Below are positions 1 through 64,000 of a DNA stretch of 64,000 nt, piece after piece. The DNA comes from Propionibacterium sp. Lineage in GTDB: Bacteria; Actinomycetota; Actinomycetes; Propionibacteriales; Propionibacteriaceae. Within the stretch, counting starts at the first letter, position 1, and every line of letters begins with the position of its first letter. The position numbers were made by a program, and so were the translations under genes. The notes beneath the pieces are model-generated. The model was not told the DNA's origin and did no database searches. It was given only the letters and a program-made list of their open reading frames with translations. The stretch lies in the NCBI GenBank assembly GCA_012517405.1, contig JAAYVB010000043.1, positions 1-64,000 of the forward strand, given 5' to 3'.

Positions 1-17
1 CGGCGGTACGCTTCACG

Positions 18-90
18 GCGAAAGTGCTTCCTTGCGCGGGACTTCTACGACTTCGACACTCGTATTATCCCAAGCCGGAAGCACTTTCGC
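18..90. repeat. Perfect 14-bp inverted repeat
   Basis: The left arm is GCGAAAGTGCTTCC at 18-31 and its exact reverse complement lies at 77-90, with 45 bp between. It sits at the edge of a conjugative-element fragment. It could be a strong hairpin, a mobile-element terminus or a recombinase/relaxase site. Only the repeat itself is seen; the function is inference. Confidence 0.6.
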
Positions 91-143
91 TGTTCAAAAC
101 CCCGGATCAACAGCCCCCGTCATGAAAGCACGAGGCTAACGGT

Positions 144-302
144 GTGGAACTCAGGCCTGACGGCCCCGCTGTCCTATTCCGTACCGACTGGGACAAAACA
201 CGACCGCGCGCCATCGCAAGCGCCGCGCTCCACGCCGACCCCAGCGCCGCGCTGAGGCTCGGGTTTGCCTGGCAGCGGTCACTGAGTCGCCCCACCCCTT
301 GA
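144..302 (+). CDS. Small hypothetical protein (52 aa), doubtful
   Basis: A GTG-initiated frame of 52 codons opens after an in-frame stop at 123-125 and ends TGA at 300-302. Codon third positions are moderately GC-rich, but several rare-looking codons (CTA, ACA, CGA, TTT) are present and no clear ribosome site is visible. It resembles nothing I recognise. It lies between the inverted repeat and the end of the TrbL-like gene. It could equally be non-coding. Confidence 0.2.
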   Translation: MELRPDGPAVLFRTDWDKTRPRAIASAALHADPSAALRLGFAWQRSLSRPTP

Positions 303-354
303 GACCCCGGTTGCAGGGCTGTCCAGATTCGCTGCCGCCGGTGGAGTGCAGGTG

Positions 355-1728
355 CTACAGCGCCGCCACCTCGGCGACCTCCGCGACTTGAGAGGTGCTG
401 GCAGCACCCCTCGCCTCAGTTCCCCCTTGCCCTCCGGTGGGCGCCGGCGCGCCCGTCGGCGGCATCGTGCCCGTTCCAGGCCCCGGTCCGCGCGTCCCGG
501 CTTCCGGGGGCGGGCCTCCCCACCCGCCGTCGAAGCCGTTGGTCAAGGTCGGGTCGTCCGGGTATGCCGACTCGTCGGTGGCACCGTCGTATCCCGACTG
601 ACCGCTGCCGGCCCGGACGCCGCGGCGCGAGTAGTCGGGCGGGAAGTTGTTGTGGCCCACCCCCATCTGGTTGGTCTGATCAGCACCCATGGCGGCGGCT
701 GTCCCACCTACGGCGGCCATGACGCCGATCCCGGCCGAGAGCGCCTGACCGACGGGGCCCATGCCGGCCGCGAATCGGCCGATCGTGGTGGCCGCTGCCC
801 CGTCCTCGCCTGCGGTGCGACCCGCGTCGTCGGTGGTGGTGGCAGCACTGCTGCCGGTCTGGCGTCCGGCGAGGATGCCGCCGATGCCGCCAGCGGCCGC
901 GAGCCCGGCGCGCAGGGCTGACCCGGAGGTGCTGCCGGGGTCGGTGAACGCGAACAGCTTGTACAGCGCGAGCGGGGAGAAGGACGACACGCAGATGAGC
1001 ACGACGCCGACGAACGCGGTCCCGATGGACTTGAGGACGTCGTCCTCACCGCCGACGGCCACCTCGGTGGTGATCCTCACGCCGATGCCGAGCGCGAGCA
1101 CCATCAGGGGCGGGGTGAGGGCGGCGGCGTGGAACCAGCGGAACGACTTCCAGAACCAGCCGCGTCCGAAGTCTGTGACCAGCCCGGCGGCCGCGATCGG
1201 TGTGACTGCGGCCAACACGAGCAGGGACGCGGCCCGGGCCACCATCACCAGGGTGTGTCCGATCGCCGCGATCCACAGCAGCATCCCCATGATGCCGAGG
1301 ATGACGGCGACGGTGCCGTTGGTGATGTCGCTGGCGGTGAATGGTTCCCAGGGTTCCCACTCGCTCCAGCGGGTGACGTCGAGCAGGGACTGCATGAGGG
1401 CTTTGGTGAGGCCGCTGCAGGCGGCGACCAGGGTGACGCCGTACCCCACCCACGCGAACCACACGAAGCCGAACTGGGCGGCGCCGACGAGGAGCCGGCC
1501 GATGCTGTGCCCGTCCCGCTTCCCGAGGGCGACGCCGACCTGGACGAGCATGAGGATCCCGACCAGGGAGAGGGCGATCCAGAAGGTGGTCGCGTACAGC
1601 TCGCCGACCGGTCCGTCTTCGCCGAGGCTCGGGGTGAGGATCGCGTCCTCAAGTTCGAGGACGGCTCTGAGCACCCACAGGCCGGCGTTCCACAGCGCGA
1701 GCATGGCCGCGGTGAGGCTGTCGGTCAC
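355..1728 (-). CDS. TrbL/VirB6-like conjugal transfer membrane protein, N-terminus probably lost
   Basis: This is a polytopic membrane protein of the type found in actinobacterial conjugative elements (TrbL/VirB6-like, the inner-membrane part of a type IV secretion channel). About 457 codons are readable from a GTG at 1728. A series of hydrophobic segments (residues about 25-330) is followed by a Gly/Pro/Thr-rich, low-complexity cytoplasmic or exported tail. The reading frame stays open upstream of 1728, but that stretch is antisense to an MFS gene, so the true N-terminus was probably removed at the junction near 1.73 kb. No other transfer gene is in the window. Family assignment rests on topology and the tail, so the exact name is tentative. 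Confidence 0.6.
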   Translation of the reverse strand: MTDSLTAAMLALWNAGLWVLRAVLELEDAILTPSLGEDGPVGELYATTFWIALSLVGILMLVQVGVALGKRDGHSIGRLLVGAAQFGFVWFAWVGYGVTLVAACSGLTKALMQSLLDVTRWSEWEPWEPFTASDITNGTVAVILGIMGMLLWIAAIGHTLVMVARAASLLVLAAVTPIAAAGLVTDFGRGWFWKSFRWFHAAALTPPLMVLALGIGVRITTEVAVGGEDDVLKSIGTAFVGVVLICVSSFSPLALYKLFAFTDPGSTSGSALRAGLAAAGGIGGILAGRQTGSSAATTTDDAGRTAGEDGAAATTIGRFAAGMGPVGQALSAGIGVMAAVGGTAAAMGADQTNQMGVGHNNFPPDYSRRGVRAGSGQSGYDGATDESAYPDDPTLTNGFDGGWGGPPPEAGTRGPGPGTGTMPPTGAPAPTGGQGGTEARGAASTSQVAEVAEVAAL

Positions 1729-1737
1729 CAGTTCGTC

Positions 1738-2814
1738 ACCGCGGTCACGTTCACGCCGGCGATGGTGCTGTTCCTGCTGCTGCCGCGCTCGGAGTTCGCC
1801 ACGATCGAGTCCGTCGGGTTCTGGACCGTCGGCGTCCTGGTGCTGATCGGCGCCGTGGTGGAGTCGGCGCGCGGGATCGCCCTGTCGACGACCGTCACGC
1901 TGCTCGTGCCCGTCGACGGGCGCGACAAGGCGAACGGCCGGGTCGGCCTGGTGAACGGGCTGAGCTTCGCCGTCACGTCGGTCTTCAGCGGCCTCTCGGT
2001 CGGACGCCTCGGCATGGCCTGGACCTTCGTCATCGCGGTCGCCCTCACGCTGGTCTCGCTGCTGCACCTGTGGACGGTGCGCATCCCCGAGCCGGAGATC
2101 GTGCACGCCGACGGCGTCCCGAAGCCCGTCGACTTCGGCGCCGCGTGGGCGGCGATCATCGCGGTGCCGGGGCTGGTGGCGCTCATCGTGTTCTCGACGT
2201 TCAACAACCTGCTCGGCGGCGTCTTCACCGCGCTCATGGACCCCTACGGCCTCACGCTGGTCTCGGTCGAGGCGTGGGGCCTGATCTGGGGGGCGGTCAG
2301 CTTCGGCTTCATGATCGGCGGCGTCTGGGTGGCGAGGTTCGGGTTGGGGACGCGCCCGCTGCGCGCGCTGCTCCTCGCCAACGTCCTCATGTGGATGATC
2401 GGCGTCTTCTTCACCCTCCGCGAGAACATCTGGCTGACGGGCGTCGGCATCCTGCTGTGGATGACGATCATGCCCATCGCCGAGGCCGCCGAGCAGACGG
2501 TGCTGCAGCGGGTGGTGCCCTACGAGAAGCAGGGCCGCGTGTTCGGGCTGGCCATGGCGGTCGAGCTGGCCGCCTCGCCGATCAGCGCCTTCCTCGTCGG
2601 GCCGCTGGCGCAGTTCGTGCTGATCCCCTACCTCAACTCGGCGGAGGGGAAGGCCGCCTGGACCTGGCTGTTGGGCGACGGGCAGGCGCGCGGCATCGCC
2701 GCAGTCTTCGTGCTCGTCGGCGTCATCGGCCTGGCGGCCACGCTGCTCGCGCTGGCGTCCCGGCCCTATCGCACGCTGACCGCCGCCTACGCGGACGCCC
2801 CCGCGGCGTCCTGA
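1738..2814 (+). pseudogene. MFS transporter, 5'-truncated
   Basis: About 358 codons encode a major facilitator superfamily exporter (DHA3-like drug/efflux type) with roughly ten transmembrane segments. The recognisable sequence begins abruptly in the middle of what should be about the third helix. The first two helices and the start codon are missing, and the upstream DNA belongs to the antisense strand of the TrbL-like gene. The family normally has about 400-430 residues, so some 60-80 residues are lost. The C-terminus is complete, and fumC follows 58 bp later in the same direction. Either an element inserted here or the contig was mis-joined. It is not expected to make a working transporter. 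Confidence 0.75.
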
Positions 2815-2872
2815 CGGCGGCGGCGTCCGCGCAGCGCCGACCCCCGGTCGGCGGCCCGGGCTACCGTGAGGT

Positions 2873-4276
<1,404 letters not shown>

Positions 4277-4455
4277 GCGCCCGGGCGTCGTGCTCCGGGG
4301 GACGACCCGCCGGGCCGGGGCCGGGCCCGGCACGGGGTGGCGTGCGGTGGATACCGACGAATGTTCGATAACAAGTTGGTAACAGTGCCCCGACCAGGGG
4401 GTTGGGTGGTGTTCGGCCTCCCGGAAATGTCGGAGGGGGTTGGTTGGCTCGAGGC

Positions 4456-5789
4456 ATGAAGGCGACCGGCAGGGTGGGGGCAGGGCAGCTACTGGTTGCG
4501 GTGACGGCTGGGCTCGCCGACCTGGCCGAGGCCGCCGCCACCCCGGAGGCGATGGTGGCGTTGATCGGAGAGCTGGAGCGGTTGAAGGCGGCCGCCTGTG
4601 CCGCTCAGGCGGTCGCGACGGCCCGGTTCGCGGCGCTCCGGCGGGCCGAACGGCCGGCGGGGGTGCCCGGCGACGGCCGGGTCGACGTGGGCGTTCCATC
4701 GCGGCCGAGATTGGGTTGGCCCGCCAGGTGTCGCCGCATCAGGCGGCCCGGCTGGTCGGCCTGGCGAGGGTCCTGGTCGACGAACTGCCGCACACCCTGG
4801 GGGCGTTGCGGGGCGGGGTACTGAACGAGTGGCGAGCCACCCTCATCGCCCGGGAGACCGCCGCCCTGTCCCGTGCCGACCGTGCGGAGGTGGATGAGTG
4901 GCTGTGCGCCGACCCGGAGCGGATCCGAGGCTGGGGCGATCGCGAACTGGCCCGGCAGGCCGCGGCGGCCGGCTATCGCCTCGACCCGCAGGCCACGATC
5001 ACCAGGTTCAAGCTGGCCGCCACCGCGCGCACCGTGTCGCTGCGGCCGGTCGCCGACGGCATGACCCGGCTGTCCGCGCTGCTGCCGCTGCGTGAGGGGG
5101 TCGCGGTCTGGAAGTGCCTCACCCGGCAGGCCGACGCCGCCCGGGCCGCCGGCGACCCCCGCGGCCGTGGCCAGTTGCTGGCCGACACCCTCGCGGCCCG
5201 GCTCACCGCCGACCCCAGCGGCGCCGCCGACCCCACCCGGTGGGCGAACCCGTCCGATGCCACCGGCTGGGCGAGCGCGCCGGTGCCGCCGCGGTTGCCG
5301 GTGCAGCTGCATCTGGTGATGACCGCCGAGACCCTGCTCGCCGGCACCGGGCCGGCGCTGCTCGAAGGAGAACCCGTCCCGGGCGAGATGGTCCCGGACC
5401 TGTTGGCCGGGGTCTCGGTCACGCTGCGGCGGGTGTTCACCGACCCGGCCGGGCACCTGGTGGCGCTCGAGTCCGCCAGCCGTTGCTTCCCCGACGGGCT
5501 CGCCGAACTCATCGACTTGCGCGACCGGACGTGTCGCACCCCTTGGTGCGACGCCCCGATCCGCCACCACGACCACATCGTCGATCACGCCGCCGGGGGC
5601 CCGACCAGCTACCCCAACGGCCAAGGGCTGTGCGAGGCCTGCAACCACGCCAAGCAGGCCCCCGGGTGGAGCCACCGCGTCACCGGCCCCGCCCGGCACG
5701 AGATCACCCTCACCACTCCCACCGGGCAACGGCACCTCCACCGCCCACCCCCGACCCCCGGCAGGCTCACCGACGGACCGCCCGGTTGA
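4456..5789 (+). pseudogene. DUF222/HNH endonuclease gene with a frameshift
   Basis: An actinobacterial '13E12-like' family gene with an N-terminal DUF222 domain and a C-terminal HNH nuclease domain. The HNH part is intact: zinc Cys pair CRTPWC, catalytic HHDHIVDH, then C-E-A-C-N and K (codons near 5530-5660). The N-terminus is read from ATG 4456 in one frame until about 4690, and the rest continues in the -1 frame. Restoring one G to the GGG run in GTGGGCGTTCC near 4688 gives one continuous protein of about 445 residues. This is either a real single-base deletion or a homopolymer sequencing error. A second family member lies at 61438-62763. Confidence 0.85.
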
Positions 5790-5820
5790 CCCCGCGTGCC
5801 CCACCGGGTGCGATGGGCCC

Positions 5821-6633
5821 ATGCGTATCGCCGTGGCCCAGATCTGCAGCTCGACCGATCCGGGCGAGAACCTCGAGTTGATCCGTTCCGCCCTGCCGGA
5901 CGCCGACGGCGCCGACCTCGTCGTGTTCCCCGAGGCGACCATGGCGTCCTTCGCGCGGCGCTCGGCGGAGGTTGCCGAGCCCCTCGATGGTCCCTTCGCC
6001 GACGGGGTGCGCGCGGTGGCGGCGCAGTTCGGCACGACGATCGCCGTCGGCATGTTCACCCCCCGGTCGGCGGTCGGCGCCCACGGCCGCTGCCGCAACA
6101 CCCTGCTCGTGACGGGCCCGGGCGGTGAGGCGGCCTATCACAAGCTGCACCTGTTCGACGCGTTCGGCTTCGCCGAGTCCGAGCACATCGAGCCGGGCGA
6201 CCGGCCGGTCGCGGTGGTGGTGGCCGGGGTCACCGTGGGGCTGGCGATCTGTTACGACGTGCGCTTCCCCGAGTTGTTCAAGGAGTACGCCCGGGCCGGG
6301 GCCGCGGTCGTGCTGGTGCCGGCGTCCTGGCAGGGCGGCCCCGGGAAGGTCGACCAGTGGCGGACGCTCGTCCGGGCCCGCGCCCTCGACGCGACCTCCT
6401 TCGTGGTGGCGTGCGGGCAGGCCGAGCCCGCGGCGTCCGGACGCCCCGGCGGCCCCGGGCCGCTCGGCGTGGGCCACAGCCTCGTCGTGGCGCCCGACGG
6501 AGTCGTGCTGCACGAAGCCGGAGCGGGACCCGAGACCTTCGTCGTGGACCTCGACCCGGACGCCGTCGCGGAGGTCCGCAGGAAGCTGCCGGTGCTGGCG
6601 AACTCGCGCTTCGTGTCCCGGCTGCGGCCCTGA
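5821..6633 (+). CDS. Nitrilase-superfamily carbon-nitrogen hydrolase
   Basis: A 270-residue member of the C-N hydrolase (nitrilase) superfamily, cleaving an amide bond in a small cytosolic substrate. Closest in style are deaminated-glutathione/omega-amidases, but the substrate cannot be read from sequence. The catalytic triad is visible: Glu in VVFPEAT (about residue 40), Lys in YHKLHLFD (about 104) and Cys in AICYDVRFPE (about 143). The start at ATG 5821 gives the typical N-terminus MRIAVAQI. It is monocistronic; a strong inverted repeat at 6708-6741 may terminate it. Confidence 0.9.
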   Translation: MRIAVAQICSSTDPGENLELIRSALPDADGADLVVFPEATMASFARRSAEVAEPLDGPFADGVRAVAAQFGTTIAVGMFTPRSAVGAHGRCRNTLLVTGPGGEAAYHKLHLFDAFGFAESEHIEPGDRPVAVVVAGVTVGLAICYDVRFPELFKEYARAGAAVVLVPASWQGGPGKVDQWRTLVRARALDATSFVVACGQAEPAASGRPGGPGPLGVGHSLVVAPDGVVLHEAGAGPETFVVDLDPDAVAEVRRKLPVLANSRFVSRLRP

Positions 6634-6969
6634 GCGGGCGCCGCGCGCCAGGTCCACGCACGAGGCTCGGGGGAGCTGTCCGGGGTCGGGACGAGCCCGG
6701 ACGTGAGAGGCCCGGCCTACCGGGGGGTGCAGGCCGGGCCTGGGGCGGACGACGGGGTCGGGGGGACAGCCCCGCCGCCCGCAGTCTGGGGGCGAACGTC
6801 CGCCTCGGGGGAGACGGCACCGCCAGGGTAGGCGCCGCGGTCGGCGTCGGGGGAGGCGTCGCCCGCCCCGGGGAGCTGTCCCCCGGGCGGGGGACAGGGC
6901 TCCACGAGGGGTGGACGCGCTCCCGCGGCCGATTTCGGGGCCGAGCCGGCGATCGCGTAGGATGCTGCC
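6634..6969. other. Intergenic stretch with a hairpin, no supported gene
   Basis: These 336 bases lie between the amidase and the SRP RNA. They are extremely G-rich and contain several GGGG runs, the inverted repeat at 6708-6741, and a TAGGAT box just before the SRP RNA that could be its -10 element. Open frames cross it on both strands, but they are low-complexity and lack ribosome sites. Confidence 0.6.
6708..6741. terminator. Hairpin, candidate terminator
   Basis: AGGCCCGGCCT at 6708-6718 pairs perfectly with AGGCCGGGCCT at 6731-6741 over a 12-base loop. There is no T-run, which is common for high-GC actinobacterial terminators. It lies 75 bp after the amidase stop. Confidence 0.55.
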
Positions 6970-7059
6970 AAGGTCCCCGTGCGGTGGCACCTCACCCAAC
7001 CCCCCCAGGGCCGGAAGGCAGCAAGGGTCAGTGAGCTCTGTCAGGTGCGCGGGGGCCCC
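6970..7059 (+). ncRNA. ffs: Signal recognition particle RNA, small bacterial type
   Basis: The conserved SRP RNA apical core AGGGCCGGAAGGCAGCAAGG is at about 7007-7026. The flanks fold into one long hairpin: AGGTCCCCGTGC near 6971 pairs with GCGCGGGGGCCC near 7047, and GCACCTCAC near 6988 with GTCAGGTGC near 7040. About 90 nt is right for 4.5S-like RNA. It lies directly upstream of dnaX, the usual actinobacterial position. The RNA binds Ffh to target membrane proteins. Confidence 0.93.
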
Positions 7060-7135
7060 TCACGTTAAGGGCGCCCCGCCGGCGCCGAGGATGACCGTCG
7101 CGCAGACTGTCGGAGCCAGCCCGTAAGGTTCAACC

Positions 7136-9622
7136 GTGAACGACGAGACGACGGACGCTCTCTTCGGCAGCCCCGAGGAGCCGGACTCGCCCGGCTTCGA
7201 CCAGGGTGGGCCGGATCTGTTCGGGCTGGAGCCCGACGAGCGCATCGTCACGCACGAACCCGACCACCTGGCCATCCTCGACGTCGACATCGACGGCGAC
7301 GAGATGCACGAGATCCCGATCGACCCCGACGATCCGCCGGAGGTGCAGGCCACGGCCGCGGACGTCCTCGACGCGGAGCCCGAGGACGATCCGGACGAGG
7401 GGGAGCCGACGGTTGCGGTACCGCTGCTGCGGCCGGGCGGTCGCGCCACCGTGTTCGACGGCCCCACCGCCACCGCCCGCCCCGATGCGCCGCTCGCGCT
7501 GTACCGGCGCTACCGCCCGGAGACGTTCGGGGAGGTCATCGGTCAGGACCATGTGACCGAGCCCCTGCGTCGCGCCCTGATCAACAACCGGGTCAACCAC
7601 GCCTACCTGTTCTCGGGGCCGCGTGGCTGCGGCAAGACGACCAGCGCCCGCATCCTGGCCCGCTGCCTCAACTGCGAGCAGGGGCCGACCCCCGAGCCGT
7701 GCGGGGTGTGCCCGAGCTGCCGCGACCTGGCCCGCGGCGGCACCGGGTCGATCGACGTCATCGAGATCGACGCGGCGTCCCACGGCGGCGTCAACGAGGC
7801 GCGCGACCTGCGCGAGCGGGCCTTCTTCGCGCCCGTGCACAGCCGCTACAAGATCTACATCATCGACGAGGCCCACATGGTGACCAAGGAGGGCTTCAAC
7901 GCCCTCCTCAAGCTGGTCGAGGAGCCTCCGCCGCACGTCAAGTTCATCTTCGCGACGACCGAGCCCGAGAAGGTGCTGGGCACGATCCGCTCGCGCACCC
8001 ACCACTACCCCTTCCGGCTGGTGCCGCCGAGGGTGCTGACCGGCTACCTGGAGTCGCTGTGCGACGCCGAGGGCGTGGCCGTCGACCGGGCGGTGCTGCC
8101 GCTCGTCGTGCGGGCCGGTGCCGGTTCGGTGCGCGACTCCCTCTCGGTGCTGGACCAACTGCTGGGCGGCGCCGGCGAGGGCGGCGTCAGCTACCGGCAG
8201 GCGGCGGCCCTGCTCGGGTACACGCCCGACACGCTGCTCGACGAGATTCTGGACGCCTTCGCCGCCGGCGATTCGGCCGGGGTCTTCGCGAGCATCGACA
8301 AGGTCATCGAGGTGGGGCAGGATCCGCGGCGCTTCGCCGAGGACCTGCTGCGCCGGCTGCGCGACCTCATCATCGTCGCCGCCGTGCCGGACGCCCTCAC
8401 CTCCGGCCTCGTCGACGTCGCCGGAGACCAGGCCGAGCGGCTGACGGTGCAGGCGCAGGGCATGGGGGCCGGCGAGCTGACCCGGGCGGCCGAAGTCATC
8501 GCCAAGGGGCTGACCGACATGCGCGGCACCACCGCCCCCCGGCTGCACCTCGAGCTGATGTGCGCCCGCGTGCTGCTGCCCGGCGCCGATGTGGACGCTC
8601 GCGGCATCCACGCCCGCCTCGACCGGTTGGAACGCCGGCTGAGCATGGTGGGGGAGTCCGCGCCCGGCGGTGCGCCCCAGGCCGCCCCGGTCGACGCCCC
8701 GCCCCGGACGGACGCCCCGCCCCGTACTGACGCCCCGCCCCGGGCCGCGGAGGCCCCGTCGCCGGCGGCCCGGCACCAGCCCCAGGCCCCGGCCCCCCAG
8801 CCCCCGGCCCCGGCTGCGGCCCCCGCCCACCAGGCCCGCAGCGGCCCGCCGACCGACCCCGGCCAGCTCACCACCGCCGACGTACGCCGGATGTGGCCGC
8901 AGATCCTGGAGGCGGTGAAGGGACGCCGCCGCGTCACCTGGATCGTGTTGAGCCAGAACGCCCAGGTCCATGCGCTGGCGGACGGTGTGCTCACCCTGGC
9001 CATGACCAGCGCCGGTGCCCGCGAAAGCTTCGGCCGCGGCGGAAGCCCCGACATCCTCCGCGAGGCCCTGATCGAGGTGCTGGGGATCGCGCCGGCGATC
9101 GAGACCGTGGTCGCCGGCGGGCCGCCCGTCCCCGGCGCGCCGCCCCCCGAGGTGTCCCCGACGCTGGGGGGGAGCCCGGAACACCCCGGTCGCGGCGTCC
9201 CGGACGTCGGCCCCGCGCGCGGGTCGGCCCGGGCCCCCGAGCGGCCCGCTCGGGCCGACGCCGTCGCACGGGAGGCCGAGCCCCGTCGCCCCGCCCGGCC
9301 CACCCACTCGACCAGCCCCGCCCCACCGACCAGCCCCGCCCCACCCCCCAGCGCGGGCCGGACAGCCGCTCCGTTGCGCCGGGCTCCGTCGGCGTACAGC
9401 CCCGAACCACCGCCCGACGAGGAGGACGACGACCGGCCCGATTTCGCGACGCTGGCCCGGGAGAACATCCGCCCCACCCAGGTCGGCCGGCCCGCGGCCG
9501 AGCCCGAGGTCGAGCAGCGCCGCGACGATCCCGACCTCGACGCCGACGGGCTCGGCGTCGAGGACCTGCTGCAGAGGGAACTGGGCGCTCAGCTCATCGC
9601 CGAGGAGCCTGAGCGCCCGTGA
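7136..9622 (+). CDS. dnaX: DNA polymerase III subunits gamma/tau
   Basis: This is the clamp-loader ATPase of the replicative polymerase. The AAA+ core begins at LYRRYRPETF (about residue 122). It has Walker A GPRGCGKT (161-168), a four-Cys zinc module between CLNC and CPSC, the IIDEAH Walker B box and a sensor region FATTEPEKV. After about residue 515 a long Pro/Ala-rich linker leads to a C-terminal domain (TADVRRMWPQIL) and an acidic tail. At 828 residues it is long. An acidic N-terminal extension of about 120 residues precedes the core. The GTG at 7136 has no strong ribosome site; a GTG at 7451 would remove most of the extension. ffs lies upstream and ybaB-recR downstream, the standard cluster. 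Confidence 0.95.
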   Translation: MNDETTDALFGSPEEPDSPGFDQGGPDLFGLEPDERIVTHEPDHLAILDVDIDGDEMHEIPIDPDDPPEVQATAADVLDAEPEDDPDEGEPTVAVPLLRPGGRATVFDGPTATARPDAPLALYRRYRPETFGEVIGQDHVTEPLRRALINNRVNHAYLFSGPRGCGKTTSARILARCLNCEQGPTPEPCGVCPSCRDLARGGTGSIDVIEIDAASHGGVNEARDLRERAFFAPVHSRYKIYIIDEAHMVTKEGFNALLKLVEEPPPHVKFIFATTEPEKVLGTIRSRTHHYPFRLVPPRVLTGYLESLCDAEGVAVDRAVLPLVVRAGAGSVRDSLSVLDQLLGGAGEGGVSYRQAAALLGYTPDTLLDEILDAFAAGDSAGVFASIDKVIEVGQDPRRFAEDLLRRLRDLIIVAAVPDALTSGLVDVAGDQAERLTVQAQGMGAGELTRAAEVIAKGLTDMRGTTAPRLHLELMCARVLLPGADVDARGIHARLDRLERRLSMVGESAPGGAPQAAPVDAPPRTDAPPRTDAPPRAAEAPSPAARHQPQAPAPQPPAPAAAPAHQARSGPPTDPGQLTTADVRRMWPQILEAVKGRRRVTWIVLSQNAQVHALADGVLTLAMTSAGARESFGRGGSPDILREALIEVLGIAPAIETVVAGGPPVPGAPPPEVSPTLGGSPEHPGRGVPDVGPARGSARAPERPARADAVAREAEPRRPARPTHSTSPAPPTSPAPPPSAGRTAAPLRRAPSAYSPEPPPDEEDDDRPDFATLARENIRPTQVGRPAAEPEVEQRRDDPDLDADGLGVEDLLQRELGAQLIAEEPERP

Positions 9623-9686
9623 GCCGGACGCCTCCGGTCGCCTACCATGGGCGCCGCGACGCGTCCCCGACGATAGGAGAACCCCC

Positions 9687-10007
9687 GTGAGCATGTTCAA
9701 CGCCGAGGGCGGCTTCGACATGAACGCCCTGCTCCAGCAGGCGCAGGCGCTGCAGGAGCAGCTCAAGAGCGCCCAGGACGACCTGGCCCACCGTCAGGTG
9801 ACCGGCTCCGCCGGCGGCGACCTCGTCACGGTCACCATGACCGGGGCCCAGGAGATCACCAAGGTCACGATCAAGCCCGAGGCCTGCGACCCGGCCGACG
9901 TCGAGACCCTCGAGGACCTGATCCTGGCGGCCTGTCGCGACGCCGCCCACCAGGCCCAGGCGCTCGCCCAGGCCGCCATGCCGCAGATCCCCGGACTGGG
10001 GTTCTGA
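9687..10007 (+). CDS. ybaB: YbaB/EbfC nucleoid-associated protein
   Basis: A 106-residue small DNA-binding protein that bridges and organises the nucleoid, encoded as usual between dnaX and recR. It has the family's coiled N-terminal helix ([20 protein letters not shown]) followed by a small beta sheet and a C-terminal Ala/Gln-rich helix ending in PQIPG. The GTG at 9687 is preceded by ATAGGAGA, a good ribosome site, and residues MSMFN fit. recR starts four bases after its stop, so the two are co-translated. Confidence 0.93.
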
Positions 10008-10011
10008 GGAC

Positions 10012-10611
10012 GTGTACGAGGGCCCCATCCAGGAGCTGATCGACGAGCTCGGCCGGCTGCCCGGGATCGGGCCGAAGAGCGCCCAGCGCATCGCCTTCCA
10101 CCTGCTCGAGGCCGACAAGGCCGACGTCGAGCGGCTGGCGCAGGCGCTGTTGACCGTCACCGAGAAGGTGCGCTTCTGCGACGTCTGCTTCAACATCGCC
10201 GAGGAGACCACCTGCCGGATCTGCCGCGACCCGCGCCGCGACCGCACCATGATCTGCGTGGTCGAGGAGTCGAAAGACGTCGCCGCCATCGAGCGCACCC
10301 GCGAGTTCCGCGGCCTGTACCACGTGCTCGGCGGCGCCATCTCGCCGATCGACCACGTCGGCCCGGGCGATCTCCGCATCCGCGAACTGCTGACCCGCCT
10401 GCAGGATGCCACCGTCACCGAGGTGATCCTCGCCACCGACCCCAACCTGGAGGGCGAGGCCACCGCGACCTTCATCGCCCGGATGCTCGCCCCGACCGGC
10501 ATCACGGTCTCACGGCTGGCGTCCGGGCTGCCCGTGGGCGGCGACCTCGAGTACGCCGACGAGGTGACCCTCGGCCGGGCGTTCTCCGGACGCCGCCGCG
10601 TCGGCGCCTGA
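10012..10611 (+). CDS. recR: Recombination mediator RecR
   Basis: A 199-residue RecR, which acts with RecO/RecF to load RecA at single-strand gaps. In order: the helix-hairpin-helix [11 protein letters not shown] (residues 16-26), a four-Cys zinc finger (C-x2-C ... C-x2-C, about 57-72), and a Toprim domain with the conserved VVEE and the ATDPN motif. The GTG at 10012 gives the family N-terminus [10 protein letters not shown]. It belongs to the dnaX-ybaB-recR unit. Confidence 0.96.
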
Positions 10612-10652
10612 GGGGTTCGCGCCCGCGATTCGCTGCGGCGGTGCGGCGTCCG

Positions 10653-10933
10653 TACAATGGGCGCCGCGTCGCACGGCATTGATGGGGCCATCACCCCGGA
10701 GCTGCCGGAAGAACGGTCCCCGCGCGGTCCATCCGCCGGAGGCTCACTAGAACCGGCGGCGGCGCGGAACGAAGCGGGTGCGTCACCCGGGGTGTGGCCC
10801 TCAACGGGGCTACGAGCCGGACGCGCACCAAGAAGGGTGGTACCGCGGGGCCACCGGACGCCGTCGGCGTCCGCACCTCGTCCCTTCGTCACCGAAAGGC
10901 CGCCGGACCGGCGCCGCACAGACGAAGGACGAG
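10653..10933 (+). promoter_or_regulatory. ileS T-box leader, translational type, with promoter
   Basis: A TACAAT -10 box (10653-10658) precedes a T-box riboswitch. The ultra-short stem I holds the isoleucine specifier ATC (10690-10692) in GGGGCCATCACCCC. The conserved T-box AAGGGTGGTACCGCGG lies at 10833-10848. Downstream, CTCGTCCCTTCGTC (10877-10890) is complementary to GACGAAGGACGAG (10921-10933), which contains the ileS ribosome site. Uncharged tRNA-Ile should free that site. This matches the known actinobacterial class of T-boxes acting on translation. There is no terminator with a T-run, in keeping with translational control. Confidence 0.92.
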
Positions 10934-13900
10934 ATGACCGCGCACGACGCAACCAGCACGACGCCGCAGCCGACGGCGTCCGGTGCCCGCCTCTACAACG
11001 CCGTCCCGCCGCAGGTGGACCTGCCGGCGATGGAGCGGCAGATCCTCGACCTGTGGGACGCCCAGGGCACCTTCGAGGCGTCCCTCGCCCAGACGGCGGG
11101 CGGTCGGCCGTGGACCTTCTACGAGGGGCCCCCGACCGCCAACGGCATGCCCGGCACCCACCACATCGAGGCCCGGGTGTTCAAGGACGTCTTCCCCCGG
11201 TTCCGCACCATGCAGGGCTACCGCGTCGACCGCAAGGCCGGCTGGGACTGCCACGGTCTGCCGGTCGAGCTGGCCGTCGAGAAGGAACTCGGCTTCAACG
11301 GCAAGCCCGACATCGAGAAGTTCGGTGTCGAGCCGTTCAACGAGCGGTGCCGCGCGTCGGTCAGCCGGCACGTGGACGCCTTCGAGGAGCTGACCCGCCG
11401 CATGGGCTACTGGGTCAACCTCGACGAGGCCTACTGGACGATGAAGCCCTCCTACGTCGAGAGCGAGTGGTGGGCGCTGAAGCAGATCTACGACAAGGGG
11501 CTGCTCGTCGAGGACTACCGGGTGGCGCCCTGGTGCCCGCGCTGCGGCACGGCGCTGTCCGATCATGAACTCGCGCAGGGCTACCACGACGTCGTCGACC
11601 CGTCGGTCTACGTGCGGTTCCCGCTGGTCTCCGGCCCGCTCCAGGGCAAGGCCGACCTGCTGGTGTGGACCACGACGCCCTGGACCCTGGTGTCCAACAC
11701 CGCCGTCGCCGCTCACCCCGACGTCACCTACGTCGCCGCGAGCCGCGGCGACGAGATGCTGGTGCTGGCCGAGCCGCTGGCCGAGAAGGTGCTCGGCGAC
11801 GGCTGGACCCTGCGCCAGACCTTCTCGGGCAAGGAGCTCGAGGGCTGGCGGTACGCCCGCCCGTTCGAGCTGGTCGAGTTCCCCGACGTGGTCGGCGGCA
11901 CCCACTACGTGATCCTCGCCGACTACGTCACGACCGAGGACGGCACCGGGCTGGTGCACGAGGCGCCCGCGTTCGGCGAGGACGACCTCGTCTCCTGCCG
12001 CGCCTACGGGTTGCCGCTGGTCAACCCGGTGCGTCCCGACGGCACCTTCGAGCCGGACGTGCCGCTCGTCGGCGGCCTGTTCTTCAAGACCGCCGACAAG
12101 ACGCTCGTCGCCGACCTGACCGAGCGCGGCCTGCTGTGGCGCGAGCAGCCCTACGAACACTCCTACCCGCACTGCTGGCGCTGCGACACCCCGCTGCTCT
12201 ACTACGCCCAGCTGTCGTGGTACATCCGCACCACCCAGATCCGGGACGCCCTCCTCCGCGAGAACGAGGCCACGACCTGGTACCCCGAGCACATCAAGCA
12301 CGGCCGCTACGGCGACTGGCTGAACAACAACATCGACTGGGCGCTGTCGCGCTCGCGCTACTGGGGGACGCCGCTGCCGATCTGGCGCTGCGTCCACAAG
12401 CACGACACCTGCGTGGGTTCGCGCGCCGACCTGACGAGGCTGACCGGCGTCGACCAGTCGCAACTCGACCCGCACCGTCCGTTCGTCGACGAGGTCACCT
12501 TCCGCTGCCCGCAGTGCGGCGAGACCGCGCGGCGCGTCCCGGAGGTCATCGACGCCTGGTTCGACAGCGGCGCCATGCCGTTCGCCCAGTGGGGCTACCC
12601 CTACGTCGAGGGCTCGACGGAGCGGTTCGAGGCGGCCTTCCCCGCGGACTTCATCTGCGAGGCCATCGACCAGACCCGCGGCTGGTTCTACTCGCTGATG
12701 GCGGTGTCGACGGCGGTGTTCGACCAGAACTCCTACCGCAACGTGCTCTGCCTGGGTCACATCCTCGCCGAGGACGGCCGGAAGATGAGCAAGCACCTCG
12801 GGAACATCCTCGAGCCCATCCCGCTCATGGACGCCCACGGTGCGGACGCCGTCCGCTGGTTCATGGCCGCGGGCGGTTCGCCGTGGTCGTCGCGGCGGGT
12901 GGGCCACGGCACCATCACCGAGACGGTGCGCAAGGTGCTGCTGACCTACTGGAACTCGGTGTCGTTCCTGGCGCTCTACGCGCGGACGAACGGCTGGTCG
13001 CCGGTGGGGGAGGCTCCGGCGGTGGCCGAGCGCCCGGTGCTCGACCGCTGGCTGGTCAGCGTGCGCAACGAGCTGGTGCGCGACGTCACCGACGCCCTGG
13101 AGAACTTCGACACCCAGCGTGCCGGCACGCTGCTGAGCGAGTTCGTCGACCAGCTGTCGAACTGGTACGTCCGCCGGTCGCGGCGCCGCTTCTGGGACGG
13201 CGAGCCCGCCGCGCTGTGGACGCTGCACGAGACCATGGACGTCGTGACCCGCCTGATGGCCCCGCTGGTGCCGTTCATCACCGAGCGGGTCTGGCAGGAC
13301 CTGTTCGTGGCCGCGGTCCCGGGCGCCCCGGCGTCCGTGCACCTGGCCGCCTGGCCGACGGTGGACGCCGCCGCGATCGACGACGAGCTGAACGCCGCCA
13401 TGGAGCTCACCCGCCGCCTGGTGGAACTGGGCCGCGGGGCCCGCGCCGAGGCCCGCGTCAAGACCCGCCAGCCGCTGCGCCGGGTGCTGGTGCCGTCGGC
13501 GAGCTACGCCCGGCTGACCGACGAGCTGCTCGACGAGATCGCCGCCGAACTCAACGTCGGGGTCGTCGAGTCGTTCGCGTCGGCGGGCGACATCGTCGAC
13601 TTCAGCGCCAAGGGCAACTTCCGCGCCCTGGGTCGGCGGTTCGGCAAGGAGACGCCGAAGGTGGCCCAGGCCATCGCCGAGGCGGACGCCGCCGCGCTGG
13701 CCGCGCAGTTGGCGGCCACCGGCGAGGCGGTGGTCGCGTACGGCGACGGCACGACGGTCACCGCCGAGGAGGTGCTGATCTCGGAGCGGCCGCGTGAGGG
13801 CTGGTCGGTCGTCAACGAGCAGGGCGAGACGGTCGCGCTCGACCTGGAGCTGACCCCCGAACTGGTGCAGGCCGGCCTGGCCCGCGAGGTGGTGCGCACC

Positions 13901-14119
13901 CTGCAGGAGACCCGCAAGGGTTCCGGGCTGGAGGTGTCGGACCGGATCCGGGCCCGCTGGTTCACCACCGACGACGCGCTCGCCGAGGCGATCCGCGCCT
14001 ACAGCGACCTCATCGCCGACGAGGTCCTGGCGGTCGAGTTGACCGAGGCGGACGCCGCGGGCGCCGACTGGGTCACCGAGGAAGACCTCGGCTTGGCCCT
14101 GCGGATCGAGCGCGCCTGA
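10934..14119 (+). CDS. ileS: Isoleucyl-tRNA synthetase, long (type 2) form with GTHH signature
   Basis: A 1061-residue class I synthetase that charges tRNA-Ile. The start at ATG 10934 is fixed by the T-box-controlled ribosome site. The length, the long insertion/editing domain and the C-terminal helical anticodon domain fit the type 2 (eukaryote-like) family. The signature that is HxGH in most class I enzymes reads G-T-H-H at residues 74-77 (within NGMPGTHHIEA). The second signature is KMSKH at 617-621. Cys pairs (CPRC, CWRC, CPQC) suggest metal sites. I recall reports that GxHH type 2 enzymes are extremely mupirocin-resistant; resistance here is inference. Confidence 0.97.
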   Translation: MTAHDATSTTPQPTASGARLYNAVPPQVDLPAMERQILDLWDAQGTFEASLAQTAGGRPWTFYEGPPTANGMPGTHHIEARVFKDVFPRFRTMQGYRVDRKAGWDCHGLPVELAVEKELGFNGKPDIEKFGVEPFNERCRASVSRHVDAFEELTRRMGYWVNLDEAYWTMKPSYVESEWWALKQIYDKGLLVEDYRVAPWCPRCGTALSDHELAQGYHDVVDPSVYVRFPLVSGPLQGKADLLVWTTTPWTLVSNTAVAAHPDVTYVAASRGDEMLVLAEPLAEKVLGDGWTLRQTFSGKELEGWRYARPFELVEFPDVVGGTHYVILADYVTTEDGTGLVHEAPAFGEDDLVSCRAYGLPLVNPVRPDGTFEPDVPLVGGLFFKTADKTLVADLTERGLLWREQPYEHSYPHCWRCDTPLLYYAQLSWYIRTTQIRDALLRENEATTWYPEHIKHGRYGDWLNNNIDWALSRSRYWGTPLPIWRCVHKHDTCVGSRADLTRLTGVDQSQLDPHRPFVDEVTFRCPQCGETARRVPEVIDAWFDSGAMPFAQWGYPYVEGSTERFEAAFPADFICEAIDQTRGWFYSLMAVSTAVFDQNSYRNVLCLGHILAEDGRKMSKHLGNILEPIPLMDAHGADAVRWFMAAGGSPWSSRRVGHGTITETVRKVLLTYWNSVSFLALYARTNGWSPVGEAPAVAERPVLDRWLVSVRNELVRDVTDALENFDTQRAGTLLSEFVDQLSNWYVRRSRRRFWDGEPAALWTLHETMDVVTRLMAPLVPFITERVWQDLFVAAVPGAPASVHLAAWPTVDAAAIDDELNAAMELTRRLVELGRGARAEARVKTRQPLRRVLVPSASYARLTDELLDEIAAELNVGVVESFASAGDIVDFSAKGNFRALGRRFGKETPKVAQAIAEADAAALAAQLAATGEAVVAYGDGTTVTAEEVLISERPREGWSVVNEQGETVALDLELTPELVQAGLAREVVRTLQETRKGSGLEVSDRIRARWFTTDDALAEAIRAYSDLIADEVLAVELTEADAAGADWVTEEDLGLALRIERA

Positions 14120-14144
14120 GCCCAGCGGCGCCCCCCGCCCCGCG

Positions 14145-14714
14145 TCAGTAGGGCGGGGGCTGCCGCCGCTTCACGTTGCCGCGGTAGGCCCTGATCGAGG
14201 TGGACACGACGATCGCCAGGATGATCGGCCAGATGCCGGCGTCCCCGAACAGCAGCAGCACGATCGCGATCGGCCAGATCAGCGCCTGCACGGTGTCGAG
14301 CGTCTTGTCGGTCTGGCTGCGCACGGGGGGCACCCCCGGGGGGCGCGGCACCAGTGCGCCGGGCGTGGCCGGGCTGCCGTAGGGCGAGGCCGGGGAGCCG
14401 TACGGCGACGTGAGCGAGCCGGGCGGTCCGGCCGGCGCGTAGCCCGGCGCGCCCGGCTCGGGGGGCCGCCCGCCCGCGGGGTAGGTGGGCCAGGTCGGTT
14501 GGGCGGCGTCGAGGAAGCCGGGGTGCGGTGCCGGCAGGTCCGCGAACAGCGGCCCGAGTTCGGCGGCCGTGCGGGCGGCCAGGGCGGCCTGCGCGCGCTC
14601 GTCGAACTCGGCTTGGGACAGGCGCCCCAACTCCAGGTGGGTGCGCAGCGCGGCGACCGCCTCGTCGCGCTCGAGGGCCGAGAGGCGCAGCGGGTTCTGG
14701 TCGGGCAGTGTCAT
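14145..14714 (-). CDS. DUF1707/SHOCT-like membrane-associated protein
   Basis: A 189-residue protein. The N-terminal 50 residues are a DUF1707 domain (LERDEAVAALRTHLELGRLS, then FDERAQAAL), a small helical module common in actinobacterial membrane proteins. A Pro/Gly/Tyr-rich disordered linker with PYGSP repeats follows, then a hydrophobic C-terminal hairpin (about 150-178) ending in basic residues. It is convergent with ileS, 25 bp between stops. The function is unknown; membrane anchoring of a small interaction domain is the most that can be said. Confidence 0.8.
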   Translation of the reverse strand: MTLPDQNPLRLSALERDEAVAALRTHLELGRLSQAEFDERAQAALAARTAAELGPLFADLPAPHPGFLDAAQPTWPTYPAGGRPPEPGAPGYAPAGPPGSLTSPYGSPASPYGSPATPGALVPRPPGVPPVRSQTDKTLDTVQALIWPIAIVLLLFGDAGIWPIILAIVVSTSIRAYRGNVKRRQPPPY

Positions 14715-14735
14715 GGCCTCATGGTAGGTCGGCGC

Positions 14736-15695
14736 TCACCGGTGAATCGCGCGCTGCACCGCGTCGAGGGTCCGCTGGACGGCCAGGGTGTCGGCCAGCG
14801 GCATCGCCGGCGACTCGGTGAGTCCCGCGGCGATGCAGCGGGTGGCCTCGGCCAACTCGTGGGCGTAGCCGGAGCCGAGCGCGGGCAGGTCGTAGGCGAC
14901 GGCGGCCGCCCCCGGGCGGAGCACCTCGAACCGCTGCAGGCGGTGGAACCGCGGCTTCACGTCGATCCAGCCCTCGGTGCCCAGCACCGCCATCCGGCCC
15001 GGTCCGTGGGCGGTGAAGTCGAACCCGAGGCTGGCGTAGCGGCCGTCGTCGTAGCCGAGCAGGACGCCGCCCTCGCCGTCCACCCCGTTCGGCAGCAGCC
15101 CGCCGAGGGCCAGGACGCGGGTCGGCGTCCCCAGCAACCACTGGGCGAACGAGACGACGTAGACGCCGAGGTCGAGGGTCGCGCCGCCGCCCGCGGCGCG
15201 GTCGAACAGCCGGTCGGCGGGGTCGTAGGCGCGGAACGCCGACAGGTCGCCCTGCACGCTGCGCACCTGGCCGATGACGCCGGCGTCCACGAGCCGCTTC
15301 AGCTCGACCGCCGCCGGCAGGAAGCGGGTCCACATCGCCTCCATCGCGAAGACGCCCCGCTCGCGGGCCGCCGCGATCACCGCCTCGGTGTCGGCCACCG
15401 ACGTCGTGAACGCCTTCTCGACCAGCACCGCCTTCCCGGCCGCGATCGCGGCCAGCGCGAGTTCGGCGTGGGACGTGTGCGGCGACGCGACGTACACGGC
15501 GTCCACCTCGCCGGACGCCCACAGCGCCGGATAGCCGACGGCGCGGGGGACGCCGTGCTCGGTCGCGAACCGGGTCGCCCGCGCGGCGTCGCGGGACGCC
15601 ACGGCGACCAGGTCGGCGTCCGGGACGTGGGCGAACGCCCCGGCGAACGTGGCCGCCATCTTGCCGGTACCGGCGATCGCCCAGCGAACGGTCAT
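14736..15695 (-). CDS. Gfo/Idh/MocA-family NAD(P)-dependent oxidoreductase
   Basis: A 319-residue cytosolic dehydrogenase of the glucose-fructose oxidoreductase/inositol dehydrogenase family. The Rossmann motif [11 protein letters not shown] is at residues 7-17 (Met where Gly/Ile is usual). The signature VEKAF (family EKP, here EKA) sits near residue 96. A C-terminal mixed sheet domain ([11 protein letters not shown]) forms the substrate pocket. The substrate, probably a sugar or polyol, cannot be read. It lies 21 bp upstream of the DUF1707 gene on the same strand, so the two may be co-transcribed; lysC is divergent. Confidence 0.88.
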
Positions 15696-15876
15696 GGGTG
15701 CTCCTCGGGTCGGGGCGCCGCCGCCCGAAACCCGAAAAGTCCCAGGGCGGCCGGACGCCTATGGCACAGTAGTGCCGTTTCTGCCACCGGCAGGACCGCT
15801 GGGCCGGTCGCGGCCCACCGAGGCAGGAGTGGGCCGGGCGCGGCGGCGTCCGCCGTGGCTCGACAGGAGGAAGTCT

Positions 15877-17148
15877 GTGCGCGTTGTGCAGAAGTTCGGC
15901 GGCTCGTCCGTCGCCGACGCCGAGAGCATCAAGAGGGTCGCGCGGCGCATCGTGGCGACCAAGGAACTGGGCAACGAGGTCACCGTCATCGTGTCGGCGA
16001 TGGGCGACACGACCGACGAACTGCTCGACCTGGCTCAGGAGGTGTCGCCCAACCCGCGCTCGCGCGAGCTCGACATGCTGCTGAGCGCCGGCGAGCGGAT
16101 GTCGGCCGCGTTGCTGGCGATGGCCATCAACGACCTCGGCCACACGGCCCGCTCGTTCACCGGCAGCCAGGCGGGCGTCATCACCACCGCCAAGCACGGC
16201 GACGCCCGCATCATCGACATCACCCCGGGCCGCATCGAGACGGCGCTCGCCGACGGCGACATCGTGATCGTGGCCGGCTTTCAGGGGGTGTCCCAGGACA
16301 CCAAGGACGTCACCACGCTGGGCCGGGGGGCGTCCGACACCACCGCGGTGGCGCTGGCCGCCGCCCTCAAGGCCGACTACTGCGAGATCTACTCCGACGT
16401 CGACGGCGTCTTCACCGCCGACCCCCGGATCGTGCCGGCCGCCCAGCAGATCCCCGAGATCAGCTACGAGGAGATGATGGAGCTCGCCGCCAACGGCGCC
16501 AAGATCCTGCACCTCCGCTGCGTCGAGTACGCCCGCCGGGAGAACGTCCCGGTCCACGTGCGGTCGTCCTTCTCGAACAAGCAGGGAACCTGGCTGAAGG
16601 ACGCCAAGGACATCAAGAAGGAAGGCACCGCCATGGAGAACCCGATCATCACCGGCGTCGCGCAGGACAAGGCCCTGGCCAAGCTGACGGTCGTCGACGT
16701 GCCGGACCGTCCCGGCGAGGCGGCCGCGGTGCTGCTGGCCATCGCGGACGCCGGCATCAGCGTCGACATCATCGTGCAGAACCAGTCGGTGTCCGACCAG
16801 ACCACCGCCATGACCTTCACGATCCCGCAGGGAGACCTGGCCAAGGCGACCGCCGCGCTCGAGGCGGCCAAGGACCGGATCGGGTTCAGCCGCGTCCTCA
16901 CCGACGAGAACGTCGGCAAGGTCGCGATCGTGGGCGTCGGCATGCGCACCACCCCCGGCGTGGCGGCCACCTTCTTCAAGGCCCTCGCCGACGCCGGCAT
17001 CAACATCCAGATGATCTCCACCTCCGAGATCCGGATCTCGGTCGTCGTGGCGTCCGAGGACGTCGACAAGGCCGTCCGTGCCGCGCACTCCGCCTTCGGG
17101 CTGGACGCCTCGGGGCAGGCGGTCGTGTACGCGGGAACCGGCCGCTGA
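15877..17148 (+). CDS. lysC: Aspartokinase
   Basis: A 423-residue enzyme phosphorylating L-aspartate, the first step to lysine, threonine, methionine and diaminopimelate. The kinase domain opens with [19 protein letters not shown] (residues 4-22). Two ACT domains fill the C-terminal third and carry feedback regulation. The GTG at 15877 follows AGGAGGAAG, a very strong ribosome site. An in-frame ATG at 16633 (codon 253), preceded by AAGAAGGAAGG, is well placed to make a separate beta subunit of the two ACT domains, as known for actinobacterial aspartokinases. No asd gene follows, unlike in corynebacteria. Confidence 0.95.
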
Positions 17149-17341
17149 CGCGTCCCGCACCGTCCCCGACCTCACCCGAAGAACCCGCGTTCGGGCTGCG
17201 GGTCCAGGCCTGCTAGGCTGGGCTCGCAGCCCGGGTTGTTCTGCGCCGGGCAGGCCTTCCTGACCGTCGATGCCATTCGCGCCGCGATCCCTCGCGCCGG
17301 GCAGAACCGACCGCATCCCTTTCTTCGGAGTCTCGTTCACC

Positions 17342-18706
17342 TTGTCTGATCCCACCTTCGGCACGCTCGGCGTGCCCGCCCCGCTGTGCGCCGTCCTGGC
17401 CGAGCGCGGCATCACCGCCCCCACCCCCATCCAGGCGGCCACCCTCCCCGACTCGCTCGCCGGGAAGGACGTGCTGGGCCGCGGCCGCACCGGCTCCGGC
17501 AAGACCTACGCCTTCCTGCTGCCGCTCGTCGCGCGGCTCACGGCGTCCACCCCACCCCGCAAGCCCGGACGCCCTCGCGCCCTGGTGCTGGCCCCCACCC
17601 GCGAACTGGTCACCCAGATCGAGGAGTCGCTGGCCCCGCTGGCCGCCGCCGCCAGCCTCACGACGCGCACGATCTTCGGCGGGATCGGCCAGAACCCGCA
17701 GGTCGCGGCGCTGCGGCGCGGCGTCGACATCGTGCTGGCCTGCCCGGGCCGCCTGGAGGACCTCATCAAGCAGGGCCACGCCGGCCTGGACGGCATCGAG
17801 GTCACGGTGCTCGACGAGGCCGACCACATGGCCGACCTCGGCTTCCTTCCGGTCGTCAAGCGGCTCCTCGACCGGACGCCGGCCCGCGGGCAGCGGCTGC
17901 TCTTCTCGGCGACCCTCGACGACGCCGTCCACGGCCTGGTGAGCCGCTACCTGCACGCGCCGGTCGTGCACGAGGCCGACGCCGTCGAGGCGCCGGTCGG
18001 CACCATGACCCACCACGTCCTCCACGTGGACGCCGACGCGCGCCTCGACGTGCTCCTCGACCTGACCGCGGCCCCCGGCCGCACGATGGTGTTCACCCGC
18101 ACCAAGCACGGCGCGAAGAAGCTGGCCAAGCAGCTCAACGCCGCCGGCGTCCCTGCGGTCGAACTGCACGGCAACCTGAGCCAGAACGCCCGGGTGCGCA
18201 CGATGGAGGCCTTCCACTGCGGCGCCGCCGCGACGCTCGTGGCCACCGACATCGCGGCCCGTGGCATCCACGTGGACGACGTCGCGCTGGTCGTTCACGC
18301 CGACCCGCCCGCCGAGCACAAGGCCTACCTGCACCGCTCCGGGCGCACCGCCCGCGCCGGTGCCGCCGGGACCGTCGTCACGCTCATGCTCGACACCCAG
18401 CGGGCCGACGTGCGCGACCTGACCCGCAAGGCCGGCATCCGGCCCACGATCACCCGGGTGCGCCCCGGCGACCGGCTGCTCCGCGAGATCGCACCGGGCG
18501 AGCGGGCCTACCCCGGGCCCTACGCGCCGGCCGTCGAGGCGCCCGCCGCGTCGAAGCCGGCCCGGACGCGGACGCCGTCCGCCCGGCCGGCGTCCGGTCG
18601 CCCCGCCCGGACGCCCTCCGCCCGGGTGGCGGCCGCGGGGGAGGCGTCCACGCACTCGCCGTCGCGGTTCTCGGCGTCCGCGCGGACGCGCAGCCGCGGC
18701 CGCTGA
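17342..18706 (+). CDS. DEAD-box RNA helicase
   Basis: An ATP-dependent RNA helicase of about 454 residues, likely in rRNA assembly or RNA turnover. All motifs are present: Q motif PTPIQ, Walker A GRTGSGKT, PTRELV, DEAD in VLDEADHMADLG, SAT in LFSATLDD, and the C-terminal HRSGRTARAG. The tail after about residue 400 is Arg/Ser/Pro-rich and probably binds RNA. I chose TTG 17342 (N-terminus LSDPTFGTLGV) because the protein starts conserving there; an in-frame ATG at 17270 would add 24 non-family residues. The leader holds a partial inverted repeat (GTTCTGCGCCGGGC near 17238 against GCCGGGCAGAAC near 17298) that may regulate it. Confidence 0.9.
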   Translation: MSDPTFGTLGVPAPLCAVLAERGITAPTPIQAATLPDSLAGKDVLGRGRTGSGKTYAFLLPLVARLTASTPPRKPGRPRALVLAPTRELVTQIEESLAPLAAAASLTTRTIFGGIGQNPQVAALRRGVDIVLACPGRLEDLIKQGHAGLDGIEVTVLDEADHMADLGFLPVVKRLLDRTPARGQRLLFSATLDDAVHGLVSRYLHAPVVHEADAVEAPVGTMTHHVLHVDADARLDVLLDLTAAPGRTMVFTRTKHGAKKLAKQLNAAGVPAVELHGNLSQNARVRTMEAFHCGAAATLVATDIAARGIHVDDVALVVHADPPAEHKAYLHRSGRTARAGAAGTVVTLMLDTQRADVRDLTRKAGIRPTITRVRPGDRLLREIAPGERAYPGPYAPAVEAPAASKPARTRTPSARPASGRPARTPSARVAAAGEASTHSPSRFSASARTRSRGR

Positions 18707-18740
18707 CCGGAGTCGTGCCGGCCCGCGGGCGTCCGCGGGC

Positions 18741-18842
18741 TATGCTGGTCCCCAGACAGGGGAGCGCCGAAGGGGCGCTGAGAGTGCGGTGATCCGCAGA
18801 CCCTCGAACCTGATCCGGCTAGCACCGGCGTAGGGAGTCGAG
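18741..18842 (+). promoter_or_regulatory. TPP riboswitch with upstream -10 box
   Basis: The thi-box signatures are all present: GGGGAGC near 18759, GCTGAGAG at 18777-18784, and ACCCTCGAACCTGATCCGG at about 18799-18817, ending TAGGGAG near 18831. A TATGCT box at 18741-18746 is a plausible -10 element. It precedes a thiamine transporter, so thiamine pyrophosphate should switch the thiBPQ operon off. In actinobacteria this class usually acts by hiding the ribosome site (GTTTGGAGGACAG before thiB). Confidence 0.95.
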
Positions 18843-18886
18843 TTCTCCTCGGCCAGTCCGAGCCCTCCGGAGTGTTTGGAGGACAG

Positions 18887-19975
18887 ATGAAGCTCTCGAG
18901 TAAGGCGGGCCTCGCCGCGTTGGCGGCGGCCGCGTCCCTGGCGCTGGCGGCCTGCGGGTCGCCGGCCGCCCCCACCACGACCCCGGCGGGGGCCGGTGCG
19001 TCGGCGTCCGCCCCGGCCGGCGGCGTCGTCACGGTGCTCACCCACGACTCGTTCGCGCTGTCGGACGCCGTGCTGGCCGCCTTCCAGGCCGACACCGGCT
19101 ACGAGCTCAAACTGATCCGGCAGGGCGACGGCGGCTCGCTGGTGAACCAACTCGTGCTCACCAAGGACGCCCCCCTCGGCGATGCCGTCTACGGCATCGA
19201 CAACACCTTCGCCGGGCGGGCGATCAGCGCCGGCGTCCTGACGCCCTACGCCTCGCCCAAGCTGCCGGCGGACTCCGCGGACCTCAAGGCGGACGTCGGC
19301 GACGCGCTCACCCCGACCGATTTCGGCGACGTGTGCGTCAACGCCGACAAGGCGTGGTTCGCCGCGAAGAAGCTCGCCCTCCCCGTGACCCTGGACGACC
19401 TCACCAAGCCCGAGTACCGCGACCTCCTCGTGGTCGAGGACGCCGCCTCCTCCACCCCCGGCCTGGCGTTCCTGGTCGGCACCATCGGCGCCAAGACCCC
19501 CGCCGGCTACCTCGACTACTGGGGCAAGCTGAAGGACAACGGGGTCAAGGTCGTCAAGGACTGGAGCGCCGCCTACTACACCGAGTTCACCGCCGGCGGC
19601 AAGGGTGGCACCCGGCCGCTCGTCGTGTCCTACGCGTCCTCCCCGGCGGCGACCGTGACCCCCGACGGAAAGGACTCGACGACGGTGTCGCTCAACGACA
19701 CATGCTTCCGGCAGGTCGAGTACGCGGGCGTCGTCAAGGGCGCCAAGAACGAGGCCGGCGCCAAGGCGTTCGTCGACTGGATGCTGTCGGAGAAGGTCCA
19801 GGCCGACATTCCCGGGCAGATGTACATGTACCCGGCCGTGAAGTCCACGAAGCTGCCCGCCGAGTGGACGACGTTCGCCCCGCTGCCCAGCACGCCGTTC
19901 GCCGTGCCGGCCGCCGACATCGCGGCGAACCGCGACGCCTGGATCAGAGCTTGGTCGGCGCGGGTCGTTGGCTGA
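18887..19975 (+). CDS. thiB: Thiamine ABC transporter substrate-binding lipoprotein
   Basis: A 362-residue extracytoplasmic thiamine (or TPP) receptor, anchored as a lipoprotein. The signal peptide ends in the lipobox LAAC with the lipidated Cys at residue 23, followed by an Ala/Thr/Pro-rich linker. The mature part shows the ThiB pattern VLTHDSFALSD, then RQGDGGSLVNQL and YGIDNTFAGRA. The ATG at 18887 follows TTTGGAGGACAG. The gene is under the TPP riboswitch and overlaps thiP by 8 bp, confirming the transporter operon and the thiamine assignment. Confidence 0.93.
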   Translation: MKLSSKAGLAALAAAASLALAACGSPAAPTTTPAGAGASASAPAGGVVTVLTHDSFALSDAVLAAFQADTGYELKLIRQGDGGSLVNQLVLTKDAPLGDAVYGIDNTFAGRAISAGVLTPYASPKLPADSADLKADVGDALTPTDFGDVCVNADKAWFAAKKLALPVTLDDLTKPEYRDLLVVEDAASSTPGLAFLVGTIGAKTPAGYLDYWGKLKDNGVKVVKDWSAAYYTEFTAGGKGGTRPLVVSYASSPAATVTPDGKDSTTVSLNDTCFRQVEYAGVVKGAKNEAGAKAFVDWMLSEKVQADIPGQMYMYPAVKSTKLPAEWTTFAPLPSTPFAVPAADIAANRDAWIRAWSARVVG

Positions 19976-21638
19976 GCGCCTCGACGCCCGGGGCAGCGCC
20001 GGCTGGACGCTGTTCTGGGTGCTCGCCACCCTGATCCCGGTCGGGTTCCTCGCCGTCTTCTTCGCCTGGCCGGCCGCCGCCCTGATCGCCCGGGGGTTCA
20101 TCGCGGAAGGCCGGCCGACCCTGGACGGGTTCACGGCCGTCTTCGCCGAGCCCCGCACCTGGCGGATCCTGCGCCAGACGCTGAGCCAGGCGCTGTGGGG
20201 GACGGCGCTCTCGGTGCTGCTCGGCGTCCCGGGGGCCTACGTGCTCTACAAGACCCGGTTCCCCGGCCGGGCGGTGGTGCGGGCGGTGGCGACGATCCCG
20301 TTCGTGCTGCCGACCGTCGTGGTCGGCGTCGCGTTCAAGACCCTGTTCGCCGCCACCGGCCCGCTCGGCTTCCTGGGCCTGGACGAGACGTTCGCCGTCA
20401 TCGTCGCGGCGCTGGTGTTCTTCAACTTCTCCGTCATCGTGCGCACCGTCGGCGGGCTGTGGGCCCGGCTCGACCCGCGGCTCGGCGAGGCGGCGCGGGT
20501 GCTGGGCGCGTCCCCGCTGCGCGTGCTGGCCACCGTGACGCTCCCGGCGCTGGCCCCCGCCATCGCGTCGGGGGCCGCCATCGTGTTCCTGTTCTGCGCC
20601 GGCGCCTACGGCACGGTGATGATCCTCGGCGGCGTCCGGTTCGGCACCATCGAGACCGAGATCTGGTACCGGACCACGCAACTGCTCGACCTGTCGGCGG
20701 CCGCGGCCCTGGCCGTCGTGCAGCTGGTGTTCGTGTCGGTGGCGCTGTGGGTCTCCAACCGGCTGCAGGCCAGGGCGAGCGCCCAGCGGTTGTGTTCCGA
20801 CGAGTCGTCGGAACGCGCCTGGATGTGGCGCCGCGACTGGGCGCCCACCCTCGTCACCGGGGTGGTGGTGCTCGGGCTGCTCGTGCTGCCGATGGCCAAC
20901 CTGGTCGCCCGTTCGCTGTGGACCCCCGACGGGCCGGGCCTGCGCTACTACGCGCTGCTGTTCACCGTCGAGGGCACCGGCCTGCACGCCCCCGTGTGGG
21001 AGGCGGTCGTCACGTCGCTGACCCTGGCCGCCCAGGCCAGCGCGCTCGCCGTGACGCTCGGCGTCCTGGTCAGCCTGGTGCTGTCCCGGCGGCCGCGCCG
21101 GCGGCCGCTGCCCGCGCTGCTGCGCACGCTCGACTCGGTCTTCATGCTGCCGCTCGGCGTGTCGGCGGTCACCGTGGGCTTCGGCTTCCTCATCACGCTC
21201 AACCGGCCGCCGCTCGACCTGAGGTCCTCGCCGATCCTGATCCCGATCGCGCAGGCGATGGTGGCGCTGCCGCTGGTGGTGCGGTCGCTGCTGCCGGTGC
21301 TGCGCGCCATCGACCCGCGCCAGCGCGAGGCCGCCGCCACCCTCGGCGCCGGTCCCGGCCGGGTGCTCGCGACGATCGACCTGCCCTACGCGCTCCGCGG
21401 CCTCGGCCTGGCCGTCGGCTTCGCGCTGGCGACCAGCCTGGGCGAGTTCGGCGCCACCTCGTTCCTCGCCCGCCCGGACGCCCCCACGCTGCCCGTCGTC
21501 ATCTACCGGCTCATCGGGCGGCCCGGCGTCGACAACTACGGCATGGCGATGGCGGCCGCGGTCATCCTGGCCGTGGTGACCGGCGCGGTCATGGCCGCTG
21601 CCGAGCGACTGCGCCCGAAGGAGGCGACCGGATGGTGA
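19968..21638 (+). CDS. thiP: Thiamine ABC transporter permease, two fused domains
   Basis: A 556-residue inner-membrane permease with two binding-protein-dependent transport domains in tandem (about 60-260 and 330-545), as is typical of ThiP. Each has the EAA loop that contacts the ATPase (LGEAARVLGASPLRV and QREAAATLGAGPGRV). It starts at TTG 19968, overlapping the thiB stop, so translation is coupled. It forms the channel for thiamine bound by ThiB and is powered by ThiQ. Confidence 0.93.
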   Translation: MAERLDARGSAGWTLFWVLATLIPVGFLAVFFAWPAAALIARGFIAEGRPTLDGFTAVFAEPRTWRILRQTLSQALWGTALSVLLGVPGAYVLYKTRFPGRAVVRAVATIPFVLPTVVVGVAFKTLFAATGPLGFLGLDETFAVIVAALVFFNFSVIVRTVGGLWARLDPRLGEAARVLGASPLRVLATVTLPALAPAIASGAAIVFLFCAGAYGTVMILGGVRFGTIETEIWYRTTQLLDLSAAAALAVVQLVFVSVALWVSNRLQARASAQRLCSDESSERAWMWRRDWAPTLVTGVVVLGLLVLPMANLVARSLWTPDGPGLRYYALLFTVEGTGLHAPVWEAVVTSLTLAAQASALAVTLGVLVSLVLSRRPRRRPLPALLRTLDSVFMLPLGVSAVTVGFGFLITLNRPPLDLRSSPILIPIAQAMVALPLVVRSLLPVLRAIDPRQREAAATLGAGPGRVLATIDLPYALRGLGLAVGFALATSLGEFGATSFLARPDAPTLPVVIYRLIGRPGVDNYGMAMAAAVILAVVTGAVMAAAERLRPKEATGW

Positions 21639-22642
21639 ACCAGGGGCTGACGGTGACGGACGCCGTCGTGCGGTACGCGACGGCGTCCGGACCCGTGACG
21701 GCCGTCGACCACGTCGACCTGACCGTCGCTCCCGGCGAGATCGTGGCGCTGCTGGGGGCGTCCGGCTCCGGGAAGTCGTCGCTGCTGCGGGCGATCGCGG
21801 GGCTGGAGCCGCTGGCCTTCGGGCGCATCACCTGGGCGGGACAGGACCTCACCGCGGTCCCGGTGCACCGGCGCGGCTTCGGGATGATGTTCCAGGACGC
21901 CCAACTGTTCCCGACGATGAACGTCGGCGCCAACGTCGCCTACGGGCTGCACGGCTGGCCGTCGGTGGAGCGCCGGGCCCGGGTCACCGAGCTGCTGACG
22001 CTCGTCGGTCTGCCCGGCTGCGAGCGGCGTCGCGTCACCGAGCTGTCGGGCGGGCAGGCCCAGCGGGTGGCGCTCGCCCGCTCGCTGGCGCCCCAGCCGC
22101 GGCTGCTGCTGCTCGACGAGCCGCTGTCGGCCCTGGACCGCGCCCTGCGCGAGCGGCTCGTCGACGAGCTCTCGGTCGTGCTGCGCGCCACGCACACGAC
22201 CGCCGTCTACGTCACCCACGACCAGGACGAGGCGTTCACCCTCGCCGACCGCGTGGCCGTCCTGGCCGAGGGGCGCGTGCTGGCGGACGCGGCGTCCGAC
22301 GAACTGTGGCGGCACCCACCCACGCGGGAGGTCGCCGCCTTTCTCGGCTACGGCCCCTTCCTGGACGCCGCCACCGCGGCCCGGCTGGGGCTGGCGGGCG
22401 TCCCGGCGGACCGGCTGGTCGGGCTCGGCGACGGCGGGTTGGCGCTGGGCGCCGGCGGAACGGACGTGCCGATCGACGGGCAGCGCCGCCACCGCGGCAA
22501 GGTGGAGGTGGCGGTCACGCTGCCCGACGGGCAGCCGGCCGCCGTCATCGCCGAGACCATGCTGCCCGCCGGGCGGGTCGGCGTCCGCATCGACCCGGAC
22601 GCGGTCGTCGTCGTCCCCCCAGGAGGGGCGCCGGGGCAGTAG
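21632..22642 (+). CDS. thiQ: Thiamine ABC transporter ATPase
   Basis: A 336-residue ABC ATPase. Walker A GASGSGKSS (about 46-54), Q-loop MMFQDAQLFP, signature LSGGQAQRVALAR, Walker B LLLLDEPLSALD and the switch His in VTHDQDEA are complete. About 80 C-terminal residues form a TOBE-like regulatory domain, longer than enterobacterial ThiQ. The ATG at 21632 overlaps the thiP stop by 7 bp. It is the last gene of the riboswitch operon and energises thiamine uptake. Confidence 0.93.
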   Translation: MVNQGLTVTDAVVRYATASGPVTAVDHVDLTVAPGEIVALLGASGSGKSSLLRAIAGLEPLAFGRITWAGQDLTAVPVHRRGFGMMFQDAQLFPTMNVGANVAYGLHGWPSVERRARVTELLTLVGLPGCERRRVTELSGGQAQRVALARSLAPQPRLLLLDEPLSALDRALRERLVDELSVVLRATHTTAVYVTHDQDEAFTLADRVAVLAEGRVLADAASDELWRHPPTREVAAFLGYGPFLDAATAARLGLAGVPADRLVGLGDGGLALGAGGTDVPIDGQRRHRGKVEVAVTLPDGQPAAVIAETMLPAGRVGVRIDPDAVVVVPPGGAPGQ

Positions 22643-22651
22643 CGTCGGCGC

Positions 22652-23224
22652 ATGATCGTGCGTCCCCTCCTCGCCCGCGCCTTCTGGGCGGTCTCGCGCT
22701 ACCGGTTCGTCTCGGAGCCGCCGCCCGAGCGGTCGGCGGTGCTGATCGGGGCCCCGCACACCTCGAACTGGGACTTCGCCTACATGCTGGCCATCACCTG
22801 GCGGCTCGGCATGTCGCCGCGCTGGCTCGGCAAGCACACCCTGTTCAAGCCGCCCTTCGGGCCGCTGATGCGCGCGTTGGGCGGCATCCCCGTGGACCGG
22901 GCCCACCCCGGACGCCTCGTCGAGGACCTGACCCGGAGGGTGCGGGAGGACGGCCGGTTCTTCCTGGTCGTGACCCCCGAGGGCACGCGCGGCCGCGGCA
23001 CCCACTGGAAGTCGGGCTTCTACCGCATCGCCCGCGACGCGGGCCTGCCGATCGTGCTCGGCTACGTCGACTCGGCGACGAAGACGTCGGGGCTCGGCCC
23101 CACGATCGAGGTGACCGGCGACGTCGCCGCCGACATGGACCGCATCCGGGCCTTCTACGCCGACAAGCGCGGCATCAAGCCCGAGCTGTTCACCACGCCG
23201 CGACTGCGCGAGGAGGACGCCTGA
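22652..23224 (+). CDS. PlsC-like acyltransferase
   Basis: A 190-residue protein of the 1-acylglycerol-phosphate acyltransferase superfamily. The catalytic HxxxxD motif is H-T-S-N-W-D (about residues 35-40), and the substrate-binding motifs GGIPVDR and TPEGTRGRG follow. At 190 residues it is shorter than true PlsC and lacks a clear membrane helix, so the substrate may be another lipid. It begins 10 bp after thiQ and may be transcribed with that operon. Confidence 0.85.
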   Translation: MIVRPLLARAFWAVSRYRFVSEPPPERSAVLIGAPHTSNWDFAYMLAITWRLGMSPRWLGKHTLFKPPFGPLMRALGGIPVDRAHPGRLVEDLTRRVREDGRFFLVVTPEGTRGRGTHWKSGFYRIARDAGLPIVLGYVDSATKTSGLGPTIEVTGDVAADMDRIRAFYADKRGIKPELFTTPRLREEDA

Positions 23225-23245
23225 GGGTCCGTGGCCGCGGAGGGG

Positions 23246-23698
23246 TCACGCGCTCCGGGCCTCGCCGAGCGACGCCGCGGCGTCCGCGATCGGCTGCCAG
23301 TCGAGGAGGGCGATCGCGCCGGTGCCGAGCGCCATCGCCAGCGCGAGCGGAGTGTGGGCCCACCGGACGCCCTCGGCGCGCCGCCGCTCGCCGCGGGCGT
23401 AGAGGGCCTTCTCGGCCCACACGGTGAGGGCGGTGAGGCCCGCGGTGGCGCCGACGGCCAGGGCCGCCACGGCCGGGGCGGGCAGGTCGACCTTCGGCTC
23501 GGCCTGGAGCGCGCGCACCTCCGGGTACACCCGCGGCACCATGGCCGCGCCGGCCGCCGTCACCCCCAGCAGGCCAGCCTTGACGGCCACCCGGACGCCG
23601 CGGCTGCGGACCACGTCCGGCAGCGCGTACCAGGCGAGCACGGTGGCGGCGGAGACGGCAGCGAACGCGGCCCGGTCGGTGGTGGGATCGGCTGGCAC
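23246..23698 (-). CDS. Small integral membrane protein, unknown function
   Basis: A 150-residue hydrophobic protein with about four predicted transmembrane helices and a charged loop (EKALYARGERRRAEG). The GTG at 23698 is chosen because AAGGAG lies six bases upstream (23705-23710), whereas the longer frame to 23788 is basic and low-complexity. It is convergent with the acyltransferase (21 bp between stops). I do not recognise the family. It is the last gene of the very high GC segment. Confidence 0.75.
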   Translation of the reverse strand: MPADPTTDRAAFAAVSAATVLAWYALPDVVRSRGVRVAVKAGLLGVTAAGAAMVPRVYPEVRALQAEPKVDLPAPAVAALAVGATAGLTALTVWAEKALYARGERRRAEGVRWAHTPLALAMALGTGAIALLDWQPIADAAASLGEARSA

Positions 23699-23845
23699 GG
23701 TGAGCTCCTTCGCGGTTGTCCCGCCACCGTACCCGGTGGTCCGTCGAACGTCGCGGCCGGAGCGGGCACGAAGCCGGCTTCCGAGCACCAGCGCACGATA
23801 ACGGGCCTTGACGGCGTTTCCGCAAGTCGAAGCCCAGTTGATTGT

Positions 23846-23922
<77 letters not shown>

Positions 23923-23986
23923 ATGGCCCATGAGCCGAGAGGTAGCTTATCGCACCTTTGATCTGGGCACCAATTGCACCTGTCAG

Positions 23987-24901
23987 TCAGGAATCCGAGT
24001 CTCGTGCCACCAGCCGTAGCAGCGTGGCCTCCGGGCGGCAGAACAGCCGGATCGGGGCGGTGGGGGAGGTTCCGATACCCGCGGAAACGTGCAGCCAGGA
24101 AGTCTGCGAACCGGTGGTCCAGGTGCTCAGCCCGGATGCCTGCTCGACCGGCAGATCGCAGTTGTCGATGATCGCGCGGTTGACCGGCAGACAGATCTGC
24201 CCGCCATGAGTGTGCCCGGCGAAGATCATCTGCACCCCGTCGGCAGTCATGGCGTCCAGCACCCGTTGATACGGGGCGTGCGTGACCCCCAGCGTCAGAT
24301 CTGCGTCGGGCGCCAGCGGCCCGGACACCGCCGAGTAGTCGTCCAGCGCGTTGTGTGCGTCGCCGGTGCCGCGGAGGTCCACTGTGCGTCCAGCTACCGA
24401 CAGCCGGGCCGCCGCGTTGTCGAGATAGACCCACCCGGCGTCGGTGAAAGCGTCCTGCAACTGCCAGGTGGGCAGCAGCTTGCGATCCTTGGCGACGGTG
24501 GAATTACCGAATAGGTAGCTCGCCGGGTTGCGGAAGGTCGGTTCGACGAAATCGTTGGAGCCGAAGACGAACGCACCGGGGCGCGCCATGAGCGGTGACA
24601 ATGCCTCAAGCAGTGGCTCGATCGCCTCCGGGCTCGAGACGTTGTCGCCGGTACCGATCACCAGATCCGGATTCAGAGCCCCCAGACTCGCCACGAAGCG
24701 CAGCTTGCGCTTCTGATAGGGCATCAGATGAATGTCCGACAGGTGCAGCACCCGGATCTGAGGAGACCCGAAAGGCAGCACCGGCACGGTCACTCGTCGC
24801 AGCACGAAAGCACGCGCCTCCACCCAGGCGGCCGCGGTCACCGCACCTGCCAACCCCAGCAGACCGCCCGCGGCCAGCGTCAGCCGACGTGTCGCGCTCA
24901 T
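23987..24901 (-). CDS. Membrane-anchored calcineurin-like metallophosphoesterase
   Basis: A 304-residue protein with an N-terminal membrane helix (residues about 8-28) and a metallophosphoesterase domain. Metal ligands are visible: LSDIHLMP (DxH), TGDNVS (GDN), GSNDFV (GNH/D equivalent), VTHAPYQR and the C-terminal AGHTHGGQI. Its ATG overlaps the ponA2 stop by four bases (ATGA), so the two are translationally coupled. The pair penicillin-binding protein plus this phosphoesterase is conserved in actinobacteria (as I recall, Rv3682-Rv3683 in M. tuberculosis), hinting at cell-envelope work. The substrate is unknown. Confidence 0.9.
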
Positions 24902-27060
24902 CGGTTGGTCGGCGTGGAGGTGGTCGTGGACGTCGACGCCGGCGCGACCCACTTCGTGAATTTCGATTGAGGCATGCCGTCCATCGCCTCCTGCATGATC
25001 GGCTTCCAAAGTGCGCCCGCCCCAATCTGTGCGTATGAACTCAGGCCGCGGCCGTTGAGAGGGGTCAGCGGAGTGGTCATGACGTTGCGAGACTGTTCGG
25101 GAGTGTTCTGCCAGGCTGCACTCATGTTGTCACCGGCTACCACGACCGAAGTTGAGATGTCGGGGGTGTAGCCGACGAACGCCGAGCTCGATGCCGAGTT
25201 GTCTGAGGTACCAGTCTTGGACGCCTGATCGATGCCGTTGTTGATGTAGGTGGGCGACGACAGGCCCGACACGTGCGTGCGGTTGAGTACGTAGTTGACG
25301 CCATCGGCCACGGTCGGATCGATGGTCTGCTGGCAGTCGGCGCTGGGCACCGGCACCTCGGCGCCGTTGCGGTCGTAGACCGAGTCGAGAATAATCGAGT
25401 TGCAGCGCACACCCCGATTGCCGAAGGTGCCGTAGCCGACCGCCATCGACAGCGGGGTCACCTTGGCGGCGCCCAGGGTGAACGAGGGAACGTAGTCGAA
25501 ATCGTCCAGTGAGGCCTCACCCTCGACGGGCTGGGAGATTTCGACGCCTGCGCGCCTGGCCATGTCGACCGCCTGGCAGACGCCGATATCACGCTCAAGC
25601 GACACCCAGTAGTTGTTGACCGACCACATCATGCCGGTCACCATATTAAAACTGCCACTGTCTTGCCCGGGGACTGCGTTCGTGGTCGAGTAAGCCTCGC
25701 CCAGCTGGAACCTCTCGTCCCCACAACCGCGGAACCATTGGCCCCTCCAGTTCTGGGTCTTCTGGACGTTGTAGTACGTCGAATCAGGGAAATGCCCTTG
25801 CTGGATGGCTGCGGCAGCCGTCCAGGTCTTGAATGTCGAACCGAACAGATAGCCGTCGGCGCCGCCCATGTCGTAGCTGACCGAGTAGTTCCAGGCGGTC
25901 TCACCCGGTCCGTCGCCCATCACCGGCCGTGATTGGGCCATCGCCAGGATTCGCCCCGTCGCGTTCTCCACGGTGTCGGCGACCGCGATCGCTGCATCCT
26001 CGGGGCCGACCACCGAACTGATGACATTCTGTGCGGTGTCCTGCAGGCTCGGATCGATGCTGAGGGTGATCTTCAATCCAGCCCGGTTGAGCACATCGCG
26101 TCGTGCCTCAACGGTGTCGCCGAAGACCGACATCTGATCGCTCAGCAGAACCCGCGACGCGTAGTCACAGATGAACGGATAACGGGTGCCCTGGCAACCA
26201 TTGCCCAGCGTCTGCACCTGCGAGGCATCGAAGCCCTCCGCGGCAGCCTCGTCCGCCACCGACTGGGGCATGCCCTGGTAGCGCACCTGAGCAGCCAGCA
26301 CGGCCTGACGTCGCGCCAGCGCACCATCCAGGTTGTTGACCGGATCAGTCTGGCTGGGGTTCTGCACGAGGCCGGCAAGCATTGCGGCCTGCGCAACGGT
26401 CAGTTGCGAGGCGTCGGTGTTGAAGTAGTGCCTGGCCGCGGCCTGCACTCCGTAGGCGCCATCGCCGTAGTAGGCGATGTTGAGATAGCGCTCCAAGATC
26501 TCGTCCTTGGTGAGGGTGTTCTCCAGTGCGATCGCGTAGCGCATCTCCAAGATCTTGCGGTTCATGCTGGGGGCTTGAGCGTCTTCCACGCAGGCAGTGT
26601 CGCCGTTGCACATCTGCAGGCGGACCTGCTTCACGTACTGCTGGGTGAGCGTCGAACCGCCGCCACTGATACCGCCGCCGGCGGCATTGCCGAGCGCTGC
26701 GCGTACCACGGACTGAAGGTCGACTGCGCCATGCTCGTAGAACCGGTGGTCCTCAATGGCGATCTGAGCGGTCTGCATCTCGGGGGAGATCTGGTCGAGC
26801 GTGACGTACTGGCGGTTCTCGTCGAAGAAAGTCGCCAGCACCGAACCGTCCGACAGGTACATGGTGGACGCTTCGTACTGATCGGGCACCGCGAGGTTCG
26901 CGGGTACCTCTTTCAGCGTTGCGGCCCCCGCCCGGGTCGCCCCGGCAGCCAACGCCGCGAAGGGGACGCCAAGGCCGGCGACCAGCACCCCAGCCAAGAT
27001 GCTGACCACCCCGAACATCAGCAGCGAATAGGCTTTGCTTCCCGCGGTCTTTACGCTCAC
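24898..27060 (-). CDS. ponA2: Bifunctional class A penicillin-binding protein
   Basis: A 720-residue peptidoglycan synthase, anchored by one N-terminal helix (about 12-38). The glycosyltransferase domain has EDHRFYEHGAVD and GGSTLTQQYVKQ. The transpeptidase domain has S-T-F-K with nucleophile Ser408, the SVN motif in MWSVNNYW and KTGTSDN. The tail is Thr/Ser/Pro-rich and no PASTA domain is visible. The GTG at 27060 is chosen because the basic N-terminus and membrane helix begin there; upstream codons run into the whiB promoter region. The gene is divergent from whiB4, a conserved actinobacterial arrangement. Confidence 0.93.
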   Translation of the reverse strand: MSVKTAGSKAYSLLMFGVVSILAGVLVAGLGVPFAALAAGATRAGAATLKEVPANLAVPDQYEASTMYLSDGSVLATFFDENRQYVTLDQISPEMQTAQIAIEDHRFYEHGAVDLQSVVRAALGNAAGGGISGGGSTLTQQYVKQVRLQMCNGDTACVEDAQAPSMNRKILEMRYAIALENTLTKDEILERYLNIAYYGDGAYGVQAAARHYFNTDASQLTVAQAAMLAGLVQNPSQTDPVNNLDGALARRQAVLAAQVRYQGMPQSVADEAAAEGFDASQVQTLGNGCQGTRYPFICDYASRVLLSDQMSVFGDTVEARRDVLNRAGLKITLSIDPSLQDTAQNVISSVVGPEDAAIAVADTVENATGRILAMAQSRPVMGDGPGETAWNYSVSYDMGGADGYLFGSTFKTWTAAAAIQQGHFPDSTYYNVQKTQNWRGQWFRGCGDERFQLGEAYSTTNAVPGQDSGSFNMVTGMMWSVNNYWVSLERDIGVCQAVDMARRAGVEISQPVEGEASLDDFDYVPSFTLGAAKVTPLSMAVGYGTFGNRGVRCNSIILDSVYDRNGAEVPVPSADCQQTIDPTVADGVNYVLNRTHVSGLSSPTYINNGIDQASKTGTSDNSASSSAFVGYTPDISTSVVVAGDNMSAAWQNTPEQSRNVMTTPLTPLNGRGLSSYAQIGAGALWKPIMQEAMDGMPQSKFTKWVAPASTSTTTSTPTNR

Positions 27061-27263
27061 GCTCTCTAGGGTACGTGATGCATCTGCTGGTTCAGGAGTC
27101 GGATTCGAGCGCTCGTTGAAAGCTGGATGCCTGATGAGAGCCGACTTTGTGATATCTGTGTGCGCTCCGTGTGGGCGTCCACGCGACCTGTGAAGGTTTC
27201 GCTCAGTCAGCGGTCCGGTGTAGGTTGGATGGCACCACCCACCACTGAAGGGAGCGTGCACCG
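27061..27263. promoter_or_regulatory. Divergent promoter region between ponA2 and whiB4
   Basis: These 203 bases separate the two divergent starts and must hold both promoters. GAAGGGAGC (about 27247-27255) is the whiB ribosome site. TAGGTTGGAT near 27222 could be a -10 region for whiB. No clear operator palindrome was found. Confidence 0.5.
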
Positions 27264-27623
27264 ATGGCCGTGCCTGACCCCGAGGACTGGCCACTGCTGG
27301 CCAAATGCAGAGGAATGAATGATGCCCTCTTTCCCGAGGGCAAAGACCAAAAAAGAGCGAAGACGATATGCATGGGATGCCCGGTACGGGCGCAATGTCT
27401 GGCAGAGGCGCTGGACAACCGTATCGAATGGGGCGTCTGGGGCGGCATGACCGAAAGGGAACGCCGCCAACTGTTGCGTCAGCGTCCAGACGTGAAGTCG
27501 TGGTCAGCGGTGCTGAATGCCGCAGCTATTTCGTCGCACACCGTCAGGGTTGTCGACGAGACCTTCGATGCGCCGGATGAGGCAGAGCGGCCCGAGCAGG
27601 TGCAGACAGTCGAAACTCGCTAA
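27264..27623 (+). CDS. whiB4: WhiB-family iron-sulfur transcription factor
   Basis: A 119-residue Wbl protein. Four Cys that bind a 4Fe-4S cluster are at 15, 36, 39 and 45 (C-x20-C-x2-C-x5-C), followed by the turn GVWGGM and a basic patch ERERRQLLRQR. It senses redox or NO and regulates transcription with sigma factor. The name whiB4 is from context: it is divergent from ponA2 and the phosphoesterase as in mycobacteria. CCGGCA/TGCCGG at 27629-27646 just after the stop may be a weak terminator. Confidence 0.9.
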   Translation: MAVPDPEDWPLLAKCRGMNDALFPEGKDQKRAKTICMGCPVRAQCLAEALDNRIEWGVWGGMTERERRQLLRQRPDVKSWSAVLNAAAISSHTVRVVDETFDAPDEAERPEQVQTVETR

Positions 27624-27717
27624 CGACGCCGGCAGTGCTGTGCCGGTGGGATACCCAGTGTCTTAGAACGGCGGCTCGTGCTCGCTGAGAGAGTCCCGAA
27701 CGCCACCTCGTCGGGCG

Positions 27718-27744
27718 GTGCCGGAGTCCTTGTGGCTCCGGCAC
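27718..27744. terminator. Hairpin, candidate terminator
   Basis: GTGCCGGAG and CTCCGGCAC pair perfectly over a 9-base loop. It lies 95 bp past whiB and ahead of the eut leader, so it would insulate the two. There is no T-run. Confidence 0.55.
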
Positions 27745-28047
27745 GATTCTGCTGGATGGCTCAGCAACTCCTCGTTACACCCTGGATGGCTTGAGCGCGC
27801 GCGAATCCGATCCCTGAACTCAAGCCGGATCCCTGCCCAAACTCCGTGCCGGGCCGGAGCTTTAACGATTTATCGGATTGCTCAGTGCGGTTCCGACGCG
27901 TTGAGATTAGCTTTTGCCGAGGATTCTTCGGCAGAGGGTAGCAAATCGTGGGCAAGATCGATTACGATCGTTAGACTGACGACAAACGCACGGGGCGGTG
28001 CGTTGAGCGTCTGGGGGCGGACGCGACTCAGGGATGAGGGGAATTCC
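27745..28047 (+). promoter_or_regulatory. Leader of the eut microcompartment operon
   Basis: About 300 bases of relatively low GC precede eutH. Seen: a direct repeat CTGGATGGCT at 27752 and 27782, 30 bp apart; a small hairpin TGCCGA/TCGGCA near 27915-27933; an inverted repeat GATCG-N4-CGATC near 27957; and the eutH ribosome site GATGAGGGG. No cobalamin riboswitch box, no T-rich terminator and no ANTAR-type paired hairpins were recognised, although such elements control eut operons in Firmicutes. The repeats are candidate operators only. Confidence 0.4.
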
Positions 28048-29217
28048 GTGGGAATTAATGAGGTCATCATATGGATCTTGATGATCTGTATGGTGCTGGG
28101 CGGCTTGGACCGCGCAATAGGCAATAAGTTCGGCTTGGGGGAGAAATTCGAAGACGGCATCAATGCCATGGGACCACTGGCGCTCTCCATGGTTGGTGTC
28201 TATGCTCTGTCGCCGATTCTGGCGAAAGTCTTGGGCGTAGTCATCCGTCCGGTTTATGGCTTCCTCGGTGCTGATCCAGCTATGTTCGCAGGGACTCTGC
28301 TAGCCAACGACATGGGTGGCTGGCCCTTGGCTCAGGCGCTGACCGACAATCCGGACGCACAGAAGCTGTCCGGTCTGGTCCTGGGCGCCATGATGGGCGC
28401 GACGATCGTGTTCACGATTCCAGTGGCGCTCGGCATTATCAATAAGGACGACCGGGGCTTCCTGGCGCGGGGTGTGCTGGCGGGTATCGTCACCATCCCG
28501 ATCGGCGTGGTGGTCTCAGGTCTGATCGCCGGCATGCCGGCCGGCTGGGTGCTGCGCCAGACCGTTCCGATCATCTTGGCGGCTGCACTGATCGCGGTCG
28601 GCCTGTGGTTCAAACCCGACGCCATGACCAAGGGATTCGAGGCATTCGGCAAAGGCCTGGTCTTCATGATTTCGGTTGGCCTGGTGATCGGAATTTTCCA
28701 GGAGATGACCGGCGTGATGATTCTCACCGGCGAATGGGAAATGCTGCCGGTGACCGACGGCTTCGCGATCGTCGCATCGATCGCCATGGCTTTGGCCGGG
28801 GCGTTCCCCGCGGTGCACCTGATCGTCACATTCGGCCAGAAACCGCTGTCCGCTTTCGGCCATTTGATCGGAATCAATGACACTGCGGCCGGTGGTTTGA
28901 TCGCGACACTCGCCAACAACATCGCGATGTTCGAGATCATGAAGAATATGGATGCCCGGGGCAAGATTCTCAACTGTGCCTTTGCGGTGTCGGCGGCCTT
29001 CACCTTCGGCGACCACCTGGGCTTCACCGCCGGTGTCATGCCGGACATGATCGCAGCGGTCATCGTGGGCAAACTCGCCGCTGGCATCACGGGTGTGATG
29101 GTGGCATATCTGCTGTTCGCCAGGACGTTCCCTGCTGTGGGAGCGGGCGAACAGGTCGCGGTGGCCACGGATGGCACCTCGGAGGTCGCCGGCGACGACG
29201 CACAACCGGAGAGTTGA
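28048..29217 (+). CDS. eutH: Ethanolamine transporter EutH
   Basis: A 389-residue integral membrane protein with about ten transmembrane helices, matching EutH along its length. Conserved stretches include TLLANDMGGWPLA and TFGDHLGFTAGVMPDM, typical of the family. It imports ethanolamine, or helps its diffusion, when the substrate is scarce. The GTG at 28048 follows GATGAGGGG and begins the EutH N-terminus (GINEVIIWIL). The C-terminal 20 residues are acidic and variable. It is the first gene of the microcompartment locus; eutN starts six bases later. Confidence 0.93.
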   Translation: MGINEVIIWILMICMVLGGLDRAIGNKFGLGEKFEDGINAMGPLALSMVGVYALSPILAKVLGVVIRPVYGFLGADPAMFAGTLLANDMGGWPLAQALTDNPDAQKLSGLVLGAMMGATIVFTIPVALGIINKDDRGFLARGVLAGIVTIPIGVVVSGLIAGMPAGWVLRQTVPIILAAALIAVGLWFKPDAMTKGFEAFGKGLVFMISVGLVIGIFQEMTGVMILTGEWEMLPVTDGFAIVASIAMALAGAFPAVHLIVTFGQKPLSAFGHLIGINDTAAGGLIATLANNIAMFEIMKNMDARGKILNCAFAVSAAFTFGDHLGFTAGVMPDMIAAVIVGKLAAGITGVMVAYLLFARTFPAVGAGEQVAVATDGTSEVAGDDAQPES

Positions 29218-29223
29218 TCGGAC

Positions 29224-29514
29224 ATGCGCATCGCACGAGTAGTCGGATCGGCAGTCTCGACGATCAAGGTCGACAGCCTGAGGGGCAGCAAACTGCTGGT
29301 GGTTCGCGAAGCGTCGGTCACCGATGAACTCGAAGGCAAGCCGTTCGTCGCCGTCGACGGTATCGGCGCCGGCGAGGGTGAGCTCGTCCTCATCAGTGAA
29401 GGCAGCGCCGGGCGGCACACCGAGTACACCGCGGATGCTCCGGTCGACGCTGTCATCATGGCGATCCTCGATTCGCTCGAGGTCGGTGGCCAGACCACGT
29501 TCAGAAAGAGCTGA
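29224..29514 (+). CDS. eutN: Microcompartment vertex protein EutN (BMC-P)
   Basis: A 96-residue protein of the CcmL/EutN family whose pentamers cap the twelve vertices of the shell. It shows the family N-terminus MRIARVVGSAVSTIK, the central DGIGAGEGELVLISEG and a C-terminal helix (VDAVIMAILDSLE). The length is exactly typical. It is translated six bases after eutH and followed by a strong hairpin at 29551-29570, which separates it from eutB. Confidence 0.93.
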   Translation: MRIARVVGSAVSTIKVDSLRGSKLLVVREASVTDELEGKPFVAVDGIGAGEGELVLISEGSAGRHTEYTADAPVDAVIMAILDSLEVGGQTTFRKS

Positions 29515-29550
29515 ATCCGCGATCGTGCTGCGCAGCAGTCGGAGCTAGGG

Positions 29551-29570
29551 GGCGGGGCTCAGGCCCCGCC
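29551..29570. terminator. GC-rich hairpin between eutN and eutB
   Basis: GGCGGGGC-TCAG-GCCCCGCC is a perfect 8-bp stem with a 4-base loop. It lies 37 bp after eutN with no T-run. With the 150-bp gap that follows, it suggests a separate promoter for eutB or partial attenuation. Confidence 0.6.
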
Positions 29571-29722
29571 GCCCATCCAGTGTCACCACGACGGGGACGC
29601 TGTCACCAATCAGAGGGCACAGACCTTTGTAGACCCTTCGATTCAATCAAGACCAACGGGTAAGGGACACCCATACAACAAGGGAGCAAGACCGTGGATC
29701 ATCAAGACCAGGGGGTGAAGTG

Positions 29723-31090
29723 ATGTTGTTGCGGACGAAGTTGTTCGGGCACACATATGAGTTCGCCGACATCAAGGAGCTGTTGGCCAAGGCCAACGAG
29801 GAGAAGTCGGGCGACCAGCAGGCGGGAATCGCAGCCCACACGGCTGCCGAGCGGGTTGCGGCACGCGAAGTGCTGGCACAAGTGCCCCTCAGCGTTCTGC
29901 GCGAGAACCCTGCCGTGCCTTACGACCAGGACAATGTCACTCGCGCGATCGACGACGCCCTCAACGAGACGATCTACAACGAGATCAAGGGCTGGACGGT
30001 GGGCGAGTTCCGCGAATGGCTGCTGTCCAACCACACCACCGGCGCCGACATCCATCGGATCAGCAATTCGCTGACCGGTGAAATGATCGCCGGCGTCACG
30101 AAGCTGATGGGCAATCTCGACCTCGTGGTGGCGGCCAAGAAGATTCGCAACGTCACCCACTGTCAGAACACGATGGGCCTTCCCGGCACCATCGGCTCGC
30201 GCCTGCAGCCGAACCACCCGACGGACTCGGTCGAAGGCATCAAGGCCGCGATCTACGAGGGCCTGTCGTTCGGCTCCGGCGACTCGGTCATCGGAATCAA
30301 CCCGTCCGACGACACCGTGGGCTCGGTCGGCCGGCTGCTGGAAATGACCTACGACGTCATCTCGAAGTGGGAGATCCCCACGCAGAACTGCGTGCTGGGT
30401 CACGTGACCACCCAGATGGAATGCCTCAAACGGGGCGCTCCTGCCGGGCTGATCTTCCAGTCGATCGCCGGTTCGCAGAAGGCCATGGAGAGCTTCGGCG
30501 TCTCGGTCGATCTGATGGACGAGGCCTACGATCTGGCCAAGAAGTACTGCTGGACCTCGGGCCCGAACTACCTGTACTTCGAGACCGGCCAGGGCTCGGC
30601 ACTGTCGGCTGACGCCCACTTCGGTGCCGACCAGCTGGTGCTGGAGGCCCGCAACTACGCGCTCGCTCGCCGCTGGCATCCCTATCAGGTGAACACGGTG
30701 GTCGGCTTCATCGGCCCCGAGTACCTCTACGACTCGGTGCAGATCATCCGAGCAGGCCTGGAAGACCACTTCATGGGCAAGCTCGCCGGTATCTCGATGG
30801 GCTGCGACGTCTGCTACACCAACCACGCGAAGGCCGATCAGAACAGCAATGACAACCTGGCCGTGCTGCTGGCCGCTGCGGGCATCAACTACATCATGGG
30901 CATCCCGATGGGCGATGACGCGATGCTGAGCTACCAGACGACCAGCTACCACGATGCTCCCGCGATTCGGCAGGCGATGGACATGCGTCCGCTGCCCGAG
31001 TTCGAGAAGTGGATGGAACAGATGGGGCTGTGGCAGGACGGACAGCTCACTGACAAGGCCGGCGACGCGTCCATTTTCCTGCAGAGGTGA
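29723..31090 (+). CDS. eutB: Ethanolamine ammonia-lyase large subunit, canonical copy
   Basis: This is the TIM-barrel catalytic subunit of AdoCbl-dependent ethanolamine ammonia-lyase (ethanolamine to acetaldehyde plus ammonia). It has 455 residues. With ATG 29723 as residue 1 the numbering matches E. coli EutB. Substrate contacts Arg160 and Gln162 (SRLQPN), Asn193 (GINP), Glu287 (FETGQGS) and Asp362 (MGCDVCYTNH) are all present, as is Ser247 facing the cofactor. It pairs with eutC five bases downstream. Arg-Leu-Gln-Pro-Asn-His-Pro resembles Firmicutes enzymes. It is the lumenal signature enzyme. Confidence 0.97.
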   Translation: MLLRTKLFGHTYEFADIKELLAKANEEKSGDQQAGIAAHTAAERVAAREVLAQVPLSVLRENPAVPYDQDNVTRAIDDALNETIYNEIKGWTVGEFREWLLSNHTTGADIHRISNSLTGEMIAGVTKLMGNLDLVVAAKKIRNVTHCQNTMGLPGTIGSRLQPNHPTDSVEGIKAAIYEGLSFGSGDSVIGINPSDDTVGSVGRLLEMTYDVISKWEIPTQNCVLGHVTTQMECLKRGAPAGLIFQSIAGSQKAMESFGVSVDLMDEAYDLAKKYCWTSGPNYLYFETGQGSALSADAHFGADQLVLEARNYALARRWHPYQVNTVVGFIGPEYLYDSVQIIRAGLEDHFMGKLAGISMGCDVCYTNHAKADQNSNDNLAVLLAAAGINYIMGIPMGDDAMLSYQTTSYHDAPAIRQAMDMRPLPEFEKWMEQMGLWQDGQLTDKAGDASIFLQR

Positions 31091-31095
31091 ATCAG

Positions 31096-32001
31096 ATGAC
31101 CAACAGTGTTGAAGAAATCGTCGCCCGCGTTCTTGCGGAGCTCAAGCGTGAGGGCCTGGAGCCGCACAGCACCAAAGATGCACCTCAGGAGTCTCGGGTC
31201 TCCAACGTCGGGGGCGACCTCATCATCGACCTCGCCGATCCGACCCTCGACGGTCCACGGCATGCGATCGGCGTCGACCATCCCGCCGACCCCGAGGGGC
31301 TGCGCAACCTGATGAACTCCACCAGCGCCCGGTTGGGTGTCGGACGCGCTGGTCCGCGTCCGAAGACCAGCACCATGCTGCTCTTCCAGGCCGATCACGG
31401 TGTGACTCAGGACGCGATCTACGGCGTCGTCAGCGAAGAGGTCAAGCAGAAGTTCAACCTCTTCACGGTGCATACGCGGGTCGCCGATCGCGCCGAGTAC
31501 CTGCTGCGTCCCGACCTGGGCCGTCTGCTCAGCGACGAGGCCAAGCAGGAGATCAACGAGAAGTGCGTGAAGTCGCCCGACGTGCAGATCTGCGTCTCCG
31601 ACGGTCTGTCGGCGGCGGCGATCGACAACAATCTGCCCGACATCTATCCGGTCATCGAGCAGGGCCTGAAGTCCGCCGGTCTGAGCCTCGGCACGCCGTT
31701 CTTCATCGAGGACGGCCGCGTCGGCATCATGAACGACGTCAACTCGATTATCAAGGCCAAGGTCTTCGTCCTGCTGATCGGTGAGCGCCCAGGGCTGGGC
31801 ATCGCCGATGCGATGAGCGCCTACATGGGCTTCGATCCGCAGCCGGGCAAGTCGGACGCCGATCGCGATCTGATCTGCATGATCACCACCCACGGCGGCA
31901 CCAATCCCCTCGAGGCCGGTGCCTACATCGTCGAATTCATCAAGCGCATGATCCAGTACTCGGCTTCCGGCGTGAAGCTGCGCGAAGTTGCTGGCAGCTA
32001 G
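31096..32001 (+). CDS. eutC: Ethanolamine ammonia-lyase small subunit, first copy
   Basis: A 301-residue EutC that completes the AdoCbl site of EutB. Residues 2-18 (TNSVEEIVARVLAELKR) form an amphipathic helix of the encapsulation-peptide type, followed by a variable linker. The conserved cofactor-side motif GERPGLG is near residue 230. Where E. coli has ADRTCISNI this copy has ADRDLICMI, the form I associate with Firmicutes. I chose ATG 31096; an in-frame GTG at 31087 would add three residues. It is co-translated with eutB and eutL. Confidence 0.95.
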   Translation: MTNSVEEIVARVLAELKREGLEPHSTKDAPQESRVSNVGGDLIIDLADPTLDGPRHAIGVDHPADPEGLRNLMNSTSARLGVGRAGPRPKTSTMLLFQADHGVTQDAIYGVVSEEVKQKFNLFTVHTRVADRAEYLLRPDLGRLLSDEAKQEINEKCVKSPDVQICVSDGLSAAAIDNNLPDIYPVIEQGLKSAGLSLGTPFFIEDGRVGIMNDVNSIIKAKVFVLLIGERPGLGIADAMSAYMGFDPQPGKSDADRDLICMITTHGGTNPLEAGAYIVEFIKRMIQYSASGVKLREVAGS

Positions 32002-32018
32002 GAAAGAGAGGTTAAGGA

Positions 32019-32675
32019 ATGGGAATCCTCGATCCTGTCAAGCCGTCGATCCTGGCGGTGCGGATCATTTCGAACGTTGACCGTGGCTTCGCTGAGAAGC
32101 TCGGTCTGGGAGACAACCATCGAGCATTGGGGCTCATCACCTGCGACATCGATGATGCCCTGTATGTCTCGCTCGACGAGGCGACCAAGTTCGCCGAGGT
32201 CGATGTGGTCTACGCGAAGAGCTTCTATGCAGGCTCCGGATACCCGTCGGGTCCGCTGTCGGGCGAGATCATCGGCATGCTTGCCGGTCCGACCCCGGCC
32301 GAGGTGCGCTCCGGCGTGGACGCCTGCGTCACGTTCTGCGAAGAAGAAGCGTGGTTCTACTCCGCCGATGAGGCCGGTCAGCTGAACTTCTTCCCGCACC
32401 TGATCAGCAGCACCGGTACCTACCTGTCGAAAGAAGCAGGCATCAACCCCGGTGAGTCGCTGGCCTACCTCATCGCTCCGCCGCTGGAGGCGACCTTCGC
32501 GCTCGATCTGGCCATGAAGGCCGCCGACGTCACGATGCAGGTCTACTTCGAACCGCCGAGCGAAACGAACTTCTCCGGCGGTCTGCTGACTGGTTCGCAG
32601 AGCGCCTGTCGCGCCGCGTGCGCCGCCTTCCAGGATGCGGTGCTCGACGTCGCGGCCGCTCCGAAGAAGTTCTGA
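32019..32675 (+). CDS. eutL: Microcompartment shell protein EutL (BMC-T)
   Basis: A 218-residue tandem-BMC-domain trimeric shell protein. The sequence matches EutL throughout: an N-terminal DPVKPSILAVRIISNVD, a central GPTPAEVRSGVDA and C-terminal GSQSACRAACAAF. EutL trimers carry a central pore that can be gated, for passage of larger molecules such as cofactors. GAAAGAGAGG upstream of ATG 32019 is the ribosome site. Confidence 0.95.
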   Translation: MGILDPVKPSILAVRIISNVDRGFAEKLGLGDNHRALGLITCDIDDALYVSLDEATKFAEVDVVYAKSFYAGSGYPSGPLSGEIIGMLAGPTPAEVRSGVDACVTFCEEEAWFYSADEAGQLNFFPHLISSTGTYLSKEAGINPGESLAYLIAPPLEATFALDLAMKAADVTMQVYFEPPSETNFSGGLLTGSQSACRAACAAFQDAVLDVAAAPKKF

Positions 32676-32705
32676 TCCGCTACTCGATCATCAAGGAGTG
32701 ATTCG

Positions 32706-34235
32706 ATGAGCCAGACGACTATGGACGCCGACCTGCGGTCTATCCAGCAGGCGCGCGATCTGGCAGTCGGTGCGCGGGAGGCCATGCGGTCGTTCCAGTT
32801 CGCCTCGCAGCAGCAGGTCGACAAGATCTGTGAGGCGATGGTCGCCGCAGCCGTGCGTGAAGCCGAACGGCTGGGCCAGCTGGCCCACGACGAGACCGGT
32901 TTCGGGTACGCCGCGCACAAGAGGCTGAAGAACGAGTTCGCTGCCCAGGGGGTGTGGGACTCCATCAAGGACGTGCCCACCTGCGGTGTGCTGCGCCGCG
33001 ATGAGGTGAACAAGGTCGTCGAGATCGGCTGGCCGGTCGGGGTGATCGTTGCGCTGACCCCATCCACCAACCCGACCTCGACCGCGATCTTCAAGATCCT
33101 GATCGGTGTCAAGGCCCGCAACGCGGTCATCGTCGCCCCGCACCCGTCGGCCAAGAACTGCACCGCGGAGGCGGTCCGGGTGATGGCCGGGGCCGCCGAG
33201 GCGGCGGGGCTGCCCAAGGGCATGATCAGCTGCCTGACCGAGCTGACCATTCAGGGCACCAACGAGCTGATGAATCATTACGCCACCTCGATGATCCTGG
33301 CTACCGGTGGGCCGGGCATGGTCAAGGCTGCGCACAGCTGCGGCAAACCGGCCATCGGCGTCGGCCCGGGCAATGTCCCGGTCTACGTCGACCGCACGGC
33401 TCATATCGTCCGGGCCGCTCAGATGATCGTCGAGTCGAAGTCGTTCGACTGCTCGACGTTGTGTTCGAGCGAGCAGTGCGTCATCGCCGACCGTCCGATC
33501 GCCGAGCGGCTGAAGGCGGAGATGCAGGCTCGGGGCGCGTACTGGATGACCAAGGAGCAGGCCGACAGACTCGCCGGCATCATGTTCCGACCGAACGGGC
33601 TGATGATCGCCGAGTACGTCGGGCGCACGCCGCAGGCGTTGGCCGCAGCGGCGGGCTTCGAGGTTCCTGATTCGGCCCGGGTACTGGTGGCCGATCTCCA
33701 AGGCGTCGGGCCGAAGTACCCGCTGTCTCGGGAGAAGCTCACCTCCGTGCTCGGCTTCATGGTCGAGGACGGCTGGCGGGCGGGTTGCGAACGAGCCATT
33801 CAGCTGCTGCACTTCGGTGGCGACGGGCACTCAGTGTCGATTCATTCCCGCGATGAGGAGGCCATCTTGGCCTTCGGCATCGAAAAGCCGGCCTTCCGGA
33901 TCCTGGTCAACACCTGGAGCACCCTGGGTGCCGTCGGGTTGACCACCGGTGTGCGCCCCTCGTTCACCCTCGCGCCGGGAGGAATCGGCGGGTCGGTGGT
34001 CAGCGGCAACGTGACGGTGGAGCATGTGCTCAACGTCAAGCGGCTCGCCTACCACCTGCATTCGGCACCCGAGGCTGCCCGGGCGCACGGCGGGGTGCTC
34101 GCCGATGTGGACGTCGAAGCGGGCGAGGACGATACCGCGACGACTGCGGCGGCGCCGGTCGGCAAGCCCCAGGACGCCGATGCAGCTCTCGTGGAGAAGG
34201 TCGTCCGCCAGATCCTGCTGGAACTTCACAAGTGA
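32706..34235 (+). CDS. eutE: CoA-acylating acetaldehyde dehydrogenase
   Basis: A 509-residue aldehyde dehydrogenase converting acetaldehyde, CoA and NAD+ to acetyl-CoA inside the shell. The catalytic Cys region is [11 protein letters not shown], with C253 the likely nucleophile. Cofactor-region motifs include [14 protein letters not shown], and [10 protein letters not shown] follows. After the catalytic domain a disordered Ala/Thr/Asp linker (about 460-488) leads to a helix [12 protein letters not shown] at the very C-terminus. That helix is an encapsulation-peptide signature; the enterobacterial enzyme carries its peptide at the N-terminus. TCAAGGAGTG precedes ATG 32706. Confidence 0.95.
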
Positions 34236-34254
34236 GGCCACGAGGAGGTAGCCA

Positions 34255-34812
34255 ATGAGCGAAACTCAAAGTGAACGGGCCACCCGTCCGAGGAAGGCCC
34301 CAGCCGGCGCAGCGGCGCGCAAGAAGGCTCCCGCAACCAGTGATGTCACACTCGCGGCCGCCGAGCCCGTGGTGACGGTCGCCGAACAGGCCTCCGCCGC
34401 CCAAGAACCACCTCAGACAACTGAACAGGCCACCGCACAACGGGTTGAGGCGCCGGCCACGACCCCCGAACCCACAACCACTGAAAACACAGCAGCAACT
34501 ACTAGAAGGAGTACTCCCATGGCTGATGTCAACATGATCGCGCTCGGAATGGTCGAGACTAAGGGCCTCGTCGGCGCCATCGAGGCTGCCGATGCGATGG
34601 TGAAGGCCGCCAACGTCAGGCTGATCGGCAAGGAACAGATCGGTGCCGCCTACGTGACCGTGATGGTGCGCGGTGACGTGGGCGCGGTCAAGGCCGCCAC
34701 CGATGCCGGTGCAGCGGCTGCGGCCCGTGTCGGCGAGCTCATCTCGGTGCACGTGATCCCGCGCCCGCACGGCGATGTGGAGCTCATCTTGCCGCATCGC
34801 TCGGCCGAGTGA
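34255..34812 (+). CDS. eutM: BMC-H shell protein EutM with an 88-residue N-terminal extension
   Basis: A 185-codon frame. Residues 89-185 are a complete canonical BMC-H hexamer subunit ([20 protein letters not shown] onward, ending VELILPHR), the main facet tile. Residues 1-88 are an unrelated extension: basic at first ([17 protein letters not shown]), then Ala/Pro/Thr/Glu-rich and probably disordered. Both starts have excellent ribosome sites: GAGGAGGT before ATG 34255 and AGAAGGAG before ATG 34519. Two isoforms from one gene are therefore likely, as for PduB/PduB'. A hairpin at 34837-34872 follows. Confidence 0.93.
34504..34521 (+). promoter_or_regulatory. Internal ribosome site and start for short EutM
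   Basis: AGAAGGAG at 34504-34511, a 7-base spacer and ATG at 34519 (codon 89 of the long frame) make a near-ideal initiation site exactly at the first residue of the conserved BMC domain. Short EutM would have 97 residues, the standard size of this shell protein. Confidence 0.8.
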
Positions 34813-34836
34813 TCCGATCCTTCCGATGATCCGTGC

Positions 34837-34872
34837 GGGTTCCGCAGCCTGACCTGATGGACTGCGGAACCC
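34837..34872 (+). terminator. Hairpin after eutM, attenuator or mRNA stabiliser
   Basis: GGGTTCCGCAG (34837-34847) pairs perfectly with CTGCGGAACCC (34862-34872). No T-run follows. It lies in the only sizeable gap (103 bp) between eutM and eutQ. Such a site could end part of the transcripts or protect the upstream mRNA, raising shell-tile output relative to downstream genes. Confidence 0.65.
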
Positions 34873-34915
34873 ATCCGAGACACAACTGACTGCTTACGTT
34901 CGAAAGTGATGCACT

Positions 34916-35554
34916 ATGGCCAAGATCGTCGTTACCGCTGCTGAGGTGCAACAGGCCGCGTCCAGCGGAGTTCTCCAGGTTCCTGCAGGTGCCATCGTTA
35001 CTCCGTTGGCCAAGGATGTGGCTGCCGAATTGGGTGTGACGATCACCCGGTCGGGCGGTTCGGCTCCGGCCGCCGGCGCTGCCGCAGCGCCCGCGCGGTC
35101 CGGCACCGACGATCTGACCGATCGCGTCCGCGCCATCGTGACATCGTTGTTGGGTTCAGGTGGGGGCGGTCCGGCCGCCCCCACCGTGGCCCGCAAACCG
35201 GTGAAGCTGTCCAGCATCCGCGATGCCCGGCTGGAGCGATTCCCTTATCCGGGCCCGCCCGCCGACATGGAGGTCAAGACCGTCGACGTCGTGACCGCCG
35301 ACGACGGTGCGCCCGTGGCCACCGGGTACATGTCGATCACCAAGGGCTCCTTCCCATGGACGTTGACCTATGACGAGGTACAGATCGTCCTCGAGGGTGA
35401 GCTTCATCTGGGTGGCGACGCCGGCGGCAAGGTCGGATATCCCGGCGACGTCTTCTATGTGCCGAAAGGATCGTCGATCACCTTCGGTACTCCGAGCTGG
35501 GCGAAGTTCGTGTACGTCACGTTCCCTGCCAATTGGGAGGACCAGATCGGATGA
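34916..35554 (+). CDS. eutQ: EutQ, cupin-type acetate kinase/accessory protein
   Basis: A 212-residue EutQ, reported in Salmonella to have acetate kinase activity and to be needed for shell assembly. Residues 1-45 form a small module (VVTAAEVQQA, then PAGAIVTPLAKDVA) shared with EutT and the 95-residue protein at 37816. An Ala/Pro linker and an amphipathic stretch (TDDLTDRVRAIVTSLL, about 65-80) follow. The C-terminal cupin barrel (about 105-212) has the pattern VLEGELHLGG, PGDVFYVPKGSSITF. Its stop overlaps the eutT start (ATGA). Confidence 0.92.
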   Translation: MAKIVVTAAEVQQAASSGVLQVPAGAIVTPLAKDVAAELGVTITRSGGSAPAAGAAAAPARSGTDDLTDRVRAIVTSLLGSGGGGPAAPTVARKPVKLSSIRDARLERFPYPGPPADMEVKTVDVVTADDGAPVATGYMSITKGSFPWTLTYDEVQIVLEGELHLGGDAGGKVGYPGDVFYVPKGSSITFGTPSWAKFVYVTFPANWEDQIG

Positions 35555-36339
35555 TCGTCACAGAAGCTGATCTTCGTGACCAGTTGCGTCGCCCTGTGAT
35601 GGGCGCGCAGGTCACGGTGCCGACGGGAGCCCGGCTCTCGCCATCAGCGGCTGACTTCGTCAAACAGTGGGCCCTGGTGATGGTCGATCCGGACACCGCG
35701 GCCCAGGCGCGCCCGGAGGCAACCGGCGGTGAGCCCGGTGAGCACCATCGTGACTGGGACAAGGCCTCCGTCTTCCCGGTGAATCTGGCCGGCGAGCTGC
35801 CCAGCTGCCTGGTCTGCGGGACGCCGCTGAAGAAGAAGCCGTCCGAGCTGACCCAGCTGGACGCGCACCATTTCGTCCTGAAGACCCACCCACGCATCAA
35901 ACTGCGCGGCGAGGTCGATTCGCTGCATGCTCTGGTCCTGCTGATCCAGCGGATGGCCCGTCAAGAAGGCGACGCCATGCTGGCTCACGACCTGGGCACC
36001 ATCGCCGCCTACTGCCGCGAGCTCACCTCGGCCGAATACAACGCCCGGCCGGTCGCTCAACTCGAACTCAACGATTGGGACGCCGAGCGCATTCACCAGG
36101 CCACCCATGATCCCCTGGGGACGCTGGGCATCGACCATCTCACCATCGACGAGAACGAGCCCGAACTGCAGCACTGGCTCAACATGGCTCGCACCAGATC
36201 GCGCGAGATCGAGATCACCGCGATGGAGACCTTCGGCACTCCGGCACCCGATTGGGCGGCCACGATCTGTCACGCATTCAACCGGCTGTCCAGCACCTTC
36301 TACTTCTTGCAGCTGAGGATGAAGGCAGGTGTGGAGTAA
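35551..36339 (+). CDS. eutT: EutT corrinoid adenosyltransferase
   Basis: A 262-residue ATP:corrinoid adenosyltransferase that regenerates AdoCbl for ethanolamine ammonia-lyase. The metal site CLVC (LPSCLVCGTPL, about residues 88-91) matches the CxxC part of the EutT motif; the upstream His pair EHH is also present. The first 45 residues resemble the N-terminal module of EutQ. C-terminal helices carry the adenosyltransferase fold (CHAFNRLSSTFYFLQLR). The ATG at 35551 overlaps the eutQ stop, with GGAGG at 35536-35540. Confidence 0.92.
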   Translation: MIVTEADLRDQLRRPVMGAQVTVPTGARLSPSAADFVKQWALVMVDPDTAAQARPEATGGEPGEHHRDWDKASVFPVNLAGELPSCLVCGTPLKKKPSELTQLDAHHFVLKTHPRIKLRGEVDSLHALVLLIQRMARQEGDAMLAHDLGTIAAYCRELTSAEYNARPVAQLELNDWDAERIHQATHDPLGTLGIDHLTIDENEPELQHWLNMARTRSREIEITAMETFGTPAPDWAATICHAFNRLSSTFYFLQLRMKAGVE

Positions 36340-37178
36340 TGAGCCCCTCAGTCCGCCAGACCATGCGCCAGGCCGCCGATTCACTGGCCCGGCCCCGGCA
36401 TATCGATCCAGCCGTGCCGATCAAGGTCGGGGTCGACCTCGGCACAGCCTTCACCGTGATCATGGTCACCGACGAGAACGGCAAGCCGCTGGCTGCCGCC
36501 AATAAGTTCGCCGATGTGGTGCGCGACGGCATCGTCTGGGATTTCGCGGGCGCGATGGCTGTGGTCCGCGAACTCAAGGACCGTCTGGAGGCGGCCACTG
36601 GACGCACCCTGAGCACGGGTTCCGTGACGATCCCGCCGGGTGTCTCGATCAGCGACGGTCGCGCTCACCATTACGTGCTCGAAGGTGTCGGCATCGAATG
36701 CACCGCGGTCGTCGACGAGCCGACTGCGGCGAACGCTGTGCTCGGTGTCCGTAACGGGGCCGTGGTCGACATCGGTGGCGGGACGACCGGGGTCGCGGTC
36801 ATCCGCGACGGTCAGGTCGTCGTCACGTCGGACGAACCCAGCGGCGGCACCCACATGTCACTGGTGATCTCGGGTGCCTTCAAGATTCCGTTCGCCGAAG
36901 CCGAGGCGCGCAAGGTCGACACCGCGCAACACGGCGTCCTGCTGCCGGTAGTGCGTCCGACGATGCAGAAGATCGCCACCATCGTGCGCGACGCGATAGC
37001 CGGTCAGGACGTGCAGCGCATTCACATGGTCGGCGGCAGCAGCGCCTTCGCAGGTTTTGCCGAGGTCATGACCGAGGTCACCGGCGTCGCCAGCGAAGTC
37101 GCCCCCGAACCGATGCTCGTCACCCCGTTGGGCGTGGCCGAATGGGCCAGGCCGATCACAGAAGAAGGAAGTGTCTGA
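36339..37178 (+). CDS. eutJ: EutJ, Hsp70-like chaperone
   Basis: A 279-residue actin/Hsp70-fold ATPase. Phosphate-binding loops are VGVDLGTAFTVIMV (about 30-43) and VVDIGGGTTGVAVI; the adenosine loop is HMVGGSSAFAGF. It lacks the Hsp70 substrate-binding domain, as EutJ does. It is thought to help fold or load cargo during microcompartment assembly; direct evidence is thin for the family. TAATG overlap with eutT shows coupled translation. Confidence 0.92.
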   Translation: MSPSVRQTMRQAADSLARPRHIDPAVPIKVGVDLGTAFTVIMVTDENGKPLAAANKFADVVRDGIVWDFAGAMAVVRELKDRLEAATGRTLSTGSVTIPPGVSISDGRAHHYVLEGVGIECTAVVDEPTAANAVLGVRNGAVVDIGGGTTGVAVIRDGQVVVTSDEPSGGTHMSLVISGAFKIPFAEAEARKVDTAQHGVLLPVVRPTMQKIATIVRDAIAGQDVQRIHMVGGSSAFAGFAEVMTEVTGVASEVAPEPMLVTPLGVAEWARPITEEGSV

Positions 37179-37179
37179 T

Positions 37180-37806
37180 ATGGCTGGACAACCCGATTTC
37201 CAGTTACGCGCCTTCTGCCATCTGGACCGCATCCAGCCGCAGTTCGCGGCCTTCGTCGGCGCGATCGCCTCGGGTGCTCCTCCGGTGGAGGGCATGAGCA
37301 GCCTGTATGTCGAGATGGCGCCGGGCAACTGGGTCTTCCGCGTCATGGACAAGGTGCTCAAGGCCGTGGACGTGCAGCCCGGCGCACAGGTGGTCGAGCG
37401 CCAGTTCGGCATGTTCGAGGTGCATTCGATGTCGCAGGCCGACGTTCTACGGGCCGGCGACGTGGTACTCGAATTCCTGGATCGCCCGCGTGACTCACGG
37501 ATCGCGCCCAAGATCGCCTCCGAGCAGATCATCACCAACGTGCATCCCGCCCAGGCCCAGGTGCTGAACCGATTCAACCGCGGCACCATGATCGAAGGCG
37601 GCCAGACGATGCTCGTCATGGAAGTCGAGCCGGCCGCCTATATCGCCATCGCGGCGAACGAGGCGGAGAAAGCCGCGCCGGTCTTCCTCAACCACATGAG
37701 CTCGGTCGGGGTCTACGGACGCATGTGGATGTCGGGCAGCGAGTCCGATGTCTACGCCGCACGTGAGGGCGCCGCCACTGCCATCAGCTCCATCACCGGC
37801 CAATAA
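37180..37806 (+). CDS. Tandem-domain BMC-T shell protein
   Basis: A 208-residue protein with two BMC-like repeats (about 7-105 and 110-205), hence a trimeric shell tile. Typical stretches are LRAFCHLDRIQPQFAAFVG, VVERQFGMFEVHS and NRGTMIEGGQTMLVMEVEPA. It is not EutL; it resembles the BMC-T proteins of actinobacterial (RMM-like) and Clostridium microcompartments. The ATG at 37180 is preceded by AAGAAGGAAG; a GTG at 37171 would overlap eutJ. The domain order should be checked for circular permutation. Confidence 0.88.
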   Translation: MAGQPDFQLRAFCHLDRIQPQFAAFVGAIASGAPPVEGMSSLYVEMAPGNWVFRVMDKVLKAVDVQPGAQVVERQFGMFEVHSMSQADVLRAGDVVLEFLDRPRDSRIAPKIASEQIITNVHPAQAQVLNRFNRGTMIEGGQTMLVMEVEPAAYIAIAANEAEKAAPVFLNHMSSVGVYGRMWMSGSESDVYAAREGAATAISSITGQ

Positions 37807-37815
37807 GGAGTAGTC

Positions 37816-38103
37816 ATGTCACGCCGTGTCATTACCGCCACGACCATCAACGAACTGCTGGCCCAGGGAACGACCTGCCTGCAACTGGAGCCCGGCGACA
37901 TCATCACCGCGCTGGCCGCCGAGGATGCCCAACGCAAGGGCCTTCGGGTCATCCCGGCCAAGGCCGCGGCGCGCGCACAGCCGACGGGGGCTGCCCCCAG
38001 TGATGCGGACAACGAGCACGCCGAAGTGCGCAAGGCCGTCATCGCCGCGCTGGGCCACACTCCCGAGGGCCTGGACCAGATCATCTCCAAGGTCATGAAG
38101 TAA
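37816..38103 (+). CDS. Small microcompartment adapter-like protein with EutQ N-terminal module
   Basis: A 95-residue protein I cannot name. Residues 1-46 (VITATTINELLAQG, then PGDIITALAAEDAQRKGL) follow the same pattern as the N-termini of EutQ and EutT in this locus. After a short Ala/Pro linker, residues 68-95 form an amphipathic helix pair (EVRKAVIAALG, LDQIISKVMK) like an encapsulation peptide. It therefore looks like the shared module attached to a shell-targeting helix with no enzyme. AAGGAG precedes ATG 37816, ten bases after the BMC-T gene. A scaffold or cargo linker is inference. Confidence 0.8.
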   Translation: MSRRVITATTINELLAQGTTCLQLEPGDIITALAAEDAQRKGLRVIPAKAAARAQPTGAAPSDADNEHAEVRKAVIAALGHTPEGLDQIISKVMK

Positions 38104-38114
38104 AGGCTTGGGCC

Positions 38115-40175
38115 GTGACCACCGAGTTCGGACGGCCGGCGGTGTATCTGTGCCCGACGGAGCACTGTCCGCACCTGTTGCAGATCGCTGTCGGCCTGCT
38201 GCCCGAGATGGCCAGCCGTTACGGCAGGGTTGGGGTCTACCGTCCGATCGTTGCCGAGCCGGTCGCCGACCGGGTGCTCAACGAGATGCTCCGCCTGACC
38301 GACCCATCCGACAGTCTCGAGCACTGGGGTGCCACCGCCGACGAGGTGCTGCACAATCCGTCCGGTGCGATGACCCAGATTATCGCCCGGTACTCCGACT
38401 GCGTGGCCCACTATGACGCGCTGCTGGTGCTGGGCAGTGAGTACGACTGCTCGCTCGCGCCCATCGAGTTCGCGTGGAACACCCGTATCTCGGCCAACAT
38501 CGACGTTCCGATGACCTTGGTGGTGCCCTCGAACGGTGGTGCCGCGGAGACCGTCCAGCGGGCCGCGGTGGCCATCGACGAGGCGACCCGCAATTTCGCG
38601 CAGGTGCTCGCGGTGATCGCGCCCCGCGCTGCCGGTCAGCAACTCGACGTGTCCGAACTGTCGGACATCATCGTGCCCGCGTTCGTGGTGGACGAGGTGA
38701 CCGGCGCGGCCAACGGCCTGGCCGGCGCGCTGGATGCGCTCGGCGCCACCGTCATCGCGGGCGCCCAGGACCTGTCCGGCCTGCATGCCGGCAAGCTGCT
38801 CATCGCAGACATGGGCCTGACCAACCTGCTGCCCGAGGTCAAGGCCGACGCCACAGTCGTCTTCTCCGCCGATCGCAGTGAGATCGGGCTCGGGCTGCTG
38901 ATCGGCGGCGCATCCGGACGATTCCCCCGGCCGGCCGCCGCGATTGCTGCCGGCCCGTGGCCGCTGGCCGACGAGGTGCGCGTGCTGTGGAACAAACTGG
39001 CCCCGCAGACACCGCTGCTGCGTTCGGTCAACACCATCGAACAGGTCTACCTGACGGTGAAGAACTACGAGAAGGTGCCGGCGCGGTTGAACGCGGTACA
39101 GCTGGCCCAGGCCCGCCGAGTCGTCGCCTCCGAGGTGGACGCATCCCTGTTGCTCGACAACGCTCATCCGATCGGGCGCGAGGACATCGTCACCCCGCTC
39201 ATGTTCGAGCATCGGCTGCTCGAGCAGGCCCGGCGGGTGAATAAGCACATCGTCTTGCCCGAGGGCACCGAGGAACGCATCCTGCGCGCGGCGCACCGCC
39301 TGGCCGAGCAGAAGATCTGTCGGCTGACTCTGCTGGGCGACCCGGCGGCGATCGGGCAGTTGGCCGCCGAGCTGGGCCTGACGATCGACGGCATTCAGTT
39401 GATCGATCCCCAGACCAGCCAGCTGCGCGAGCAGTTCGCCGCCCACTACGCCGAACTGCGTGCCAAGAAGGGCGTGACGCTCGAGCAGGCCCGGGAACGG
39501 GTCGCCGATGTCAGCTACTTCGGCACCATGATGGTCCTCGAGGGGCTGGCCGACGGGATGGTCTCCGGCTCGGTCAACACGACCGCGCACACCATTCGTC
39601 CGGCGCTGGAGGTCATCAAGACCAAGCCGGGCGTGTCGGTGGTCTCCTCGGTCTTCTTGATGTGCCTGGCCGACCGGGTACTGGTCTTCGGCGATTGCGC
39701 GGTCAACCCCAACCCGACGCCCGACCAGGTCGCCGATATCGCGATCAGCTCGGCGGCCACGGCCAAGCAGTTCGGTATCGAGCCCAAGGTCGCGATGCTG
39801 TCGTATTCGACCGGCACCTCCGGCACCGGCCCCGATGTCGAGCAGACGATCGAGGCGACCCGGCTGGTGCGGCAGCGGGCACCCGGGTTGATCGTGGACG
39901 GCCCGCTGCAATACGACGCCGCCGTCGATGCCGCAGTGGCCCGCACCAAACTGCCGGATTCGCCGGTGGCGGGTCAGGCAACGGTGCTGATCTTCCCCGA
40001 TCTGCAGACCGGCAACAACACCTACAAGGCGGTGCAGCGTAGCGCCGGAGCCTTGGCGATCGGGCCGGTTCTGCAAGGACTCAACAAGCCTGTCAACGAT
40101 CTCTCACGAGGTGCTCTGGTCGCCGATATCGTCAACACGGTCGCCATCACCGCTATTCAGGCCGGATTGGAATGA
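38115..40175 (+). CDS. pta: Phosphate acetyltransferase, long form
   Basis: A 686-residue phosphotransacetylase (acetyl-CoA plus phosphate to acetyl phosphate plus CoA), recycling CoA in place of EutD. Layout: an N-terminal BioD/CobB-like domain (1-210) without a recognisable Walker A loop, a DRTGG domain (about 215-330) and the catalytic PTA domain from about 365 (VLPEGTEERILRAA, SYFGTMMVLEG, YSTGTSGTGPDVE). Microcompartment Pta enzymes are usually short, so the three-domain housekeeping-type protein is unusual here. No encapsulation peptide is visible, so it may act outside the shell. Start GTG 38115. Confidence 0.93.
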   Translation: MTTEFGRPAVYLCPTEHCPHLLQIAVGLLPEMASRYGRVGVYRPIVAEPVADRVLNEMLRLTDPSDSLEHWGATADEVLHNPSGAMTQIIARYSDCVAHYDALLVLGSEYDCSLAPIEFAWNTRISANIDVPMTLVVPSNGGAAETVQRAAVAIDEATRNFAQVLAVIAPRAAGQQLDVSELSDIIVPAFVVDEVTGAANGLAGALDALGATVIAGAQDLSGLHAGKLLIADMGLTNLLPEVKADATVVFSADRSEIGLGLLIGGASGRFPRPAAAIAAGPWPLADEVRVLWNKLAPQTPLLRSVNTIEQVYLTVKNYEKVPARLNAVQLAQARRVVASEVDASLLLDNAHPIGREDIVTPLMFEHRLLEQARRVNKHIVLPEGTEERILRAAHRLAEQKICRLTLLGDPAAIGQLAAELGLTIDGIQLIDPQTSQLREQFAAHYAELRAKKGVTLEQARERVADVSYFGTMMVLEGLADGMVSGSVNTTAHTIRPALEVIKTKPGVSVVSSVFLMCLADRVLVFGDCAVNPNPTPDQVADIAISSAATAKQFGIEPKVAMLSYSTGTSGTGPDVEQTIEATRLVRQRAPGLIVDGPLQYDAAVDAAVARTKLPDSPVAGQATVLIFPDLQTGNNTYKAVQRSAGALAIGPVLQGLNKPVNDLSRGALVADIVNTVAITAIQAGLE

Positions 40176-41203
40176 TGATGGAAACTTTGATGAATGCGGC
40201 TGTGGTCACCCGGTTCCGTCACCCGCTCGAGCTGCGCCAGCTGCCGGTACCCACCCCCGGCCCCGGCCAGGTCCTGGTCCGGGTCCGGGCCTGCGGAGTC
40301 TGCCATACCGACCTGCATGCCGTTGAAGGTGATTGGCCCGACAAGCCATCGTTGCCGCGAGTACCCGGCCACGAGGCGGTCGGCGAGGTCGTCCAGTTGG
40401 GCCCGGGGGTGGACTATCTCAGCATCGGCGACCGGGTCGGCGTGCCGTGGCTGCACTGGGCCTGCGGAACCTGTGAGCAGTGCCTGTCGGGCTGGGAGAC
40501 ACTGTGCAACCAGCAGTTGCGCTCCGGCTACGACGTCGATGGTGGCTTCGCCGAATACCTGGTGGCCTATGGACGGTTCGCGACGAGACTGCCCGACGGG
40601 CTCGACTACATCGCCGCAGCGCCGCTGATCTGCGCGGGCCTGACCGTCTACAAAGGCCTGATGATGGCCGACGCCGACCCGGGTGACTGGGTGGTCATCT
40701 CCGGCATCGGGGGTCTGGGACATCTGGCCGTCCAGTACGGCAGGGCGATGGGATTCCAGGTGGTCGCCGTCGACATCGACGACGCCAAGCTGAACCTGGC
40801 GGCCCGGCTGGGTGCGACCATGACCATCAACGTCCGCAACACCGACCCGGTCGGCTATCTGCAGCGTCAGATCGGTGGTGCGCACGGCGCCCTGGTGACC
40901 GCCGTTTCCCCGCCGGCCTTCGGGCAGGCGGTCGGCATGATGCGTCCTGGTGGCACCGTGGTGCTCAACGGCTTGCCCCCGGGCGATTTCCCGTTGTCGA
41001 TCTACGACATGGTGATGCGCGCCATCACCTTGCGCGGGTCGATCGTGGGTACCCGCTACGATCTGGGGCGTGCACTGCACCTGGCGGCGCAGGAGAAGAT
41101 CGCTGCCACGGTACAGACCGCGAGGCTGCAAGACATCAACGAGGTGATGGAGCACATGCAGACCTCCGCGCTGCCTGGGCGCACCGTGCTCGAACTCGGC
41201 TGA
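40172..41203 (+). CDS. adhP: Zinc-dependent alcohol dehydrogenase (AdhP type)
   Basis: A 343-residue medium-chain dehydrogenase reducing acetaldehyde to ethanol and recycling NADH. Catalytic zinc ligands are Cys in GVCHTDLHA and His in GHEAVG. Structural zinc is CGTCEQCLSGWETLC. The NAD loop is SGIGGLGHLAV followed by the Asp of VAVDID, favouring NAD over NADP. It replaces the iron-type EutG of enterobacterial loci. The ATG at 40172 overlaps the pta stop (ATGA); a second in-frame ATG at 40190 is possible. Confidence 0.93.
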   Translation: MMMETLMNAAVVTRFRHPLELRQLPVPTPGPGQVLVRVRACGVCHTDLHAVEGDWPDKPSLPRVPGHEAVGEVVQLGPGVDYLSIGDRVGVPWLHWACGTCEQCLSGWETLCNQQLRSGYDVDGGFAEYLVAYGRFATRLPDGLDYIAAAPLICAGLTVYKGLMMADADPGDWVVISGIGGLGHLAVQYGRAMGFQVVAVDIDDAKLNLAARLGATMTINVRNTDPVGYLQRQIGGAHGALVTAVSPPAFGQAVGMMRPGGTVVLNGLPPGDFPLSIYDMVMRAITLRGSIVGTRYDLGRALHLAAQEKIAATVQTARLQDINEVMEHMQTSALPGRTVLELG

Positions 41204-41206
41204 GCC

Positions 41207-42637
41207 ATGAGCGAAACCGTCATCAGTGTCGGTATCGACGTCGGTACCTCCACCACCGAACTGGTATTCAGCAGGCTGACGATCGAGAACGTGGCCGGCG
41301 CCTTCGTCGTGCCGCGCATCTCGATCGTCGACAAGACGGTCATCTATCGCAGCCGCATCTATCTCACGCCACTGATCAATCCCGAATTGATCGATGTGGA
41401 CGCGCTGCGGACGATCGTCGAGGACGAATACCGCGCGGCCGGGGTGAAACCATCCGACGTGCATACCGGTGCTGCGATCATCACCGGTGAGACCGCCCGC
41501 GCCGACAACGCCGAGCAGGTCTTGCAGGCGCTCAGTGAACTCGCCGGTGACTTCGTCGTCGCCGCCGCCGGCCCGCTGCTCGAAGCGGTGCTGGCGGCCC
41601 GCGGGGTCGGCATCGATTCGTGGTCACGGGACAATCCCCAGGTCATCGCCAATCTCGACGTCGGTGGCGGGACGACCAACATTGCGGCCTACCGGTTCGG
41701 CCGGCTGCTCGGGGCGTCCTGCCTGGATATCGGCGGACGCCTGGTGCGGGTCGACAGTGGCAAGATCAGCTACATCTCGCATCAGATCCGCCGGCTCGCC
41801 GCGGCATCCGGTATCCCGCTGGAGGTGGGCGATCGCGCCGATCTGGAGCGCCTGCGGACCCTGGCAAGGGTGATGGCCAGGCAACTGGCGATGGGCGTCG
41901 GGCTGATCTCCCGAGATGAGATGCACTCGACCATGTACACCAACATGGGACGACCGCTCGGTTCCGAGATCATCCCGGCGGCGATCAGCTTCTCCGGTGG
42001 CGTGGCCGATCTGATCGATGCCGATCGCAGCTCGAACCCGTTCCGCTTCGGCGACATTGGGCCGCTGCTGGGTGCCGCGATCGCTGACGAGAGCGCATTC
42101 GGCCTGGTGAAGCGCTATCACGGCGCGGAAACCATCGGTGCGACGGTAGTGGGCGCGGGTGTCCACACCATGGAGATCAGCGGGTCGACGATCGAGTACG
42201 CGCGGGAGCTGCTGCCGATCCGCAATGTGCCGATCCTGCGGGTTCCCGATGAACAGGCAGCCGACCCGGCCCGGTTGGCGGCCGCGATCAAAGAGCAACT
42301 CGCCCTGCTCAATCCCGACGATCTCAGTCGTGCGGTGGCGGTCTGCTTCAGCGGTCAGCACATCAATTCGTTCGCCTCGGTTCAGGAGACGGCGCAGGCG
42401 ATCATCGACGGCGCGGCCACCATCTTGAACGGGCCCAATCCGCTGGTGGTCGTCCTGGAAAACGACCGCGCCAAGGTGCTCGGCCAATCCCTCGCGGTGC
42501 AACGTGGGCGCCGCGATGATGTGGTCTGCATCGACGGCGTCCACACCGGGTTGGGCGATTACATCGACATCGGTGCACCGGTGGGCGCCGGGCAGGCGGT
42601 GCCGGTGGTGGTGAAGACTCTGGTCTTCAACGATTGA
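41207..42637 (+). CDS. eutA: EutA, ethanolamine ammonia-lyase reactivase
   Basis: A 476-residue Hsp70-fold ATPase that expels damaged cobalamin from EutBC. Phosphate loops are SVGIDVGTSTTELVF (residues 7-21) and NLDVGGGTTNIAAYRFG. The conserved KRYHG and FSGQH regions fit EutA. It starts three bases after adhP. It lies between the canonical modules and the second lyase pair, and may serve both. Confidence 0.93.
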   Translation: MSETVISVGIDVGTSTTELVFSRLTIENVAGAFVVPRISIVDKTVIYRSRIYLTPLINPELIDVDALRTIVEDEYRAAGVKPSDVHTGAAIITGETARADNAEQVLQALSELAGDFVVAAAGPLLEAVLAARGVGIDSWSRDNPQVIANLDVGGGTTNIAAYRFGRLLGASCLDIGGRLVRVDSGKISYISHQIRRLAAASGIPLEVGDRADLERLRTLARVMARQLAMGVGLISRDEMHSTMYTNMGRPLGSEIIPAAISFSGGVADLIDADRSSNPFRFGDIGPLLGAAIADESAFGLVKRYHGAETIGATVVGAGVHTMEISGSTIEYARELLPIRNVPILRVPDEQAADPARLAAAIKEQLALLNPDDLSRAVAVCFSGQHINSFASVQETAQAIIDGAATILNGPNPLVVVLENDRAKVLGQSLAVQRGRRDDVVCIDGVHTGLGDYIDIGAPVGAGQAVPVVVKTLVFND

Positions 42638-42713
42638 CTGCCTGGGTCGGACGTGGCCGGCCAAGGTAGCACAGTCCGGCGTCCAACGACGGGCGCTGGG
42701 AGGGGAGGGAGCA

Positions 42714-44078
42714 ATGAAGTTAGCAACCAGCCTGAATGGGCACAGCTTTCGCTTCACGAGCATCACCGATGTGCTGGCCAAAGCCAGCGAACCCAAAGCG
42801 GGGGATCGGCTGACCGGCATCGCTGCCGAGACAGCCTCCGAACGGCTGGCTGCCAAGGTCGTCTTGTCGGAGCTGACGGTGGGCGAGCTGACCGAGAATC
42901 CGACCGTGCCGTACGAGGACGATGAGGTCACCCGGGTGAACTGGGACGGCCTCAACCAGCCCGGCTACGAGTCCATGAAGACCATGACGATCGGCGAGCT
43001 GCGCGAGTGGGTGCTCGATCACAAGACCACCCCTGACGTGCTGAAGCGCTCCGGACGCAATTTCGTGGGCGAGGTGGCATCCGCGGTGGCCAAGATCATG
43101 ACTTCGATGGATCTGGTCTACGGCGCGTCCAAGATTCGCTATGTCACCCACTGCAATACCGAGATCGGCCAGGCCGGCACGATCTCGTATCGTGCTCAGA
43201 CCAACTCGACCACCGATGACCCGGAGACAATCGTGCTCGGACTGGCCGAGGCGGTCTCCTTCGGGTGCGGCGATGCCTGTCTGGGTATCAATCCGGTCGG
43301 TGACGACCCGGCCAACACCAAACGGATCGCCGATGCGGTGTGGCATTTCATGGTCCGCAACGAGATCCCGACTCAGGTCGTGGTGCTCTCTCACATCACC
43401 ACCCAGATGGAGGCGTTGCGCCGGGGAGCACCGCTGTCGATGATCTTCCAGTCGATCGCCGGCACCCAGGGTGCCAACGACGACTTCGGGGTCACGCGGG
43501 AGCTGCTCGAGGAGGCCTATGAGCTGGTGAAACAGTACGGCCAGTGCCAGGGAGCGAACCTGCTCTACTTCGAGACCGGGCAGGGCTCCGAGGTGTCGAT
43601 CGGACGCGACCGTGGTGTTGACGAGCAGACCCTGGAAGCGCGCACCTACGGCTTCGGACGTTTCTTCCGGCCGTTCATGGTGAACAACGTCTCGGGGTTC
43701 ATCGGGCCGGAGACGATCTACGACGGCAAGGAAATGATCCGGGCGAATCTGGAGGACCATTTCATGGGCAAGTTCCTCGGCCTGCCGATGGGTATGGCGC
43801 CCTGCTGGACGAACCACACGTCGATCACCATGGACGATCAGCAGCAGGCGACGATGCTGCTGGCGTTGGCCGGCGCCAACTACTACATGGGTGTCCCGCT
43901 GGCCGACGATGTCATGCTCGCCTACCAGGACACCAGCTTCCACGACGATGCCACGCTGCGCGAACTGCTGGGACGTACCGCGGCTCCCGAGTTCCACCGC
44001 TGGATGGTCTCGCGGGGACTGTGCGACGACAGTGGCGTGCTGACCGAGCGGGCCGGTGACGGCTCGATCTTCTTCTGA
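42714..44078 (+). CDS. eutB2: Second, divergent ethanolamine-ammonia-lyase-like large subunit
   Basis: A 454-residue EutB homologue whose numbering also matches E. coli EutB. Arg160 and Gln162 (SYRAQTN), Asn193 (GINP), Glu287 (FETGQGS), and cofactor-facing Ser247, Phe258 and Leu402 are kept. Residue 362, an Asp that binds the substrate amine in known enzymes, is Ala here (GMAPCWTNH, codon GCG at 43797-43799). The following YTNHAKADQN of EutB1 becomes WTNHTSITMDD. The barrel is intact, so an active enzyme on another amino alcohol is plausible; a regulatory or dead subunit is also possible. AGGGGAGGGAG precedes ATG 42714. Confidence 0.9.
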   Translation: MKLATSLNGHSFRFTSITDVLAKASEPKAGDRLTGIAAETASERLAAKVVLSELTVGELTENPTVPYEDDEVTRVNWDGLNQPGYESMKTMTIGELREWVLDHKTTPDVLKRSGRNFVGEVASAVAKIMTSMDLVYGASKIRYVTHCNTEIGQAGTISYRAQTNSTTDDPETIVLGLAEAVSFGCGDACLGINPVGDDPANTKRIADAVWHFMVRNEIPTQVVVLSHITTQMEALRRGAPLSMIFQSIAGTQGANDDFGVTRELLEEAYELVKQYGQCQGANLLYFETGQGSEVSIGRDRGVDEQTLEARTYGFGRFFRPFMVNNVSGFIGPETIYDGKEMIRANLEDHFMGKFLGLPMGMAPCWTNHTSITMDDQQQATMLLALAGANYYMGVPLADDVMLAYQDTSFHDDATLRELLGRTAAPEFHRWMVSRGLCDDSGVLTERAGDGSIFF

Positions 44079-44106
44079 ACCGGGCTGTGAGTGAAAGGTG
44101 AGCGTG

Positions 44107-44952
44107 ATGAACGATCAGGAGATGGAACTCATCGTCCGCCGGGTGCTCAGCGAACTGGGGGTCGGCGCTGCCGTAGCCACCACCGAGGACGATGAGATCC
44201 CCGATATCCGGCAGGTCGACTACCGGATGACCTATGACGTGGCGCACCCCGCGAACCCGGAGCGGTTCGCGCAGGTGAAGGCTCGCACCTGGGCCCGGCT
44301 GGGGCTGGGACGCAGCGGTCCGCGCTATACGACCAGTGCGCTGCTGCGTTTCTGGGCGGACAACGCCTCGGCTCAAGATGCCGTGTTCACCGATGTGGAT
44401 CCGGATCTGCTGGAACAGCTGGGGCTGTTCAGCGTGCAGACCAGGTGCACCTCGAAGGACGAGTACCTGACCCGGCCCGATCTGGGCGCACAATTCGACG
44501 ACGAGACCCTCGCCGAGATCAAGAAGCGCTGCGTCGCCGATCCGCAGGTGCAGGTCTACGTTTCCGACGGGCTGTCGTCGACGGCCGTCGAGGCCAACGT
44601 CCGCGATCTGCTACCCGCGCTCGAGCAGGGGCTGAAGCTGCACGGGCTGAGCGTGGGAACGCCGTTCTTCGTGAAGTACGGCCGCGTGCGCTCCATGGAG
44701 CCGATCTCGCAGACCCTCGGCGCGAGGGTCACCTGTGTGCTGCTGGGTGAGCGTCCCGGGCTTGCTACGCCGGAGTCGCTGTCGGCCTATCTGGCCTACC
44801 GGGCTCGGGTCGGCATGCCCGAGTCGGAGCGCAACTGTGTCTCCAACATCCACCGCGAGGGCACTGGGCCGGTCGAGGCCGGGGCCCACATCGCTGATCT
44901 GATCGCCAAGATGATCGAACAGCAGGTGTCGGGGATCAACCTCAAGGTCTGA
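44107..44952 (+). CDS. eutC2: Second ethanolamine-ammonia-lyase-like small subunit
   Basis: A 281-residue EutC homologue paired with eutB2. Residues 1-17 (MNDQEMELIVRRVLSEL) form an encapsulation-peptide-like helix, so the pair is probably cargo of the same shell. The cofactor-side LLGERPGLA motif is present. Unlike EutC1 it has ERNCVSNI, matching the E. coli Cys258 region. I chose ATG 44107; GTG 44098 and GTG 44104 are alternatives. It is the last gene of the locus. Its differences from EutC1 argue against recent tandem duplication. Confidence 0.9.
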   Translation: MNDQEMELIVRRVLSELGVGAAVATTEDDEIPDIRQVDYRMTYDVAHPANPERFAQVKARTWARLGLGRSGPRYTTSALLRFWADNASAQDAVFTDVDPDLLEQLGLFSVQTRCTSKDEYLTRPDLGAQFDDETLAEIKKRCVADPQVQVYVSDGLSSTAVEANVRDLLPALEQGLKLHGLSVGTPFFVKYGRVRSMEPISQTLGARVTCVLLGERPGLATPESLSAYLAYRARVGMPESERNCVSNIHREGTGPVEAGAHIADLIAKMIEQQVSGINLKV

Positions 44953-45125
44953 GTGCCGATCCCGGCGACGGCGGAAGCCTGCGGATGTTCTCGACTGCGT
45001 GCGCGGTGTCCACCTGGTAGCTGGCCCATCAGCCGGGTGACCGGCGCGTATCCTGGGTAACCGAAAGTCGGGGTCCGGGATGCAAGCACGTTCCGGATGG
45101 CCGAAGTCATGCTCAGAGAGGAGCC

Positions 45126-47768
45126 ATGATGGCAGAGCGTCGGTCGGGCGGCACGCCCCCATCCAGTACGTCCACCAGCAGGTCTGGTGGAGTCCGCCGC
45201 GCGATGTGGATAGCAGGTCTCGGACTCACCGGGCTGCTGGCCGGCTGCTCCGCAGGCGGCGGCGAGGAATCGGGCGGCATCCACGGTGGAGAGGCCAGCC
45301 TCGTGCTGCCGGACTTCACGTCCGTCTCGTTTTTCGGAATGCAGGGCAACCATCTGCTGATGATCGGTCTGCTGGTCTGTTTGGCGGGCCTGGGCTTCGG
45401 GCTGGCCACCTATCGTCGGCTGCGGGATCTGCCCGTGCACGAATCGATGCGCGAGATCAGCGAGCTGATCTATCAGACCTGCAAGACCTACCTGATCCAG
45501 CAGGGCAGGTTCCTGCTGATTCTGTGGCTGTTCATCGGCACGGTCATCCTGCTCTACTACAAGGTCCTCGTCGGCTTCTCGTGGGGACGCGTGGCGATCA
45601 TTCTCGCGTTCAGCCTGATCGGCATGGCCGGCAGTTTCGGGGTGGCCTGGTACGGCATCCGCGTCAATACCTTCGCGAACTCACGGACCAGCTTCGCGGC
45701 ACTGCGCGGCAAGCCCTACCCGGCACATGCCATCCCGATGCAGTCGGGCATGAGCGTGGGCATGGTGCTGATCAGCGTGGAACTGCTGATGATGCTCATC
45801 ATCATGCTCTTCCTGCCGCCGACCATCGCCGGGTCGTGTTTCATCGGGTTCGCGATCGGTGAATCGCTCGGGGCGTCCGCGCTGCGTATTGCGGGCGGTA
45901 TCTTCACCAAGATCGCCGATATCGGCGCCGACCTGATGAAGATCGTCTTCCACATCAAGGAAGACGATGCGCGCAACCCGGGCGTGATCGCCGACTGCAC
46001 CGGTGACAATGCGGGCGATTCGGTTGGCCCCTCGGCGGACGGCTTCGAAACCTACGGCGTGACCGGAGTCGCTCTGATCACGTTCATTCTGCTGGCCGTC
46101 CAGGACGTGACGGTTCAGGTGCAACTGCTGGTCTGGATCTTCACCATCCGCATTGTCATGGTGCTGGCCTCGTTCATCTCATACGCGGTCAATTCGGCGA
46201 TCACCAAGGCGCGGTACGAACACGCCGAGGAGATGGACTTCGAAGCCCCGCTGACCCAGCTGGTCTGGCTCACCAGCATCGTTTCGATCGCCCTGACCTA
46301 TCTCACGAGCTTCGCGATGATCTCGAACCTGGGCGACGGCATGTGGTGGAAACTGGCCACGATCATCTCGTTCGGCACCCTTGCCGGCGCCCTGATCCCG
46401 GAATTGGTGAAGGCGTTCACCTCGGTCAAGAGCCGCCACGTCAGGGAGGTCGTCGTCAGTGCCCAGCAGGGCGGGGCGTCCCTGGATATTCTGTCCGGTC
46501 TGGTGGCGGGCAACTTCTCGGCATTCTGGCTCGGTGCCGCGATTCTCGGCCTGATGTCCGGAGCGTTCTTCGTCAGCACCTTGGGATTGGGTGCACTGAT
46601 GCTGGCGCCGGCGGTCTTCGCCTTCGGGCTGGTTGCCTTCGGCTTCCTGGGCATGGGCCCGGTGACGATCGCCGTCGATTCGTATGGTCCGGTGACCGAC
46701 AATGCGCAGAGCGTCTACGAATTGTCGACCATCGACGAGATCCCGGGGATCGAGGACGAAATCAGGCGTGACTTCGGCTTCGATGTGAAATGGGATAATG
46801 CGAAGCGCTATCTGGAAGAAAACGACGGTGCCGGCAATACCTTCAAAGCAACCGCCAAACCGGTGCTGATCGGCACTGCGGTGGTCGGCGCGACCACGAT
46901 GATCTTCTCGATCATCGTGAGCCTCACCCAGGGCCTGGAACAAGATATCGACAAGCTGTCGCCCATCCATGCGCCCTTCCTGCTCGGCCTGATCGCGGGC
47001 GGGGCGATCATCTACTGGTTCTCCGGGGCCTCCATCCAGGCGGTCACGACCGGCGCATACCGCGCCGTCGAGTTCATCACCGCGAATATCAAACTGGACG
47101 GAGTCACCAAAGCGTCCGCGGCGGATTCGAAGAAGGTCGTGGAGATCTGCACGCGCTATGCGCAACGCGGCATGCTGAACATCTTCCTCGGGGTCTTCTT
47201 CGCCACGCTGGCGTTCGCGTTCATGGAACCGTTCTTGTTCATCGGCTATCTGCTGTCGCTGGCGCTGTTCGGGCTCTATCAGGCCATCTTCATGGCCAAT
47301 GCCGGCGGGGCTTGGGACAACGCGAAGAAACTCGTTGAGGTCGATCTGGACGCCAAGGGTAGTGCGCTGCACGACGCGTCCATCGTCGGAGACACAGTCG
47401 GCGATCCGTTCAAGGACACCTCATCGGTTTCCCTGAACCCGATCATCAAGTTCAGCACGCTGTTCGGCTTGCTGGCCGTCGAGTTGGCGGTCTCGATCTC
47501 GGGTGCCGGCAACAGCGTGCTCACTCATCTGCTCGCTGTGGTCTTCTTCCTGATCGCGGTCTACTTCATCTGGCGGTCCTTCTACGGAATGCGCATCGGA
47601 CTCGACCTGGTCGATGTCAAGCGCGAGCTGTCGGACGATCTGCCTGCCGACCAGTTGACCGGTTCGGCCAGCGCTGCCGCAGTGGTCGGCGGCATGGAGC
47701 GAGTCGAGGAGGGCCTGGAACTGCAGACCATCCCCGCCCGGTCAGAGCTCCACGATCCTCGGTCCTGA
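45126..47768 (+). CDS. hppA: Membrane-bound ion-pumping pyrophosphatase
   Basis: An 880-residue membrane pyrophosphatase using PPi hydrolysis to pump H+ and/or Na+. The catalytic region is AGGIFTKIADIGADL and EDDARNPGVIADCTGDNAGD (about 257-292). GNTFKATAKP near residue 577 carries Lys where K+-dependent enzymes have Ala, predicting K+ independence. The variant NPGVIADCTGDNAGD is the form I associate with Bacteroides/Chlorobium-type enzymes. It is long for the family. The N-terminus adds about 50 residues with a lipobox-like LLAGC, odd for a polytopic protein. AGAGAGGAGCC precedes ATG 45126. Confidence 0.93.
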   Translation: MMAERRSGGTPPSSTSTSRSGGVRRAMWIAGLGLTGLLAGCSAGGGEESGGIHGGEASLVLPDFTSVSFFGMQGNHLLMIGLLVCLAGLGFGLATYRRLRDLPVHESMREISELIYQTCKTYLIQQGRFLLILWLFIGTVILLYYKVLVGFSWGRVAIILAFSLIGMAGSFGVAWYGIRVNTFANSRTSFAALRGKPYPAHAIPMQSGMSVGMVLISVELLMMLIIMLFLPPTIAGSCFIGFAIGESLGASALRIAGGIFTKIADIGADLMKIVFHIKEDDARNPGVIADCTGDNAGDSVGPSADGFETYGVTGVALITFILLAVQDVTVQVQLLVWIFTIRIVMVLASFISYAVNSAITKARYEHAEEMDFEAPLTQLVWLTSIVSIALTYLTSFAMISNLGDGMWWKLATIISFGTLAGALIPELVKAFTSVKSRHVREVVVSAQQGGASLDILSGLVAGNFSAFWLGAAILGLMSGAFFVSTLGLGALMLAPAVFAFGLVAFGFLGMGPVTIAVDSYGPVTDNAQSVYELSTIDEIPGIEDEIRRDFGFDVKWDNAKRYLEENDGAGNTFKATAKPVLIGTAVVGATTMIFSIIVSLTQGLEQDIDKLSPIHAPFLLGLIAGGAIIYWFSGASIQAVTTGAYRAVEFITANIKLDGVTKASAADSKKVVEICTRYAQRGMLNIFLGVFFATLAFAFMEPFLFIGYLLSLALFGLYQAIFMANAGGAWDNAKKLVEVDLDAKGSALHDASIVGDTVGDPFKDTSSVSLNPIIKFSTLFGLLAVELAVSISGAGNSVLTHLLAVVFFLIAVYFIWRSFYGMRIGLDLVDVKRELSDDLPADQLTGSASAAAVVGGMERVEEGLELQTIPARSELHDPRS

Positions 47769-47775
47769 AGATGCG

Positions 47776-47808
47776 GGGTCCCGCAGGTCGTCAGCGCCTG
47801 CGGGACCC
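47776..47808. terminator. Bidirectional hairpin terminator
   Basis: GGGTCCCGCAGG (47776-47787) and CCTGCGGGACCC (47797-47808) pair perfectly over a 9-base loop. It lies exactly between the convergent hppA and aldo/keto reductase stops. Confidence 0.8.
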
Positions 47809-47812
47809 ACGC

Positions 47813-48652
47813 TCACCACTCCTCGTGAGTATTGGCGTCCCAGGCCTTGGCCTCGCCCAGATCGATGGTCGCCAGGTCGATCATCTCCTGATCGGTCAGC
47901 TCGAAACTGAACAGATCGGCATTGCTCAGCCAACGCTGCCTGTGCTGGGACGCGGGGATAACGACGGCACCTTGCTGAACGGCCCAGCGCAGCACCACCT
48001 GTGAGGGCTCCACGCCGTGACGCTCGGCGATCGTGTGGACGATGATCTGATCGAGCGCATGCTCGGCCTGGCCGAGCGGACGCCAGCCCTCGGCGACGAT
48101 CCCGCGCTCGGCCAAGAAGGCGCGCACCTCGGTGCGGGCCAGTGCAGGGGAGAGCTGGATCTGGTCGACCACCGGCCACACACCGGTGGCCTGGTAGAGC
48201 TCTTCGAGCTGGTGCGGGAGGAAGTTGGACACCCCGACATGCTTGACGAGACCCTCGGCATGCAGTTCGAGCATTTCCTGCCAGGTCTCGACGGCGAGGC
48301 CCCGCGATGGATTGGGCCAGTGGATCAGCAGCAGGTCGACGTAATCGGTGTTGAGCCTGCGCAGCGAGTCCTCCAGGCCGTGCCGGGTCAGCCCGCGTCC
48401 CTGATCGGAGCCGGCCACCTTGGTGGTGACGAAGATCTCGTCCCGCGGCACGCTGGAGCGGCGGATGCCCTCACCGACCGCCACTTCGTTGGCGTACTGG
48501 GCTGCGGTGTCGATCAGTCGATAGCCGTCATAGATGCACTCGGCCAGGCCATCGGCCAGTTCGTTCCCCTTGGCGAACAGGGTGCCCGTACCGACCAGGG
48601 GAATCGATCCCCCGTCGAGGAGCGGGACTGAGGGAATGGTGATCGTGTTCAT
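47813..48652 (-). CDS. Aldo/keto reductase
   Basis: A 279-residue NADPH-dependent reductase with a TIM barrel, related to 2,5-diketogluconate and prostaglandin-F synthase-type AKRs. The tetrad is visible: Asp in LIDTAAQYANE, the Tyr six residues later, Lys in VTTKVAG and His in LLLIHWPNP. NADPH-binding residues near the C-terminus (VVIPASQHRQR) fit. Its substrate is unknown. It is convergent with hppA; a role in detoxifying leaked aldehyde is speculation. Confidence 0.92.
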   Translation of the reverse strand: MNTITIPSVPLLDGGSIPLVGTGTLFAKGNELADGLAECIYDGYRLIDTAAQYANEVAVGEGIRRSSVPRDEIFVTTKVAGSDQGRGLTRHGLEDSLRRLNTDYVDLLLIHWPNPSRGLAVETWQEMLELHAEGLVKHVGVSNFLPHQLEELYQATGVWPVVDQIQLSPALARTEVRAFLAERGIVAEGWRPLGQAEHALDQIIVHTIAERHGVEPSQVVLRWAVQQGAVVIPASQHRQRWLSNADLFSFELTDQEMIDLATIDLGEAKAWDANTHEEW

Positions 48653-48747
48653 ACATCCACTTTGTCACCGATGACCAGCAACCGGGAGATGTTCACGGTT
48701 ATCAGATTGAAGGATCAATTGGTTGGGGTCGGTCTAGGCTCGCAACC

Positions 48748-49494
48748 ATGATCAATGGTGTCGTCAATCCGACCGGCGACGAGGCAGTCACCCTCACCTA
48801 CTATGCGCACGGCCAGGCAGACAAGCTCAGCAACGTGGCCAGGCGTCCGGCCGTCCTGGTGCTGCCGGGCGGGGGATACGAGCACTGCTCCGACCGGGAA
48901 TCCGAGCCTGTCGCGCTGTTCTTCCTGGGGGCCGGCTACCAGGCTTTCGTCCTGCGATACTCCCTGGGTGAACGGTCGGCCTGGCCGCGTCCGCTTGCCG
49001 ACGCCGAGGCGGCGATGCAGACGATCATCGACCACGCCGACCAGTGGGGCGTCGACCCCGATCGCATCGTGGTCGCGGGATTCTCGGCGGGCGGGCATCT
49101 GGCTGCCTCGCTGGGCGTCTTCGGACGGATCCGCCCGGCGCGGCTGATCCTGATCTACCCGGTGACGACGGAAGACACCCTGAAGGTGTGCGTTGCGGCC
49201 AGTCACAACGCCCCCGACCTGCTCGCTGCGGTCGACGCCGGCACCCCGGCCACGTTCCTGGCCCACACCGCGGACGACGAGACCGTGCCGGTCACCGACT
49301 CACTGGCCTTCGCCGAGCGCCTCCATGCTGCGAACGTGCCATTCGAACTGCACGTCTTCCCTTCCGGGCCGCACGGTTTGGCGCTGGGTACGGCCTTCAC
49401 CTCCACAGGCCGCCCCGAGATGGAGAACCCCGGGTTTGCGCAGTGGCTGGGTCTTGCCGTGAACTGGTTGCGCCGCGAGTTCCCCATCGGTTGA
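48748..49494 (+). CDS. Alpha/beta hydrolase (esterase-like)
   Basis: A 248-residue hydrolase related to acetyl-xylan esterase/lipase-like enzymes. The oxyanion motif is LPGGGYEH (about 41-48), the nucleophile elbow GFSAGGHL (Ser about 113), and Asp (HTADDETVP) and His (PSGPHGLAL) complete the triad. There is no signal peptide, so it is cytosolic. The start codon ATG 48748 lies 95 bp from the divergent aldo/keto reductase start. Confidence 0.88.
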   Translation: MINGVVNPTGDEAVTLTYYAHGQADKLSNVARRPAVLVLPGGGYEHCSDRESEPVALFFLGAGYQAFVLRYSLGERSAWPRPLADAEAAMQTIIDHADQWGVDPDRIVVAGFSAGGHLAASLGVFGRIRPARLILIYPVTTEDTLKVCVAASHNAPDLLAAVDAGTPATFLAHTADDETVPVTDSLAFAERLHAANVPFELHVFPSGPHGLALGTAFTSTGRPEMENPGFAQWLGLAVNWLRREFPIG

Positions 49495-49536
49495 CTACCG
49501 TGGCGTCGTGTTCGGGGCACGCTCTAATCTGGGGGC

Positions 49537-49719
49537 ATGAGTGATGCATCGCAGCCAACCAAGTGGGAGTACTTCGTCGCCCCCGTGCTGAGCCATGTTG
49601 CCCAGCAGATCCTCAACAACTTCGGCGCAGACGGTTGGGAGCTCGTCCAGCTGGCTCCCGGCCCCAACCCCGACACGCTGGTCGGCTACTTCAAGCGCCC
49701 GATCGTGGCAGGTGCCTGA
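49537..49719 (+). CDS. DUF4177-like small protein
   Basis: A 60-residue protein with the DUF4177 pattern KWEYFVAP ... LNNFGADGWELVQL. In actinobacteria it precedes RidA, as here; the ridA ATG overlaps its stop (ATGA). The function is unknown. In the mycobacterial chromosome the equivalent pair lies near whiB4, so the eut locus appears to sit between formerly close genes. Confidence 0.85.
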   Translation: MSDASQPTKWEYFVAPVLSHVAQQILNNFGADGWELVQLAPGPNPDTLVGYFKRPIVAGA

Positions 49720-50177
49720 TGAGCGCGAGCGAGCGGCTCACCGAACTGGATATCGAACTGCCGGCGACACCCGTTTCGCTGGGTGCCTACGCCCCCGCCA
49801 AGCGGGTCGGCACTCAGGTCTTCACCAGCGGCCAGTTGCCGATCGATCTGGACGGCAACATCATCACCGGCCGCCTGGGCGCCGATGTTGATCTCGACAG
49901 CGGCAAGCAGGCCGCCCGGCTCGCGATCCTGCGTGCGCTGTCGGCGGTGGTCTCGGTGGCGGGAACCATCGACGCCATTCGTGAGGTCGTGCGGGTGTGT
50001 GTCTTCGTGAATTCCACCCCGGAGTTCACCGATCAGGCACTGGTCGCCAACGGCGCGTCCGAATTGCTCATCGAACTTTTCGGTGAAGAAGGACGCCACG
50101 TCCGCAGCGCGGTCGGCGTCGCGGTGCTGCCCGCCAATGCGGCGGTCGAAGTCGAATTGGTCGTCGAGGCTGCGTGA
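49719..50177 (+). CDS. ridA: RidA/YjgF-family enamine/imine deaminase
   Basis: A 152-residue RidA-family protein, which hydrolyses reactive enamines/imines formed by PLP enzymes. The first beta strands read APAKRVGTQVFTSGQLPID, and the trimer-interface region VNSTPEFTDQ and C-terminal AVEVELVVEA fit. The catalytic Arg of true RidA (in the RxxxxV segment near residue 105) is not clearly present (SAVGVAVLPANAAVEV), so it may belong to an Rid subfamily. Four-base overlaps join it to DUF4177 and nth. Confidence 0.88.
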   Translation: MSASERLTELDIELPATPVSLGAYAPAKRVGTQVFTSGQLPIDLDGNIITGRLGADVDLDSGKQAARLAILRALSAVVSVAGTIDAIREVVRVCVFVNSTPEFTDQALVANGASELLIELFGEEGRHVRSAVGVAVLPANAAVEVELVVEAA

Positions 50178-50839
50178 AAACCACCGCGGACGAAGTCTTC
50201 AAGCTGCTGCGCGCGGCCTACCCGGACGCGCGCTGCGAGCTCGACTTCACGAGTCCGTTCCAGCTGCTGGTCGCTACGGTGCTGTCGGCCCAGTCGACCG
50301 ATGTCGGGGTGAACAAGGTCACCCCGGTGCTTTTCGCGCGCTGGCCGACCCCGCAGGCGCTGGCTGAGGCCGACCGGGCCGAACTCGAAGAGGTCATTCG
50401 GCCCACCGGCTTCTTCCGCAACAAGGCGGCGGCGTTGCAGGGGCTGAGCCGCCAGATCACCGATGACTACGACGGCAAGGTGCCGGTCAGCATCGATGAC
50501 CTGGTGAAGCTGCCGGGTGTGGGACGCAAGACCGCCAATGTGGTGCGAGGTCATGCTTTCGGGCTGCCCGCCATCACCACCGACACCCATGTACTGCGGG
50601 TTTCGAAACGCCTCGGCTGGACGACCTCGGCGAAACCCGAGGTCGTCGAGACCGACCTTCAGCAGCTGTTCGACCCGTCCGATTGGACTGTGCTCAGCGA
50701 CACCCTGATCTTCCACGGCCGTCGCCGCTGCCATGCCAAGAAGCCCGCCTGCGGCGCCTGTGTGGTGGGTGGGCTCTGCCCCAGCTACGGCACCGGCCCG
50801 ACCGATCCGGACGAGGCCAAGGCCCTGGTGAAGTCATGA
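50174..50839 (+). CDS. nth: Endonuclease III
   Basis: A 221-residue DNA glycosylase/AP lyase for oxidised pyrimidines. The helix-hairpin-helix LPGVGRKTANVV carries the catalytic Lys (about 121), and the catalytic Asp is in TTDTHVLRV (about 139). The four-Cys 4Fe-4S loop C-x6-C-x2-C-x5-C ends at GGLC. Start GTG 50174 overlaps the ridA stop. It is followed directly by a NUDIX gene, the standard actinobacterial order. Confidence 0.95.
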   Translation: MKTTADEVFKLLRAAYPDARCELDFTSPFQLLVATVLSAQSTDVGVNKVTPVLFARWPTPQALAEADRAELEEVIRPTGFFRNKAAALQGLSRQITDDYDGKVPVSIDDLVKLPGVGRKTANVVRGHAFGLPAITTDTHVLRVSKRLGWTTSAKPEVVETDLQQLFDPSDWTVLSDTLIFHGRRRCHAKKPACGACVVGGLCPSYGTGPTDPDEAKALVKS

Positions 50840-51477
50840 CCGGACAGTTCGATCAGCTCGTGGCCAGGCTGGCCGATCCCGGCCTGTCCAACCGGCTGAC
50901 GCCCGAACGGCGTCCGCACGGTCAGGCCCACGCTGCCGTGCTGATCCTATTGTCGGAGATCAACGACCCCGATCTGTTGTTCACCGAAAGAGCCGTGGGA
51001 CTGCGCAAACATGCTGGTCAGATCTCATTTCCGGGAGGTACCTACGAGCCCGGCGATGCGGACGCCCCAGCGACCGCGCTCCGCGAGACCTGGGAAGAGG
51101 TCGGCCTGCAACCCGACAAGGTGACCCTGCTCGGACGCCTGCCTGTGACCAGGTTGCCGGTCAGTAGTTTCGATGTTGCTCCGGTGGTGGGGTCGTGGAG
51201 CGGGCTCGACCCGATGGCCGTGACCAGCCCGGCCGAAGTCGCCGCCATCCATCGCTGGCGGATCTCGGAGCTGACCGATCCCGGCAATCGCGTGATGGCC
51301 CGTCACCCCGCCGGGCACACCGGGCCGGCCTGGCTGTTCGGTGATCTGTTCTTGTGGGGATTCACCGCGTATCTGACCGATGCGCTGTTGAAACTGGGCG
51401 GTTGGTCGCAACCGTGGGATCAGACCCGGCTCGTCGACGTCCCCAAGCGCTTCATGCGGGACCGCCCGCTGCCCTGA
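50836..51477 (+). CDS. NUDIX hydrolase, CoA-pyrophosphatase type
   Basis: A 213-residue NUDIX enzyme. The Nudix box GGTYEPGDADAPATALRETW continues EEVGL (about 73-97), and the preceding LRKHAGQISFPGG is the signature of the CoA diphosphatase (NudL/UPF0035) subgroup. It probably cleaves CoA derivatives. The ATG at 50836 overlaps the nth stop. Confidence 0.92.
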   Translation: MTGQFDQLVARLADPGLSNRLTPERRPHGQAHAAVLILLSEINDPDLLFTERAVGLRKHAGQISFPGGTYEPGDADAPATALRETWEEVGLQPDKVTLLGRLPVTRLPVSSFDVAPVVGSWSGLDPMAVTSPAEVAAIHRWRISELTDPGNRVMARHPAGHTGPAWLFGDLFLWGFTAYLTDALLKLGGWSQPWDQTRLVDVPKRFMRDRPLP

Positions 51478-51495
51478 CGCGTCGTCCTCGCGGGG

Positions 51496-52005
51496 TCAGG
51501 CCCAATCGTCGCTGGCCGGCTTGACCAGTTTCGCCGCAGTGGTGACCGCCACGGCATCGCTGGGCGTGGTGCGGTTCTTCGCGTCCTGGGCGCCGAACTC
51601 GATGGCATCGGTGATAGCCCCGATGCTGGCCTTGGTCTCGGCGATGGTGGCCTGCGGCGCCTTCACCTGGCTGATCTGGGACTTGCCGAACAACGCGAGA
51701 GCCGCGACGATCAGCAGGCAGAGCACCGTCATCGTCAAGAAGCCGAACATCAGCGCAGTCAGCGGATTGCGGTTCAGGATCTCGTGGAAGAACATCGACA
51801 GCGCGAAAGCGCAGGTCAGCAGCACCAGGAACAGGGCAGTGAGACCGACGACCGCGGCAGCTGCGAAGGCTCCGGCACCGATCCCGCCATGCTTGGCCGC
51901 CGGCTTGAGTTCGGCCTTCGCCAGGTCACCGATCTGACTCACCATGTTGGGAATGGTGGTCTTCAGTACCTGGATGTAATCAGCGATAGTCGGACGATCG
52001 GCCAT
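51496..52005 (-). CDS. Phage-holin superfamily III / DUF1469 membrane protein
   Basis: A 169-residue protein with an amphipathic N-terminus, two central transmembrane helices (about 42-70 and 85-108) and a long soluble C-terminal tail. This is the DUF1469 (Actinobacteria holin superfamily III) layout. Despite the name these are chromosomal genes with no phage context, and none is seen here. The function is unknown. The start at ATG 52005 follows AAGAAGGGACC on the minus strand. Confidence 0.85.
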   Translation of the reverse strand: MADRPTIADYIQVLKTTIPNMVSQIGDLAKAELKPAAKHGGIGAGAFAAAAVVGLTALFLVLLTCAFALSMFFHEILNRNPLTALMFGFLTMTVLCLLIVAALALFGKSQISQVKAPQATIAETKASIGAITDAIEFGAQDAKNRTTPSDAVAVTTAAKLVKPASDDWA

Positions 52006-52166
52006 TGTCGGTCCCTTCTTGTGCTGGCCGTCGTGCTTCGGACTTCCGCGGCCAGCACCAGCCTAATGCTGTCGCGCGGCGGGGGCTCGCCAACCCCCGA
52101 AACGGAAGTCATTCGTGTTATCGACTGGTTCGGCTTTTACCGGGACGCTCCCATAGCATGTAGGCC

Positions 52167-53144
52167 ATGCGTCCCAAGTACCCGAGCTTCGGCTGGGGTC
52201 TGTCGATAGCCTTGCTGTCAGCGTTCTTCTTCGGTATGTCGGGGACGTTGGCCGCGGGCCTGCTCAAGGCGGGCTGGTCACCGCTGGGGATCGTGGTGCC
52301 GCGGGTGGGGATCGGTGCCGCGGTCATGGTGGTGCCGGCCGTCATCGCGTTGCGTGGACGCTGGCGTCTGCTGCTGCGCAACTGGCGGCTGCTGCTCGGC
52401 TACGGATTGTTCGGCATCACGGTGCCGCAGTTGGGCCATTTCAGCGCCGTGCAGTATCTGCAGGTCGCGCAGGCGCTGCTGATTCAGTACCTGGCGCCGC
52501 TGGCCATCGTGATCTGGTTGTGGATACGCCGCGGAGAACGTCCGGGCCGCCGAACGGTGCTGGGATCGGTGCTGGCGATGGGCGGACTGGTGCTGGTGCT
52601 GCAGGTGCTCGGAGCCGGCCCGGCTTTCGACATCCGTGGGCTCATCTGGTCGCTGGTCGCGATGGTCGGCAACGCCGCCTACTTCGTCTATTCCTCCGAC
52701 GACACCAGCGGGCTGCCGCCGATCGTGCTGGCCGCGGGTGGCTGCCTGGTCGCGACGATCGTGCTCTGCCTGGTGGCGCTGCTCCAGCTGCTGCCTGTCG
52801 CGACGGCGTCCGTGGCCGTGGCCTACGCGGGCCTCGAAGTGCCCTGGTGGCTGCCGTTGGTCTTCCTCGGCGTCCTGAGCTCGGCGGCGTCCTATGTGAC
52901 GGGAATCATGGGCGCGCGGCTGCTCGGTACCCGGCTCGCCTCGTTCGTCGGGCTGTCCGAGGTGCTCTTCGCGATCATTCTCGCGGCATTGCTGGTCGGG
53001 CAGATGCTGACGGTCGCGCAGATGCTCGGCGGCGTCCTGGTGTTGGCGGGTGTCGTGCTGGTGAAACTGGGGGAGACCACACGTCGTGATGGTGAGCCGG
53101 TTTCCGCAGAGTCTTCCGCGCCGGGTCTGGAGACTGCCAGATGA
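52167..53144 (+). CDS. EamA-family (DMT) transporter
   Basis: A 325-residue membrane protein with ten predicted helices in two EamA repeats (about 10-145 and 165-300), a drug/metabolite exporter. It has the usual intracellular linker (RRGERPGRRTVLGS) and the ending GGVLVLAGVVLV. The substrate is unknown; relatives export amino acids or pigments. It ends where an AT-rich island begins. Confidence 0.9.
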   Translation: MRPKYPSFGWGLSIALLSAFFFGMSGTLAAGLLKAGWSPLGIVVPRVGIGAAVMVVPAVIALRGRWRLLLRNWRLLLGYGLFGITVPQLGHFSAVQYLQVAQALLIQYLAPLAIVIWLWIRRGERPGRRTVLGSVLAMGGLVLVLQVLGAGPAFDIRGLIWSLVAMVGNAAYFVYSSDDTSGLPPIVLAAGGCLVATIVLCLVALLQLLPVATASVAVAYAGLEVPWWLPLVFLGVLSSAASYVTGIMGARLLGTRLASFVGLSEVLFAIILAALLVGQMLTVAQMLGGVLVLAGVVLVKLGETTRRDGEPVSAESSAPGLETAR

Positions 53145-53199
53145 AAGATCGAGGCTGGCGGAGTGCGGCCCGACTACGCCTTCAACCGTGTCGGGCCTC

Positions 53200-53229
53200 T
53201 TGACAAAGTCGGTGACTTGGGTGTTAACC
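53200..53229 (+). promoter_or_regulatory. Sigma-70-like promoter of the AT-rich island
   Basis: A perfect TTGACA (53200-53205) is followed after 17-18 bases by GTTAAC/TTAACC. It faces the bacteriocin-like gene 120 bp downstream. A second TATAAT-like box overlaps that gene's start (53341-53346). Confidence 0.45.
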
Positions 53230-53344
53230 TGTGGTTGAGACATCCGTTTAGAGTTTTGGAGGTCTTGCTTTGGACAGAATTTCTATGAATAAGGAATTGA
53301 ACTAGAGGCATTTAAGACTCGTTTACGAAAGAAGAAATTTTATA

Positions 53345-53962
53345 ATGCGCACCCCAGCAAAAATAATCACAGTTATAGCAACGCTGTTGTCGTGCCTGCT
53401 ACTCCCAGTGTAGTCGTCCTATGCAGACTTTGATACAGTCAAGTCTGATAGCGTCACTTACATCTCCCCGCAATTCTCGGCTGCTTCCGACAAGCTGGAC
53501 GAACAGCAGACCATGAGCTTGATGACGAATGCCATAGATGAAGCCAAGTTAGCTGATACTGACGGATTCTTGGCGCGTGCCGCACTTCTTGAAGGATCGG
53601 ACGGCTTTAGTCAAATAATGCAGGGAAGTACCGCAGAGGCCAGAGTATTCTATCGGGATTTCTTTGCAGCCGTTGCCGACAACAGCCAAATCGACGCATT
53701 CATCCGGAATGCGGACGGGAAATATATCCATACGGCCGTATCTTCAGATCGAGTCGAAGTAACTATCTCCGACCAGCCCACAATGCAAACCAGAGGATAC
53801 GACTGCTGGCAAGCCTACGTTGCTTCATACTCGTTCTTTGCGGCCACCACAGCGATTTGCGGCGCAATTACCGCGGCTGGCACCCCCGTCGCCGGCGTTG
53901 CTTGCGCGTTGGCGTTCTGGGGGATTGGTACTCTCCCGGACTTCAACGCCGCCTGCAATTAA
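53345..53962 (+). pseudogene. Secreted bacteriocin-like precursor with in-frame TAG in its signal peptide
   Basis: Read through, the frame encodes 205 residues: a signal peptide (MRTPAKIITVIATLLSCLLL), an acidic propeptide-like middle (about 30-155) and a hydrophobic, Cys-containing C-terminal region of about 50 residues (Cys in DCWQAY, AICGAI, VACALA and NAACN). That layout resembles halocin C8-like bacteriocins, where the C-terminal peptide is released. Codon 23 is TAG (53411-53413), just before a good cleavage site (SSYA/DF). All else is open, so the loss is recent, an error, or read-through. An ATG at 53513 would give a leaderless 149-residue product. Codon use is AT-rich, suggesting transfer. 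Confidence 0.65.
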
Positions 53963-53991
53963 TCGGCTGGTAGAAATGCGAGGAGGTAGAG

Positions 53992-54195
53992 ATGTGGTGG
54001 AAGAGGTTTTTCAAGATGAGCCTTATCCTCGCGGCCTGTATGATCCCATTCTCAATACTTCTCTGGTTGCTGGGTATCGGGCAATGGGACCTGGCTACGA
54101 AGATTCCGCAGGGCATCTTCGTGTGCGTCATCTTCGGGGTCTCGTCAGCCACAGCCTTCGCCTACAAAGACAAGCGTGAGGCCGCAAAGAGATAG
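53992..54195 (+). CDS. Small two-helix membrane protein, possible immunity protein
   Basis: A 67-residue protein with two transmembrane helices (about 9-28 and 38-57), a basic N-terminus (MWWKRFF) and a charged tail (YKDKREAAKR). A strong ribosome site GAGGAGGT precedes ATG 53992. It follows the bacteriocin-like gene by 29 bp in the same AT-rich island, the usual place and size of an immunity protein. That role is inferred from context; I recognise no family. Confidence 0.65.
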   Translation: MWWKRFFKMSLILAACMIPFSILLWLLGIGQWDLATKIPQGIFVCVIFGVSSATAFAYKDKREAAKR

Positions 54196-54245
54196 CAACA
54201 CTATCTCCGATGGGTGACGAATCATCGATCAAAGTCTGCGGCTAG

Positions 54246-54303
54246 CTATCTAGGATGTTGGTATCGAGACTGCGTAGATGCGCAGAGTCAACATCCTAGA
54301 TAG
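54246..54303. repeat. Perfect 15-bp inverted repeat with nested hairpin
   Basis: CTATCTAGGATGTTG (54246-54260) and its exact complement CAACATCCTAGATAG (54289-54303) enclose 28 bases that themselves pair (CTGCG/CGCAG). It lies 51 bp after the small membrane protein. It is a terminator without T-run, or the end of a mobile element bounding the AT-rich island. Confidence 0.6.
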
Positions 54304-54610
54304 TCGCGTCTTGCGCGAGGTGACCCCCCAATCTGACGACGGGTGCATGCCCGACTACGAACTCAGGTCGACGAAGAACCCGACCGTCACCACCGCCGCC
54401 CAACACCTCGGCGTATAGCCAGCGCGCATCGGCGAACTCGAATTCGGGATCTGCGCGGTCCCGCACGATGGACGACGACGAATCAGAAGTACTCGGCCGA
54501 GATGTGGCAGCGTGTGCCCCGCAAGCCCCGGGCATTCAGACCGCATGTCTGCGGTCCGGCATGGTGCCGGTCTTCTCGGTATGAGAGCGGAGATATTGCG
54601 CCGCTGGTCT
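54304..54610 (+). other. Degraded coding remnant, possibly transposase C-terminus
   Basis: In one plus frame, starting near 54342, the reading is YELRSTKNPTVTTAAQHLGV, stop, PARIGELEFG. This resembles the helix-turn-helix tail of some actinobacterial insertion-sequence proteins. The TAG at 54416-54418 sits where such a motif would have Trp. No complete gene is present. Together with the inverted repeat just before it, this suggests a decayed mobile element; the family is uncertain. Confidence 0.3.
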
Positions 54611-54613
54611 CGT

Positions 54614-55390
54614 CTAGATCGGGATGACCAAGGAGCCATCGCCGAACGAGATGGGCTGAGTAAGCTCATGATGATCGACATATGCCCGCCAGCACTGCAT
54701 CTGGTAAGGCAGCCGCAATTCTGACATCCGGGCCGCACTGTCGAGGATCTGGTTCAGTTCGCCCATCAGCTGACGGCGTTCGGTGTCGGTCAGGCCGCTG
54801 ACGACGCGCTGCTCGGAGACCATCTCGACCAGTGCGCGACGGGTGATCGGAGCCCACAGCCGGAACTCGTGACGCTCGATCCTCGGGTAGTACTTGCTTC
54901 TCAGCAGGTCTTCGTGACTGTTGCCGGCCGAGCCCGACATTGCGTCCGGGTCGATGGTGCGCATCAGCGCAATCAACCTTCGCACCCAGGGCACGGTGTC
55001 GTCGCGGACGATCTGCCAGCCGGCCACCCAGCCGCCCGGCTGCAGCACCCGGCTGAGCTGCCCGTGTGCCTGGTGCGCGTTGATCCGCGGACGACCGGGC
55101 TGCGCTCGCCAGGGTCCGCCGAGCAGCACGACGTGGGCGGCACAAGGCTGGAGGGGGAGCTCGTCCGCTCGTCCGGCCGCCGTGAACAGTGCCTCGCTGG
55201 CCGGTCCGTCACCTCGGAGCTGGTGGCAGCGCTGGGTATCGGGTTCGATGGCGAGCACGCCGTGGCCCTGGGCCACGAGCCGGTTGATGACCCCGCGCGA
55301 GCAGCCGAGCGTGACGACCTGCACCGGCTCGGCGCCCACCAGCCATTGCAGGGCAGATTGGGGGAGCGAAGGGTGGGTGACAGCTGGCAT
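54614..55390 (-). CDS. Class I SAM-dependent methyltransferase-like protein
   Basis: A 258-residue protein with a Rossmann-like methyltransferase core. Motif I is VVTLGCSRGVINRL (about 25-38), acidic residue motif II is AIEPD, and motif IV lies in AAHVVLLGG. The C-terminal half is helical and carries no known domain. A substrate cannot be assigned. Start ATG 55390; a GTG at 55399 would add three residues. It lies 10 bp downstream of the HAD phosphatase on the same strand. Confidence 0.8.
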   Translation of the reverse strand: MPAVTHPSLPQSALQWLVGAEPVQVVTLGCSRGVINRLVAQGHGVLAIEPDTQRCHQLRGDGPASEALFTAAGRADELPLQPCAAHVVLLGGPWRAQPGRPRINAHQAHGQLSRVLQPGGWVAGWQIVRDDTVPWVRRLIALMRTIDPDAMSGSAGNSHEDLLRSKYYPRIERHEFRLWAPITRRALVEMVSEQRVVSGLTDTERRQLMGELNQILDSAARMSELRLPYQMQCWRAYVDHHELTQPISFGDGSLVIPI

Positions 55391-55400
55391 GGACCCCACT

Positions 55401-56222
55401 CTAGAACCGGCCCCCGCAAGCGAGCAGGCGCTCGATGATCACCGCCACGCCATCGTCGGTGTTGGCCGGAGCGATCTCGTCGGCGACCGCCAACACGGGC
55501 GCGGTGCCGTTGGCCACCGCCACACCGTGACCTGCCCAATCGAGCATCTCGCGATCATTGGCGGAATCGCCGAAGGCCAGCACCTCGTCGGCGGTGAAAC
55601 CGTGCTCGGCGGCCAGCAGCTCCAAGGTGGTGGCTTTGCTCACCCCGGCCGCCGACATCTCGATGAACGGCACGCCCGAGGTCGTCGGCAGCACACCCAC
55701 ATGGGCGACCTGCTCGCATAGCTCGAACAGCGTCTCCAGCGGCAACCCACCGTGCCGCGCAATGATCTTGACCGCTGACTGCGCACTCAGCCCCGACATC
55801 GGCACCTCATCGAGGTCTTCGGGGTTGCGGCCATGGTTGCCCGGTTCCATCAACCCGAGATAGCCCGGACCGGGCAGCAGGTCGTAACCACTGCGGGTGA
55901 GCGTGGCGAAGCGGGTGTCGGGCGCCAAGTCGAGAAGGCTCTCGATCAGCGCGGCGCAGACCTCGGCGGCGATGGGACGCTCGGCGAGCACGGTGTCGTC
56001 CGCGGCGTTGTAGACGACCGCGCCGTTCGAACAAACCGCCAGATCACGCAGTTGCGCAGGCAGCACCTTCGGCATGTCGATGACGGAGCGTCCGGTGGCG
56101 GCAACGACGAGGATGCCTGCGTCCTGAGCCGCAGCGATGGCTCGCCGCGTGCGGGCCGAGGTGGACTTGTCCGGAAGCAGCAGGGTGCCGTCGAGGTCAC
56201 TGACGATCATCCGGATAGTCAT
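55401..56222 (-). CDS. HAD-superfamily phosphatase (Cof type)
   Basis: A 273-residue HAD hydrolase with a type IIB cap. Motif I is VSDLDGTLLLP (nucleophile Asp about 8), motif II VAATGRS, the conserved Lys is in GVSKATTLE, and motif III GDSANDREML. It dephosphorylates small metabolites or sugars; the substrate is unknown. The start at ATG 56222 puts motif I at the N-terminus; the longer frame to 56330 adds 36 non-family residues. It is divergent from the tad operon. Confidence 0.92.
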   Translation of the reverse strand: MTIRMIVSDLDGTLLLPDKSTSARTRRAIAAAQDAGILVVAATGRSVIDMPKVLPAQLRDLAVCSNGAVVYNAADDTVLAERPIAAEVCAALIESLLDLAPDTRFATLTRSGYDLLPGPGYLGLMEPGNHGRNPEDLDEVPMSGLSAQSAVKIIARHGGLPLETLFELCEQVAHVGVLPTTSGVPFIEMSAAGVSKATTLELLAAEHGFTADEVLAFGDSANDREMLDWAGHGVAVANGTAPVLAVADEIAPANTDDGVAVIIERLLACGGRF

Positions 56223-56405
56223 CGCGTCCGCACTCTGCCCTTCTGCCGGGGCCATCCCGGCAGTGACCAGTTTGCGGTGCAGCCCGCGGTTCGGCAAGCT
56301 CGCTGCCTTGGATGGCAGCGGCATTCGCATCTCGGGATCGCCAAGTTATCCACAATCTCGGCTCGCTGTGACCGATTGGGATGGTGGCTTACCAATACTG
56401 TGGGC

Positions 56406-57452
56406 ATGTCGGCACCCCTGATAGTTTCCCGTGACGCTGCCGTGATCGAGGCCATCATGGCGGCGGCCGCCGCAGTTCAAGTCGAGCCCGAGGTGGCTCG
56501 CGACACCGAGACGCTGCGCCGCAATTGGCTGCGGGCGTCGGTCGTCCTGATCGGAGCCGATCAGGCTTCGTCGGTGGCCGGGCTCGGTCTGCCACCGCGC
56601 CGCAAGGTGCATCTGTGCGGTCCGGACGCGGCGGTTCTAATGTCGTGGTCGGTGCCACTCGATGCCCCGGTGATGGTGCTGCCGCAGCAGACCGGTTTCG
56701 TCAGCTCCCTGCTGGCAGGCATCGACGAAGTGCCGGACGATGCGTCCGTGGTGCTACGCGTGATCGGTGGCAGCGGCGGGGTGGGCGCGACCACCCTTGC
56801 GGCGGGCCTGGCGCAACGGGCGGCCAAACAGCAGCTGCGGGTCGCCGTGACCGAGCTGGACGCGACCGGCGGCGGTCTCGATCTGGTCTTCGGTGCCGAG
56901 CAGGCCCCCGGCTGGCGGTGGCCCGATCTGGCCTCGGCCGCGGGGCACATCGGCGATCTGAGCGGGCAGCTGCCGAATGTCAGCGGGGTCGATCTGATCT
57001 CGACGGGTCATCCCCGGCTGAACGATGGGCGCCGCAGGGGACCGGGTCTTCCCTCGTCGGAGGCTGTCAATGCGGCGGTGGCGTCGCTGGTTCGCAGTCA
57101 CGACCTGGTGATCCTCGATGCCGGATCGCATCCGGATGGGGCAGTCATGCCGCGCGCCGTCGATCTGCTCGTAGTCGCGGCCGAGGTCAAGGCCGTCATG
57201 GCCGCCAGATCCAAGGTGGCCGACTGGGGGCTGGACGATGCGGTCGTGGTGCTGCGCACCGGTCCCGGGCGACGGCTGGACGGGGCAATGGTCGCCGAGA
57301 CGCTGGGTTTGCCGATGATCGGCGCGGTACCGCACGACCCGGCGCTTCCGGGATGCCTGGAGACCGGCACGCCGCCCGGGCTGCGGCGGGGCAGATTCGC
57401 CCGGGCCTGCGATCGGCTTCTCGATGAGTTGATGCCCGATGACCGAGCATGA
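56406..57452 (+). CDS. cpaE: CpaE/TadZ-like protein (Ssd family)
   Basis: A 348-residue protein with an N-terminal receiver-like domain (1-115, lacking phospho-acceptor motifs) and a C-terminal MinD/ParA-type ATPase domain with deviant Walker A GGSGGVGATT (about 119-128). It places the Tad secretion system, or regulates septum formation as suggested for mycobacterial Ssd (Rv3660c). It overlaps tadA by 14 bp as first gene of the pilus operon. The start ATG 56406 gives MSAPLIVSRD; GTG 56400 is possible. Confidence 0.88.
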   Translation: MSAPLIVSRDAAVIEAIMAAAAAVQVEPEVARDTETLRRNWLRASVVLIGADQASSVAGLGLPPRRKVHLCGPDAAVLMSWSVPLDAPVMVLPQQTGFVSSLLAGIDEVPDDASVVLRVIGGSGGVGATTLAAGLAQRAAKQQLRVAVTELDATGGGLDLVFGAEQAPGWRWPDLASAAGHIGDLSGQLPNVSGVDLISTGHPRLNDGRRRGPGLPSSEAVNAAVASLVRSHDLVILDAGSHPDGAVMPRAVDLLVVAAEVKAVMAARSKVADWGLDDAVVVLRTGPGRRLDGAMVAETLGLPMIGAVPHDPALPGCLETGTPPGLRRGRFARACDRLLDELMPDDRA

Positions 57453-58608
57453 TCTTGAGATGGTGCGGGTCCGGCTCGCCGGGCTGGGCCGGACTTGGAC
57501 ACCACGCGATGTTGCGGATGCCCTGCGGGCGCTGGGGCTGGTGGTCAGCGACGCGATGGTGCTCTACGCCGTGGAAGCCCTGCGTCGCGGCAGCATCGGA
57601 GCCGGCCGCCTGCAGCCTCTGCTGAGCATCGAGGGGCTGACCGACGTCCTGGTCAACGGGCCGGATCAGGTCTTCATCGATCGCGGCCACGGACTCGAAG
57701 ACACCCAGGTCCGCTTCGAATCCGACGCCGAGGTGCGTCAGCTCGCCACCCGGCTCGCGGCCAGCGTGGGTCGCCGGTTGGACGATGCCTGCCCGTTCGT
57801 GGACGCACGGCTGGCCGACGGCACCCGCTTGCACGCCGTGCTCGCAACCATCGCCGATCCGGGAACCTGCTTGTCACTGCGTGTTCCGGCGCGCCGCTCG
57901 TTCTCCTTGGACGACTGGGTGGCCAACGGTTCGATCTGCACCCAAATGGCCGAGGTACTGCAGGCGTTGGTGGCGTCCAAGGTCGCATTTCTGATTTCGG
58001 GCGGAACCGGGTCGGGCAAGACCACCTTGCTGGCCGGTCTGCTGGGGTTGATGCCGGCCGCTCAGCGGCTGGTGATCGTCGAGGACTCCCGCGAACTGGC
58101 CCCCGATCACCCGCACTGCGTTCGGATGGAGTGCCGTCAGGCGAACTCCGAGGGCGCCGGCATGATCACCATGACGGACCTGGTCAGGCAGGCCTTGCGG
58201 ATGCGTCCCGACCGGCTGGTGCTCGGTGAGGTGCGCGGCGCCGAACTGTGCGATCTGCTGACCGCACTGAACACCGGACATGAGGGCGGTTGCGGAACAG
58301 TGCACGCCAACTCGGTCGCAGATGTGCCGGCCCGGCTGGAGGCGCTGGCCGCGCTCGGCGGTCTGGGACGCGAGGCCTGCCATGCTCAGGTCGCCTCGGC
58401 GCTGCGGGTGGTGGTTCAGGTCAGCAGGCTGGCCGATGGTCGCCGCAGCGTCACCCAAGTCGGCCTTGCGCAACGCTCCAGTTCCGGACATGTCTACATC
58501 GAAATGGCGTTGGCAAGCACAGATGGACGATCGGTACGGCAAGGGCCGGCCTGGGGCCAGCTCGCCGAGTTGCTGGACATAGCGGCCGGAACTCAGGAGG
58601 CATCGTGA
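57439..58608 (+). CDS. tadA: TadA/CpaF secretion ATPase
   Basis: A 389-residue type II/IV secretion ATPase powering Flp pilus assembly. The N-terminal domain is followed by Walker A ISGGTGSGKTTLL (about 191-203), the Asp box IVEDSRELAPDHPH, Walker B LVLGEVRGAE and the His box TGHEGGCGTVHANS. All catalytic features are present. The GTGA overlap with tadB shows coupling. Confidence 0.95.
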   Translation: MTEHDLEMVRVRLAGLGRTWTPRDVADALRALGLVVSDAMVLYAVEALRRGSIGAGRLQPLLSIEGLTDVLVNGPDQVFIDRGHGLEDTQVRFESDAEVRQLATRLAASVGRRLDDACPFVDARLADGTRLHAVLATIADPGTCLSLRVPARRSFSLDDWVANGSICTQMAEVLQALVASKVAFLISGGTGSGKTTLLAGLLGLMPAAQRLVIVEDSRELAPDHPHCVRMECRQANSEGAGMITMTDLVRQALRMRPDRLVLGEVRGAELCDLLTALNTGHEGGCGTVHANSVADVPARLEALAALGGLGREACHAQVASALRVVVQVSRLADGRRSVTQVGLAQRSSSGHVYIEMALASTDGRSVRQGPAWGQLAELLDIAAGTQEAS

Positions 58609-59417
58609 TCGTTGTGGCCTGCCTTGGGTTGGCAACATGCTTGCTGCTGTGGTGGCCTCCGGATCCCTCCCGGCGGGTCGCGGCCTGGCTGAACCGCAGG
58701 CATCAGTCCCGCACGGTCCGCTCGGTGGCCGGATGGACGCGCGGCCTGGTGGTCGTCGCCGCGTTGTCGGTTTGCGTGAGCTTTGCTCCGCAGCTGCTGG
58801 TCTGGCTGGTGCCCGGGCTGGTGGTGGGGTGCACTGTGGGCTGGCTGATCGCGAACTCGCGGGCCGAGAAGCTACGCCACCACAACAGCGAGGAGGTGGT
58901 GCAGGCCTGCATCGCGGTCGCGACCCAGCTGCGGGTCGGCGACATCGCGCCGGCCGCGCTGGCCCGGGTGGCGGCGGATTGTGCGCTGCTGCAACCGGTC
59001 GCCGCGACTCAGGCGATCGGGGGTGATGTGCCGGCTGCGCTGCACGCGGCCGCGATGCATCCGGGCTGCTCGGGCCTGGCCGGCCTCGCCCGATCGTGGC
59101 AGCTCTGCCAGATTACCGGCGCCCCCATCGCGGACGCTGCCAGCCGGGTGTCCGAGGGGTTGAGAGCCGAGGCCGCCGCCGAACGCCTGGTGGCCTCCGA
59201 ACTCGCCTCTCCGCGGGCCACCGGGAAGATGCTCGCGCTGCTGCCCCTGTTGGGTATCGGTCTGGGGTTCGCCGGTGGTGGCGACCCGCTGGTCTTTCTG
59301 CTCGGCGGACTCGCCGGGCGCATCTGCCTGGCAGCGGCTGTCTGCCTCGTCTGCGCTGGTCTGGTCTGGACCACGCTGTTGGGCAGGCTGCCCGGCGAAC
59401 AGGAGGACCAGCCATGA
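58605..59417 (+). CDS. tadB: TadB pilus-assembly membrane protein
   Basis: A 270-residue inner-membrane protein of the type II secretion F family. There are N-terminal helices, a central cytoplasmic helical domain (about 90-200) and two C-terminal helices. It forms the platform for the Flp pilus with TadC. Start GTG 58605 overlaps the tadA stop. The F domain is shorter and less conserved than in proteobacteria, as usual for the Rv3658c-like group. Confidence 0.88.
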   Translation: MIVVACLGLATCLLLWWPPDPSRRVAAWLNRRHQSRTVRSVAGWTRGLVVVAALSVCVSFAPQLLVWLVPGLVVGCTVGWLIANSRAEKLRHHNSEEVVQACIAVATQLRVGDIAPAALARVAADCALLQPVAATQAIGGDVPAALHAAAMHPGCSGLAGLARSWQLCQITGAPIADAASRVSEGLRAEAAAERLVASELASPRATGKMLALLPLLGIGLGFAGGGDPLVFLLGGLAGRICLAAAVCLVCAGLVWTTLLGRLPGEQEDQP

Positions 59418-60181
59418 TCACGCCGGCGCCGGTGATCGCCGGCCTGGCCTTGGGGGTGGCGCTGCTGTGTCTGGTTCCCGGCCCGAATCGGTCTGCGCTA
59501 CGCCAGGTCGCTGCCTCCGGGACGGGGCAGTCGGCAGCGGCCTGGCGGGGCCGGATGCCGGGCTGGTTGAGCCGGATCTCGGGCCTGCAGTGGCGCTTCG
59601 GTCTGCTTGCTGGAGCGGTCTGCTGGCTGGTGCTGGGCCAAGACCTCGGGGCCGGCCTGGCGGGTGCGGGCGCGATACCGCTGGCCATCGCCGGATTGCG
59701 GTGGCTGGAGGCCGCATCGCAGCGGCGCAAGGCTCAGCAACTCGCGGCCCAGCTGCCGGGCTGTCTCGAGTTGTTCGCGGCCGCATTGGATGCCGGGGTG
59801 CCGTTGCGGGCGGCGGTTCGGCATGTGGCGGCGCTGGCGCCGGAACCGAGTGCCGGACTGTTGCGCGCCGTCCTCGGCCATCTCGATCTGGGACGCTCTG
59901 ATGCGCAAGCCTGGGCCTGGTTGCGCGATGACACCGTGTGGGGTGCCGTGGCACGCGACCTTGCCCGCTGCGCGGAATCGGGCGCGGCGGTCGCCGAGGT
60001 GCTCGAGGTGCACGCCGCAGAAGCCAGGGCGCTGCGCCGAGCCCGGCGCGAGATGGCCGCCCGGACGGTTGGTGTGCGATCGGTGCTGCCCCTGGTGTGC
60101 TGCTTCCTGCCCGCGTTCATCCTTGTCGGAGTCGTGCCGATCATCGCGGCCACACTCGGCTCCTTCACTCAACTTCGCTGA
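59414..60181 (+). CDS. tadC: TadC pilus-assembly membrane protein
   Basis: A 255-residue partner of TadB with the F domain: conserved QLAAQLPGCLELFAAALDAG (about 111-130) and LRRARREMAARTVGVR, then a C-terminal membrane pair (LPLVCCFLPAFILVGVVP). AGGAGGACC precedes ATG 59414, which overlaps the tadB stop by four bases. Confidence 0.9.
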   Translation: MITPAPVIAGLALGVALLCLVPGPNRSALRQVAASGTGQSAAAWRGRMPGWLSRISGLQWRFGLLAGAVCWLVLGQDLGAGLAGAGAIPLAIAGLRWLEAASQRRKAQQLAAQLPGCLELFAAALDAGVPLRAAVRHVAALAPEPSAGLLRAVLGHLDLGRSDAQAWAWLRDDTVWGAVARDLARCAESGAAVAEVLEVHAAEARALRRARREMAARTVGVRSVLPLVCCFLPAFILVGVVPIIAATLGSFTQLR

Positions 60182-60320
60182 ATTGTCCACAGAGTGTTGT
60201 CCGCCTGACCGATCCGGTACCCCACTTGCCAATCCTTGTATCGATTCCACGGCAGACCCACAGATCTGCGGGATCTCTCCCACGGCCCGGCGACGGGCTC
60301 CACCTGAAAGGAAGCGAAAC

Positions 60321-60548
60321 ATGACTACTCGGTTCGACACCCACCTCCCGACGCCCGTGATCCGCGGCCGCGGACTGCGCTCGGCTTGCCAGCGAGGCAT
60401 GGCCACGGCCGAATACGCGGTCGGGATCCTGGCCGCCGTGGCTTTGGCCCTGGTGCTGCTGAACGTGTTCACCAACAACGACTTCTTCAGCGCGATGCTC
60501 AAGTTCGTCGTCAATCTCATCTCGCAGGTCGGCGGGATGCTGCCCTGA
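60321..60548 (+). CDS. Flp-type pilin (DUF4244)
   Basis: A 75-residue prepilin. The leader ends in RG, with cleavage predicted after Gly26; the mature N-terminus MATAEYAVGILAAVALALVL has the conserved Glu at +5 and Tyr at +6. This is the main pilus subunit of actinobacterial Tad systems (Rv3656c-like). GAAAGGAAG precedes ATG 60321. The 139-bp gap after tadC and a strong terminator just downstream suggest separate, high expression. Confidence 0.93.
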   Translation: MTTRFDTHLPTPVIRGRGLRSACQRGMATAEYAVGILAAVALALVLLNVFTNNDFFSAMLKFVVNLISQVGGMLP

Positions 60549-60556
60549 TCAGATCC

Positions 60557-60606
60557 GAGGTTCGGGTGGGCCAACGTGGACATGCCCACCCGAACCTCTT
60601 CTTTTG
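60557..60606 (+). terminator. Strong intrinsic terminator after the pilin gene
   Basis: GAGGTTCGGGTGGGC (60557-60571) pairs perfectly with GCCCACCCGAACCTC (60584-60598) over 12 bases and is followed by TTCTTTT. It lies nine bases after the pilin stop, so most transcripts should end here and minor pseudopilins be made at lower level. Confidence 0.93.
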
Positions 60607-60636
60607 CACCACCCCGATCCCATTCGCGCAGGAGAC

Positions 60637-61020
60637 ATGATGCTTCGAGCCACAGCCGCAGATCCGGCCACAGCAGATCCGGGCCCCATCCGCCGCGGAC
60701 AGCGGGGCATGGTGACCTTCGAACTCGCCGTGGGCATGCTGACTGCCTGCCTGATGGCCGGGATGCTCGGTTGGACCGTCAGCCTGGTGGCATTGCAGGC
60801 GCGCTGTTCCGACGCGGCCGGCCAGATCGTGCGGCAGTTGGCTCGCGGTGATCAGGAGGCTGCGCAGGAGGCCGAGCAGCACGTTCCGGACGGTGCGCGG
60901 GTGCAGGTCGTTGAGGCCGGCCAGCAGATCACCGTCCAGGTTGCCGTCGATGCCCGCTGGGGAGCCCTCGGGCCGATCGAGATCGAAGGACGCGCAACCG
61001 CTCCGACTGCGGGGCGGTGA
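60637..61020 (+). CDS. tadE: TadE-like minor pseudopilin
   Basis: A 127-residue protein with a prepilin-like leader: cleavage is predicted after Gly24 in RRGQRG/MVTFELAVG, with Glu at +5 of the mature protein. One helix (about 25-50) and a small extracellular beta-rich domain follow. It is a minor pilus component of the Rv3655c type. AGGAGAC precedes ATG 60637. The GTGA overlap links it to the next gene. Confidence 0.88.
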   Translation: MMLRATAADPATADPGPIRRGQRGMVTFELAVGMLTACLMAGMLGWTVSLVALQARCSDAAGQIVRQLARGDQEAAQEAEQHVPDGARVQVVEAGQQITVQVAVDARWGALGPIEIEGRATAPTAGR

Positions 61021-61415
61021 TCAGCATGCAGCGCCGCCGGCGAACCCAGCAGTCAGCTGAGCGGGGGAGTGGCACCATGCTGATCCTCGCCGTAGTGATC
61101 GTCCTGATGTTGGTCGCGGCCGTGGGCGCCTGGTTCTCCGGCTGGCTGGCCAGCGGCGCCCGGGCCCGCGCGGTCGCCGATGTCGTGGCAATCGCGGCCG
61201 CCCAGGCCCAACGAGACGGACGCCCCGCCTGCCCCGTTGCCGAGCAGGCCGCCGCCGCCAACGACGCGGTCCTGGCGAATTGCGAAGTCACCACAGGATG
61301 GGGCGAGTTCATCGTGGATATCGCCGTGGACGTCGAGATGCGCCCGCAGATCGCGGGAGCGCCCCAGAGCGCGCACGCCGAGTCCAGGGCCGGCGTCGTC
61401 TCCGACGTCCCGTGA
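61017..61415 (+). CDS. TadG/Rv3654c-like secreted pseudopilin
   Basis: A 132-residue protein with a basic N-terminus, a single helix (GTMLILAVVIVLMLVAAVGA, about 19-38) and a short exported domain with two Cys (RPACPVAE and LANCEV) that could form a disulfide. It matches the small TadE-like proteins that end actinobacterial tad operons. The start is GTG 61017 overlapping tadE; ATG 61026 is the alternative. Confidence 0.82.
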   Translation: MISMQRRRRTQQSAERGSGTMLILAVVIVLMLVAAVGAWFSGWLASGARARAVADVVAIAAAQAQRDGRPACPVAEQAAAANDAVLANCEVTTGWGEFIVDIAVDVEMRPQIAGAPQSAHAESRAGVVSDVP

Positions 61416-61437
61416 GGGCGGGGACGGCGCCCCCGCA

Positions 61438-62763
61438 TCAGGTTCGCATCGCTACCGTGGTTTCGAATCTCTTGTGGTGGTCGGCTTCTTCAGTTGGTGG
61501 TACCGACACTCGGGTGGTTCCGTGTGGTGTGACTTGGTAGTGGTAGCCGTGGGGTGAGGTCCAGTGGTAGATCCCGGGTGCCGGTTGTTCCAGTGTCCAT
61601 TTGCTGTGGGTCTTCGCTCGGTGGGCCTTACGGGATAGTGGCCCGAGGTTGGCGAGGCTAGTTTGTCCGGCCCGGCCGTCGATGTAGGGGATGGTGTGGT
61701 CCATGTCGCAGTGGCTGGCTTTGCGGGTGCCCCAGGGGAACACGTCGACGGGGTTGCGTTGTTCGATGGCGAACCGTATCCGGGCCGGGGTTTCGTAGCA
61801 GTCGGCTGGGCGTAGCCCGGCGGGGTCCACGATGGGCCGGACGACGACCTTTGATCCGTCCAGGAAGGCGGGTAGCTGCTCGGTCAGTAGCGGCCCCCAG
61901 TCCTCGACTCGGGCCACGCCGGACATGGGCGTGGCGTCGGGCCCGGCGGTGAGTGCGGGATCGTCCGCAGCGATGTGGACGATCAGGGTGTGGGTGGGTA
62001 GCGCCTCTTGCCCTAACGCTTGCCGGGCCAAGATGCCGACGGCGACGGCTCGGCGCCGGTCGAGATCGGTTCCCGGGATGGTTTCTGGTAGGGCGGGTAG
62101 GGTCGTGGCGATTTGGGTGAGGACGTGGTCGAACAAGATTCCGTCGACCGGGTTGACGACACCCCAGAAGCTGACGTGTCCGTCTTCGATTGTGGAGACT
62201 CGTACCCGGCGTGACTGGCGGCGGGCGTCGGCTCGTTGCCGGGCCAGGTCGGGGTCGGCGGCGATGATCAGTCCGGGCAGTGCTTTGATGACTCGTGACC
62301 ACGGCATCGTGGCGGCGGCCTGGCTGAGCTTCTGGTCGACTTCCCGCGCGGCGGCGGCGGGTAGGTGGGCGCACTCGAGGCAGATCCGGTTCGCCTGCCA
62401 GACCCGGACTTTCCCGGCGAGCACGGCTTGCCAGAGCAGGGGGTGGCGTTCTCGCAGGTCGAGGGCGTTACCGATCCGGGAGATCGCGGCTTGGGGTGAG
62501 ATTCCTAGCACGGGGCCCAGTTCGAGGGCGAGGAACTCCCCGACTTGCGGGGTGCCGTCATGGCCGGGTTGTATCAACTGTTCGATTCCCGCATCGACTG
62601 CGGCGGTGTCGACCTGCCAGAGGTCGGCGGTGTGGGTGATCGTCACCAACTCGGCGACCTCGGCGGCCAGTAACTGGTCGTGCGCATGAATCAACGCGTC
62701 GAAGGCTTGTCTGCTGGTCTCCTGCCGGGCCAGGAATTCGGGGTCACAGATGGGGGTATCCAT
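61438..62763 (-). CDS. DUF222/HNH endonuclease family protein, intact
   Basis: A 441-residue member of the 13E12-like family: a DUF222 domain (about 30-300) and a C-terminal HNH nuclease motif (ASHCDMDHTIPY, then GQTSLANLGPL and HRAKTH). The start ATG 62763 gives MDTPICDPEF; a longer frame to 62943 adds 60 unlikely residues. Unlike the copy at 4456 it is unbroken. Biological role is unclear; these genes spread in actinobacteria and may be mobile. It is convergent with the tad operon. Confidence 0.9.
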   Translation of the reverse strand: MDTPICDPEFLARQETSRQAFDALIHAHDQLLAAEVAELVTITHTADLWQVDTAAVDAGIEQLIQPGHDGTPQVGEFLALELGPVLGISPQAAISRIGNALDLRERHPLLWQAVLAGKVRVWQANRICLECAHLPAAAAREVDQKLSQAAATMPWSRVIKALPGLIIAADPDLARQRADARRQSRRVRVSTIEDGHVSFWGVVNPVDGILFDHVLTQIATTLPALPETIPGTDLDRRRAVAVGILARQALGQEALPTHTLIVHIAADDPALTAGPDATPMSGVARVEDWGPLLTEQLPAFLDGSKVVVRPIVDPAGLRPADCYETPARIRFAIEQRNPVDVFPWGTRKASHCDMDHTIPYIDGRAGQTSLANLGPLSRKAHRAKTHSKWTLEQPAPGIYHWTSPHGYHYQVTPHGTTRVSVPPTEEADHHKRFETTVAMRT

Positions 62764-62996
62764 GGCTCCATTGTAATCGAACACATATTCGAATACAGCA
62801 GAACAGTGAAGACTTCTCTTCGATGTTTCTTCGCAGGACTTCCGCCAGGCAGCCTTGTTCAAGCCGAAGTCGCGGCGTCCGAAGTCGTCTCCGACGAAGC
62901 TGGCCAATGACATGAAGGCCCAGGCCCCGATGTGCGGCTGCATCGGAACCCTCTGGCGATCTCATGGGATCCGACGCCGAGCAACGCCCCGCCCAC

Positions 62997-64000
62997 TCAC
63001 CCCAGCAGCACGCTGAGCAACTCGGCCGCCGACGACTTGTCGAGCATCCGGTTGCCGTTGCCGCACTTGGGTGAAACGCAACACGACGGGCAGCCGGTCT
63101 CACAGTCGCAGCTGGTCAGCCGCTCCAAAGCGGCCCGCCACCAGGCCTCGGCCACGTCGAAGCCGCGCTCGGCATATCCCGAACCACCGGGCATGCCGTC
63201 GTGCACGAAGATCGTGCACAGCTGCGTGTCGGGATGCAGCGCCGTCGACAGCCCGCCGATATCCCAGCGGTCACAGGGTGCGAACGCCGGCAGCAGACCG
63301 ATCGCGGTGTGCTCGGCCGCATGCACCGCAGCCCCCAGCCGCGCCACCGAGAACGACAATCGCGCGACGACCTCGTCCGGTATCAGCCACCACATCGACT
63401 GGGTGGTCATCTGCCGCCTGGGCAACTCCAGCGGTGTCTCGTCCCACACATCCGAGGTGAGCGAATCGCGCCGCAGATAGCCGGTCACCTGGCTCGACAG
63501 CTCGACCTCGCCGCGGCAGATCACTCCGTTCCCGCATCGCCGTTGCGCCTGGGTATGCACCACCCGCACCTCGCTGGTGCCCAGCGGCTGCGTGTAATAC
63601 GGCAGCTCAACCGAACGCACCAGGGCCACCGACTCGTCCGGAAGATATTGAACTACCAGCCACTGTTCGCCCTGATGCAGGTAGACGGCGCCCTCGTGAA
63701 CCGTTCGGTCGGCGGCGCCGTGGTCGACGCTGCCCAGCACGCGTCCGGTGTCGGCCTCGACGATCTCGACCGGGTGATCATGCGAACCCCGCAGATCGAT
63801 CTCGTCGACGGCCCGATAGTCCTTGGTCCAGAACCAGCCACTCGGCCGCGCGCGCAGCACCCCCCGCTCACTCAACGTGCCGGCCACTGACGTCATCGTC
63901 GGGCCGAACCACCGTTCGTCCGCGGGTTTCAGCGGCGCCTCCTGCGCGGCCGCCGCCAACTGCGGCCCCAGCACGTAGGGGTTCTGCGGATGCAGCACCG
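62997..64000 (-). CDS. DEAD/DEAH helicase of the MrfA/DUF1998 type, C-terminal part
   Basis: The gene runs off the right edge; 334 C-terminal codons are visible. They contain the DUF1998 region with the zinc-binding end SCDCETGCPSCC and SPKCGNGN (four or more Cys), near the C-terminus. Upstream parts show SAGTLSERGVL-like winged-helix features. Such enzymes (Hrq1-related, MrfA) unwind DNA in repair of mitomycin C-type damage. The helicase motor itself is outside the window. Rv3649 holds a similar position near the mycobacterial tad genes. Confidence 0.85.
   Translation of the reverse strand, partial: VLHPQNPYVLGPQLAAAAQEAPLKPADERWFGPTMTSVAGTLSERGVLRARPSGWFWTKDYRAVDEIDLRGSHDHPVEIVEADTGRVLGSVDHGAADRTVHEGAVYLHQGEQWLVVQYLPDESVALVRSVELPYYTQPLGTSEVRVVHTQAQRRCGNGVICRGEVELSSQVTGYLRRDSLTSDVWDETPLELPRRQMTTQSMWWLIPDEVVARLSFSVARLGAAVHAAEHTAIGLLPAFAPCDRWDIGGLSTALHPDTQLCTIFVHDGMPGGSGYAERGFDVAEAWWRAALERLTSCDCETGCPSCCVSPKCGNGNRMLDKSSAAELLSVLLG

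Follow-up and report, generated by a model that had tools for sequence, protein, structure and literature searches.

The question raised by this locus is what a second lyase pair of the EutBC type does at the end of a gene run that already encodes one. In the window analysed here (64,000 nucleotides of the Propionibacterium sp. assembly GCA_012517405.1, contig JAAYVB010000043.1), eut and microcompartment genes run along the + strand from 27,718 (EutH) to 44,952 (EutC2), and include the pair EutB1/EutC1 and, as the last two genes, the pair EutB2/EutC2 (42,714–44,952; Table 1). eutB2 and eutC2 are both read from the + strand and separated by 19 bp. The genome (G000; 3.17 Mb in 46 contigs) has EutB1 and EutB2 as its only EutB matches, and the EutH of the window is its sole EutH match. 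A pyrophosphatase-type ion pump (45,126–47,768) lies directly 3' of eutC2 and, as called, opens with a lipoprotein-like stretch (LTGLLAGCS) that is followed by the first membrane segments. Within the run, the EutM-like shell protein (34,255–34,812) is extended at its N terminus by about 93 residues in the called reading frame, and its real start may be later. A 95-residue protein (37,816–38,103) has a weak likeness to the N-terminal part of EutQ (26.9 bits), and the best match of 34,916–35,554 is the C-terminal part of EutQ. No Rfam match at gathering score, as a clue to a riboswitch, was found between 24 and 48 kb, and promoter and terminator patterns between 42.4 and 45.3 kb were no more frequent than in shuffled sequence.

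Table 1. Features of the second lyase pair and of the gene run to which it belongs (positions in the window).
Feature	Position	Strand	Evidence
EutH permease and BMC-P vertex protein	27718..29514	+	profile matches
eutB1-eutC1, Asp362 pair	29720..32001	+	profile matches
EutL shell protein	32019..32675	+	profile match
EutE-like acetaldehyde dehydrogenase	32706..34235	+	TIGR02518, 569.8 bits, below cut-off of 620.1
CcmP-like double-layer BMC-T shell protein	37171..37806	+	NF053796, 221.6 bits, below cut-off of 340
Phosphate acetyltransferase and zinc alcohol dehydrogenase, shared core	38115..41203	+	profile matches
eutA-like reactivase, directly upstream of eutB2	41207..42637	+	NF007992, 555.9 bits, below cut-off of 598
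eutB2, large subunit of Ala362/Asp406 type, 454 aa, ATG start, intact	42714..44078	+	ORF, profile match
RAQTNS, residues 160-165 of EutB2 (EutB1: RLQPNH); Ser165 marks the window's subclade	43191..43208	+	alignment
Ala362 codon, GCG (Asp in E. coli EutB and EutB1)	43797..43799	+	alignment
Asp406 codon (Thr in E. coli EutB and EutB1), acid accompanying Ala362	43929..43931	+	alignment
eutC2, small subunit, 284 aa, GTG start, intact, N-terminal helix-like stretch	44098..44952	+	NF003971, 299.7 bits, cut-off 230

EutB2 follows the numbering of E. coli EutB at every checked position and, in alignment with it, keeps Arg160, Gln162, Asn193, Glu287, Ser247, Phe258 and Leu402, as the initial annotation had stated. 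Its structural model has the ethanolamine ammonia-lyase fold. With these residues, this fold, an EutC partner and an adjacent EutA-like gene, the pair resembles known EutBC enzymes (E. coli, 3abo; Listeria, 2qez). EutB2 scores far above the cut-off of the EutB family in Pfam (PF06751; 574.5 bits, cut-off 25) and falls below that of the ethanolamine ammonia-lyase large subunit model (NF011649; 547.5 bits, cut-off 554), which EutB1 matches with 658 bits. EutC2 passes the EutC model NF003971 with a higher score than EutC1 (256.9 bits). The differences from the E. coli enzyme are Ala362 and Asp406 in place of Asp362 and Thr406, together with further branch-specific positions. Asp362, also present in EutB1, is an acid which we take to be an amine ligand in known ethanolamine ammonia-lyases. 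The proposed loss of an amine-side acid holds for position 362, but an acid is present instead at 406. RLQPNHP of EutB1 is replaced by RAQTNST, and the segment after residue 362 is rewritten, YTNHAKADQN aligning with WTNHTSITMD (the earlier, 11-letter version of the latter includes one residue more). EutC2 keeps the N-terminal helix-like stretch (MNDQEMELIVRRVLSELG) that had been likened to an encapsulation helix, and EutC1 has such a stretch likewise. Since the two EutB proteins are 48% and the two EutC proteins 44% identical, the pairs did not arise by recent duplication. The motif that had been cited for this, ADRDLICMI in EutC1 and ERNCVSNI in EutC2, does differ between the two, but the departure from E. 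coli EutC (ADRTCISNI) is on the side of EutC1.

Ala362 was found in 117 of the 120 listed homologues of EutB2 (of 8000 scored), which ruled out decay or a sequencing oddity as its cause. EutB2 could be a non-catalytic, regulatory or decaying paralogue, given that one substrate ligand is gone, but we consider this very improbable: the branch is widespread, substrate-side and cofactor-side residues are conserved across the 120 listed homologues, and 8 of the 50 searched A362 genomes have no second EutB match, although most of these are metagenome-assembled genomes (MAGs) that may be incomplete. The best 80 of 324 loci kept from a scan of genome contigs come from Propionibacteriaceae, gut Firmicutes (Flavonifractor, Intestinimonas, Butyricicoccus, Proteiniclasticum), Alkaliphilus, Geosporobacter, Synergistota, spirochaetes, deltaproteobacterial MAGs, Sporomusa and Desulfosporosinus. 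Among 155 distinct EutB sequences, made up of A-type loci and of D-type genes taken from these or related genomes, residue 362 is Ala in 91 and Asp in 64, and nothing else. When residue 362 was mapped on EutB phylogenies, a single branch with 99% SH-aLRT support separated A362 from D362. This single change was obtained in a tree of 106 rows and in one of 104 rows, the latter including E. coli and the 18 EutB-bearing genomes among 396 actinobacterial ones; both were built without columns 358–366 by a quick method with SH-aLRT support only, and the three D362 exceptions among the listed homologues (P0105, P0111 and P0116) are absent from them. Because the sampling began from the A type and the tree is unrooted, either the A or the D side could be ancestral. 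On sequence grounds, EutB2/EutC2 represents in the window an EutBC branch that diverged anciently, is widespread and is marked by Ala362 and Asp406.

The arrangement of the two types varies between genomes. In a propionibacterial MAG (G003), a pair of the window type is the only EutBC found and lies in a full eut operon without a choline-demethylation-like cluster; therefore, this type can probably serve a microcompartment alone, whatever its substrate. In 13 loci (L039–L045, L048, L050, L052, L055, L058 and L062) a D362 eutB and an A362 eutB are arranged in tandem upstream of one eutC, as if one small subunit were common to two large subunits; L046, which begins inside such a locus, was left out of this count. 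In L007/L174 (G005:C111), a degraded second eutL, eutT, eutJ, pta, adh, eutB2 and pump gene lie downstream of an intact operon.

How can the amine site do without Asp362? In 296 pooled rows, drawn from the loci and the 120 listed homologues (two sources that overlap), 208 combine Ala362 with Asp406, 85 have Asp362 with Cys, Ser, Thr, Ala or Asn at 406, and three with Ala362 are gapped at 406. Acids at both positions occur in 0 of the 296, and every row with a residue at both positions has an acid at one of them. A simple loss of the acid at 362 was dropped as an explanation, Asp406 being present in all A362 rows in which 406 is filled. Two listed homologues that are 93% identical to each other, P0105 and P0111, have regained Asp362 and carry Asn406 and Asn412, with most other A-type residues unchanged. 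They are nested inside the window-type clade (28-row set, 100% SH-aLRT), and with them included the A362/D406 label requires two changes on the tree. From the mutual exclusion and this reversal, the acid seems to have moved between 362 and 406, which on sequence and model would correspond to a relocation between the end of strand 359–363 and the loop after strand 390–393. The third D362 exception, P0116, is mosaic-like, nearer to EutB2 before about residue 350 and nearer to EutB1 after it, which recombination or misassembly could explain; it was omitted from the last tree. Between thinned sets of 44 D and 45 A sequences, ten positions are wholly different (325, 327, 334, 345, 362, 363, 376, 379, 406 and 412).

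The swap fits a substrate that is still cationic, with room made where the D type grips a primary amine. A pocket that no longer binds amines, as in a B12-dependent diol or ether lyase that would convert ethylene glycol to acetaldehyde, has in our view next to no likelihood: the acid is kept at 406 in all 208 A362 rows with that position filled and is back at 362 when gone from 406, which suggests that a cation is still bound.

The neighbourhoods of A362 genes point to the kind of amine. Downstream of the Ala362 eut operon of Desulfosporosinus lie genes for a PocR/AraC-like regulator, corrinoid proteins, an APH-family kinase, an MttB-family methyltransferase, a methyltetrahydrofolate methyltransferase and a HAD phosphatase. 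In the class of genome G049 (82 genomes, probably Desulfitobacteriia; kinase in 15, EutB in 23), all 37 full-length EutB genes were surveyed together with flanks of up to about 10 kb. At least one of four genes of the corrinoid methyltransferase system was near 16 of 17 Ala362 eutB genes and near 0 of 20 Asp362 genes (Fisher p = 1.3e-9, with kinship ignored and some of the Asp362 loci on short contigs, the shortest of 3.1, 3.3 and 7.6 kb). In the single exception (G080), the contig ends about 0.5 kb past EutA. A cluster resembling that for choline demethylation (mthK/mthB), including the kinase, was found beside 13 of the 17 Ala362 loci, the kinase being absent in G053, G078, G084 and G080. 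In the same class, the kinase gene of G075 lies next to a fragment of EutB with Asp406 and Asp412, and that of G079 is on a contig of 5.7 kb that has no EutB. A similar distribution was observed in Sporomusaceae (12 genomes, 8 EutB), with methyltransferase-system genes at 3 of 4 Ala362 loci vs 0 of 4 Asp362 loci; the kinase of G528 and G532 is encoded on a separate contig. Across the 50 searched genomes of A362 loci, ten have a kinase match, which is within about 11 kb of the A362 eutB in seven and not near it in G001, G036 and G043. The kinase genes of Ca. Formimonas are not near EutB. At the wider scale, 15 of the 80 loci (best 80 of 324) have methyltransferase-system genes. Several further features recur. 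Genes like mttB with an in-frame TAG, about 4–6 kb from the Ala362 eutB in L167 and L251, would fit trimethylamine as the product there. Beside mth-like genes and Ala362 eut operons there is a gene for a protein of about 585 residues that matches no NCBIfam or Pfam model at the applied thresholds (L065:6229-7986; L044, L071, L073, L077), and an EamA-family transporter, a candidate amine transporter, recurs near Ala362 eut or mth-like genes (L065, L070, L071, L073, L077, L078, L252). A divergent EutH, about 31–37% identical to that of the window and possibly with other cargo, is found near Ala362 eutB in L004, L005, L006, L063, L067, L075, L076 and L172.

These neighbourhoods bear on two other readings. 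As the main alternative, EutB2C2 might be an ordinary ethanolamine ammonia-lyase isozyme that holds its acid at 406 rather than 362 and is kept for a different affinity or regulation. The swap does retain one acid, the window encodes an EutH permease, window-type pairs are often found beside regulators of the EutV/EutW type, and in G003 such a pair is the sole EutBC of its operon. We nevertheless regard an ordinary isozyme as rather unlikely, since about ten positions separate the A and D sets completely, 42 of the 50 searched A362 genomes have more than one EutB match, and, within the same genomes, the two kinds of operon, A362 and D362, are not alike in their methyltransferase neighbours. 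The initial annotation had proposed a different amino alcohol as substrate, with 1-amino-2-propanol and 2-amino-1-propanol as candidates. An altered amine site in an old paralogue, and probably a different substrate that is converted into something usable by the EutE/Pta/ADH core, were upheld, but the C3 identity was not. A longer or branched amino alcohol could account for the many changes in the pocket region, including residues 160–165 in the window's subclade; it is nonetheless improbable, because the change at 362 is on what we take to be the amine side, the genes linked in relatives handle N-methyl groups and no result favours a C3 substrate. N-methylated ethanolamines are thus better supported than aminopropanols.

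The window itself belongs to the Ser165 subclade, which is also present in Flavonifractor, Intestinimonas and Butyricicoccus. Sorted by residue 165, methyltransferase-system genes occur at 14 of 44 His165 loci (eight of these 14 are Desulfosporosinus and overlap with the class count above) and at 1 of 36 Ser165 loci (best 80 of 324 loci); the single Ser165 case is Butyricicoccus (L015/L206) with PF06253. In the window's genome, neither the search for the MttB family (PF06253) nor that for an MthK-like kinase, which was run without a positive control genome, gave a match, and only 1 of 22 searched window-type genomes has a kinase match, on a different contig. With linkage this sparse in the Ser165 loci and none in the window's genome, the substrate of EutB2 is inferred by descent. 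Judging from the alignments, Ser165 and the other subclade changes could mean a further substrate shift. The genes that flank window-type loci (amine oxidase, GntR, Na:alanine symporter, ABC transporter, GGDEF) did not point consistently to any substrate.

In Eubacterium limosum, the Mth system (MthK, MthB, MthC, MthA) acts on choline: MthK phosphorylates choline and MthB demethylates phosphocholine, with dimethylaminoethanol as product and without C-N cleavage; Eut genes are unmentioned in the available part of that report, which names co-located MthK and MthB homologues for Sporomusa malonica and Ca. Formimonas warabiya (PMC12155760). A make-up like that described there is found beside Ala362 eut operons of Desulfosporosinus and Sporomusa, with the regulator and phosphatase as extra components in Desulfosporosinus, and termite deltaproteobacteria have the Mth kinase and MttB parts beside such operons; the window's genome differs in having no match to either. 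A search with the Formimonas kinase returned a Sporomusa malonica protein (57% identity) and many from Desulfosporosinus; because no E. limosum protein is among the 120 matches listed, the names MthK and MthB as used here denote likely homologues. Ca. Formimonas was reported, in the accessible portion of the study, to form 3.1 acetate and 1.3 methylamine per choline (PMC8163858). By our own arithmetic, 2.75 acetate per methylamine is expected from the published betaine/sarcosine route as well as from one via methylethanolamine; therefore, this stoichiometry does not discriminate between them. Sporomusa sphaeroides is tabulated as a user of N,N-dimethylethanolamine in an excerpt of another source (PMC6315149).

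Two EutBC per genome were also described, in the available text, for Pelobacter carbinolicus, and its authors suggested that one might be a choline trimethylamine-lyase (PMC3543383); unlike in the window, eutBC1 and eutBC2 encode fused EutBC proteins that are 70% identical to each other. EUT3 and EUT-module satellite loci resemble the window in combining EutA, EutB and EutC with EutL and a double-layer BMC-T protein, the latter present in the window as the CcmP-like protein, but their description mentions, in the part available, no second lyase of the Ala362 type (PMC8217296). Modules of EutA, EutB2 and EutC2 were found in L008 and L021. In the literature searched (open-licence full texts, titles and the starts of abstracts), we found no Ala362-type EutB and no B12 lyase for methylated ethanolamines. 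The same searches did not bring up the signature formed by residues 362 and 406, the acid swap or the linkage to methyltransferase genes; the idea of a choline-cleaving EutBC had already been voiced for P. carbinolicus.

Taken together, we predict, at about even chances, that EutB2C2 is an adenosylcobalamin-dependent lyase for N-methylated ethanolamines, with choline among the candidate substrates, that releases acetaldehyde and a methylamine. Ala362 would free space around the nitrogen for methyl groups, and Asp406, which lies in the loop that follows the adjacent barrel strand, would hold the cation from elsewhere. The B12 radical reaction would free the amine, and acetaldehyde would pass to EutE, Pta and ADH. 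As one acid is kept, ethanolamine may still bind. Anaerobes with an mth-like cluster would first process choline by phosphorylation, demethylation and dephosphorylation, and the lyase would then cleave the N-methyl ethanolamine that is left. The bacterium of the window may instead import choline, dimethylaminoethanol or methylethanolamine as such and release the amine to the outside. Somewhat more tentatively, with the balance slightly against it, it is tempting to speculate that the Ala362/Asp406 EutBC enzymes as a whole are a B12 microcompartment route for choline, acting on choline, dimethylaminoethanol or methylethanolamine, which arose by a move of Asp from 362 to 406. In sulfate reducers and acetogens they might carry out the step that is missing once Mth-type demethylation is complete, and in propionibacteria and gut Firmicutes they might act without Mth.

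CutC, the choline trimethylamine-lyase, is a glycyl radical enzyme that converts choline to acetaldehyde and an amine, often in a microcompartment. EutB2C2 would reach the same outcome with an unrelated enzyme of the EutB fold. If this is true, annotations as ethanolamine ammonia-lyase hide a second type of enzyme that can be read from two residues. Beside CutC there would then be a further way, also independent of oxygen, to turn choline-type amines into acetaldehyde and methylamines, which would bear on the sources of methylamines in sediments and guts. The swap between 362 and 406, together with its natural revertant pair, would serve as an existing test system for amine selection in a B12 radical lyase.
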